Positions 1-64,000 of a stretch of DNA of 64,000 nucleotides are shown one piece after another. The DNA is from Datnioides undecimradiatus. Lineage: Eukaryota > Chordata > Actinopteri > Lobotiformes > Datnioididae. Within the stretch, counting starts at the first letter, position 1; each line of letters opens with the position of its first letter. The DNA is taken from assembly GCA_008933995.1 (NCBI GenBank), contig WARS01000013.1, forward strand, positions 16,371,806 to 16,435,805. The letters are read 5' to 3'. A program made the translations under genes and the position numbers. The notes under the pieces were generated by a model, which was not told the DNA's origin, did no database searches, and saw nothing but the letters and a program-made list of their open reading frames with translations.

Positions 1-6713
<6,713 letters not shown>

Positions 6714-7421
6714 GGCAGTACCGCTCACCCTACCCCCAAACCCCAACCTCCTTTATGCTTCTTTACGCACACTCACACATGCAAAATGCATCTAACTTTC
6801 TTCCACATCTTCTTTTGATTGAATTACTCTTCACTCTTGGTCATTCTATTCTCCACTTATATTTTAACACGTGATGTTGGTGGTAATTGACTGGAATCCA
6901 GTTTCTAATTTTGATTATTAATCCTATGATACGGATCTTGTGTCGTGCACATTCTCCCATTTTTTGGAGAGTGAATGGAAAGCCGATTAAGGTCTTTTCT
7001 TTTTGAAATGATGCTGAAATCTCAACTGTGAAGCAATGAAACTCCAGCACCTCTTTTATTTTTAAGCAATGACCACATATAGTTTATTTTCTTATTGATC
7101 TTGTCCGTTGAACTGATTTAACAATTTTTTACTTTTATCAGTCTCATTACTTTATATTTCTGTTGACAGAAGTCAGGACACTCTGCACAACAAGAAACAA
7201 AGTTGTGCTTTTTTATATTTTGCACATAAAAATCAACTGTTCATCTCTTTATTTAATGTCCTCCATCACAGTTTGTCTCTAGTTTTAGGATGTAAAACAC
7301 TGTCTAATGAAGATCCTGCAAATACAGACATACTTTGTTTTATTGTTTTTTGTTCAACGATGTGAAGATTCTTATAGTATATTCATCAGAATGAAGAAGA
7401 TATTTCTGTTTAATGTTTCTA

Positions 7422-7427
7422 AATAAA
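7422..7427 (+). terminator. pfkfb4: Poly(A) signal for the first pfkfb4 terminal exon
   Basis: AATAAA lying about 710 bases after the 6711-6713 stop codon, followed by T-rich sequence. It is the best candidate for ending transcripts that use the 6654-6713 exon. Use is inferred; no transcript evidence. Confidence 0.45.
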
Positions 7428-8254
7428 CTCCACTCAACCATCTCTTGTACCCTTCCCACATTCTTCTTGTGCTTCATTTTAGAGAGTTTTTCATTCACCC
7501 TGAATGTTAGTATGTTGGGTTATATGCTTGACTGTGAATCTCAGTATAAAGCTGGATATTTCTCACTCATGCTACTTTGAGATCAAGCGACGCAGACTGC
7601 TTCCTTCCCGTTTTACTATCTACAGATCAGTTCAGTGCCCTTCTGGCTTTCTTCGCTGGGCAAACTGAGGGCTAAGATTTCCCCATTCATTCACATGCAA
7701 AGGCTCCATTGGGGTGCATAAGAAAGTGCTGCTATTCATCAGCCTGAACAAAACACTCACTGTGTCACACACAGATTTCTTTCTGTCTAGAGTTAAGAGT
7801 GATTTACAAAAAAAAATGTCAACTTGTTATGTGCAGCGAGCAACACTGGCTTTGTCAAAAGGTTAAATCATTTCTTGAAAATAAAAGATGCTATTACAAT
7901 ATCTGTGTACATGATGGTGTGATGACAAATACGAAAAGAACCATGCTTGAACCACGTGTCAGACAAATGTTTCTATCATCCCCATTTCATCCAGTACAGT
8001 GTTAAAGAGGTCGAATAATGTGTGGGTGTGTTATTGAGAAAGTCTGAACTTTTTAAATAAACCTGATCTCTGATATCTGATATAGACCCACAGTGTGTCA
8101 ACAAAAAGAAGTTACCATTACAAACTCAGCAGATGTACAGTATGAGGTGCATTTCCTGGGCTGTGCGATAATCTAAATCAAAGCTGTTCCAATCAAATCC
8201 CTTTTGTGCTTTTACTCGTACTGGGTTTTTTCAGTGATGTGTTCCTTTTTGCAG

Positions 8255-8314
8255 AACGTGAACATCCATCGCACACCTGAAGACGCCCTGCAGACTGTCC
8301 CTCCTCACCTCTGA
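8255..8314 (+). CDS. pfkfb4: Alternative terminal coding exon of pfkfb4
   Basis: After a T-rich tract and TTTTTGCAG acceptor, this exon reads NVNIHRTPEDALQTVPPHL and stops with TGA. It is 60 bases, phase 0, exactly like the exon at 6654-6713 (NVEVSRMSEEALLTVPAHQ). The two peptides share 10 of 19 residues, including NV, R and the pattern E.AL.TVP.H. It can splice directly from the donor at 5872, and a separate AATAAA follows at 9023. I infer a tandem duplication of the last exon, giving two mutually exclusive C-termini. The C-terminal tail of this family contributes to isoform-specific control, so the choice could matter. Whether one or both are used needs RNA data. Confidence 0.75.
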   Translation, partial: NVNIHRTPEDALQTVPPHL

Positions 8315-9022
8315 CTGCCCGTTGTAACCCTGGTGTGGCCCACAGTCTCATTCTCTCACTCCCTTTTGACCGACTCCTGTGGTTGTTTCACTTCTCTGGT
8401 CCGCACAACCTGCTCACAGTGGTGACCGTCTGGGTGATGTGCCTCCTCCTCCTCCCTCAGCACCTCTGCCACAGACACACACTCACACACACACCTCTCT
8501 GTGTAAGACTTGTCTTTTAAGGGATCTGAAGGAGCTCAGCCTGAACACATAATGTGTTTGGGCCTCAGTAATTATATTTGAAAGGTAAATGGTATATGTA
8601 TATTTTTAAGTATTAGCCATGTGGTTTCATCAAATGATCATGTGACTTTCTGCTACGTTTGACATGTTACGGTATTGTGCAATCATTGTTATCTGTGAAG
8701 GTGTCTTCAGTGATAATATGCAGTTTGAAGGTTACAAGCCTACTTGGAAAATAATACTAAAAAGACTATTTTGAATATTATGTGGTTACTCAATGAATGG
8801 ATGTCTGAGTTGATTGGGAAATTATTGTTTTCTATGACGAAAACAGTCACTCAGACTTTAATCTGATGACCTCTGTCAACTCATTATTCTACACAAAGAC
8901 CTTCCACTAAAATTGAAACACATCCTTGATACTGTTTTGTGAAGAACACATTTGAGAATGTCGCATTCTGGAAATGTGAAAATGAAGCACTGACTTCGAA
9001 ATGTATGTCCCAACTCCACTAT
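8315..9022 (+). other. pfkfb4: Probable 3' UTR of the longer pfkfb4 isoform
   Basis: No convincing coding frame. The stretch begins GC-moderate, carries a small CA-rich tract near 8475-8500, then becomes AT-rich and ends at an AATAAA. It fits a 3' UTR of about 0.7 kb for transcripts using the 8255 exon. Confidence 0.5.
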
Positions 9023-9028
9023 AATAAA
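9023..9028 (+). terminator. pfkfb4: Poly(A) signal for the distal pfkfb4 terminal exon
   Basis: AATAAA in the context ATAATAAAGATG, followed by T-rich DNA. It is about 710 bases after the 8312-8314 stop codon, nearly the same distance as the signal after the proximal terminal exon. Confidence 0.5.
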
Positions 9029-9159
9029 GATGTTATTTTTATAAACCAACCTGTCATTACCTATACACTGTGGGTTTAATTATTTGTTACAGCTACAGTG
9101 ATTATTTTCATTTACTGCTAATCTGCCAGCACTTTGTCACCTCATTGATCAATTTTTGA

Positions 9160-9345
9160 GTGTGAAAAAAGTGACACATGGAAGTCAAGTTTTATTCAAT
9201 AAACCAGCAAATATTCATATTTATTAAGCAGGAGCTACTGATTTTGGGCCATTTTTGATCAACATGAACAAACTATCAATGTTGTTGCTTGTTATTTTTT
9301 TTGTTGGTTAAGTAATCAACCAATCATTTCAGCTCTGTCACACTG
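9160..9345. repeat. Second copy of the teleost repeat seen at 2250
   Basis: Contains AAACCAGCAAATATTCATAT, an 'AGCAGGAGCTACTGATTTT' block, TTTTTGATCAAC, a GTTGTTGCTTGTTATTTTTT block and the end motif CAATCATTTCAGCTCT. This is close to the general teleost consensus as I remember it and better preserved than the copy at 2250. It lies between pfkfb4 and the arpc4 3' end. Ends are approximate. Confidence 0.6.
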
Positions 9346-9676
9346 TGTTCAGCAAGTGTGTAACCACAAGACAGTGACTGAACTATATTTAAAAAGCATT
9401 TCAACTTATTTTGAAAGTGTCATTGTCTTCTTGAGGGATTTTAACATGTAATTAAATAATTTGGATAAGACATAAAAGTGAAGTAATGCTGTATGACAAA
9501 AACAGTTCACACCCTCTGCAGCGTGGAGGTATTACTTCCTCTTCCTCACAGCTGAGATAACAGTAACTATATAAGTGACCCAAGTGCTGACTAAAAACAA
9601 CTTCCTCAGATGCAGAACAAATCCATTTATAGGCAGAGCAGCAGCTCAGAACACTCACCGTCACTGAAACAGAAGG

Positions 9677-10038
9677 ATGGATCGTACTCATGGTAGGAAC
9701 AGCAAAGGTATAAACAACAGTTTTATTATCTTTCATTATTTTCATATTTGGGCTTTGGTGGCTTCTCTACAGACGGCTCTCACTCCATGTCCGCGATTAC
9801 ATTGCCACACAGACTACTTTTTCTCAAACATGGGCTTCCTGAACAGACAGATTTTGGAGACAAAGTTGAAACCACAGTCACAGAACATACAGACTCTTAC
9901 ACAAAATACAAAAACTGGCCGTCTGATTTGCAACAGCACATTCTCATTGCCCCTGTATTCATGGATATCAACTTGATTAATACTTCAAGGACCCGCCTTT
10001 GTTTGGGGATTTGTTCTAAGTGGCTGAAAATGAAACTG
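9677..10038 (+). CDS. Possible small spliced ORF of unknown identity, antisense to the arpc4 3' region
   Basis: Weak candidate. A TATATAAG motif at about 9568 precedes ATG 9677. A first exon 9677-9707 ends AAAG/gtataa; a 65-base intron with a TCTCTACAG acceptor leads to a second open stretch at 9773-10038, ending CTG/gtaaat. Phases agree. The joined frame gives about 99 residues and would need a further exon, since no stop occurs before the last donor. The peptide contains LLFLKHGLPEQTDFGDK and NWPSDLQQHILIAPV. I recognise no family, signal peptide or motif. It may equally be chance reading through noncoding DNA or a decayed insertion: the stretch overlaps the region where the arpc4 3' UTR should be. 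Confidence 0.18.
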
Positions 10039-10089
10039 GTAAATATTTCATTATATACAGTCATCGATATCCATGAGTACAGGGAAATA
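9951..10089. repeat. Imperfect inverted repeat (hairpin)
   Basis: CCCTGTATTCATGGATATC on the left arm (about 9953-9971) pairs with GATATCCATGAGTACAGGG on the right (about 10067-10085), with one mismatch over 19 bases and a loop of about 95 bases. It sits inside the presumed arpc4 3' UTR. It could fold in RNA or mark a local inverted duplication. No flanking target-site duplication is evident. Confidence 0.55.
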
Positions 10090-10195
10090 CTCGAGATGGG
10101 TGCCAAGGGTGTCATCGCCAGATTGGTCATGTTCCTCCCGTCTCCTTGCTGATTGGTTGTTTACTCCTTTAGTTCTCCTCTCTTGTGCTGATTGG
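10050..10195 (-). promoter_or_regulatory. Three CCAAT boxes followed by a TATA-like motif, minus-strand orientation
   Basis: Reading on the minus strand, CCAAT occurs at 10195-10191, 10156-10152 and 10126-10122 (two in the longer form CCAATCAGC or close to it), then TATATAA at about 10059-10053. The spacing between boxes is 30-39 bases, as in NF-Y-driven promoters, and the TATA-like motif is about 65 bases beyond the last box. All lie just after the arpc4 stop codon. Promoter activity is inferred from motif layout only. Confidence 0.3.
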
Positions 10196-10244
10196 CCCTC
10201 TGAGTGTTTTTCAGGCTCATGTGGGACCATGGACAACACTGTCA

Positions 10245-12377
10245 TCAGAACTGTGGACAGGAGAAGTCAAATTATTTTCATTTCTGTCCTTTAAAGGAAA
10301 GAAAACGTGTAAACAATTAACAGCGATGGGTCTGACTGCTATGTGCAGCAAAAGAAAACAAAATAAGATGCCAACAGCAGCAAGTTTCTTACGTTCTTGA
10401 GGAATTCCTCGGCAACAATACGGGCCCTGGCATTAACGGACAGTTTCATCTCGCTGATCTCCTTGTCAATCTCCTCCATGAAGTGGATGACAAAATCCAC
10501 GAGCTTGTGTTTGTACATCTGCTCCGTGTGGAAGTTGGTAATCAAGAAGCTAATATCATACCCCTGAAATCACAGTTGCAAGAGTTAAAATGAGAAAGTC
10601 AGGCACCAGGTGACACCAGTTAAATTTGATTAAAAAAATATCACGTTTAATAATAGTCATGGGAATATTCGTTGTAAATGTGTGGGGTATTTTATGTTTG
10701 CACACAGTTTTGAAAACATCTGAAGATGATTATTCTTACAATCACAGTGTCACTGGAGAGCGTCTTTGTGACTCACTTAAAAAAAATGTTATACACAGTG
10801 ATTATCCGTCCACCACACTGTGTCTTACCTCTACTGGTTTCCTCCTCAGAATGAAGAAGTTCTCTGCTCTCATCATCATGAAGCGCATAAACTTGTGGCA
10901 AAGGATCTTCTCAATCTCATCAGCCTGCAGTCAATCAGGTTTTTTTTTTTGTTTGAATACATATTAGATGGCGTAAGAAATTTGGAAATATAAATAGTTT
11001 GTGACCAAAAACAGACATGTTGTTTTTAAATCACCTGTTTGACAGCGATGCTGACTCTGACGGAGTTGATGGATCCCTCAATGAGAACCTTCTCCTTGTC
11101 ATTACGGCTGATCACAACGGGCTGAAGCAGCAGCTCCTTACTGCTCCTGTAACCACAACACACCAGCCATTAGAAATAAAGGCAGGCCTGCTCAGTTTTC
11201 ACCTATTGTGTTTTACTACATACTGAATGTTCTTGTGCTTGAGACCCTGCATGGCTCTACACAGAACCTCAGAGGTTATAGTGGCTTTAAAATTTTTAAT
11301 TTTCAATCTTGTTGTAAGAAGACACCTGTGAAAAGGCTGCTGCAAGTCCCTGCTGGCCATTTTTACACCCTTGCCCATGCTTGTGCCATTTTTTCCTTCC
11401 TACATTTTCTTATGCAAGTCTGCACAAGCCCACACTTGTTTGACAGCTGTAGGTGATCCACACACAGCCTTAAGGGCTACAGAAACAGGAGACAGAGAAG
11501 TTGGGGAATATCAAGTGAGACTGCTGATTCCAAACACACAGCATTAAACATACCTGACCTCCACCTCTGGCTTGTTGTGACGCTCCACCACCTGAGAGGA
11601 GAAGTTCTCCAGACAGAGGGCCGCCTGCAAGGTGGCCCTCACAGCGTTTAAGTAGGGGCGCAGAGTCGCTGTCTAGAGCAGAAAGTGAAAGAGATCAATG
11701 TCTACATGGGTCCCACTAGAGAGGAAATGCTGTTGGATGATACATGTCATTTAGATCAGGCTACATTGGCAAACTCAACCTACCGAGGACGCTTATACTT
11801 TTAAGGTCAAGTCTGATGAGGAATCAAAATGAGCTGTACACGGGGATGCACTGGTTGGTGCTCAGTTACCACTTTTTTATATTTTGAAGACAGAAAGAGG
11901 AAGCATCGTTTTAGTATCAACTTGTTGCAACTTTTTTGCATACAAAATGCGAGTGTTCCTCCTAAACCAACTACGATTTATTTATTTTATTTTGCATTAA
12001 CGTCAGGAAGAAGGATGCCTTTAAACGAGATTGCAGCTCGTCCACATTATCTAGGTCCACCAGTATCACTACATCTACGTCTACAACAGTGTATAAACAG
12101 CTTTTCCACCGTCTAATGACTATGAGCTACCACTCATAGTTGCGAGCAGAAAAGGGGCCGAGAGGAAAAGACAGCTCAGCTCAATCACTCTAGTTTCTGC
12201 AAACCGTATCAAGGATGCCCGTCCTCTCATTTACTACGCTGCAGCCTACCAGAAACACCATCTTTGAGAAACACAGAGCTAGCTAGCTACTCTCGCCTCG
12301 AATATAGCCACAGTTAACGGAGGTAAATGGCTAAATAATAAAATATAAAGATACATTTAGTGCAGGAGACTTACCAT
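10245..12377 (-). CDS. arpc4: Actin-related protein 2/3 complex subunit 4 (p20-ARC)
   Basis: Core structural subunit of the Arp2/3 complex, which nucleates branched actin filaments; with ARPC2 it forms the backbone that touches the mother filament. Coding exons on the minus strand: 12377-12375 (only the ATG), 11672-11554, 11146-11035, 10924-10829, 10563-10393 and 10250-10245 (only the last Phe codon and TGA). The total is 168 residues, the length known for vertebrates. The protein starts [20 protein letters not shown], contains [40 protein letters not shown] and [20 protein letters not shown], and ends VAEEFLKNF. It appears essentially identical to mammalian ARPC4 as I remember it. All junctions are GT-AG with matching phase. 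It is divergent with tada3, as in human 3p25. Confidence 0.97.
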
Positions 12378-13383
12378 TTTTGTGCTGTAAAAGACGGAAG
12401 TTCCTCAGCCACGCCTGGGACTCCTCTTCCGTAAATCCTACATAGCCGAGTACAGACAGGGTGCGTTGGTTTTAATGTAGCGTTTAGCTTGAAGAGGCGG
12501 ATTTCTCCCCACAACGGAAATGCTTCGACTTGCGCGTATTACTCCGCCCAGACAGAGTTTCTTTGTAGTAAAGCGAGCATATCCTACGATGCATCCATTC
12601 CGGTGTGCGAGCAGGGTGCATTTCTCTCTGTGACTTCTGGATCAGAGAAATCTCGCAGTTTTAGGACCAGTTTTTAATTAAAATGTGTTAAATGACAGCG
12701 TTACAACCTACATATGCCCGAGTTGATTACGTATTTAGCAGTTATAAATGTCCAGGCACCCTAGAAATATGGTTTGCTCCGATGATACCATTTTAGCATT
12801 AAATTAACGCATTAACTAACGAAACGAAACGTTTGTTTTAGAGAATAGCGAGAGTTGAAAACATGCCTTAATTTTGGTGACAAATGAAATTTTATTCTTC
12901 TTTTAAATTTCTTATCTTTTTGAAACTAGGCCATAATTCCGTTAAGGGTATATTTCACCCCTCGTCTAATAACAATGGTTTTTTCCATCATGGATACCAT
13001 TCACTGACGGTAAATATCATTGCCGCTTAATATCACAAAATACATTACGTGCTATAGGCTTGTATCGTTAAACTCTTGAAAGTTCTTCAGTTAAAACGTT
13101 TGTGTGCCAAACCGTAAAATGATCGCGATCGTGGTCGCATTATAAGAGCAATTTGGGCCAGTTTGGGCCCAGCGAGCTGGCGTTTCATGAAGCGGACCTG
13201 CGTGTACGTGTGTTTGGGTGCTTGTATGTGATAGAGAGACAGAGCCAAAACAGAAAATGAGTGAGAGCATTGAACGGGTGGAAACCACTGCTTTGTGAGT
13301 CTAATGGGTTTTTTTTATTGTGCGCATGTGCATCTTCTTCTTCAGGTCATTCAGCCAGTGTCAAGTTTCTGCCACACAGCATC
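12378..13383. promoter_or_regulatory. Shared head-to-head promoter interval of arpc4 and tada3
   Basis: About 1 kb between the arpc4 ATG (minus) and the tada3 ATG (plus). Near the arpc4 side there are ETS-type sites: CGGAAGT at 12395-12401 and TTCCG (CGGAA on the other strand) near 12427-12431, with another ACGGAAA near 12514, typical of TATA-less housekeeping promoters. The tada3 start exon has a clear acceptor (TTCTTCTTCAG) ending near 13345, so tada3 has at least one noncoding 5' exon somewhere in 12.5-13.2 kb; its donor could not be fixed. A short upstream ORF starts ATGAGTGAG at 13257. Confidence 0.6.
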
Positions 13384-15774
13384 ATGAGTGAGTTAAAGGA
13401 CTGCCCCCCACTGAAATATTACGACTTCAAGCCCGTCGAGCATGTGAAGGTTTGTCCCCGCTACACTGCTGTGCTTGGTCGCTCAGAGGACGATGGCATC
13501 GGCATTGAGGAGCTGGATACCCTGCAACTGGAGTTGGAGACCCTCCTCTCCTCAGCCAGCCGCCGCCTCCGAGCCCTGGAGGAGCAGAGACAGGTAGGAG
13601 GGGACAGGAAACCTCCTTTTTAAAGTCACTTGTCTGTAACTGAATCCCTAATGAAGACATGTGTTCCAAAAAACCACAATTGTTTGCATCGCCAGCCTAC
13701 TTGGTTGCTAACTCTAACCCCTCTTACGTGCTGCGTCTCAGATCCTCACAGACTGGCAGGACAAGAAGGGAGATAAGCGCTTCCTGAAGCTGGGAAAAGA
13801 CCCAGACCCTGCTGCCTCTACTCGCCACAAGCCAAAGAAGCAGAAGTTGGATGGCAAAGGTGGTCATGGTCCAGGTCCAGGTCCTGGTAGACCCAAATCC
13901 AAAAATCTGCAGCCCAAAGTCCAAGAATATGAATTTACAGATGATCCACAAGACATTCCCCGCACCCCTAAAAATGATGCACCAAACAGGTTTCCAACTA
14001 CAGCTCCTCATAGTATCCTTCATACCGTATTTGCTTTGCATGTTTATTGGTTGTGAGGCTAGTTTCACACTTTTGTGCTGTAATAAGAATTAAGGTTATT
14101 GAAATGAGTTTTGTTTTCCTGCAAAGTATCTCCATATTTATATTTATATACTTTTTAATTTCAGATTTTGGGCATCGGTTGAGCCATATTGCGCTGATAT
14201 CACAAATGAAGAGATACGATTACTAGAGGAGCTACTGAAACCCCCAGAGGATGAAGCAGAGTATTTCAAAGTATGACCTAAAAGACCAAGCACCTGTTGT
14301 TATGCTGATGATGACTAAAGTCAATCAAAGCGTGTCTAAAGCTCTGGGTATTTTTCTTGTGTGAATTAAAACATTTTTTTAAGTTTATATTGAGCTTTAA
14401 TACGATCTCTGTTCATTTTAGACTCCAGCATTGGGGAAACACTACTCTCAGCGTTGGGCTCAAGAGGATCTGCTGGAGGAGCAAAGGGAAGGAGCGCGAG
14501 CCAACGACAAGAAAAAGAACCTGATGAGCGGGCCGCTGTCTGAGCTGGATGCAAAAGGTGAAGGAAAATTGCAACCTGCACCTTTTTTTAAATGAATCCA
14601 CGAGGGGTAGTTTGCTCTTGGCCACAAAAGATGGCCACACAAGCATGTATCTACCTTAATACTCATGTTCATGTCCAACTGCTGTAGATGTAGACTCCCT
14701 GTTGAAAAAGTCAGAGTCCCAGCATGAATCTCCAGAAGATGGCTGTCCCTTTGGTCCCCTCACACAGCGTCTGCTCCAGGCCCTTGTAGAGGTCAGTATG
14801 TTGAAGATTTGATGACTGATAAATGATCTGGAATGTTAAATATTCATGTTTGTGAGATGTTTAAATATTGTAAAAACACTGAAACATGACCACAATTGAT
14901 AAGATTGTCCTCTGTTTTCTTCCAGGAGAACATTATATCCCCCATGGAGGATTCGCCGATACCTGATATTTCAGGGAAGGATGCTAATGATGGTGCTGGG
15001 ACCTCTCCTCGAAGCCAAGGAAAAGCTTTTAGGTATTTGTGCAACACTTGATAAATGTATGAAAGGAAACGAGATAAGTTCTTCACAAGTTGCATTCACA
15101 GAGCACACAGGCCACAGTGCTGACTGTTAGTTGTGTGTTTAATTCATGTCTCATGTGTCCTTGGCAGTATGCAGCTAAACTTGCTTGGAAATATCAAGTT
15201 GGACATCCAGACCTTTTTTGCCTTTCTGTTCCACACACAGTATCTCACATCTTCTGTCTGTTGTCCTTCTCCAGTGTTCCTCACACACGTTCGCTGGAGG
15301 CTCGGATCAAGGAGGAGCTGGTGGCTCAGGGGCTGCTGGACTCTGAGGAGCGACCAGGACCAGGAGGAGACTCTGAGGACGAAGTGCTGGCGGAGCTTCA
15401 GAAGAGACAAGCAGAGCTCAAAGCCCTGAGTGCTCACAACAGAGCCCGTAAACAGGAGCTGCTCCGGTATGAACACAGACCAACAACTGACTTATTCACT
15501 ATTATATAACTTTATCATTAATTAAAGTGTGTTCTTTGATCACCTGTTAATATTGACTTTATATTTCCTACTGCTGTGCAGGTTAGCAAAAGAGGAGATG
15601 CGCAAGCAGGAGCTGAGGCAGAGAGTCAGGGTGTCTGATAATGAGGTCATGGAGGGATTTCGACGAATCATGGCAGCTAGGCAGAAGAAACGCACTCCGA
15701 CCAAAAAGGAGAAGGACCAGGCTTGGAAGGCACTGAAGGAGAGGGAAAGTATCCTTAAACTGCTGGATGGATAG
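13384..15774 (+). CDS. tada3: Transcriptional adapter 3 (ADA3)
   Basis: Nuclear adaptor in the histone acetyltransferase module of SAGA and ATAC, bridging TADA2 and SGF29 with GCN5/PCAF. Coding exons: 13384-13593, 13742-13989, 14165-14270, 14422-14557, 14688-14791, 14926-15032, 15275-15466 and 15582-15774. Phases agree and give 431 residues (human 432). The protein begins MSELKDCPPLKYYDFKPVEH, has the coiled-coil-forming segment IEELDTLQLELETLLSSASR, a basic Gly/Pro linker (GHGPGPGPGRPKSK), the EYEFTDDP and FWASVEPYC segments, and the conserved C-terminal ADA3 domain from about residue 320: SLEARIKEEL, AELQKRQAELKALSAHNRAR, and a tail ending KERESILKLLDG. An in-frame opening upstream of the chosen ATG contains no other ATG, so this start is firm. 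Confidence 0.97.
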
Positions 15775-16051
15775 AGGAAGAAACGGTTTTTACCCCGAAC
15801 AGATGTTGGAAGAAAGAAGACTTTGATTTGATGGCGTGTGTGTGTGTGTACACAGTTTACTGCAGGTCTGTGTGATTTCAGTGGGGACTTTTCTGTAGTT
15901 TTACGTCATGTACAGCAGAAAACTCATTTGATCAGTAACATTAAATGCATTAAAGACTTTTTCTGCCTTCTGTTTTGATTTTCTTTTGTCAGGTTATATG
16001 TCTTTTTTATTTTGTTTACCATTGTAATGAAAAAATACACATGAATATTTG

Positions 16052-16057
16052 AATAAA
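16052..16057 (+). terminator. tada3: tada3 poly(A) signal
   Basis: AATAAA in TTTGAATAAATGAG, about 280 bases after the stop codon, followed by a GT-rich stretch (TTGTTGTATGTGTATG) typical of the downstream element. Confidence 0.65.
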
Positions 16058-19000
16058 TGAGTTCCGATTGAAGACTTTGTTGTATGTGTATGAAATTCAT
16101 GATGATTCATGATTCATGAGTCCTCCGAAACCCTTAAGTTTACATAAGATCTGAATACACACTGCTGTCACTGATTTAAATGCTGGTTAAAAGTCATTGG
16201 GTGAATTAATATTATATTATATTATTATCTCTCACTGTGCACTATGCACTGTGAGATTGTACTAACCTTCATAGCCAAGAACAATGAGTCTTTTATCATT
16301 CAGGCTGTGGTTTTTCTTTGCCATGATGCAGTATTAGGTATTTGGTAGCTATGGAGACAGCTGTACTCAAACAATGGTTCCTGCATAGAAATGATTTTTG
16401 TAACTCTGTTACAGATAAAAAATACTATACACATTCATGCTAAAAAAACAAAGCCACAAAAACCTTTTGCATAAATGTTTTAATTGCATTTTGCATGTTT
16501 CTGTAAATCAAAACACAGATGTTGGTCTTAAACTAAAGATTCAAACCCAACTGAAAACTTTATACTGCAGACCAGTTCCCTCAGATGGCAGCTGTTTAGT
16601 AGACAGAGCTAAATGCCTGAGGTGAGAGATCGAGAGGTTCAGCTTGCTTCACTGTGTATTTATTGCCATTAGAGTATTTTGTATTAATATATCAACAAAG
16701 ATATTACAATATGAGTGAGCATATACAAACATGCCCTACGCTGTGCGGCATGTTTGTATTTGTGTGGAAGCCTTTTTTTTTTGTTTCTTGTAAAAAAAAA
16801 AAAAAAATAAATAAAATTTTTTTCAGTAAATTTAAATTTTACTTGCCATCACTTTTTTGTTGTCCTACATCCTACTGATGTGCATATGTGCAACACTGCA
16901 CACAACCACTCATGTTTCTCCCTGTTCTGTCTGTTCTTTCTCTCTGTCTTTACACATAGTTTTTACTTTATGTGAAAGTAAACATCCTGTGATTTGGATT
17001 AAAGTGTTTTACTTGGTTCTGTGACATTACCTCACAACACTGTTCCTCTTCACTTAGTCACCACTAGATGGCAGGCATGGTCTTTGACTGACTTACTCAG
17101 AATTTACATACCAAAGGCCTGTGGTTGACTTTACCCCAACAGAGTGTGTGTCCAGTCTTCAATCGAAGATATCCTCGCTGAAGTTGATCCCAGGATAAAG
17201 CAGGAGACTGTGTGTCTCACAGGGTGCAGCTGTGTGTGAGGGTCACTCGGTTCACCACATGACACTCTTCTCTTTCACCGGCTATGGTCACAGCCACAAC
17301 CAGCACCCCACTCAATCCATAACATAAAAACATACTGAGAGGTGTGGGAGTATTAGCCCACCAGTGTCACAGTTCAACAGCCATGTAATAGAAGTATTTT
17401 TTGATATTTACAAAGTGATTTAAAAAAAAATTCCCTTCTTGTTTTTTTTTCTTCTTGTGCACAAAAAAATACTATTGTTTAATTCTGAATTAGGCATTAG
17501 GCTCATTAGACATTACACACACACACAGTGAAGTTGGGTTACCAATCAAAGCTATATTTAGAGAAAATACATCTGTTTTAAATACTGTTTACCAATATGA
17601 ATTACAACTCACCATAACAACTTAGTCATTTTTAACTAACCAGATAAGTAAGATTTCCTGCACGTGTACATATATGCCTGTACAGAATATGCTTTGTTGA
17701 AACTGACTAAATCCACCCACGGCTCAACCATCTTTTCAGAAAACTGCTTGACTAGTTTAAAATAAAAGCTCATGATTAATGTCCTTGGGTATTGCTCAGA
17801 GCTGACAACCAGACTGGAGGTTCCAACAATGGCATATCAATTGTAAAACCCCTCCTACCCCTCCAGTTTAGGCCAGTGTGCTCTACGCAAATTCATAATG
17901 CCATCAGCCCATGCGTATGAAAGCTTTTAATAACATGCAGACCTATTGAATCCTCCTCACAGGTGAATGAGAAGCTGAATGGATAGCTGTGGCGGCCCCT
18001 CGAGGCTGGGCGTATCGCACGCTGCTTTTGTTGCATTTGTTGTCATTAGACCTAAACTGAAGGGCAGGTGGGTTTTGTTGGTACACTGCTCATACACGCT
18101 CAATGATGCTCGTCCGCTGTTTGCTCATCATGTAGTGAGCTGTTTTTTAAAAGGCTAGCCAGACTCCTTTTGACAACCCAGGTGGCGTGTCCCTGAGGGG
18201 CGTATGAGGCTCTAACTTCAGCCTGGGCTCCACTTGGTCACGTATCCGTCGCTCCTCTCCCCATGTGAAATTCAGCTGCGTGGTGAGCTTCTTCACTCCT
18301 CTCTGTCATGGCCTGTAAACCTTTACGGCTGTGTAAGGAGAGAGCTCTCCACTGAAGGGTCTTGGGTAAATAACTTGAACTTCAGTGTTACAAGGTACAA
18401 GACGTGCAGTGGCTGCATGACTGGAAGCTTTTTCAGAGTCTCCACAGGCAATTACAAGAAGACAAATAGAGTGTAAATACAGTGCTCTTATGTGGACAGG
18501 CTGTGTGTTGTGTGTTTACATGAGAGCACACACGCACACGCACACACACACGCCCAGCTACCAGCCTATCACTCCTGATCTTCTGTCAGTGGGGGCATTG
18601 CTATCCATTGGCCCTTTGTTTTGCCAGCTCGTATGAACTATGTTTCTTTCTCTGGGGCGCTCCTCCTACTCCACCTCCATCCCTGCGTTCCTGAGCTGGC
18701 ACTGAGCACAGACAGCCTGACACACACAGACACACACTTTACATGTTACTTTTACACAGACCTAAAATCATTTCCTGGAGACAAACCAAAAACCTTTACT
18801 TACCTAATCACTCTAATCTTAACCACTGACTCAAAAAATAGCTTCTTCCTATTTGAGAGCACAGCCTGAAATGCATCCTTGAAAGTATCCTACATCAGAC
18901 ACACTACACACACGTAGGGGTAAAGAGATTTAACATAAATCTGTCATTCCTTTGTCCTAATGCTATGTAAGCTTTCATGCTGAATTGAAATTGTGTGTGT

Positions 19001-21330
19001 GTGTGTGACAGAGCTACAGACAGAGGTTGAGACAGCTGCTGAGGACGGCTGGTCCACTGAGAAGACCCTCTGTCCAGCCAGGCCACGCCTCGGCTCAGCT
19101 CCTGCACAGTGAACTATTGTCTTCAGTGCTGCTTCCACTATTCTGATGTCATGGTTTGTCCTTCCCCAGAGGGCTGCTGCTGTTGCTGTTGTGGTAAAAC
19201 TTGACAGACCTTTAGCCTGCCGTTTGGAGACACAAACAACTGCGTGGTGAGATAGTTACAAGTATCCCATGCACAAGAGCAATCCTATGCTCTTGCCTTT
19301 TTGACCCCTCCTTTACCTCGGCCTGATTTGAATCTTATTTGCTTTTCATTTGCATGGCAGTTGATGCTTTTCTTGTGTGACTCCTGAATTCAGCAGCTCA
19401 TATGCAAATCTTTTTGCCTAGTTCAGCCCCGCCTGGCAGAGCTTCGCTCATCAATGAGGTAAAGATAAAGATTCTTGGGTCCCTTTTCAGCCTGTTTTGC
19501 CTTCAGGGTATTTTATACATAATAAACACAATCAGCCACAGACAATCCATTCATTTACAGTAACACAAAAACACAGCCAGACAAGTGTAGTCTGTAAATT
19601 GTAAGGATTATTAACTGTGTTTTTTTGTGCTATAGATTTACACTTCTGTTTTTGTGTAAAATATTTAAACTATTGGATAAATTACTATGAAATTTAATGT
19701 CTTTGCTCTGCTGCTGGTGCAAGATGTAAAGTCAAAGTTGACACTGAAGTTGTAACTGAACTGGAAGTCATGTGACCTAAGAAGACTCTAGGGTTGGAAA
19801 TGTAAGTGGTTAAGCTCATGGTATTTAGAGTACATAGGCAAAATTTCAATCAATCAGAAATCCACAAATCAAATCAGATCAGGATTAGGGGCCTGAAGAC
19901 AAGCATGAGTTTCGACTGCTGTTACACCCAAGACCTACAACATACTATAATGAGTCATTAATACTCAGAAGGGCAAATCTCGGCCCATGTTTGCTCAAGG
20001 TTTTATGAGTCTTGAGTCGGTCTTTTTAAAGGCTTGAGTCAGGCCAAGTCCACCCCCCCCCCATCCAAATCTTTTTTTCTTCTTTTTCACCTCTCCCTCA
20101 GTAGCCTCCTGGGAGCTGGCCTGGTGCCATTAATGTTTGACTATACTGTGTTAAAATCACCCAGTAAGATAAGAAAGGAGAGAGGATGGTGGATAAGAGT
20201 ATGCCTTGGCTAGAGTGCCATTTTGTCATTGACAGTAAATCTGGACAACAAAGGTCAAAGCTCTCAAGAAATATGTTTCTCTTTGGAGATAAGGCCAGAT
20301 AGCAGCAGTATGTAGAGGCGACCTGTGAGAGGACTATGTTTAGATACACAGTATATGCATATATTTCCACATGCGTTCATCTATAGTGTCCATATAGTGT
20401 GTAAACTGGAGCAGAGGAACTGGAGGAGACCCATCCTGTGATTGTGGGACATCAGCCTCCTCCACATGCGGCTGGATGGATAACATGCCGCTTACCAGGG
20501 ACTTCCTCCGAGTGGCAGGATGGTGAGGCAGGGAGAAGACATCACCGGTACTGTGGATAATAGTCATTGAGGAGCGAAGGAGACACAATGAAAAACACTT
20601 CTCTCACCACCCACCACTTCTCTGTCATCCTCCCTCCATCCTCTCCCCATCTCTCTTTCGTTTCCTCTGCTCTGTTATTATCACCCAGATCATTATCAAG
20701 CTCACTCTCCCCTCACTGCGATGGAGAGGAGGGCCTCCCGCCTACAAGGCTTTGGTGAGAGATTTCTAACAGCGGCAGTGCAGGACGAGGAGGAGGGGGG
20801 TAGAGAAACGAAGACAAGAGGCCCAATAAAGTCCATCTAAATATAGAGGCAGTAGGCCTTTTTTCCCTTGTCCTTATAAAGAGCTGCTGGTGAATCCGGG
20901 TGGACCTTCCTTGCTGTAGCAAGAGCTGATCACTCCCTCCAGGATCGGGAACATAACTGTTGGTGGATGGAAACACACATTTGTGCGCACATACACACAG
21001 GGCTACGTTGTTTTATGAGAGAGAGAGGACAAGGAGCTTAGTGAGTTTTTTTTCCTTTACCCGAGAGGGCAAATCATGTTTGGTGGAACATACTAAAATA
21101 GGAGAGGTTTGAGGAAACTCCAAAAAGAAATGATGGGAGAAATGAGTGATGGGGGGAGGTGAAGGAGATTAGGAAAGAAGATACAGATGAATTTATGGCC
21201 AAAAATATCTCGAAGGATGGATTATACATTTAAGTTTATGTCAACACAAGCTGCCGTCCAAAGATGCCCCTTTTTGGCTCTTTTACTTCTCTAATCCTAT
21301 CTCAAAACCCTCTAAAATTGGGTTCTGTCT
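16058..21330. other. Gene-free stretch, first part
   Basis: No reading frame here has the codon pattern, splice borders or similarity of a gene I recognise. It holds low-complexity A/T runs near 16780-16825 and 17410-17470, CA/GT-rich patches near 18525-18555 and 18990-19010, and a poly-C run at about 20049-20059. A distal pfkfb4/tada3 or rbm38 enhancer could lie here but nothing marks one. Confidence 0.5.
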
Positions 21331-21525
21331 TAAAGGAATAGTTTGACTTTTTTGGAAATCTGCTTATTTACCTTCTTGCCACAAATTTGATTAGAACATT
21401 TTTACCATTGTCAAGTCTGTGCAGTAACTATGAAGCGACAAACAGTGGCTGGTTAGCATAGCTTAGCATAAAGACAGGGGATGAGAGAAATGGCTAACCT
21501 GGTGCTGTGCAAAGGCTGGATGTCT
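21331..21525 (+). repeat. Teleost interspersed repeat (AAAGGAATAGTTTGAC type)
   Basis: Starts AAAGGAATAGTTTGACTTTT, followed by GGAAATCTGCTTATTTACCT, TCTTGCC, then GTTAGCATAGCTTAGCATAA and AAGACAGGGG, and ends in a block resembling GCTAACCTGG..CTGTGCAAAGG. From memory this order is that of a very common short repeat found near genes across percomorph fishes. It carries no coding capacity. Family name and ends are uncertain. Confidence 0.7.
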
Positions 21526-22899
21526 TAAATTCAAGACAAAACTGAATGGGATTCATGGAGGAAATGCAAAATCGTCCATTTTCACAAATTCTCTATAGTC
21601 TGCTAACTTGATTCAGTGTCATATAAAATATTTTATTTTTGGTGGCCTTGGTATAGTCTGTCTATTTGTGACATTAAAGGGGATTGAGAGAGATGGCAGG
21701 TTAACATAGGGGATATCATTCACCATCACCCCCTTCAATTGTCTCATGGTTATATCCTAATATGTATATATATAATGTTACTAAAAAAACAAACACTTAA
21801 AAAATTATAAAAATAGAATAAATTTAGGATAAGGACTAATTTTTATTCCTTTTTATTTGTTTTTGTCTAAAAATTATCATTTTATGAGTTTATCTATTAA
21901 TTTATCTATTAATTTTCTGCCTTTGTATGGCACTTTCTCACATGGACTTTGAAAAGTGCCAGATGAATAATGCTTATTATTACGATTAAAAGGAACTGTA
22001 CACTGTTTGTATATTGTTCCTAAACCACTACAAATGAGTCAACAAAAGTAACTTATTTAGGATATTTAAATTATAGAACTACAAAACCAACAGTAATCAA
22101 TAACCATCGTGGAATAATGTGTGAATGCTCCTAAGTCTGAATATCTGCCAATTAGCTAGGCTAACAGTTGGTTTGCCAAAGCTTCATATTTACCCTATGG
22201 ACATCTCACAGTGACTGAAAGTTGCATCTAAAAAGTGAAACAATTTCTTTGAAAACAATGCTAAGTTTACTAATGACCGTCCATCCAATCCTTCTCCAGG
22301 GTCTCATCCTGTATTTGCAGCTGAAGGACAAATTCTTTGGTCTAGCAGAAACAGAGTCAAAGCTCTCAACCATTGTGAGAAAAAACCTTATTGTAATTAA
22401 TCAGAAAGCAATCAACAACATAAAGGCGTCCTTCTCACTCAGGACATTTACCAAATTCAACAGCTGTGTCATCAATGCATGTGACCAATGTGATTTACTC
22501 CCATATCCTGCACACTGTTGTTGTCAGTCTGAAGTGCAGTTATCAGTGATGGCCTGCTCTGTTTTCTGCTGGTCTGGTGGTCTGTGACATCTGCAGCTGC
22601 TCTCCATCGTTAAATAGCAACATACGCTAATATAGGTCATATGCTGGTAAAACACAGACCACAGAGAGACGTGTTTCAACAGGGCATACAGAAGCAGGTC
22701 AGTTTTAGTGCACTTAGTCACACAAAGACACAGATATGATGTTTGCTACGCTCTGCGTGAAGCAAACAGGAGGTCATTTTCACAGCTGTCCCCTGATGCC
22801 TGCGGTGACAGCAAAAGTTCAAAAGTCAAACTGGGGGGAAAAAGGTTCACTGTGTGTTTTAAAATCCTCTTTTTACACCTGTTGCCTACTCTCCCCTGC

Positions 22900-22902
<3 letters not shown>

Positions 22903-22937
<35 letters not shown>
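22903..22937. repeat. (GT)n microsatellite
   Basis: Pure GT repeat of about 17 units. Confidence 0.95.
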
Positions 22938-22939
<2 letters not shown>

Positions 22940-23560
22940 GCCACAAACACAAATGCACACACACATTGAACACACGAGTGGTAACTCTGGCTGCCTGAGC
23001 TGAGACTGTGCAGCAAAGGCGAGCACAGAAACCCAGAATAACATCACACACACACAGACTCACACACTGAACATCAGCACTTGTTACATAAGAGCTTCTC
23101 TTCCACGCAGACAACTCCACAGCACAGTCTGACAGAGTCAATGTCAAACTCTGCATGAGAGAGAAAATGGGTATAATTCGTGCATGACCACTCAGTTGCT
23201 ATGTGTACAGCTGAATCCGTGGATCGATCTGTGTGTGTTTGCCTGTGTCAGTTTGTGGTCATGAAAGCCTCACTGAGAGAGGAAGCTCAGCTGTCAGTAG
23301 CTGTCAGGTGCTGGCCTTCTCCCTCTCTCTCTCTCTTTCTTTGCTGATCCTGTTGTACTTAACCTCACACCCCCTGCCTCTCTGCACCCCTCCCTCCCTC
23401 TTTTAGTTGTCTCCCTTCCTCCTCTCTTCTGCCCCCCAACAGAGGCTGTCTGGGTTTGAGGTCGAGGTGGAGACACTCGTTTGTACAAGCATGTTGGCCA
23501 GAGATAAGGAAATGTGGCACAGGAACAACAAACCTCCCTCTGGGCTGAACATATAAAAAA

Positions 23561-23561
<1 letters not shown>

Positions 23562-23609
<48 letters not shown>
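23562..23609. repeat. (AC)n microsatellite
   Basis: Pure AC repeat of about 23 units, the longest dinucleotide tract in the window. Confidence 0.95.
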
Positions 23610-26600
23610 CAAAGAGGTGTCTGAAATAATCTGGCCAAAGGTCAAGGCATTCATTCTGTGGTATGTGGCATCGATATTATAAACTCTGACCTGGCCTCAC
23701 CCCTGGATTTAGCACTTCTTCCCTACTTGTCTTATTGCAGTTCTATGCACTGCTCTGTCTCACCCCGTGCAGGCTGTTACACATGCTACATTAGCTTTAC
23801 AGAACAAACACTGCTCTCTTCTCTCTTTCTCACTCACTATTTGAAAAGCTTGATCCATGTTTGTTGGGGGAGAAATAATTTCTGTGTGCACATGCCAACA
23901 CTGCCAGACTGGTGTGGCGTGGTGTGAAATGGACATGAGGAGAGGATGTGAGGCTGAAAGCGTCTGTGGCGCCTCAGCTCCGCTTGCCATTGGGGGATGT
24001 GGGAGTGTGATAGAGGCTGTTGGTGAGAGGGGCGTAGGGGATGGGGGGTGTCGGGGCTTGTGATTACAGCACAGCACTGATGGACCTCCCCAGGCTCTGC
24101 TTGAGTGAGACAAACTCAGATCACATTACAGAGCCGGGGACTTGGACGCCTGGAGGGGAGAAGGCGCCACGTTAAGACAACGACTGCTATGCTCATGGAA
24201 GACACATTTATGAATCCACAAACAGACACATGAGCGCATAAAGAATTAATACATAAACTACAACCCGCACGTTCACAGACGCCCAGTACTGAGATACACT
24301 TAATCACGTCACTTCCCTCTGAGCACAACCTGCTCCAGCTGTTGCTCTTGGTCTTTTTCTGCCCCACCAACTAATTAAACCTTCCTCACTCCCATTATCT
24401 TTGATAAAGCACAAATATCAGTCTGGTATGTGGCTGGTATCTCCTCGGGCTCATCTCATTATCACCAACCCCAGCAGAAGTGCCAGGGGGAGCCCGAGGT
24501 GTGAAAGTGACATGTAGGACCATCAGAGCAGCTGATAGGATACAGGCGTGCTGTTGGATAAGCACTTGTTTCTGCCAGAGCCATGAAAAGTCACACTGAT
24601 CCCGAAATATCTCAATCTTTATCACAACCAGACCCAAGAGTCCTAGCTGTTCATTTCTTAGTTTGTTTCCACTGGCATTTCTATTCACTTAGAAAAGTAA
24701 AGTTCCTCTCTCCAGGTATTGTAAGTTAGGCTCAATAATAAACACATATGATAAATATTGAAGTGTAGATTCATCAGTATTAATCAGACTAATGCTAGCT
24801 AACCTCAGATTGCTGTATTTGTGACTCTTCTCTACTTGGGCCACTGTTCCAGCACGTTCTAGTTTTTAGTTTTAACCTGCTCCCTGTTTAGCAAAAGTAT
24901 CTTCACTTTAAACGATCAGGACATAATTGTTTACCATAATGTTATATTTCATCAACAGCCTGTATCCATGACCAGCCCATGGTACGTTTGCTGTCCAAGC
25001 AACAATTCCATTGGACAAAGGGCCTAAGCCGTAGTATACCGGTGTTAAACCAGCCACACTGGCTGAACCAGCTGAATTCCTCTTGTTCATCTAAATGATG
25101 AGGTTGCTCACCTGGTTAAAGGTTATTGGCAGCTTTGCACCCAGTTGCTTTAAATCCCCACTCCCTCTTTATCCTACTTCACCTGTGTAACACAGGAGTT
25201 GCTGTTTGGATGTTTGCTTTCATTCCTACAGTCCTCCTCCTCCTACGCTTATTGTAATTTGGGTAAATCTTAAACCTCCAACACATCATCAAGGCTAACA
25301 ATACCCTCTATAGCGCCATTCCTCGCGCCATCCTGTGCTGGGTCCATGGTAATCGCTGCACGGATCTGTTGGTGAGTCTATTAGCTTTTGTTCTGAGCTC
25401 CAGTTTTACTTGCTTACAGTTAATCGCACGTACCCAGTTAGCTTGGAGTGTATTATACAAACAATGTTAAATGAACAGGTATTGTCCTGCTTTAGCTACA
25501 GTTTATGACTGATGACTGTAAGACTGTCTTCATTGGTAATTATAATCCTGGAGGTCACTCTGTTCTAACAGGGACTTATACTTTCGCCACCTACTGACTG
25601 TCTCTACCTCAGATTCAAACCTGACTCTCTCCAGACCAGACCGTGTTATCTGAATGGGTTACTGGTGTGGGAAAAGGGCATGGGAAAGAGTGTGTGATAG
25701 GTTTTTGGGGTCTGGTCACTTTTCTAAGAGCCTGGGTAAATATAGCCTGTATCTAAGGCCTATCTGACCCCACAGCAGACAGACCCATGTGGGACTGGAC
25801 TTTGGGGTGCTGCACAGACACAGGAGGATCTAGAAACAGGGTCAGTCAGGTGTGAGATGCTTGGCTGTGGTTTTTAGGGGCCATTCAATAAAGGAGCATT
25901 TTTCTGAGATAATTTCAATGCATTATCAGAGCACATTAGAAAATAAGAAGCTCATAAAATTGACATTTATTATTCTCTATAAAGCACCAACCTCCAACTA
26001 AGATTAAACAACAGGGACTCCCTGAGTGCTCATGACTATTACTTCAAATTTATGTAGCTTATAACTTAAAAGGCACTGGTCCGCTTTGTATAGACGTACA
26101 ATAATTAACCATGCTTTTACAATTGCATACACACAGCACGCATGCAGCCAAAGCAGCAAGCTAAAACAAAATGTAGCTCCAGAGCTTTGAGCTATTTTGT
26201 AGTTTTGCCAATTAAACCTTGAAATAATGGAAAATGTTTTACTTATGTTATGCGCATATCCATTCAGAAAGTATTACTTATATTTCATGATAACTGCTCA
26301 TTTTATTTTTTACTTTGTATAGAAATTATTATAATGTAATGCCAGGCTTTGAAGCTGCAATGATCAAGATGGCCAACTAGTTTAGTTAACTCTAAATGTT
26401 GCTGCTAAAACTTAAGTATTAAATGTGTATGGTAGGACTGACTTACAAACAATATTTCATAAATGTTAATAGATATACTGAAGATATGTAAAAGACACTC
26501 TTATTTTCGGGCTTGTTTATTCACATTTCTGATCAATCACATGATGCTAACTCAGGCCAACCACAGGCTGACCAACATGGTGCTGCGAAGGGTCTTTGCC

Positions 26601-27422
26601 TGTTTGTGATTAAAGTTGAGCTGAGGTCTGATAAGGTGGGACTGTTTTTATGATAGTTCTGAGGAATCCCTTGACGTCAGAGTTGCACGACAGAGTGAGA
26701 AACGTGCGGAGAGTGAGATTTGACTAAACCCACTTTGTATGTGCATGTGAAACAGGGGGAGAGAGTGAGAGACAGCCAGAGCCAGAGTGAGAGAGAGAGA
26801 GGCCTCATGGTGACTCAGCATAATAACAGGTCTGCTGGGCCTGTATGACCTCGTTCATCAAGATGACACGCGGCTCTGTTTCTGCTCCTCTCTGGTGTGA
26901 TTCACAAGGAGAACGCGAGAAGGAGAAAAAGATAAAGAGAAGTGGGGGTGGGGCAATGTGAGGGGAAACAGGACCGCAAGCACACAAGTGGGGAAAACAA
27001 GAAATGATGTTTGGGGAAGAAAAAACCCCCCAGAAATGACACACAGGAAAGTTGAGTAAATAAATGTGTGACTTGTGGAGAGGCGAGATAGTGAGAGATA
27101 AACACTGATGACAAAGTGAGGAGAGGGGGACCAGAGCTGCCTCACCACAGAAACAACCAGTAAACACAGCCACAGCAAGGACATCAGTTCTGTTGGACGC
27201 AAGTGTGTTTAAAAATTGCTGACATGATTCAGCTCTAAAAACTGCACCATGTCTTTTGTGTTGTCATCCGCTACAACAAGTTCGGACATACTGTCATGGC
27301 TTCTATCAGGCTGTTTGTTTAAACTTATACTTGCTGTAAAACGGGACAAACACGCTCTGCTGCCATCACTGAGAAACAAAAAGCTCATTTTTATACACAT
27401 CGACACACCTCCAGTAAATCTG

Positions 27423-27606
27423 TTAAAGGAGCACTCTACCTAGTCAGTTTATTCTTCACATCCAGTCAATCTGTGATGTTAGCATTTAGCTTAAGGCACT
27501 GCTGTACGTTTAAGTACAACCTCACAGAGCCTCCGATTCGGCTGTAGACTCTTTTCTTGCATGCACCAAATTTAATGTAGGAATAATTGCAGGAGTACCC
27601 CTTTAA
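27423..27606. mobile_element. MITE with TTAA ends (piggyBac-like)
   Basis: A 184-base element bounded by TTAA on both sides. The left end reads TTAAAGGAGCACTCTA; the reverse complement of the right end reads TTAAAGGGGTACTCCT, 12 of 16 matching. The interior includes GTACAACCTCACAGAGCCTC and GGCTGTAGACTCTTTT, which I remember from a common teleost repeat with the same ends. TTAA target duplication plus short inverted ends is the hallmark of piggyBac-type non-autonomous elements. No transposase is encoded. Confidence 0.7.
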
Positions 27607-28440
27607 CAACCTCAGGACATGTCTGACAGAAAACCTGAGAATGACGGATCAAAATACAAAAGTCATGTGAACTGAAACTTACTTAAGTAATGACGAAAAA
27701 TGTAATTAAGTGCCAAATATCCTGAGTAAATAAGGTCCAATCAAAACAAAACACCACAAAAACATTCATTGTACTGAAGGCCATATTGTAAATCATTACT
27801 GGGTGGATAAATTACACCCTGGGTAAGGACAAAAAGATAATGGATGTGTTTTTGTTTCTAACAACCTTGCCTGTGTTTTGTTCTCCGGGCCTAAGTGGGG
27901 TTTAGAAGTGACACATCTTCTAAAGTAGCTGATATAAGCACTAACATGTAGAAACGCTGTTGGGAAACGGTACCAGTTGAGCTTGTTTTGAAGAGTGAAA
28001 AAAATGTTACTTGCAGCTCCGGGTAACAGCTTCAAACCACTTTCTGACAGCCTTTTTTTTCCCCTGTTTTGACACAAAACTGTCAGTGAGAGAAAACGAA
28101 AGCCAGTGTGTTGGGCTGAAGGAACACCCAGCACCCCTGGCAGGCAGTGGTGGTGTTGAGGCTTGATAAAAGTCTGGGCCTCCCGACCCCCCTCCCCCTC
28201 TGTACAGGATTTAACTGCATACACAGCCTTGATAACAAGCACACACATATAAGTGAACCCTCTCACCCTGCAGGGTTTTCACCATATCATCACAGCAGGA
28301 TCTGCGTCTCAGTTTTGTTGTGAATAGTGACACTAAAATAAGACATGTTGGAAACACAAATGACTCTAGCGTCTGCATTTTGAACTCTGTGGGTGACAGG
28401 TTTTCGTCCTTTTTCCGACTTTAGTGACCAAGTTTAACAA
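27607..28440. other. Intergenic DNA downstream of rbm38
   Basis: Nothing recognisable; no coding frame with splice support. It lies between the MITE and the rbm38 poly(A) signals. Confidence 0.5.
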
Positions 28441-28464
28441 TAAAAGGAGAAATACAGAGGTGTC

Positions 28465-28485
28465 TTTATTTACAAAGTCTTTATT
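28465..28485 (-). terminator. rbm38: Paired poly(A) signals for rbm38
   Basis: TTTATT on the plus strand at 28465-28470 and 28480-28485, i.e. two AATAAA signals on the minus strand, about 1.47 kb after the rbm38 stop codon. This fits the long 3' UTR known for RBM38. No other gene competes for the signal. Confidence 0.6.
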
Positions 28486-29622
28486 ATATTTTTTTGGTAT
28501 GGCTTCTTTGAAGGGACTGTAAAAGACATTTTTAAATTGGAAAAAAAAAAAAAAATCTACAGAATTTCTGATGCAAACAGATGCGACCTACAAACAAGCA
28601 TCTACTGGAGTTGCTGTGCACCAGGCAAATCCACTGACATGGTGACAGGACAAATAACAAAATGAATACGACACCTGTGGATCTGCAGGTATGCCTCTGC
28701 AGGTTAAATGACATCAGTGCCACAACTATAGTCATAGTAACAAAAAAAAAAAAAAAAAAAAAAGCTATTTTAACTTAGTACCTAATAAATACAACATATA
28801 AATATTGTAAATGTACTTGAAAACATTTTAAAATGCTGTACATGAATGTCCTTTTGAGAGCAACAGTTTGTGACAATCTCAGTGAGAAAAGAAGAAAAAA
28901 AAAAAAGAAAAGTACACTGGTGTTTGAGCTCAGTGTCAGCTACCTTTTAACATTGCAGCGCTTCTTGTCCCCGTCACCCACATACTGCATGTGATTATCT
29001 ACATCCATAAGAAATCATCAAGACCCAAGTAAGACAGATTAATGTCCCTGACTGCTGAAAGGCCAGTGACAAGAGGGCTCTCTGCACTTGGTTCTGTGGT
29101 GGGGGAGCGCTGGAAAAAACAGGAGATTTAAAAAAAGAAGTTTTTTTTAATTTTTTTTTTTTATTAAGGCCTCTTTAATGAAAAAGAATTTTAAAAAATA
29201 TGTGTCGTCCTGACATCACAGTGTCAAAACAATGGAGCTCCCACTGTCTTATATACTAAAAACTCTCCTTTGTCCGTGCGGTGGAATCTCTCGCCGTCCT
29301 CCTGGAGGTTTGTTCACGAGGCGGTGCTCGACCTTGGATTGGACGGAAGGGAGCCACAGACGGGCTGGGCACCACCCTAAATCACCACTCTGTCGTCACC
29401 CTGCACCCCATATCTCTGACTGTCCCCCAGTGTGTCCTAAAGCAGCGGTGCCCTTCAAATCCACCTCAGAAAATCTGGAGTGGGGAGGTGTTGAAAGAGG
29501 TGTTACATGTCCCGGACAACAGTCATCAGTATGTACCATGGACACTGATTGAGCCAACAACATTGATAATAATGGCATACAAACAAACATTGACAATAAC
29601 ATTAATACAATAATAAAAGGAC

Positions 29623-29658
<36 letters not shown>

Positions 29659-29946
29659 GAAGTGTCAGCTTCTGGAAGCCCTTGGAAGCGACCACATACT
29701 TTATGCTGTTTAGCTTCCCAACCTGAACCACGACAGTCCTCCGACGTCTCCCACCCCTTTTACCCTTTAAACAACGAGCAAGCAGCTCATCCTGATCGTA
29801 TAGTGCAATAGTCCCACCCTTTTTCCTGAAAGCCCCTGCTGACAATAGCTGGGTCACCCTGTAGGGGGTCTTGCCATCCTCTGTCCAAAGGTCTGTGACC
29901 ATTACTCCTCCTCCTCCGCTCCCTCTTCTTTGCGTCCTTTGCCAGC
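28486..29946 (-). other. rbm38: rbm38 3' UTR
   Basis: AT-rich, with a run of about 23 A at 28741-28763, an A-rich run at 28893-28911 and a long T/A run at 29138-29162 (plus strand), and an (AAT)n tract at about 29624-29651. A minus-strand frame opens further upstream but overlaps the last coding exon in another phase and is a shadow. The 3' UTR of this family carries AU-rich stability elements; several plus-strand TAAAT words here would read ATTTA in the transcript. Confidence 0.55.
29624..29651. repeat. (AAT)n microsatellite
   Basis: About nine AAT units running into an A tract, inside the rbm38 3' UTR. Confidence 0.9.
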
Positions 29947-31481
29947 TCACTGCATGCGGTCTGGTTGGATGTGCTGCTGTGGGGCGTAGTGCAGGAAGGC
30001 CGGGGTTGGGCCAGCAGCAGAGGGTAGGGTGGGGTGGACGGTCGCTGGAGCTGTGGTGGCGGCTGCCGGGCCTGCTGCTGTGGCAGAAGGGCTGGTGGCA
30101 TAGCTGTAACCCAGGAAACCAGCAGGGGAGGCAGCATATGGGTACTGCTGCTCAAAAGCTGCCTGGGCATACTGGGTGTAGGCTGCACTGTAGTCCAGGT
30201 AGGGGCTTGTGCTGACGGAGGACACCTGAGTGGGCAGTACCAGGCTAGGCTGCACAAAGGCTTGTGGGTAGATGTATGGCTGGGCCATCCTGCACACAGA
30301 CACAAAGACCAAACAGGGTCATTAGACAGAACGGCTGAAGTACCAGAACAGAGAAATCCCAGGACCTGCCTTCTTTTGTTTACATTGCCCCCAGAGGGCG
30401 ACTGTGTCAGGAATATAAACTCTCTGTAGGTGTTCTGAACTCAAAGAGTTCTCACACAGTTACCCACTGTTGTTACAGACCAAATCGAAGAGAGGCAGAT
30501 GAGGTTAGGAGGCGAAGGTGACTCAACCCTCTGTGTCTGTGTCAGTTAGTAAAACCCACCAAACCTGTTAGGTAGGGCCTCCTGAGGTAGATGGGAGGGG
30601 AAGAGTAAGGGAGGGAGGGAGGAGGGTGAACGATAGAGTCAGCCGTTACTGGCAGGTTTTCAAGCTCAGGCATCAGCAGAGTGTTTTAACAGCTGCTGCT
30701 CTTCACTCGCTGAACACACTCAAACACACAAACACACACACAGACAGAAAAGGGAAGTGCGTGAAGGCTGTGCAGAAGTTGCAGTTCTCCAAGTTCTCAC
30801 TTGGTGTGTTAATCTCACGCAGCTTGATCACAGGTGATGGCGCTACCTGTGGGGAAGATAATGGTAGCAGGGGAGCTCATCAGGGTTGGGTGCCAGGCTC
30901 TGTCGGGCCTTGTGGGCTGGCACTCAGATGTAGCTGATTAGAGTGGTGGAGTCTGGGGACTGCACGGTTTCTCTGCCTCTCTCTCTCTCTGTCTGTCTTT
31001 GCCGCTTTATCCATGCAGGAAAGGGGAAGGGGAGAGGGCTCTGAAGGAGTCTATTTTTAGTCAGGACTTGAAGTATCTCTTCTAGGTTTGTGGTCTGCAA
31101 GGAGGGATGGTTGTGGCAGAGTGGAGAAGACCCCCCCCCTCTTCCTTGAGTTAAAAGGCTGATGCAACTGACTTTTTTTTTTTTTTTTTTTCCCACCCGC
31201 GATACCACGCACTTCAGGGAAAACATCCACAGATGCAAACCCTGAGACAAAGACATGACAGTCACAATAAATGTCACTTTGACATTCTTCAGCTGCATCT
31301 CAGTACTGATAAAAATCTTCCTTTCATGGATTGGATTTAAATTTCAGTCTTAGCGCTTTTTATTTTCTTTCTCTACAGATTTAAATGGAGGAGAAGAAGA
31401 GGATCAGCAATGAGAGGCAGCCATGAAGTCAACACAGCAAAAGATGGAAGCATGCATGAACAGGGATGTCTCTCTCTCTCA

Positions 31482-31517
<36 letters not shown>

Positions 31518-34500
31518 GTTCCCCCCACCCCTTCTCCCTTCTTTCATCCATCCACCCACACACCAGTAACCACTGCAAACCCCAAACCATGCCATAATAG
31601 GGAAAGAGTCACACCGCAATCAGCATAACCTCTTCAGTTCATATCACACGTAAGGGAAAAGATAAAAAGCCACTCCAATCCATCACAGCACACTGCACTG
31701 CACTCTCAAGCCATCACTGGCACCTTGGAGAGAGGCTGGCTGAGGGAGGGAGGAGGGGGCGGGGGTGGGCAGACATTTTCTGTCACACCCCTCCTCGGGA
31801 CTAGTCCTGTACTGTGGGCATCTTCTGATCCTCTGCTGGTACACTGGTCAGCTGGCAGCAGAGAGCAACCATAGCCAGAGGTTAGATAGGAGGATGGCAG
31901 TGATTATTGTCAGCAATAAACATAAATAAAAAAATTCCTATTGTATCATTTAGTTCAAACAGGGATGTGATAAAGAGTGAGGGAAACAGAAACAGTGAGA
32001 TCACTGTTAAAAACTTAAGCGCTGCATGACCAAAACCCCTGACATCTAGAATGATACAAGAAAAACACCACCTATGATGTGACATTAGAAACATTTAACA
32101 CTATAAACCTGCAGAAATGCCCCAGTTTGGAGGTGAACATTTAAAACAAGAGTGTGGTAGAAAGAAGTCACAGAAGCGCACTGAGACATCTGGAGAGCGA
32201 AGGGACGGACACCAAACCGGACAACAGTGGCATGTAACGAGTGAGCATAAGCAAATGAATGTAACCCCCACCCATGGAGCGCAATCTACACTTTGCGCTC
32301 ACAGTGCCATTGAGCTGCTTCACAAAGAGGCATTCACTCTCACACACAGCTTTCAAACAGGACTATACATTAATGCTGTGGGGCATATGTGCTTTCACTC
32401 GCATCATGTATAATGAGCCTGCCTTCTCCGTGGCCTTGGCTGTGTGTTGCCATAGGCAGTTTGCCTTAATCGAGGCTTGAAATCAAGTGACCTCGTGTAG
32501 GTAAAGTGGAAGGGAAAATCATGTAAATCTCGAGAACGTGAAAGGGAAGTTAAGACGCGACGAAGCACAGCTGTCCTATAACATCTGCACGGTCGTACAT
32601 GGAGATGTTAGCTGTAGTTATAGCTGAAGTGAAAAGAGGGACTGGGGCAAGTTAAGGACAGCAGTGAGCTCCTGGGGACCACAGAGATGCCAAGTGGATT
32701 GTGGGACAATGGCAGGGGGACAAGGATGATGGCCAGAAGATCGTAGGTCAGCTGGTTTTGTGCTGACGGCCACTCGGTGTGTGTTTGACATAGTGCCACT
32801 CTGCAGACAGTGTGTGAGACACTAGACAGACATGCTCACCAAAAAACATTTGATGCCTGCAAATATTACAAATAAGGCTGTACTAACCATCACCATGAAG
32901 GCCACTTAATGAGCTAATGCGAAAAGCCTGGGCGATATCGCACCAGGCAGCTAAATATCTCTACACGATAACACAAATGACCTTCAGCGCATGACTCGCT
33001 GCAGCATGAAGTGTGAAAGCAGATGGGACAGGGTGGGGGAATTAAACAACACCTTACAATACTTGGAAGAGGACTTGATATTCCTTCCTTCCCCCCTCTT
33101 TGTTTGAGAGGACTGTGAATATTCTTTGAAAGCAGGAGGGACTAAAAAAGGTGTTTTGTTTGGCACCTGTAGAGGTGGGTTTCCTAGGGAGCACACAGCC
33201 TCATTAAGCATTAGTCCCAGAATACACCCCCCCAGTTACCCTCCCTCCTCCCCCACCTCCTTCCTCCCAGTCTCACAGAGGTGTCAGTTTTCAGAGCCTC
33301 TATCCGACACACAGCACTTTAATGGGAGAAATAAAAACCAGTGCTAACGGAATAAAAAAGGGGGATACATATGACGTGGGAAAGTGCAGGGAGGTAGACG
33401 GCGTGGAGGAGGTGATGCATGAGTGAAGATGAATCTGCAAGCACACCAACAACTCCTCCCCTCCCCATCAAAACAATGTTCCTGGCCCCAGTGACCCCCT
33501 CTGGCCCTATCAGTCCACAGCATCTGCTGACCACAGCTAGACACACACACGCACTCATACACGGCAGTAAGTCCAAACCTGCACACCACAGCTACACGCA
33601 ATGCTCCAGCACTGTTCGAAATCCCTTTTCAGACCATGTCCTCACACCATATGTTGTCAAGGGGCTTGGGGGGTGGGGGTGTGGTGGATGAGAGGCTGAA
33701 AGAAAAGCCACTTGTATGCTCTGCATCTTAGGGGAGGCCTGCGTCTGTCACCCACCATACAGAGGAACCCCCGAAGAAACGGACAGGTGCTCCATGCGCC
33801 TCTCTACGTCTCTGGGGTGGTGTTCACGGGAGATTAAGGGGGTGTAAAAGACTGTAATATGAGCCAGCACCTGTCAGGCACATGCCTCAAAGCAGCACTA
33901 CGCTCCACATTTCTAAACCCTCAGGGTTTCAGTGCCATCCATGTTCACTATGGTAGTGGGAGCACGGACATTAGAGGGACTTTCCAGTGTCCGAGGTCTT
34001 GGGACATGATGGGACATGTCCCTAGTGGACCCTGATTTCCACAAAGTTCTCAAGCACTCACGCCCTCTGACGTCAGCTTTATTATATATTAATCTACCAA
34101 TTATATTTTAGATTAACTGATTGATCATTTAAATCTTACATCTTTTACGCTTTTCTTGAAAGTACTAAAAGCAACACTATGTAACTAATGTGCCTTAAAA
34201 TAACAGCTTTAAAATCATTTTGATGCATGGCACACTGACTTTACAGGGTGAATGGCGCTTCTGCCTTTCCTACTCGCACCCCAACACAAGTTACACAACT
34301 TGGGTTGAGCAGCAATAATCTCTCCCGAGAAGCACATAATGCTTTGCGTCACACACACTCCACTAAATTATTGATTGGGGCTTGAATCAAAGTTTATGGA
34401 GAAACTGTTTTTTTGTTTTCCTTCGATGGTCATCGGCTACTCTGCTACAGCGCTCAGTGATTAGCTGCCATTAGCTAGTCAGCTCTCAGTCAGCCACACA

Positions 34501-37500
34501 GCCAGCTGGCTCTGAACTAATTTGTTGACTTGCTTGTTTTTGATAATAAGTAATGTAATCAGAACAAATGCACATGCTCAACTGCCCATAGTCACAAAAT
34601 GTGCGTATAAATGGACTGCACTCAGAAACTGTAGAGGCGCCTAATCACGAAATACAAATTATTGCATAATGTGGGTTTGAACAGTTACAGTTCATCGGTA
34701 TCTTTGCCCATTGGTTTTCTGTTAATCAACCTGATGTGTCGCCTCAACCCTGAAAACAAATGCTGCAGCTACTGGTTTCTTTCATCATAGATTATCTGTT
34801 AATAATTTCAATTATTGGATTAATGTTAAAGTCGGTACATCAGAGAAATGTAACAAATGCCCGTGATGAACGGCTTTTTTCTCAGTCCTTTATTTTAAAA
34901 CCCAAAGATATTCAGGTTACAATAAATCCTCAAATTTAAGACAATAGAAACAGCTAATGTTGACATTTTTAAATCTGACTTGTATGCAATACTACTTTAT
35001 TAAATGTTGACTTGTCATGTGTGTTGACGTGAGATTTGTGTGTGAGATATGGTGGCGAGGGATGAATTCTGAGAGTTGCGGGGGGCCCGAGGAGAGCCAT
35101 TACTGCAGTGAAATGCTCATTAGCTACTCAGCAGACCATGGCTCCTAGACGCTGTCCAGGTTGTTGCTACAACATGGCCACTTCTAGGAAGCCCTCACAG
35201 TGACAGAGTCCAGTCAGGCAGGTACACGAGTCAAGAGGCTCCTGACAGAGGCTGACAAGCGACTCACACATTCACCCCTGGAATGCTCCTCCATTACCAC
35301 AGATATGTGAACCATCTCTCAGCCCTCCCAGTCCCACAAAACTGAAATATGCTAATAGACTGCCTCTGGAGTTGCATGTGGACACGGAAACTGACATGTA
35401 CTTTCTAGAGGCCATGTTTGTCAAAGAAATAGTAGCCCAGTGGTGCATCACAGAGGGTAATACAAGAGAATACAACAAGCGCCCACTCCTGCTCACTTAC
35501 CCATACTGCCTCTGGATGAGCGCCGGGTGAATGGGCTGCACTCCGATGGATATGCCTGAAAGATAGGAGGCCGGCTGTCAGACACACACACACACACATT
35601 TGCATTTACAGAGGAGGAGCGGAGAACAATACACAGAGGGCATGGAGAGACAGAGGCAGTGCCTGTTTCAAACCTACCACAAATGGAGCAACAGTTTTAA
35701 AATGCGCAATAAACCGTGAAACATGCATGTATTTGTGAAACTGAAGGTTATTCGGCATGTTAAAATAATAATGCTGCACATGGACAGTGTGGATCGCTCA
35801 CTGAACTGAAACTGTCAACCCCATTAAATTTTGGCAAAGGGTCTCATTTATTGGCATTAGTTAGGAGGATCTCTTGGGTGCAAACAAACATGTACTTAAT
35901 TAGCAACACAACATACGGTATATCTCACCTGTCTGAATGCTGCGGGGTTTGGCACCAAGGTAGGCCAGGTTGACGTTGGCCTTCCTGCCATCGATTATGG
36001 GGTTGGGATCCTTGCAGGCTCTCTCTGCTGCTCCTCGGTCTGTCATTGTCACCTGATGACAGAGTCAGACATGTCAACAACAAGACAACAATATCTCAAG
36101 AAAAACAAACAAACAAAACCAACTGTCTTGTGTAACATTGTCATCAACCGTTAAAGCTAAATAAAACTGTTGCAAATGCATAAGAATTAGGTTGGTCTTT
36201 TATCTGCTGGGCTTGTTAGAAAATTCCCTCTACAGGCTTTCCACTGTTAAGATTCTGTTTCTCTGAAGAAGAAGAAGAAGAAGAGGGAAAACTACAAACA
36301 AAGCACAATGATAAGCTTTGAAAACTGCCCACAGCAGCAGTAGCCAGCCACAAGACTGCCACTCAGCCATGGGCAGACCTGCTGAAATATGGATCTGGGA
36401 AGAGCAACAAGGAGCTTATCCAATTAAGGACAAAATATTAAGTAGATTGGTATTAGTCCACCCCTCCTCTCTCCCTCCTGGCATTAGACGAGCCCTTCTG
36501 TTTTGATTGCCACATTCTGCCAACTAAGAGGGTTCAGTCACCTCGGTGTGTGTGTGTGTGGACTGAGCATCGAATGTAGGCCACCACGTCTTGCATTGTT
36601 TAAAGAGGACATTTGTTTTTTAAGATTTTTAAAAAACCCCCAACAAAAAACAACAAAAAAAAACAGTTTGCCTCTTCATAGCGGTAGGATCCGGAACAAA
36701 GCCCACTCCAGGGCCAGTGTTGTGAACACACAGGAAGGAGAGAGGCTGTGTTTACACTGTGAAGAGCCTTGCTGTGGGGGGTTTCTACTAATCCACCTCT
36801 GAAGTGTGTTTGGAAAAAAGGTGCGCTCTGCTTTGGGGCGCCTCCCCTCCTGCTAGCTACCTCGCCGACTAGAACGCTCAGAAAACAGAATTAGCAGGTT
36901 GCCTCATGCCGCACAAAATGTGTGTGAGAGTGTGTGTCTAGTCCCGGGCAGCACCCACATCGGCCCGAGCCTGTTTAACCTGAAACACCAGCTTCGATAC
37001 GCAGCCGTTTGATATCAACTAGACTCTCAGGACTGCTTTCCGCTGAGGTAGGGAGCTCATGTGTAAACAGTGAGGGCAATTGTCTTACAATTCTGCCTTT
37101 AGAAGTAAACACGCACACATAACAGTTTTCCAGACCTTCTTTGGCCTGACAGTACATTAGTGCTGATGTGTCTCTCCAAGGTTCTGGTAAATATTTGCAT
37201 TTCTGGTGCTGCTTCTGTTCTTTGTGTCAACGAGAGAATGACTATCTGTATCTGCATGGGACCAGATAAGTTACCTATTAGTGCAGATTTAAATTAGATA
37301 TCACAAGGGTCCTTGGGCAATATTTCATTAACCAGACTTAAAGCAACGCCAAGCAGGGATCAAGTTGTGATTAATGTGCCATAAAGCAGCACTTCTCACA
37401 CCTTAGACCAAGAGTTGACAGGCCTTTTAGTTTATGTTGTGAGAACTTCAAGGCATTTTCTTTGGCTTTGACTGGCCATAGACTCAAAAGGACAGGATCA

Positions 37501-38401
37501 AAGGAAACTTTAATGCAATTTTATAGTATACAAGAGAGGCAGTTTGTTAATGTTGGAATTCCTCGCTCAGTAGCCAAGATGTGATGTAAATTATGTGCTA
37601 CGGCTGATTGCTCAGGTCCTTGACAATGGAGGGCAGGGTGTGCAAGGTCAACCTCCTCACCGCTCCAAAATAACCATATAAAGCAAGTAAGTAGTGCTGA
37701 CTGTCACTCACACACACACACACACACACACACTTTGGAGTCATCCAAAGCCATAAGCTGGGGCTGCTCAGGGGTGAATAAAGGGGGCTTCACTCGGGGG
37801 TGGACATCAGACATATGTTGAAATATAATCTTCTTAGTTACCCATCAACTTGTGTGATCCCTCATCCTCATTAAGCTAAAATAACAGCCAGCCAGGCGAA
37901 AAACACGGAGATGCTGTGCAATTATGCTTGTAAGCTCCAGTGGAGGATTACATACTGTAGTTATGACTAACATGGGCATTTACTCGTAATTTAACATTAA
38001 CAAAACAAAAGGCAAGTGTGGTGCGGATACAAAAAACAAGCATATTTTGTGACAATAACTAGGAAATGAGCTGTATTACAGGAACTAAACAGCCTGTTAA
38101 GTGGTTTGCACTAAAAGTAGTGAATGAGAGCTACGTGCTCGTCTCGTAGCGGATATTGTGGTGCATGACTTGTGTTGTTTGTACTCACAAAGCCGTATCC
38201 CCTGGATTTACCGGTCTGCCTGTCCGTTATCACCACAGCCTCGTCAATGTCCCCAAAGGCCTCGAAGTACTTTCTGAGCGAGGCGTCGGTAGTGTGGTAC
38301 GGGAGCCCGCCGACAAAGATTTTGGTAAAAGTCGTGTCTTTCTGCAGCGGTGTGGGATGCATGACTTCCAGGGCTCCGTTCATGAACTGATGCAGAAGCA
38401 T
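29947..38401 (-). CDS. rbm38: RNA-binding protein 38 (RNPC1/SEB4 family)
   Basis: Single-RRM protein that binds AU/GU-rich 3' UTR elements and controls mRNA stability and splicing; a p53 target in mammals. Coding exons (minus): 38401-38189, 36052-35929, 35555-35501 and 30289-29947; phases agree, 244 residues. The RRM spans about residues 24-98 and shows RNP2 KIFVGGLP and RNP1 KSRGYGFV. It is followed by the family block [20 protein letters not shown], a Tyr/Ala/Pro-rich C-terminal region ([11 protein letters not shown]-like: [18 protein letters not shown]), and the invariant end QPDRMQ. The residues FGDIDEAVV and the neighbours rae1 and bmp7 (human 20q13.31) point to RBM38; RBM24, its close paralogue, has FGEIEEAVV and sits near ATXN1 in human. 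The start ATG is chosen because [18 protein letters not shown] matches the length of fish RBM38 N-termini; the Met at residue 7 or 14 is an alternative. Confidence 0.93.
31469..31515. repeat. (TC)n(AC)n compound microsatellite
   Basis: TC units run into about 15 AC units, in rbm38 intron 3. Confidence 0.92.
34164..34350 (+). repeat. Teleost interspersed repeat (AAAAGCAACACTATGTAAC type)
   Basis: Begins CTAAAAGCAACACTATGTAA, continues CCTTAAAATAACAGCTTTAA, ACAGGGTGAATGGCGCTTCT, ACACAAGTTACACAACTTGG, and ends AATAATCTCTCCCGAGAAGC. I recognise this order as a repeat dispersed through percomorph genomes. No coding content. Family name not known to me. Confidence 0.55.
34758..34985 (+). repeat. 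Third copy of the teleost repeat seen at 2250 and 9160
   Basis: Contains GATTATCTGTTAATAATTTC, TAACAAATGCCCGTGATGAA and CCCAAAGATATTCAGGTTAC, which correspond to the 5' half of the consensus I remember for this family. It covers mainly the part missing from the copy at 9160, so together they show both halves of the element. Confidence 0.55.
36053..38188 (-). other. rbm38: Intron 1 of rbm38
   Basis: Contains a (GAA)n tract near 36267-36284 and a (CA)n tract at 37707-37733. No other feature could be supported. Confidence 0.6.
37707..37733. repeat. (CA)n microsatellite
   Basis: About 12 CA units in rbm38 intron 1. Confidence 0.92.
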
Positions 38402-38599
38402 TGGTCAGCCGGTCAGACAGAGAGAGGACCAGAGGCACGCTGAAGATTCAACTGAGCGCTCAGCAATGTCCCAGCATCAGTAAAACCAAACTTAACACCT
38501 CGCTATATTACGTTGAAGTTCCTCTCCGCGTTGCCCTTCGGTAAAAGTTGCAGCAACCTGATGACAACTAAGATTCACGCCGCGGGCGCTCCCCAGGTT

Positions 38600-38780
38600 G
38601 CGTCCACACTGGTTGCTTCGTAGCAGCTGTGGGGGTGATGTGCCGGGAGACTTTTATACGCCGCGGCTCGTGTCACGCCCACACACAACTGTTGACCAAT
38701 CGGCGCGGCCACTGAGTGCCAACTTGTTTCAGCGGCTCCTCCCATTGGTCCGCCCTCCCCGGCGCGGCGCTGCACCTGCT
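38600..38780 (-). promoter_or_regulatory. rbm38: rbm38 core promoter
   Basis: On the minus strand a TATAAAA box lies at 38658-38652 within CGTATAAAAG, with a CCAAT box at 38748-38744 and a second CCAAT on the plus strand at 38696-38700, embedded in CpG-rich DNA (GCGCGGC, CCGCCC). Transcription would start near 38625, giving a 5' UTR of about 225 bases before ATG 38401. Confidence 0.65.
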
Positions 38781-38869
38781 TTTGTCCTTTACAACACAAA
38801 GAAAAGCCCCGTACTGTACGGCAGAGAGGCAAAAAGCGCGGCTCTGCCACATGGTGCATTGTAATACTG

Positions 38870-40800
38870 TAATGAGGAAGTAATTGTCTTTGTGGCTTTA
38901 GACCTAAATCACAATTTCCAAACTTTATTTAAGCAGCAGTCAAAAGTACGCTTCATTTACTGCGCTTTACTTTGCTATGCGTTCACGTCATGACCAATAG
39001 AGCCTGAGCATAAAGCAAAGCTACTGATAAAGTTGAAGTGCCGCTAAAATAAAAGGACAATGGAAACCACACCACTAACGTGAAAAACACATCTTTTCGT
39101 GATGTATCCGTAATCTATTTAAATATCTCCTATTATTTAACCGACCTACAACATACAACTCAGCGTTACTTAGATTTTTCTTAGTTGTCTTAGTTTTTTA
39201 AAAATTTTCCTAATATGGCCATATAAATGTATTCAGAGTCGCAGTACAACATGCTTCAAACATGCATGATGAATTTCAAATTTTGATATCTAAAGATATC
39301 TTATTTGGAAGGCATGGTATATGAAAAACTTAGTTTTTTGCCCTTTGGTTAAAGTACAGTATGACAAACCTCAAAAAGGCCCGCCTCAATAAGCCTCCTC
39401 TTATAGCCCTATTGTAAAAGCTAATGATTGGCATATTTTGAGGAAAAACAGCAGCAAATGTACTTGAGCTCAAAGCTCATGATCCTGTGCAATAGTTATG
39501 TTTTCTACATGCATCTACAAGCTTCCCACAAACACTGATAATCTAAATTCATAAAAGGGTATAGCAACATTAAACCTTTAAGTGTTCTGTTTGATTGGTT
39601 CTGGTGCTTATACGAGCCAGTCTCAATTCTCTATTCAAGCATTCAAAAAAAACGTCTTGACTGGGCAGAGCAGCATGGAAGACGGCGGTCTAGAGGAGTG
39701 GAACCAGTGTCACCCCGTGAAAGCTGAGAGGAGCCGGTGAACTGTGGCAGCAGCAGGTCTTCCCGCCCCCGGTGCCTTGGAGTTCCACTTCTAAGTATCA
39801 GGGGTCAGGCTTAACAGTGAGGTGATACTCTAATGACCTCAATAAAAAGGCATTTAATTCACACCTTCTCCTCTATGAACTGGTTCAATTTTCACACATG
39901 GCCTTTGTAGCTGCCCACGCTACCTCACTCATATCCTCTTGATAATTCCTCCCTATTTCCAACTGCTTATTTCTGTCGAAAGGACCTGGATGAAGAACCC
40001 AACTGTCCTGCTTTGATCTCATTTGTCCTATTTAGCACTCTGACCTCAGGTCCTGGACTTATCTACAGGTAACTGCTGAAGTTAACACACCAAAGGGCAA
40101 AAGACTCCACCTGCTGGTTAACTGCAATTAAAACAAGCAGACAGGAGGGGTCATTGTGATACAGATGTTGTCCAAACTTTACCATTTTGATTTCGCAAGT
40201 CAAGAGGATTTACAGCTGATATACGAGAAAGTTGTCAAGTTCAGTCTTTTGCATGCACGGTACAGTTCCATGAGTCCCAAACATTTATATCAAATACAGT
40301 AGATTATTATTTTTTTTTAAACGAACGTACTCTCTCAGGTTGGAATAAACATGTTCAAATCTAATTGTATGAATTTAATTATTTATTTTACATCCCACTT
40401 TCATCGATGGAGCTAAACCACGAACAGCAAGTCAAAAGAGAATGAAAAGTCTTTGGAAAGCTGTAAAAAAAAATCAGAATCTGGACACATTTAAAAAAAA
40501 AAATATCGAAACATCAAGATATATGACAAATAAAGCCCTCCCCTTCTATGATGACCACTAAGACCAATTGTCACGCAGCTGTCATCAGCGCCAGGTTGGG
40601 TAGGCCCCTCTGATTGGTCCATGCACAGTACGCAGCACCACGGCATTGGTCCAGGTGTTTGCCGAAAGGAAGGAGTCTGTCTCGAGCGTATACACACACT
40701 AATGCAGCAGGTCTTCCGCATTTCCCCACAAGAGATGTGCCTTGGCACGACGAATCTAAAGACAGGAGGGAGCAGTCAGTCACAAAGAACATTTTGCTGA
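38870..40800. other. Intergenic DNA between rae1 and rbm38
   Basis: AT-rich, no supported gene. A small plus-strand ATG frame at 39675 (contains MEDGGLEEWNQCHPVK, 21 codons) lies in a GC-richer patch and an AATAAA follows at 39840, but no splice or family support exists. Alternative rae1 poly(A) signals (TTTATT on plus) occur near 40382. Confidence 0.45.
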
Positions 40801-40813
40801 GTTTTTCGTTGTG

Positions 40814-40819
40814 TTTATT
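40814..40819 (-). terminator. rae1: Candidate rae1 poly(A) signal
   Basis: TTTATT on the plus strand (AATAAA on minus), about 530 bases after the rae1 stop codon. Other candidates lie further on, near 40382, so the 3' end is not fixed. Confidence 0.4.
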
Positions 40820-41351
40820 TCTGAAACGTGTGTGTGTAGCCTTATTGCACAGAATAAATAGTACAATATCACTCTTAAGCAGACAAAATTCAGTCCTTGC
40901 AGATGATGGCTCACCTCTATTAAATATTCCCCTAATCAACTCACTGTCATCTCTATACTTTAAGAAATAACATTCCTTATTCCTTTTTTATGTCATTACA
41001 CTGCGAAGCTCTACTACATACAAGCTAAATGCTTTAAAAAACCAGCAGGCTTCATCACAAAACTCTTGATTGTACAGGCAGATGGTATACACTATTACAG
41101 CAAGAACCACACAAGCCTTCAAAAAAAGACCTCGCTCAGGTCAGGCAGCACTGTTTCCATACTAATGGCTACTCGTAGCAGTACGTGGCAGTGCTGAGAT
41201 CTGATACATATCTGCTGCCCACATCCACGCATGCCACGATTGTTGGGTGCCTACAGATGCCCCACTGTGAGTCACAAGGGCATTGAGGAAGTGGGGCAGC
41301 CCCGTCCAACGGCCACAGTCTCCAGGTTTACAGACAGCGGCTGCCTTTCTC

Positions 41352-44300
41352 TCACCATTTCTTGTTCCGAGGCTTCAGCTCCTCGGCAGCGCTCCTCAGG
41401 AAGATATAGTTCTTTTTCTGGGGGTTGTAGTATTCATGGCCCTGAGGAATCCAGATCAGAGCACAATACTTAAACAAGATAAGCAAGGCGCATGCCAACA
41501 GTTTTCAACCATTGCAGCAAAATACAAACAACTGCTGACGACTTCCTACCTTTGACCAGTCATAACTGGAAGCATACGCAAAGATGTTGCCATTGTGGTT
41601 GAAGCAGCAAGCTGTGATAGGCTGGTCAAGCTGCTCGGATGTCTTCAACTTAGTGCGGGCGTCTTTGTCCCAGAAGCTGAAGCGCCCGTCTGAGCCCACA
41701 GTGGCCAGTGTGCCATGGACAGGATGGAAGGAGATGGCATTCACCTGTTTGGAGAACACGCATCAACATGTTGTATGACTAGGCTAGTTACTGCATCAGA
41801 GTGACTATTTATAATGATTAGACCTGTGAAATGACACACGAGGGCTGTCCAACAAGATGGTGTCACCCCATCTACTGTGAAAGCTGGTGGATATGATAAA
41901 TCCAACAGAAATAGGAGGAAATCATTGGGCTTTTCTTGCTATGACAAGTAAATTGGCTGCTGTGAATAAAATCTCTTAACACTTTGCATTGAAACGATTC
42001 CACAAACTGTTCTGACATTAATAAATAATATAAACATTTTGTTCAGACAGTTTTAGAAAATTTAGGACAACTTACAGCATAGATGTCCTGTGGAGTGGTT
42101 GTGTTTGTACCATTTGACCGGTGGCACTTAAAGGTGAAATTGTCTTTGGCACTGAAGGGGATCAGGGAACACATTCAAGTCATATTTTGAGGAATTTCTT
42201 TTAAAATATGTAAAAACCAAACAACAAACAAACATGCTTGAGGTTTGTTGGATTAAAGAAGAAATTATTCAGAAATCATTAAAAATCATTCATTTGAAAG
42301 TAAATGTGACTGCTGTAGACACTCACGGGTTTGGAGGGTTGATATAGTGGATGGCCACTCGACCCTCAATGCTCCCCAGTGCAAAGCCTGTGGGCTTGTT
42401 TTGCTTGTCCTTGAAAATGGCAACACAGCGATGCTGCAGGACCAGTGCAGAGAAGTCATTGAATCAAAAGTCATACATGGAAAAATCAAATATCTTTTGA
42501 TACACACACACACAAAATGCTTTTTGTGTGAAATAATAAATATCATATACACAGTGTTAAAAGACAAGAAGAGGAAAAATTCACCTGATGTTTGAGAGGA
42601 GAGTCGATTCTGCGAAACTCAGAGGGCTGGTTCTCCAGCTGGTACACTATCAGACCCCTCTCAGCTGTGGCTACCACAGCCATGGGGTACACCTACATAT
42701 CAAAACAGTCAGGGTGGCAAAAAAAAATCATCAACAAGGAAATCCACATGAATAATTATCTACTTAACAAGCACTTAAACGGGACTGTACTTACAACATC
42801 TGCACAGTAGCATCTCTCTGGCATCTGCAGAGACATCATGGGATTGGGAGAGCGGGTGTCCCAGAACTAAAAAGGAAAAACAGAAAAGCTGTGTTTGTCA
42901 GTGCTACATTATGGACTACCCTTTGTAAAATGGCAATCTCTAATTAGCTTTTTTAGGTGACCATTATGGTAACATTTGAGTGTGTACATACATTTTTTCT
43001 TAAAGTTTGTGGGTTGATCAGATTTTAACAAGAAAGCTGAATTTCTACTGTTCGCTTGCAGTGTTTTCTCATCTAATAAGTCTTCAGACTCATGGACATA
43101 TCACTCAAATTTGACTTTCTGGATCATATTTCATCGCCTTGTTTTTTTCCCATTAAACCCTAAACATTAAAAACTGAGTCTCTTTTCAAGCACTAAAAGA
43201 TGTAGGACATGTTGTACCTTCAATGTTTTGTCCCAGCTGCCAGTCATGACACAGCTGTAGTTTGGGGCTTTTATCCAGTGGATTGCCTTGATCGGACCAT
43301 CATGCTGTAAGGAGATATAAAGAGAGGTGTAAGATGATTCTGTTTAATAGTTATGACCACACAGTTGATCTGGTTGCTCTCATCCAACCTGTGCAATCTG
43401 CATTGCTTGATTGCTGTTGAGATCCCACATCTTGGCTGTTTTGTCACAGGAAGCAGTAAAAACTTTGCTCCCATCCTGGTGAATGAGAGAGGCACATCAT
43501 AAAGTATTACCTGGCCCGGTCCCCAACATCTGTTACAGGACTTAAATGACATCGTATAATGGGACCTACATCGCTCCAACATGCATCGAGCACTGGACCT
43601 GTGTGCATCTGTTGGGCTTTGGGGACCGTCTGTCCATTGTCCTGCACCTCCCAGCACCGTACCTGAGGTCAGATGATAAATTGCAGTGAGCAAACAAGAA
43701 ACTCGTGTAGTGCAGAAGTGCACGGTTCCCAACAATGCTTAAACATTGAATTCAAGGACATTTAAATTACTTTCCAGGCAAATTCCCTCAAATTCAAGGA
43801 CAAAGCACATCAGAGTTTGTGACACAGAGCTGAAATAATTACTGTTATAATAGTGAGTATTTCTACTATGAGAACAAACAGCCTTCACAGACAATAGTTA
43901 AAAAATGATTGACTTGAATGTGTGAACAGGTTTCACACACTTTGTCCAGCACTAAGTTAAAATAATCGAGAGGAATAAATTATAAAAACGGTCTTCAACT
44001 GTATTCAATTTGAATATTAAAGTTATCACTTATAAACTTGGATCCACTGCACCCATCTACTAGTGTACACCACTTAGGTAAGTTAATAAATAACTTACAT
44101 CGTTGGCCCAGGATCCTCCAATGAGGAAGTTCCCTGGCATGGTGGGAGGACTGAATGCCAGACAGCTGATGCTGTCATCTGGAGGTGAAGTCACTTCAAC
44201 ATCCTGTGGAAAATGTAAAGAACACACACAAAAAGGAATAAATTAAACAGAAAATGGATTACCATCTTTGCATGCAGTTAACTGAGTTACCTGGATTAGA

Positions 44301-44859
44301 CTAATGACACCGTGACATGAGTCTACATAGCAGTGTGTAAGTAAGAACCAAACTGAATTTGGTTTACGATACAGCGAGCTAAAAAATAAATTCAACCAAA
44401 AGTTCAAAAAATATGTCGTACATATACAGATATGTCATTTAACTCGATATCTAAATATGAATTTGTCATTTTAATACAAAAACTTTCAATAAAATTATGA
44501 ACAGCACAAGTCACTTTGCTAAAAACTGTTTATACCGTTGAAGCTGCCAAATGTTTAATGAAATGTCATTTTTGCAGAACGCTTACGATTACCACATTAC
44601 AAGTCTACTCCATGTCAGATCAGATTCACTGGTAATATCTGTTTATCTGTGATATAGGTGTGGAGACATTGCGGAAACAATGTAAAACAAATTGTCACCA
44701 GTCATAGTGCAGAAGCACGTATCAAAATATTATTTTTTTTGTCATTTCTCATGCGCCCCGGTGGTATACCTTCATGGGATTATGGCTGTCTGTCCCGGTG
44801 CTTCCAAAGACACTGGTCCCTCCTGTCCCAAAGCCAGTGTTTGTCCCAAATAAACTCAT
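41352..44859 (-). CDS. rae1: mRNA export factor RAE1 (Gle2 homologue)
   Basis: WD-repeat protein that binds the GLEBS motif of NUP98 at the nuclear pore for mRNA export, and BUB-type proteins in the spindle checkpoint. Coding exons (minus): 44859-44770, 44203-44099, 43662-43570, 43475-43389, 43304-43218, 42866-42795, 42692-42585, 42433-42327, 42151-42076, 41744-41550 and 41441-41352. All phases agree; 369 residues (human 368). The N-terminus [19 protein letters not shown] is FG/GTG-rich; seven-bladed propeller repeats follow with ends such as [18 protein letters not shown] and [10 protein letters not shown]; the C-terminus is [10 protein letters not shown]. The donor after the 43475-43389 exon is CAG/gttgga, weaker than the others. 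A clear acceptor (TTCTCTTATAG) lies about 40 bases upstream of the ATG, so a noncoding exon exists further right. Confidence 0.97.
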
Positions 44860-45720
44860 AGTGCATTCACGTGACTCCTGATGTGCGCCTATAAGAGAAG
44901 AAAAAAAGGTAGACTGCGTTTATGTGGCTGTTGTTTATGACTGCATCAGTATCGATAAAAGCCGCATCATTAAAACAAGCGACGTACATTAGCCGTTGCA
45001 AACAAACAAATGGCGTGAAGGTAAGCAAATACTGTGTGTGTACGCAAACAAGCAAGCAAAGTAGCTTGCGTCACACTACTACATATTCATACCTTTAACA
45101 AAACACTCAACACTATAGCATATAGCGTGTAGACACGATTAGACAATGAGAAACGTTTACTGGAGTTTTACGGTACTTTAACCAAAACAGTTGACACTTG
45201 ACGTGACGTCGCTGGGCAGCTAAATGTGATGCTAACTAGCTACAGCATTGTGTCAGTTAAAACTGCCAGCGTCTTCATACTGGATAACGTCTAAACATGT
45301 ATGAACAGATTACTGGTGTATGATATTCAAAATCTGTCTGAGCGTGTGTAGCTCTAATATAGTATTAGTGTGGGTCAAAAAATACACATAATTAAATGAT
45401 TTAACGCTGGCTAACGTTAACGCTAGCTAGGTTTTTAGACAATCCACTGTGGCCAGTCACGTTAGCAACCAGATCATGAACATTTCTGAGCAGCAACATT
45501 TCCAAACATTTTTCATCATCTGCAGTACTGTCTCATAACTACATGCATATACATACCCCAATTTTGTCAAACTACGGCTATATACAGCCTGTAGCGCTGA
45601 AAATGCCGCAGCAAAAATGTGGCGCTTGTTTTCCGTGTGTCGCAGTTTGGTGACGTATCGGCCCCGGTGACAGCGTGAAATAGAAAGAGTCAACGCGTGG
45701 GGGCAGTGCGTGACAGCAAG
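44860..45720 (-). promoter_or_regulatory. rae1: rae1 5' leader intron and promoter region
   Basis: The leader acceptor is near 44891. A plausible noncoding first exon ends at a GGG/gtatgt donor near 45558, with GC-rich DNA and TGACGT-type motifs (GGTGACGTATCGG around 45650) just upstream. The exact start is not determinable from sequence alone. Confidence 0.4.
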
Positions 45721-47977
45721 TCACTTCACTCCTCACTGGAAAGTAAGTGTGTCTGCTTTTAGATTATGTATTCCGTCTATGGTTAGCCAGGAGGAAAAGA
45801 TCGGTGCCTGGTAGTAGTCCATTCATTGTACCTAGCAATACTTCTGCCTGCTTAATACAAACAGAGTGTACAACACACAGTATCATAGAAGCTAGGTAAA
45901 AATTGCTCTTTAAATAATTACTTCTAGCTTTTCTTATAGCAGTATATAAATACTGCAGTACAAGTTTTTCATTCAAACAAAACAAAACAAATTAACTAAC
46001 TAATTAACTAACTAATGTAAAACCATAGAAGTTATATTTCAATGTGTGGAAACATTAAGGAAAGCCTACTCTGTATAATGTGTTATATTGTTATATGTTA
46101 AGTGTTTGTTATTATTGTTATATTTTGTTATGTTATTTTGTAATGTATATTTGTTATTAAAACAACATTAAAAGGTAAATAAGCAAAAGAAGATAGAGGT
46201 AATATGGCCATTATTCCAATTTATAACAATTTAAAATATTTTATTGGATGACTATGACAATTATGTCTTAAATGTAAACTTTTATATAAGATAAGACATT
46301 CCTTTACTGATTAGAATGCTACAGCAGCACAAAGACATAAATAAATGGGGGGTAAAATGATAGTTTAAAAATGTGATTACTATAATCATGTATATATGTT
46401 CACAGTATAACTTATGTACATTTTTCCAATACTTGTTTTTAATCTGCAGTCAACCAGTATGACCCAGAATGATTGTAGCTTCAGTGGGAGCTGTAAGGAA
46501 TGCTCAATATTGCACTGAGTCTATATACATTAAGCAAATGAATAGAATGTGGTGCATGAATTAAATTATGAGATGCAGTACATCCCCGCGGCTGAAAAAT
46601 GTGTGACTGTGCAGCGGCTAGCCTCTACAAAGCTGCTGCTGTCACATAGTGTAAAAACCTCCTTCAGTTCTAATGAGTGGGATGATGATGTGACTATCAG
46701 CAAAAGGACCTGTTGGCATCCATCCACTCTGCCAAAGAGTCCTTGAGCAAAATATAAATTTACAGTCTTAAATTGTTAGTGTTAAAGAAGTAGGACAATT
46801 AACAGATGCTAGCAGTGGATAGGGAGGATACTTTTGTTTTGTACAGGTTTTCGGGGATGAGCCATGAGGGACCTCTGCTTGGAAAAACGTCTTAAATGAC
46901 ACCTTAGTGTTCATTGCTCATGGAAATTTGGTTGTGTGGTTTTAACTCATTTATGGATGGTCCCCTACATAGACAGAAGGAAGGTAAAAATAGAAGTTCG
47001 ACAAACAGAAAGGCACATTTGTAAAATGCCAGTTCAGTTTGTGGCTGTGACACATTAACGCCCTTTTTTTGAGTTTTATGTGCAGGTCCAGTCACAGCCG
47101 TCCCCACACATGAGTATGTATGTATGAACTGTTCTCCAGTGCTGGTTCCTTACTTTGTCATTAATTGCCCAGCCCTATCTCCATGAACTCTCTACTGGTC
47201 ACAGCGGCGCACTTTACACACGTAGTAATTTCATTTGGGCTATTGGCATGTCTCTTCATGTGCCTGTACTGCTGCTGCTGATCACTCAAACGCTTCAGCA
47301 ATTAGGGTGGGCCTGAGTTTATTGTTTGAGTTCAAAGGTGTCTGTGTTGAAGAAGGGATTAGGGGATTTTCCCTCTTTACCTTTAGACTGATCATTTGGC
47401 ATTCTCCACGTACACAGGGTTGAGGCACAGTGACCATTCTTGAAACTATCCAGATCTGTTATGTTACATGCAAATTAGCTGGGATTTTACAATAATTACT
47501 AATGGTTCTTGAGAGAAAAAGTAAAAAGAAACCAGACAAAAGATGTGCTAATCAGATGTTTTGTCCACTTTCATCAGTGGCCCAACAAACATGTCCAAAC
47601 AAAGGACGCAATGATGGGCCACTTTGGTCTGAAAGGTCCACACCCTACCTATCTTGTTACCAAGACAGAGGAGCACGCTTCATGATAGGACGTTGATCTT
47701 CTTGTCGTTGGCTCACCCCCACACGCTCCTCCAATCTTTCCAGTCTTGGTTTATCCCACTCTGAACCCCGTCGTGCCCCTCCCCTGACACAGCGCCTCAA
47801 TAAAATCCATTCCCAACTTACCATTAAGAGGAGCGCGCTGCTGTATCACACCCAGCCAGTGCGCAACTACAGGTGATGCGTAAGTGATTGAAGATACTGT
47901 GTTTTACTCACACGGCGAGTAGGGGAACTCTTTACGCATCTTTTGACTAGTTAGAGCCGCGCGTAAACTCTGGGAAC
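45721..47977. other. Interval between divergent rae1 and bmp7
   Basis: No gene found. In human, SPO11 lies between RAE1 and BMP7; no SPO11-like exon is visible here. The left part is very AT-rich (46020-46170, repeated TGTTAT). The last 150 bases, with ACGCATC and GCGCGTAA words, are presumably the bmp7 5' UTR and promoter. Confidence 0.5.
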
Positions 47978-50900
47978 ATGGTGACAAGCGCCGTGGCGAC
48001 TTTAATGATCTTCCTGTCGTGGGATTTCTCCGTGGTGTCCGCGCAGGTCGCTTACTCTAACTTCTCCGTGGACAACGAAGTGCGCTCCAGCTTCATCCAG
48101 CGGCGGCTGCGGAGCCAAGAGCGCAGGGAGATGCAGCGGGAGATCCTCTCCATCCTGGGGCTACCGCATCGTCCGCGGCCGCACGTCCACACCAAACACA
48201 ACGCTGCCCCGATGTTCATGCTGAATCTGTACAATACCATCTCCACAGACCCAGAGCCGCCCGGGTACTCTTACTACAAGGCTGCCTTACCGACCCAGTC
48301 CTCCCCCTTGGTGACCCCGCAGGACAGCCGCTTCCTAGATGACGCGGACATGGTGATGAGCTTCGTCAATCTCGGTAGGTTCATACTCTGACTTTAAAAT
48401 CACAAATTTACATCCTAATTTTAGAAACTGCGAGTAGTGACCGACTGACGGTACGATTTCATTATATTATAATACACGTAGCATATAATGTGCAAGTGAT
48501 ACTCAGTATTGAGATTGAAATTCAGCTGGACCTGCGACTCTGATATCACTAGTATCCACCAAATATTACTACAGAGACATGTTTCACTGTACAAAAAGTA
48601 ACGTGGCCCAGCATGAGTGGTAGTTTCATCACTATTGTCTGACTGAATAAACTTAAAAACCAAGAGTGCTGCAGTTAAGTGCGTGTGTGTGAGCGCCAGT
48701 GTCTCTGACATAGTGGCTTATAGGTCACTTTATTCACTTGAAATCCAGCATTATGCATTCCGAGCTGTAAATGTTATGACAGCATGCCCGTATCCGATTT
48801 CCCTGATTCCCTTCAAAGCCTCGGGGGGAGAGGGGCTTTAGCATGGCTTTGTTTCACATGACTAGGAACTGAATGAGGCATTTCTAAACCGCTTGGTAGT
48901 GAGAAATAAGTTGACCAAGCCGCAAACTGCATCTAAACACTACACATACACTGTAATAATCTGTTATTGCAGGTGTGTGCAGTGCATTCTTGGATTTATG
49001 TGTTTATGTGTCTGTTTGTATGTTTGTTTGGAGGGGTGTAAATCACAGGGGTCAAAGGTGGGAGTCGGGGTTCATTCAGACATTATTGAATCTAAAGACA
49101 AATCCGACCTTTGTTTCCCTTGGAGATCCAACAGCGGCTCTGATATCACTATGGTGAAGCAGCAGACGGCTTGGTGCCTGTGGCTCTTATCCGGATGTCC
49201 AAAACCATGTCTTCTTTATGCCCCCTCCTCCGGCCTCAGGGCTTAGGTGTCAATGTGAAGAGCTGAAGTTTGATCATCTGAAATAGTGCATCTCTAAAAA
49301 CCTTCTACACTTCCCGTCTGTTTGCTTGTTGTTGACACTGAACTAAAGCCGTTTAATTAAAAAGACATTTAGAGTTATTTTTCAATCAGCCAATAAATGT
49401 GTAGTTAATCCAAAACATTTGGAGACTGTAAAACAAAAATCTAAAATTTTATGTCCTCAGTCGTGAACTTTTAACTGATAGTCTTAAGCTAATGAGATCG
49501 TTATGGAAAACTCTTAGCAGATTTATGTGGCTTCACATCTGAAGAGTTTGATTATAAAGAGGAAGGAGGAAAAGAAACAGGGGACACAATGAGTGTGTTC
49601 AAGTTCTCTCTCAGGCGCTCCATGGCCTCTTGTACTGATGATTGGCTAGAGTTTTTAGCCGGTACTCCCTCATTGTGCTGGAGTCGACTATCTTGGTGGT
49701 CCCAGGATGATCGCTTCAAGACCAAACTGGATTATGGTATTTCCCTCCAAAGACCACAGCTTCCAGTGTGAGGGAGAACTGCTGAAGGGCTGCCCAACCC
49801 CCCTCTAACTGTGCAAGCAGGTATATCCTGCAGGTGGACAAGGCTTAGGGAGGCATTATATTGTTAATTTAGATGAATCAGCCTCATTTTCTCAGCCTCT
49901 CCTTTTAATTATTAGAAAGTATTTCAGATCTTGTCTATTCATATTTTAATATCTGCACATACTTACACTATATGACAACTTTGAACATGCAGATACATAT
50001 ACATGGCTGCATATGTTTACTGCAGGTCGGACATCAGAATCCCCAGCATGAAGCACTCATCTCATTGTCATGCAATGTGCACAAGGCAACATTTGTAATT
50101 TCAGTTATTCAGTTATGTCTCTAAAGAAATAAACTAAATGAGTGCAGAGATCTGACCTAACAGTCTTATCAGTTGTAGCTGCTCTGCTGCTCTTGACTCT
50201 GCTACTTGTCAAATCCACTGGCTTGTTTATTGCAAAAACTTTTGCCTGGAGACGTGTACACATGCATTTAGTATTGGACCACAACACACCTGCTGAGCAG
50301 CAGGAAAAAAAGTCTTAATGACCAGAAATGTCACTGGATTTCATTAGAATAGAGAGAGTGCAAAATGTTCTTTGAACAGTTGGAGGAATGATCCTGTCGC
50401 TGAGGAACAGAAGGTGTATTGTATTTCTGAGAGCAAGCAGGAAGAAATGTGTTTGTCCTGCTAAGCTGATCTGTGAGAAACATAAGGAGATCATACTAAG
50501 AATTTCTTTTGCACCGCCAGAAAATCTCATTAACTTTCTCATTATTTATACATTCATTTGCAAAATCATGCCTTTCTTTTTAGGCTGCAGTTTGAATTGG
50601 GATTGCATTCTCCTGACACGATGCTTTAAGCCTGCTTTTGTCTTTTAAATCTTGTGCAGGTCAGTTAAAAACAGTCATCAATAAGCTGAAGTGCTTTTAT
50701 TTGATTCATAGAATATCACACCAGTTTTAGCTTATTTAGCCCAATATCATAAATCACAGTTCCTTCAGGTGTTTAACAAGTTGTACAGCATGCAACACTA
50801 CATTCAATCAATACTGTGTACAATTCAGTTGAGAATAAACTTACTTTAAACATATAAAAATAGAATAAACATCAGATGGAGCAAAAGTAAATGGATCTCT

Positions 50901-53900
50901 CTCTCTGGCTGTGCGGACATGATGTTAATGTTGTATACACGGAACAGAACAGAAGTATAGACCAGCACAAATTATATAAATCATATCATTTTTGCCATTT
51001 TTTTTTAGCACAGACATCCTGAAACCACCCATGCTGCTTTGTAAAGCAAAACAAACAAAACAAACACTTACCATAAAATTGCAATAGGTTAATGATAGCT
51101 CCGTGACTGTGTGGCCCTGTGGTGTGAGGAGTAATCTGAAGTGTTGAAATGCCTCCCAGAGGGAAGTTTGCATATCTGAGGTCTGATCTCTGCAGCTAAT
51201 GGTCCCTAACGTAAACACACCAAGTCCTTACAAGCAATTATTGCTTTCATAAAAACACCCCTCGTTCCTTTCCAGCATTTAATTGCGGTCAAACAAATGA
51301 CTCGCAGGGCTCAGAATGCACAGCTCTTAACGACGAGCGGCTTGTGTGTGTTTTTGTGCCGTTACAAATGTTTTTAAAAGACTGAGTCACTGTGTGCGCG
51401 CGCTCTCATGAAAAAAAGGTTTGTTTTTGGTGTTTTTAGTGCTGCGTGTATGGTTGTCTATGCACTGAAACAATAGTGGACCAGCAGAAGGGAACTGTGG
51501 CTGATGTCATGATGATGATGATGTCACGGTGTATGCCAGCAGGCAGGATGTGTTTAAGGTGGCTAATTGCTGCTCTGGTCTGCACACCTTCACCAGAGAC
51601 CTCCACCACTCTTTCCAAGGACAAACACATTGACTAGCGCTGTAATAACAAGACACTGGAAAGCCTCAGGAAGCTTCGGGGTCTCCCTCACCACCATTCT
51701 CCTGGAAAGTCTGAGTGCTGGAGAGGCTCAGCAGACTCGGGGTGTGTTGGAAACCCCACAATATCATCGGCTCCTGCCGCTGTACTTCATCCTCTACTGT
51801 CAAGTCTGGACTCACTGAATGGTGGTGCATGGCAAAGTGATCAGGGAGGTGCGGGTGGCACAGACTCTGGTAGTTAAGTCTCATGAATTTGTGTGTGTCT
51901 CTATACTTTATGCGAGTGTGTTTATAAAAGCACACTGGCTGCTGTGGTTTTCCGGGCAGTGCCTTAACGGGCCTTTTCTTGTGGTCAGCACATGTGTGCA
52001 ATTTAAACAGGGAGCCAAACTGAGCCCCGAGTGTGTTTTTTCCCCCCACATTGGCACGTATGGCAGTCTCGACTTAGTGATGTTTAGATCAATCACTCCC
52101 TCCTCGCATGGAAGCAGGATTTTTCCTATTTCTGACACACTGCTTCCGAGATGTGGGCAGAGTGACACACATCAGAGAGTCGTTTGATTCAGCTACAGTT
52201 TTGACAGATATGCTACCGCAGACTGGTTTGCCATTTGATTATACTCTTTTTCTCACATATGCAAACTTTCCCTTTGGGGTTCAGTGGTGTGTGTGCGTCA
52301 GCTGTTGCAGACAACAATAAATCATTTAATCTGATTCACCTCTATCCTCCTCTCTCTGTGTTTCTTCTCGATAGTTGACCAGGATCAGGATCTTCTCTTA
52401 CAGCAGCAGGGACGAGAATTTCGATTTGACCTCTCACGGATTCCAGAGGGAGAAGCCGTCACAGCAGCAGAGTTTAGGGTATATAAAGATTTCATCCAGG
52501 AACGCCACGCGAATGAAACCTTCAGAATCAGTGTGTTCCAGGTCCTGCAGGAGCCTCCAAACAGGTACAGATTATTTATTTGGATTTTACTGGGTACCTG
52601 GGATTTTGATTTGTCCTGTGACATATCATATCAGGATCAGAGAGAAGTTTGACAGGAAAAGTCAGGGAATTACTAAAGTGATCACACCTAATCCTGCTGC
52701 TGACGTCTGCACCAAGTTTCATGACAGTCCATTCAATAGTTTTTATGATATTCGAGTAAAAAAAAGAAAAAGTCAAACATCTGGTTGCAAACAACCAAGG
52801 TCATTAGACTCCATTGTCTGACCACATTATATGTCTGTATAAAACGCTGTCCAATAGTTGTGGCGATATTTCAGTCTGTGGTGAGCCGACCAACATAGCT
52901 GAAAATTCAACAGCAATGTGACTTTTCAGAAACAGGGACACTTTTACTCTTGCTTATCCCCAAAACACGCAGTAGAAACGAGTTCAGCCAAGTTGCTGGG
53001 GAATAATAAAATATTATTTTTCATTAATGAGAGCAATGGTAATGAAATTCTGCTGTTTTGGGGCAAATATCATACAGACATATATTTCAAAAATTTTTCA
53101 AACAATGTTCACTGTAACTGTTTTCAATACTACATATGATTATCCTCTTAGGTCGGGGACACAGTATGAGCAGTGTGGTTGAGTTTGTACAAACAGGCTA
53201 CCGTGTGTGTTTTCTGGTGAAACCCAGTCGTTAGGCTGCTCTGTGTGCGTACTGGTTGGCCTGTTCTGGCCGTGTCTGTCGACATTTCCCCGCAGGTTAT
53301 TTCTGCTGATGTTAGTGTCAGCACGAGTGCTGTTTACACAGACATTAGTGTCAATTACAGAAACACAGCGGTTCTCTCCAGAGCAAGTTTACTCTCACAC
53401 AGTCAGAACAAGACCGTCCCCAGGAGACCTGCATTTATAACACGCAGCTCCAACCACAAATAACACTCTCAACCCTCAAGACGTCAGTTTACTCTCTTTC
53501 TTTCACACAGATGGTTATTCCTCTGTGCTTCTGTCTCACTGTCTGACTGACTGTCAGCTGCTGTGTTAGATTAACACTGTTTCCTTGTTTCAAACCCTTT
53601 CTAAAATTAGATAATTAAAAAAGACCCCGTCTTCTCCACAAATCAAAGTTGTACCACCCCCACGATAAACTGTCTGCTCCATGAACCTGTGTGAGTCTGC
53701 CTGCCAGGGAGACAGCAGGAGGAATCAGGTGCAGGCAGCAGATTTAAGTCTTTTATCGGTGACGGTGGCAACACCATTGTCATTCACAGACATACACAAA
53801 GGCCACTCCACACAGACGAGCAGGCGGCAGGGCTAAAGGCAGACGTCTGCCTGGAGGGTCTGAAACTCACTCTGTAAACAAAGCTATTGTCTGGGAAATC

Positions 53901-56388
53901 TGCCCTTAAGATGGCACCCATCAGCAACGGCGTTTTCCTCTATAGAGTTCTCCTTTGATGACGGCTGATCGTTGTGGGTGGATACATGATTCATGGGACC
54001 TACACTAAATATTTAGGTCACTTCATGAGCTGAAATCTAAAATCTTGCTTTAAATGATTTAGAGTAAGTCATTGTTATGATTTATTATTTGCAATGCATG
54101 ACTTCCTTAGCGCCTTTTCACAATTTGGAGCACTATGAATGTCTGCTGTACCAGTTTGGTTTGAAAAATTACTAATGTTGTTCTGACTTTCACATTTATT
54201 TAATCTGATTTGGTGTGTTCACAGTGCACACCGAAGTTTTTAGGACAGTGGCTAATAAACAACTTAAGAACTCTGAAGAAACCACTAAACTTCTAAACTT
54301 TATCAAGGCTTATCTTGGTTTTTATTTAGCTCCTTTGCAGGCACCAATACCTCAGCCTTACTAATCATTTTGCTTCTTTTTTGCCTTCAGTCCTCAGCAA
54401 ATAAAACATATTCTCAGTTGGACTGAGGTCAGGTGTCTGACTTGGCTTATCAACAACATTCCTCTGTTTGCCTATAAAACCTTGTTTTTGCCTTTAATGT
54501 ATTACTTTCCTGCTGCACTGGAATATGTATAAAAATGGTTATGATTTCTAGTCCGTTCCCCAAGTATGGACATAAACACCTCCAAACAGGCTGAAAATAT
54601 GCACTTTCACCTCAACGTCATTGTTTCATCTCAGATCTCAGATGGTGTTTTTATCCAAAATAACATAAAACAAGATGTCCTGTTACTTTCTAATTGTACT
54701 GTAGCTTTTCCTGGACCACACATGTAGTTTTTGCAATTTTTTTTTATTAAATACTCATTTTATGTAATTTGCATGACAGTCAAGCACTTTCTAAGCATAC
54801 AGCGCGCGTTTAGATGTTTTCTTACACTCCAGACAGCCGTTGCTTCCCATTGATTTCAGGAATGGTAATCAATTTGATGAAACTTAAAAACAAGATATGT
54901 TTAATAAATCACAGCAGACATTTCATCATTTTGTCAAGCTTATGTTTTAATTTTGTGGAAACATGTCAGCAAGTATTAACTGTTGCAAGTCTTTGATGCT
55001 GCATCCAAAGAACATTTAAAATACTTCAGTATGCAGCCAAACAAGAATATTTCCCCAGACTGCTTGACAGTTAATATTTTTAGTATTAAAATAACTGGAA
55101 TTCAATTACATGCCGTCCTCTCCTCAGTGAAGCTGAGCTCTTGCTGCTGGACAGGCGAGACGTGTGGGCTGCAGAGGAGGGCTGGTTGACCTTTGACCTG
55201 ACCGCTACCAGTAACCTCTGGCTGGTCAACCCTGAGCAGAACCTCGGCCTGCACCTGGTCCTGGAGGACAGCCACGGTCAGTCGCTGCTTTAAATCAACC
55301 AGTACGGGGAGGGATCCGTAACAGCAACAACAGCAAGAATACAGTCTTTGTCTGGAGTAATGATTCAATACTTTTTAAATCCTGTGGTTAAAAGGACCAC
55401 CACACATTTAATAAATGTGCGTAGAGGGTTCTAACAGAGTTCACGTTTTGATTGTGGTTGTTGTGGTCACATTAGGATGAACAAATGATTGTTTAGCAAA
55501 GACTTAGATGTGTGTTATTGTCATCTTGGGCCATTGTTTAAGACTCTCATTAGTTTTGTTCCCCCTTGTCTCCCTCTGTAGGTCAAAGGAGGAACCCTCA
55601 TCTGGCGGGACTGGTGACAGGCAGCGGGCCTCAGGAAAAGCAGCCGTTCATGGTTGCCTTCTTCAGAGCCAATGAGGTGCGCTTCCGCAGTGTCCGCTCT
55701 GCGCACGGCCACAAGGGGCGCCAGTCCAACCGCTCCAAACCACAGAGGACAGTTCAAGATGCGCTAAAGGCAGTAGAGGCTGCAACAGGTGCCTGAACCC
55801 CTCAAATCACACCATCACAAACTCCAGTCATGTATTTAGTTACTCTATGTACTCATACCTGCATGTTTTATTTCAGATAACCTTGGCATTTCTAAGGAGG
55901 GATGTAAAAAGCACGAGCTGTACGTCAGTTTCAGAGATTTGGGATGGCAGGTACATCATTTGATCTCATTTTCATAAAATTTTATTTCCAAATGTGACAA
56001 TGGACTAATTTCTGCCTGTGGTTTCATGCTGATCAGGACTGGATCATAGCACCAGAGGGCTATGCAGCGTATTACTGTGAGGGAGAATGCGCCTTCCCTC
56101 TCAACTCCTACATGAATGCAACCAATCACGCTATTGTGCAAACTCTGGTAAGTCCCAAACATCCCTGATCAAAAGGCAGTCTTACTACAGCCTCAGCTAC
56201 TCTCTGAGAGGATTCATTTATGTTTCTTATAAACTCAGGTGCACTTCATCAACCCGGAGACAGTGCCAAAGCCCTGCTGTGCTCCAACCCAGCTCCATGG
56301 CATCTCTGTGCTCTACTTTGATGACAGCTCTAACGTCATCCTCAAGAAGTACCGCAACATGGTGGTGAGGGCCTGTGGCTGCCACTGA
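47978..56388 (+). CDS. bmp7: Bone morphogenetic protein 7 precursor
   Basis: Secreted TGF-beta family ligand signalling through BMP type I/II receptors to SMAD1/5; roles in dorsoventral patterning, kidney, eye and skeleton. Coding exons: 47978-48374, 52375-52564, 55128-55276, 55582-55788, 55877-55950, 56037-56147 and 56239-56388; phases agree, 425 residues (human 431). A hydrophobic signal peptide covers about residues 1-22 ([16 protein letters not shown]). The prodomain includes [20 protein letters not shown] and MFMLNLYN. The likely furin site is RSVR/SAHG, matching human RSIR/STGS. The mature domain starts its cystine knot at [10 protein letters not shown], keeps all seven cysteines (CKK, YYC, GEC, KPCC, ACGC), the glycosylation site NAT in [10 protein letters not shown], and ends VRACGCH. 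The mature part is nearly identical to mammalian BMP7; BMP5/6 differ there. Teleosts have more than one bmp7 copy; which this is cannot be told. Confidence 0.96.
48375..52374 (+). other. bmp7: Intron 1 of bmp7
   Basis: Four kilobases, the largest bmp7 intron, as in other vertebrates. I see no exon, long tandem repeat or recognisable element; a short (ATG)n tract lies near 51509-51522. Confidence 0.6.
52605..52890 (+). repeat. bmp7: Degenerate LINE-type teleost repeat in bmp7 intron 2
   Basis: Contains TGCACCAAGTTTCATGACAG, CCATTCAATAGTTTTTATGA, then CCAATAGTTGTGGCGATATT, TCAGTCTGTGGTGAGCCGAC. Blocks like 'caaatttcatggcaatccatccaatagttgttgagatatttcagtctgg...gaccgac' are, from memory, the usual tail units of L2-type repeats in fish. 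The two partial units suggest tandem tail repeats. Strongly diverged and non-coding. Confidence 0.5.
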
Positions 56389-57257
56389 CTGCTCACAGTC
56401 CCTCCTGTGAGTTCTGCAAATCTGGAGGGGAGCTTGAGAAAGTTGAAGGAACCGGAGACAAGAGATGATTGACTGGCTGGTCACCGGGGAGTTGTTGCCA
56501 CAGAACAAGCTTTAATCTGGTGTGCGGTTGTTATGACCAGCAGCTGAGCCTCCCATGCAGTATTCACCACTACCACAAACCAATTAGGACTATTAGTCAC
56601 AGAGAAAGGCTGAACAAAGACTTCACTTTTGTTTTGTGACTAGAAAAAAGGGCACTAAAAGGACCCAGAGCACTGTGGAGTTACTTCAGAGACTCAAACA
56701 AAACAGAAAGAAATAATTTCCCCTAATGTGCAACTCATATCTATCTGCATTTGACTTTGAAAAATATTGCTGGGGTGGAAACATGCGTTTGGTAACTGAT
56801 TTTACAGCTCATAAAACTTTAAATCTCCGTCCTCCTCTTGAACCACTGCACCATGTCTTTTGGAGCAGCTGGATGAACTTATGTCCCCATGTTGCTCTCC
56901 AACACCCAACACTGGTGCTGAACTGGTCGTTCAGGAGGCCATTTGGACCTGGTCAGGTGTAAGACATCTGGAAGCTTGTGAGTGTGCTGCCGCTCGGTGA
57001 AGAATGACAGCTGAGACTGTTAATAACAGTGTGCTGGACTGAAAGCCCTGCCTGTTGGGCCTAGTTTCCTGGTGCAGACATATATCACCTGGCCTGAGAC
57101 AGGCGTACAGTCTGCAAGATGTCAGTGATTCATCTTCCTGAGCTGGACATCAGGGGGTGCACCATCACCCCGACTGCAGCTGCCTTCTGTTGTCAGCCCA
57201 AAGCTGCAGGTGGGCAAAGGGAAGCTTTAACTTTATTTTGTCAGATTAAAGTAGTTG

Positions 57258-57263
57258 AATAAA
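57258..57263 (+). terminator. bmp7: bmp7 poly(A) signal
   Basis: AATAAA in GTTGAATAAATGAAA, 870 bases after the stop codon, followed by a GTGTGGGTTTTTTTT stretch typical of a downstream element. The interval 56389-57257 has no other gene and is the 3' UTR. Confidence 0.65.
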
Positions 57264-57910
57264 TGAAAACTATCAGATGAGAAGCAGCTGTGTGGGTTTT
57301 TTTTAACCTTATTCAACCTCAACAATTGACGTTTCGTGAGTGATTTATAGGTTTTGAAGAATGAACATGCAGACGACTTTACACATGACACATTTATTCA
57401 ACAGTAAGAAAACTGTTTCACAGGTTGAAGATCCAGCCTGTGTGTACAGCACCTTGTCTGTGACATCAGAGTTGAATCCCCTCATGGTCCAGATTTCAAT
57501 TTTCAATTGGTTGAATGCGCGTAATCATATTGCAGTGCAGGCATGTGGCGCTGTACACTGATCACAAGTTGTGCTTTTGAATTACTTTGAATAACATGTG
57601 CATCTCCACTCTTAACAATGGGACATTTTAAAAGGGCGTCAGTACAAAAGCAGCAATATACAGTAACAACCAGGCAAAAACAGGCATCCACGCTGACGTT
57701 CACTTAGAAGCTGAGAGCTTCCACATCACAACACAGCCCACACTGTTAAAAACACAGATTATATGTATCCATCACCTTACATATAAAATAGAGGTAGAAG
57801 CATAAAATTAAATGGAAAAAAGTGGTTTTGATTGTCAGTGTGAATTTTTCTTTCCAATGGTCAGAAGAGTTCCTGTCATTAAGGATATTCATCCACTTGG
57901 AATTAAATCT
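57264..57910. other. Convergent interval between bmp7 and the ataxin-1-like gene
   Basis: No gene. Minus-strand AATAAA signals (TTTATT on plus) lie at 57393-57398 and 57911-57916, so the ataxin-1-like 3' UTR may end here, close to the bmp7 end. Confidence 0.45.
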
Positions 57911-57916
57911 TTTATT
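57911..57916 (-). terminator. Candidate poly(A) signal of the ataxin-1-like gene
   Basis: TTTATT on plus (AATAAA on minus), 605 bases after the stop codon at 58521. A second candidate is at 57393. Confidence 0.4.
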
Positions 57917-58520
57917 TATGACTTTAAAGAAGAATTTTAGACTGAGGAGTGATAAACAATATGATCAGTAGTCAAGGACCTGAGGGAGTATTTTCCTGTG
58001 ATTTTCAGGGAACGTGGGTGTCAGTACTGCTAGAAATAATATGAATGCTCAGTTTAAAACCCCAAATACTCTTTGAACCTGCAAGATCTTTTGCAAATTT
58101 GCTGCTACTGAAGCAGCTCCCTGTGGCAACATGATGTACACTCTTGATGGTTCTTGATGTTCTCACAAAAAATGTATCAGATTCATTTCTGTCTTTCACA
58201 CTAATAAGATGCGAATGCTGTGTTATGGTAGACTGGGATCAGGCTCCCAGAAAATGTGATGTTTCAGCTCACATTATCCATATTTGACTGACTCATCTTG
58301 ACAAATATGCTAATGCAGGTTTACCTCTGGGGGATCCTGAGAGTTACTTTTATCATTCTTCATAACCTTTTGGTCCTTTACATACAATACAATCAAAAAC
58401 AATAGTGAAACACAGAAAAAAAGATTCAGGAGGTAGAAAGACAGCAAATATAGGCTGAATATAACAGAGCTTGAAAGAGATTTGTCTTGCTTCCTGTCCA
58501 TAACACAGAGACTGTCTTCA

Positions 58521-60923
58521 CTAAATGCAGTTTGTCCCTGGACCTCTCAACTCAGGGGCTGAATAGTGTCTCCGTCGGACCACCTCCGCCTCCTTCTTTT
58601 TTCCCCTTTCTTGCCATTCTGACCCCGGGGGAACCTGAGGTTTTGGTTGTAGGGCCTTTAGGGGCTCACAGCCTCCTTCTGACCTCCTGGGGAAGGTTTT
58701 TGGCTCCGTGGTGGCTGATAATTGAAGCTGGGGAGCCGAGACAGGGGTGAGAGCCAGGCAGACATCCCCAACACAGAGCCGGCGGCACTGCAGGCCGCAG
58801 AGACGGGCAGTCCTCTGAGGGCTGCAGGAGGACCAGCCCCGCCCACGCACAAAGAAGGGATACTCCACATAGACATCCACCAACTCCTGGAGGAGGATGT
58901 CACACATATACAGCAAGGTTAGACACACGCTGGTCCACTAGGTGGCGGTATTGTTGTACTTGTGCTAAATTAATGTCACATAGCAGAGAGACAATTTCAG
59001 ACTTGCCGGAAATCATCTAAAACAAATACTCCACTATAAGTATATGCAGTATAAGTAAAGTGTTTTTGTTTTGTTTTGTTTTGTTTGCCAGATGCCAAAC
59101 ATTACAATACCGCCCCAAAAAAGATCCTCTGTGAATTTTTAGCAAACATAAGTGATTAGTACATTGGTTGAGGATTATTTTCTTTTGCGGATTAAACCAA
59201 ATTTTCTGTGGTAGCATTTTATGGCACTGACCCATATTGATTGTAATGATGGTATTTTAATCTCTTCTGGACAATACTCGAGCTCTATGGTACAGAGGAA
59301 TAAGATATATTGGGTTTTGACTTCTATTGGTCTTTTCATCGTTTTTATTTTCCACAAATAAAGACAAAAAACACCATTATCAGCTTTATCCTTTGAAACT
59401 ATAGAGCGCATCTCTTACCAATGAATGAAAGTATGTCACATTCCGGCCAAATGGGTTTACACAACGCTGATAAAGCTGATCATAGCCAGATAAATCTCTT
59501 TGTATTTCGCAGTATGCAGAGTGTTTAGTGTGATATTCTTGTGATTGTGCTCTGGCAGAGATAAGCTTTACATCAACCAAGAATTATATAGCACCTTTCT
59601 AGTATACCAAACACTCAAAAGATTACTCTCACAACCAGAAGGGGCAGACAAAAGTCCAAGTTTAAAACTCAACTAAAGGCAATTTGCCTTGAGAGTAATT
59701 AAAAGGCTGAACTATGTTTTTAAATCCCATTCAATCAGTCATACCAGTGATAGAAACATTAAATTTGAAGGCAGTAAGTAATGCCATATTTGCTATCACT
59801 TTGTCAATGGCCTGCTGTGAATGGCAAACACCACACCATCACCAAAGTGATTTTTCTTCACCTGTGACTGCTGGTCGTGCAGCAGGATGAGGAGACGTGA
59901 GATGGAGGGGGAGGAGGAGGCTGGAGGGTAGATGCTCTGCACCGTGCAACAGCTCAGACGCAGGTCTGGGCAGGCCAGGGATCCCAGCAGGAAGTCCTCT
60001 GTCTGCAGGTGCTCCACCTTCCTCAGCCGACCATCTCTGAGCTCAATCAGAGAGCCTGCCTCAAAGTGGGGGAGCAACCAGGGGAAATGGTTGGGAGATG
60101 AAGAGGAGGAAGAAGCCTGCTCAGACGAGGCAAGAGCAGAAGATCTTGGTGCATCCTCCTTCACAGAGGTGTATGTGTTACATGAGTTATCTTCAGAGGA
60201 CACTCTAATGAAGGAATGTGCAGAGACCGGATGTTTGACAACCTTTGTTGATTTGTGCAGTGTGTCATGTTGTTGTGTAAGGTCCCCATGTGGGGAGTGA
60301 GGTAGGCATGTGTTTAACGATGGAGGACTTTTTTCAATCATGGGAAAGTACTCAAGTTTTCTGTCTCTTCTCCTCACATATGGTCCTTTATTCCTCCCAT
60401 TGCTCTGCCTCTCAGTGTTAAAACTTTTGTCCTTTAATGTCTTGAGCTGCTCCCAGCCATATGCTCCTTCAACTCTTTGGTAACCCTCATTGACCAGGGA
60501 GACAGGGCTGAATCTGGAGGGGTGGTGTGGATGGCCTAGGTGGAGCGCAGGTGTGCCAGACAAGTGGCTGTGGTGCTGATAGTGGTGAGAAAGGTCCCAT
60601 CCAAGGTGCAGGGGGTTGAACTCTCTCCACTCTGCCCAGCCGTGGTGCTCCCTGAAGGCAGAGAGGACCTGAGGTTTGGACCTGGCAGATGTGTGAATCT
60701 GCCTCCAGGGCTGGTACAGCGCAGGAACCCGTTTTGGTACTGGCTGGAAAGGTCCTGTGTGTTTTGACCTAAACTCACTATGGCTCTTGTAAGGGTAAGG
60801 CGCTTTGAACGTCACCGTATCACACTGCTGCTGTGCCAGGGGTGAGCTTGGTCTTTGGTCCCTTTTTTTGAGGGGGAGGTTGTCCCTATCTGGGACTAGA
60901 GCTGGTTTCGGTGTCAAGCTCAT
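58521..60923 (-). CDS. Ataxin-1 family protein with AXH domain (third paralogue or atxn1-like)
   Basis: Two coding exons on the minus strand: 60923-59862 and 58886-58521, joined CAG/gtgaag to CTCCAG/GAG in phase 0; 475 residues. The AXH domain spans about residues 283-405, from PHFEAGSLIELRDGRLRKVE through TEDFLLGSL to VYVEYPFFVRGRGWSSCSP and VGDVCLALTP; the intron splits it where ATXN1's last intron does. Near the N-terminus NLPLKKRDQRP matches the CLPPKKRE/D start shared by ATXN1 and ATXN1L. Near the C-terminus RRRHYSAPEL (Ser 463) matches ATXN1 RKRRWSAPES around the phospho-Ser that binds 14-3-3, with KKK/RRR as a nuclear signal. There is no poly-Gln tract; instead a His-rich part (residues 110-135) and a Ser run. 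It is shorter than ATXN1 (about 815) and ATXN1L (689), and lacks their IPQEVK...EGRSN end. ATXN1-type proteins bind Capicua through AXH-adjacent contacts and repress transcription. ATG 60923 is the first in-frame ATG after a stop. Confidence 0.85.
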
Positions 60924-61058
60924 TGGCTCACACTGGCTGTCACTCACATTGGCACTGCATGTCCTCCTGCAGAAGCTGAAGAGGTGTTGTAATTATGTGG
61001 CACAGACTCCAGTCTCTTGGCAAGCGTTGCAGATAGTTAGATCCAAGGTCGTCACGAT
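60924..61058 (-). other. 5' leader part of the ataxin-1-like coding exon, with two upstream ORFs
   Basis: A clear acceptor (CTACTTTTCAG) ends at 61059, so the exon runs 61058-59862 and the gene has at least one upstream noncoding exon. Ahead of the main ATG are ATGCAGTGCCAATGTGAGTGA (a six-codon ORF beginning at 60960) and, inside it in another frame, ATGTGA at 60949 (a start followed at once by stop). Long, uORF-bearing leaders are known for ATXN1, so translational damping is plausible. Confidence 0.6.
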
Positions 61059-62910
61059 CTGAAAAGTAGAAGAAACAAATATCGGTGCACTTTTTATCCT
61101 CACAAACAAGGCATCAAGCTGGAGAAAATTGTTAAATTCTCTACTCAGTCTTTCTCTTTCTGTCACTTTCACTCACTTCAAAGGTTTCTTGAAAAATGAC
61201 AGAACTTTTCCCCTCCTTTCTGAATGTGCCACCTGGTGAGAACATTGCCTGTAAATATCCCCTTGACACATCAACAATAACTTCACCATCAGCCTCAAAT
61301 GAGGGCTTTCCAACCACCAGTTGCTGTATTGATGGGGTTTAGTTTGACGGACATCTACCAACTCCTTTGTAAAAAAAAAAAAAAAAAAGTTACTATGGTA
61401 ACAAAGTACTGCACTGTGTGGTTGGCGATGAAGAAATGAGCATAATGAGGACGATGCAAAGCAAAAAGGTTGGGGGTGGGTATAGAGTTAGAGGTTAGAT
61501 TTTTATCACGTATGAAGTTTCATTGTCTTCTCAGTCGAGTATGAGGTGGGAAGCAAAACACACAACCCCAGGTTGCGTCCACCTCATGAGACTGAGATCA
61601 TGTCCAACACCATAAACTATTATTACTATTAAAGTCCCCACCTCTTCCTTACATGCAAGCACTGTGGTGAGTCAGTTCACTGAGCAGGCTAAATATAAGT
61701 ACTTTCTGGCCTCATGCAACAGTTTCTATGTATTCAAAGACACGTTATTGTGATGCAAGGATGTGAAGAGCAGTGCAGGACTTTTACAGCCAGTCAATGC
61801 AAAGCTCAGCTCAGTGCCCGGTATTATGTCATCATCATAGCTGAGCAACACCGCTGAATGGACCTCTTTCACTCTGCCTGCCAGGTCTCTGATATGAGCT
61901 GTTTCTCTATTATGTGTGTGTGTGTGTCTGTGTGTGTGGGATCAGACAACACCCTCACACTAACATTCCTATTGAGCATTCAGCATTATACTGCGAGACA
62001 TAAATAGATAAGTATTTGTCAGCTAAATGCCTGCAGTGTAAATGTAAATTCATTCAAATGGCTCAGGTGTGTGGGCTTCTTACACACTGTGACCGACACA
62101 CTGGTACGATCTATTCATGACCCAAACAGGCCTGTGCTGAGATGCCACCCAGGCTGAATAACCTTATGAGGCGATCATTTCACTACAGGACGCTAATCTA
62201 CGGAAATGAAATGTATACACAGCAGTGTTTAGTGTGTTTGGTGCCATCATGATAAAGATAATCTGCGCACAGGATTATTTGCATATCAGTAGTGGCAATA
62301 TTGCACACAGTCAGGTTGATGTTTCTATCTATGGAGCTGCAGTGCCATATGGCCAAATTTAACCTCTGGAGCTAAACCCCACAGACGGCAAAGAGTTCCT
62401 CAAGCATGCATTCAGAGTTAGGCTGATCAATTCATTATAACTGGCTTTCATAGTGGAGTAAAACATCAGAACCTGCTGCATCAATCAAGATAAATTGTTT
62501 TTTCAGAAAAGAATCATGTTACTTACATGTTGCTCCATCCATTCATCCATCCATCCAGCCAGGAGTCTCTTCCTCTCAACCTCTGTCTGTGCATCCACCT
62601 TCACAAAGCATGTCCATCCATGTTCTCAGATGCTCCGGTGCACAGACCCACACATGTACACACACACCTGCTGTCTGGCTTTGTGTCGTCCTTCCCGGCT
62701 GCAGGTGTAAAAGGCAGAACAGAACAGAATGATCAGAAGCATCCAGACAAGCTCCACAGACTGTCTATCAGACACGCTCTCCTCTTCTCTTCTCTTCCTT
62801 TCTCTCTTCCCTCCTACTCGCTTTTACATTTTACACTCCCACTCTACTTAGTCAGTCCTGTTAACCTTTCTCAGACAGATTTGATGTCTCTCCCTCACCC
62901 TCTCTTACTT

Positions 62911-62914
<4 letters not shown>

Positions 62915-62948
<34 letters not shown>

Positions 62949-62951
62949 TCA
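62915..62951. repeat. (TC)n microsatellite
   Basis: About 15 TC units in a pyrimidine-rich region. Confidence 0.92.
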
Positions 62952-63852
62952 CATCTGAACTTGTTCACCCTGTGTTTGCTGCTGAGTAGCACTCTCAGCC
63001 TCTCTTCCATTTGTAATCACACTCCTCTTCCTCTCTCCATATTCCACTCTCTCCCTCGCTCCGTAGCTCTCTGTTGTTGGGTGTATAATTAGAAATGAGA
63101 CTGCTGTGCAACTCCTCAGCTGATGGTAGGCGTATGACTGCCTGATGGCTTTGGCGCTTTGCCTGGTATAGTGAGGGTGGGAAAGCGTTGCTTTAGACTA
63201 GCCTGGACGCACACACAAGCGAAAACAGAAATCTTGCTACCACATCTGCAATCAGATAGCAAATAGCCCTTGCTTGGTGCTCATTCTTCCTGCTGTTTCT
63301 CACTTCTTCCTTTTCTCACCTCAGTGGGAGGATGCAGACTTATAACGTTTCATCCTCAATGAGCAAGATGCCAGACTGCATGAATGCTTTGAAATGGCCA
63401 GTAATTGCTTTTGAGCCAAGTGTTCAAATGTCAGCATTAAGTACCAAAGCCAATCCTTTGTAGAAAATGAAGGCCTTTCATGGTGGTGCAGGCAACTTAA
63501 ACAATGTCCCCTCACCCTCACCTACGCCCTGCCTTCTGCTCGCTTTGTATATACTTTTCCTTACTTTCTTCTTGCGTGCTTTCTTGCCTTGTCCTTTCAT
63601 CTCATTTTAAAACACAAGAAAGAGGACTTGGCCTTTGCTTTGCGGCTGCCTTGGCAGCAGAGCAGTTCAGGTCCTAGCTATTGATTTTGCAGGGCCTCAG
63701 CAGGTGAACCCCCAGTCATGAGAAAGCCCACGCAGAATTTAGTTTGAGGTGAAGAGGATTTCACACTTTGAGTCACATCATGCTTCCTCTGCCCACTCTC
63801 TCTCTCTCTCTCTGTATCTATTGCTCTGTTTTCTTTTTTTGGTTCTTTTGAT

Positions 63853-63860
63853 GCACACAA

Positions 63861-63891
<31 letters not shown>

Positions 63892-63895
63892 CACA
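63853..63895. repeat. (AC)n microsatellite
   Basis: About 20 AC units with one GC interruption. Confidence 0.93.
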
Positions 63896-64000
63896 AATGG
63901 CATGATAAGACGGCGCATTGCAGTCTTCACCACAACGAGCACATTCAAGCTAAACCACTACAACCACTGACATTTACAAAGAGTGTGTTTTTATTGCTAG

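Follow-up and report, generated by a model that had tools for sequence, protein, structure and literature searches.

The known members of the ataxin-1 family, ATXN1 and ATXN1L, are treated as a vertebrate family, represented in zebrafish by the three genes atxn1a, atxn1b and atxn1l, and their proteins have three regions in common, one of which is the C-terminus (passages of PMC8583371). The same passages place JARID2, DTNBP1 and MYLIP beside ATXN1, while Ataxin-1 has been counted among the 14-3-3-binding 2R-ohnologues (PMC3411107). From a functional perspective, the RKRRWS motif of ATXN1 matches the ligand motif (ULM) bound by the UHM domain of U2AF65 and is modulated by S776 phosphorylation and 14-3-3 binding; it diverges in Boat/ATXN1L (PMC2791216). 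No description of a third, or of a bmp7-side, ataxin-1 gene is found in the titles and abstract openings of the papers listed, and the parts available of PMC8583371, PMC10676324, PMC9957872, PMC3411107, PMC4377849, PMC11405765, PMC3796545, PMC2791216, PMC9928969 and PMC5871936 mention no third gene. The string atxn1c occurs in PMC12223882 and PMC2323314, and ATXN1-like in others, and genome databases may well carry genes of the type described here under an ataxin-1-like name. The locus presented below, from the fish Datnioides undecimradiatus, holds a real gene and makes a good case for a third ancient ataxin-1 paralogue, present in duplicate in this fish.

An intact ataxin-1-family gene and its relatives in the genome

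The window, that is the whole stretch of 64,000 nucleotides that was analysed, carries on its minus strand (60923..59862 joined to 58886..58521) an intact ataxin-1-family gene with two predicted coding exons. The coding sequence of 1428 nt, stop included, has no internal stops in a frame and splice check and specifies 475 amino acids. Its features are the following:

59862..60923 (-): coding exon 1, 354 codons with ATG start and donor CAG/GTGAAG (open frame and splice check)
58521..58886 (-): coding exon 2, 121 codons plus stop, with acceptor CTCCTCCAG/GAG (splice check)
58887..59861 (-): intron within the AXH domain, 975 bp, GT-AG, phase 0, predicted from sequence
59862..60065 (-): AXH domain, first part, residues 287-354 (Pfam match and site mapping)
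58746..58886 (-): AXH domain, second part, residues 355-401 (Pfam match)
60861..60878 (-): N-terminal LPLKKR motif (frame reading)
58551..58577 (-): C-terminal RRRHYSAPE motif (frame reading)

The predicted protein, which begins with MSLTPKPALVPDRDNLPLKKRD and ends with VRRRHYSAPELRGPGTNCI, has AXH as its sole Pfam domain (residues 287-401, profile positions 1-115 of 116, E=5e-29), and its best PDB sequence match is the AXH of human ataxin-1 (E=4e-30), followed by HBP1 (E=6e-6). A preliminary description of this DNA, whose span of 58521-61058 includes 135 bases 5' of the first in-frame ATG, had read here a two-exon frame with an AXH domain as well as N-terminal LPxKKR and C-terminal RRxxYSAPE motifs. 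The intron, the open frame and the Pfam match bear out the former, and the motifs are indeed present, as NLPLKKRD and RRRHYSAPE. The other four ataxin-1 family members of the genome read LPPKKR, one change away from the LPLKKR of the window copy.

A six-frame search for AXH in the 581-Mb genome gave 13 matches that fall into seven loci, five of ataxin-1 type and two of HBP1 type. In what follows the contig of the window is labelled C315, and C307, C480, C496, C479, C334, C470 and similar labels denote other contigs of the same genome. The HBP1-like loci lie on C334 and C470. The genes on C480 and C307 are of ATXN1 type and possess the conserved C-terminal tail (LPKPSFIPHEVKxSIEG; LPKPSFIPHEVK-type), which occurs in a RPSFIPQEVKLSIEG form on C479, where AXH lies in a single frame without an intron, the gene being atxn1l (C479:5817569-5819065). 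The fifth gene, on C496 (C496:8287867-8290199), is a sister copy of the window gene, with 691 amino acids versus 475. The position of the AXH intron is identical in the four split genes (window, C496, C480 and C307), and both the window gene and its sister lack the tail of ATXN1 and ATXN1L. Since this tail, a region shared by the known proteins, is absent from both new copies, the window gene can be filed on its sequence as a putative divergent third branch of the family, neither ATXN1 nor ATXN1L.

Compared with ATXN1 (zebrafish atxn1a/atxn1b), the window gene is alike in the place of its AXH intron, in the LPxKKR and SAP phosphosite motifs and in having RBM24/38 and dysbindin family genes as neighbours. 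It differs in its AXH identity to human ATXN1, 47% (51% for the C496 copy) against 86% for C480, in its much shorter product, in the missing LPKPSFIPHEVK tail, which the C496 copy also lacks, and in the loss of the ULM Trp. With ATXN1L (BOAT; zebrafish atxn1l), a known partner of Capicua (Cic), it shares AXH and the LPPKKR-type motif at the N-terminus, whereas the C479 atxn1l lies on another contig, has no AXH intron, possesses the tail and reaches only 43% AXH identity to the window copy. With HBP1, which combines AXH and an HMG box, only the AXH fold is in common: the identity is 30-33% across a partial AXH and HBP1 falls clearly outside in the tree. In fact, PDB matches, Pfam and tree all place the AXH of the window gene closer to ATXN1/ATXN1L than to HBP1. 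The two new copies are 60% identical to each other in this domain.

Two further features of the family were observed. The C496 copy has a long RD/RE repeat (ERSQRDRDRDQERDRDK...) directly N-terminal of AXH, with no counterpart in the other four ataxin-1-type frames; repeats of this type are common in splicing-related proteins. The C479 atxn1l has a Gln-rich stretch C-terminal of AXH, including a run of eight Gln; the polyglutamine of ATXN1 has been reported in human and chimpanzee only (passages of PMC8583371).

The phylogenetic analysis of AXH covered human ATXN1, human HBP1 and the seven fish sequences. In the best tree the window and C496 copies form a pair, with uneven support (SH-aLRT 99.7, UFBoot 67); human ATXN1, C480 and C307 make up the clade next to it (88.9/83), and atxn1l stands outside with weak support (76.9/49). 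Eight named trees were compared under four models. Both tested trees that split the window copy from C496 are rejected (AU <0.001 under the four models), and placements of the pair as sister to ATXN1 (best), basal to ATXN1 plus ATXN1L, or sister to ATXN1L (Tree C, AU 0.11-0.21) are indistinguishable. Tree D, in which the pair is sister to C480 plus C307 with human ATXN1 outside, obtains AU values of 0.193, 0.251, 0.217 and 0.198, and trees that nest the pair with just one of C307 and C480 are mildly disfavoured (AU 0.02-0.095), without rejection by the SH test (0.42-0.49). The branch of the pair is long, that of the window copy longer than that of C496, so the placement of the pair is unsure. 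The AXH tree thus supports the pair without dating its split, and AXH is too short a domain for such dating, so that the tree was set aside as sole proof of an ancient origin. As for the tree that the preliminary description had suggested as a check, the best tree does set the two copies apart from the ATXN1-type genes and atxn1l; an origin restricted to ray-finned fish is not rejected by it (AU 0.19-0.25).

Gene order around the locus and the origin of the paralogue

The genes that accompany the ataxin-1 gene in the window, in the order rbm38 (-), rae1 (-), bmp7 (+), ataxin-1 gene (-), are:

29950..38404 (-): rbm38, frames at about 38.3, 36.0 and 30.0-30.3 kb (Pfam RRM, exon reading, comparison with human RBM38)
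43170..43343 (-): rae1 exon frame (PDB match to mRNA export factor, E=3e-18)
47951..56385 (+): bmp7, first to last matched frame (TGF-beta propeptide; best PDB match of the last exon is BMP7)

The bmp7 and ataxin-1 genes stand tail-to-tail, 2.1 kb apart. When the frames of the window were compared with 200 kb of C496, matches were found only to the ataxin-1 gene and to bmp7, the latter about 10 kb from the sister gene and likewise tail-to-tail. Because C496 has both genes in the same setting, the bmp7-ataxin-1 pair appears to have been copied as one unit, for which the teleost genome duplication would be the simplest event.

Across the genome, the search with the rbm38 exon gave four strong matches (E about 1e-27 or better, against 2e-10 for the one that follows), one on each contig that carries a split ataxin-1 gene, at about 20 kb from it on C315, 0.70 Mb on C496, 0.30 Mb on C307 (where one stop is crossed before the start Met) and 0.55 Mb on C480. 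The residues after the RRM read KPRSIQTG on C315 and KPRSSQTS on C496, like the KPRSLQTG of human RBM38, and KPRVMQPG on C480 and KPRVIQPG on C307, as in RBM24. In the best RRM tree human RBM38 joins C315 and C496, with two rival placements less than 0.1 log units away; a tree separating C315 from C496 is disfavoured (AU 0.03). Moreover, the CAP_C domain of the CAP1/CAP2 family was found at two places in the genome, both on C480, one of them 30 kb from RBM24; in human, too, CAP2 is a near neighbour of RBM24.

A genome search for the dysbindin family returned five loci. One lies about 19 kb from the window gene, past the end of the window, another 34 kb from the sister gene on C496 and a third 95 kb from ATXN1 on C480; the remaining two are unlinked, on C488 and at 38.7 Mb of C307, 12.8 Mb from the ATXN1 of that contig, so that this ATXN1 is without a dysbindin match for 12 Mb around. 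In-frame stops occur in the C315, C480 and C488 matches and are taken to be introns read through; the comparison covered matched exons. On C315 and C496 the dysbindin gene stands head-to-head with the ataxin-1 gene, and with exon ends set by eye the exons of these two dysbindins share 62 of 82 residues with each other and 50 of 81, each, with that of C480. We take the C480 gene to be DTNBP1 and the other two to be DBNDD2-like, human DBNDD2 lying on 20q13.

As a result, rbm38-rae1-bmp7-atxn-dysbindin lie within about 50 kb on C315, dysbindin-atxn-bmp7 within about 68 kb on C496, and CAP2-RBM24-ATXN1-DTNBP1 within 0.68 Mb on C480, as on human 6p22. C496 is rearranged, with rbm38 located beyond the dysbindin gene as seen from the ataxin-1 gene; in contrast, the split ataxin-1 gene of C480 and of C315 lies between the dysbindin and RBM24/38 genes, the orientation of the window gene being flipped relative to C480. 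The window gene thus sits among paralogues of genes that accompany ATXN1, from the RBM24/38 and dysbindin families. Since RBM24/38 genes occur on all four contigs with split genes and dysbindin genes near three ataxin-1 genes, it is probable that dysbindin, ATXN1 and RBM were duplicated together in one block. If the five dysbindin loci were placed at random, the probability that one of them came to lie 50 kb or less from a given place would be about 0.0009 by a rough count.

The preliminary description had instead drawn the block as RBM-ATXN1-BMP. Its BMP leg was seen on the bmp7 side only: among the best five matches of the bmp7 exon, only the two bmp7 genes adjoin an ataxin-1 gene, C389 and C337 carry the third and fourth, and the fifth, at C480:10.49 Mb, is 6.6 Mb from the ATXN1 of its contig. 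No linkage of bmp6 to ATXN1 being found among these five matches, BMP was dropped as a block marker, and the dysbindin family is the better third one. Endothelin and TFAP2 genes were likewise set aside: their members on C315, C307 and C480 are separated from the ataxin-1 genes by megabases, further ones are on C31, C160 and C469 (endothelin) and on C389 (TFAP2), and C480 has a second cluster with both families.

Other features of these contigs can be recorded here. On the contig that bears ATXN1-RBM24-CAP2, a second cluster at C480:8.8-10.5 Mb holds TFAP2, a CAP gene, endothelin, a BMP (67% to bmp7) and one gene with the Cic motif, a set that seems to resemble the human 1p34 group. Upstream of rbm38, the window has exons of 6-phosphofructo-2-kinase/bisphosphatase type (1585-4366) and of Ada3 (tada3; 15078-15506). 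As the human relatives of both are on 3p, the region joins 3p-like and 20q13-like genes; in a similar way, a troponin-C-like frame was recognised by eye on C496 at 8357804.

A conserved grouping of BMP7 with SPO11, RAE1 and RBM38 is reported for chicken, soft-shell turtle and human in a passage that names no ataxin gene (PMC9928969); this fits a loss in amniotes, or may reflect a gene that was never there.

Gene order within the D. undecimradiatus genome is the strongest evidence for an ancient origin. We propose that the genome duplications of early vertebrates copied a block of dysbindin, ATXN1 and RBM24/38 and so gave rise to a third gene, here named atxn1c. The split would predate the divergence of fish and tetrapods, because humans keep both DTNBP1 and DBNDD2 and both RBM24 and RBM38, on 6p22 and 20q13. 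The teleost duplication would then have doubled each side, so that atxn1c was kept as two copies, one beside each bmp7, and the 20q13 copy would have been lost in mammals. No ataxin-1 gene is known on human 20q13, and atxn1c is not known from mammals. We infer the early-vertebrate (1R/2R) date, the loss in mammals, and the nuclear location and Cic binding of the product. The whole reading, an intact third ancient paralogue born by block duplication in early vertebrates, present in two teleost copies, absent from mammals and probably serving as a Cic co-repressor subunit, has in our estimate a probability of about 0.8. The earlier proposal of an ancient third paralogue on a 20q13-like side is well backed by the order of RBM24/38, dysbindin and CAP2 and agrees with the AXH grouping; it falls short in its BMP leg and in dating by tree.

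Several other histories were weighed. A recent duplicate was discarded, as bmp7 was duplicated together with the ataxin-1 gene and AXH identity within the pair is just 60%, and a single-gene duplicate beside bmp7 was discarded as the main reading, given the dysbindin and RBM24/38 paralogues that flank the window gene. A more specific form of the latter, in which atxn1 was duplicated in ray-finned fish after the tetrapod split and before the teleost genome duplication and landed by chance beside bmp7, is unlikely: Tree D is not rejected under any of the four models and the long branch leaves the placement unsure, but the move of a single gene predicts no flanking by paralogues of both neighbours of ATXN1, the rough random-place estimate for dysbindin is very low, and nesting with C307 or C480 alone fares worse in the AU test. 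Even less credit is due to a co-duplication with atxn1l rather than atxn1. Tree C escapes rejection; nevertheless, the AXH intron is common to ATXN1 and absent from the C479 atxn1l, AXH identity is 45-52% to the three ATXN1 sequences versus 43% to atxn1l, the C496 copy has an ATXN1-type RKRRWSAP, and the neighbours match those of ATXN1 (the surroundings of C479 being compared for the searched families only).

A different doubt concerns the present state of the gene, which could be an ancient paralogue under relaxed constraint, on its way to loss, with an intact frame and little function. The shorter product (475 vs 691 aa), the longer branch and the loss of the ULM Trp and of the equivalents of S602 and A584 speak for such a relic; yet frame, splice sites and AXH core are intact after a duplication with dS above 1, and dN/dS of the pair is about 0.33 over 119 AXH codons, with dS near saturation. 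We regard it as improbable, if slightly less so than the chance landing in ray-finned fish. Over these codons dN and dS are 0.39 and 1.17 for window versus C496 and 0.13 and 2.0 for C480 versus C307, values that indicate purifying selection on both pairs, looser in the bmp7-side pair, and are rough, dS being near saturation. At face value its lower dS would mark the bmp7-side pair as the younger one, a reading for which the sample is too small to be trusted.

Capicua contacts and divergence of the two copies

Most likely, the atxn1c product would work in the nucleus as a subunit of a co-repressor; its AXH would bind the N-terminal WHSLVPFL peptide of Cic, competing or acting with ATXN1-type and Atxn1l proteins. 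Two genes of the genome carry the Cic motif EPRSVPVFPWHSLVPFL, in identical form (L041, C307:22140471; L044, C480:10524103). The pattern search gave four matches, two of them without the flanking EPRSVPVFP, and none in the reversed control. The C307 and C480 genes, named Cic from this motif, are probably a teleost duplication pair.

From the contacts that PMC3796545 gives for the AXH of ataxin-1 with the Cic peptide, 16 positions were taken, all carrying the expected letters in the human numbering used. The window and C496 copies are each identical to human at 12 of the 16, compared with 16 in C480 and C307, 13 in C479 and 5, with gaps, in the HBP1 of C334; at non-contact columns the two copies are identical to human at 44/103 and 49/103, respectively. 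This conservation of contacts also follows from the fold, several being core residues. Both copies keep the seven residues of the Leu40 pocket (I581, V591, L594, F599, F652, W658 and L672), and in both, position 580 is L and position 641 is E. Of the Trp37 groove, the C496 copy keeps A584 and S602, which are replaced by Arg and Gly, respectively, in the window copy, where the Val equivalent to V591 is kept; positions 609 and 643 of the C496 copy are F and L. A double mutation of V591 and S602 abolishes Cic binding in mice (PMC9957872). Judged from these residues, a Capicua role of the third gene is likely; the C496 copy would rather bind Cic than not, and for the window copy binding is possible, with the balance tipped slightly against it.

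The C-terminal motif is RKRRWSAPD in the C496 copy, with the RKRRWS UHM ligand, and RRRHYSAPE in the window copy, where the Ser still has its Arg at -3 and Pro at +2 and the ULM Trp has become Tyr. Binding to UHM domains requires the Trp, and 14-3-3 proteins recognise RxxSxP. Since Arg and Pro remain and the Trp is gone, the window copy may retain a putative 14-3-3 control and would have lost the binding of splicing factors. With two changes in the Trp37 groove and Tyr in place of the ULM Trp, the window copy has probably diverged from its sister; common to both remain the AXH intron at the ATXN1 position and the missing ATXN1/ATXN1L tail.

These differences allow a tentative view, which we hold to be rather less probable than its opposite, that jawed vertebrates began with three ataxin-1 genes and that the teleost copies split their duties. 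The C496 copy would keep A584 and S602, the splicing-factor motif and the long RD/RE repeat, and the window copy, with its altered groove and motif, would possibly be a modified or dominant-negative partner of Cic. Mammals, including people with SCA1, would then be without a third regulator. If the third paralogue is real, loss-of-function work in fish may miss redundancy that it provides, and its two copies would allow naturally varied forms of the groove that binds Cic, and of the splicing-factor motif, to be compared. Moreover, since Cic isoforms are reported to prefer either Ataxin-1 or Ataxin-1-like (a 2026 paper, PMC13390769), whether Cic has a third partner becomes a direct question.
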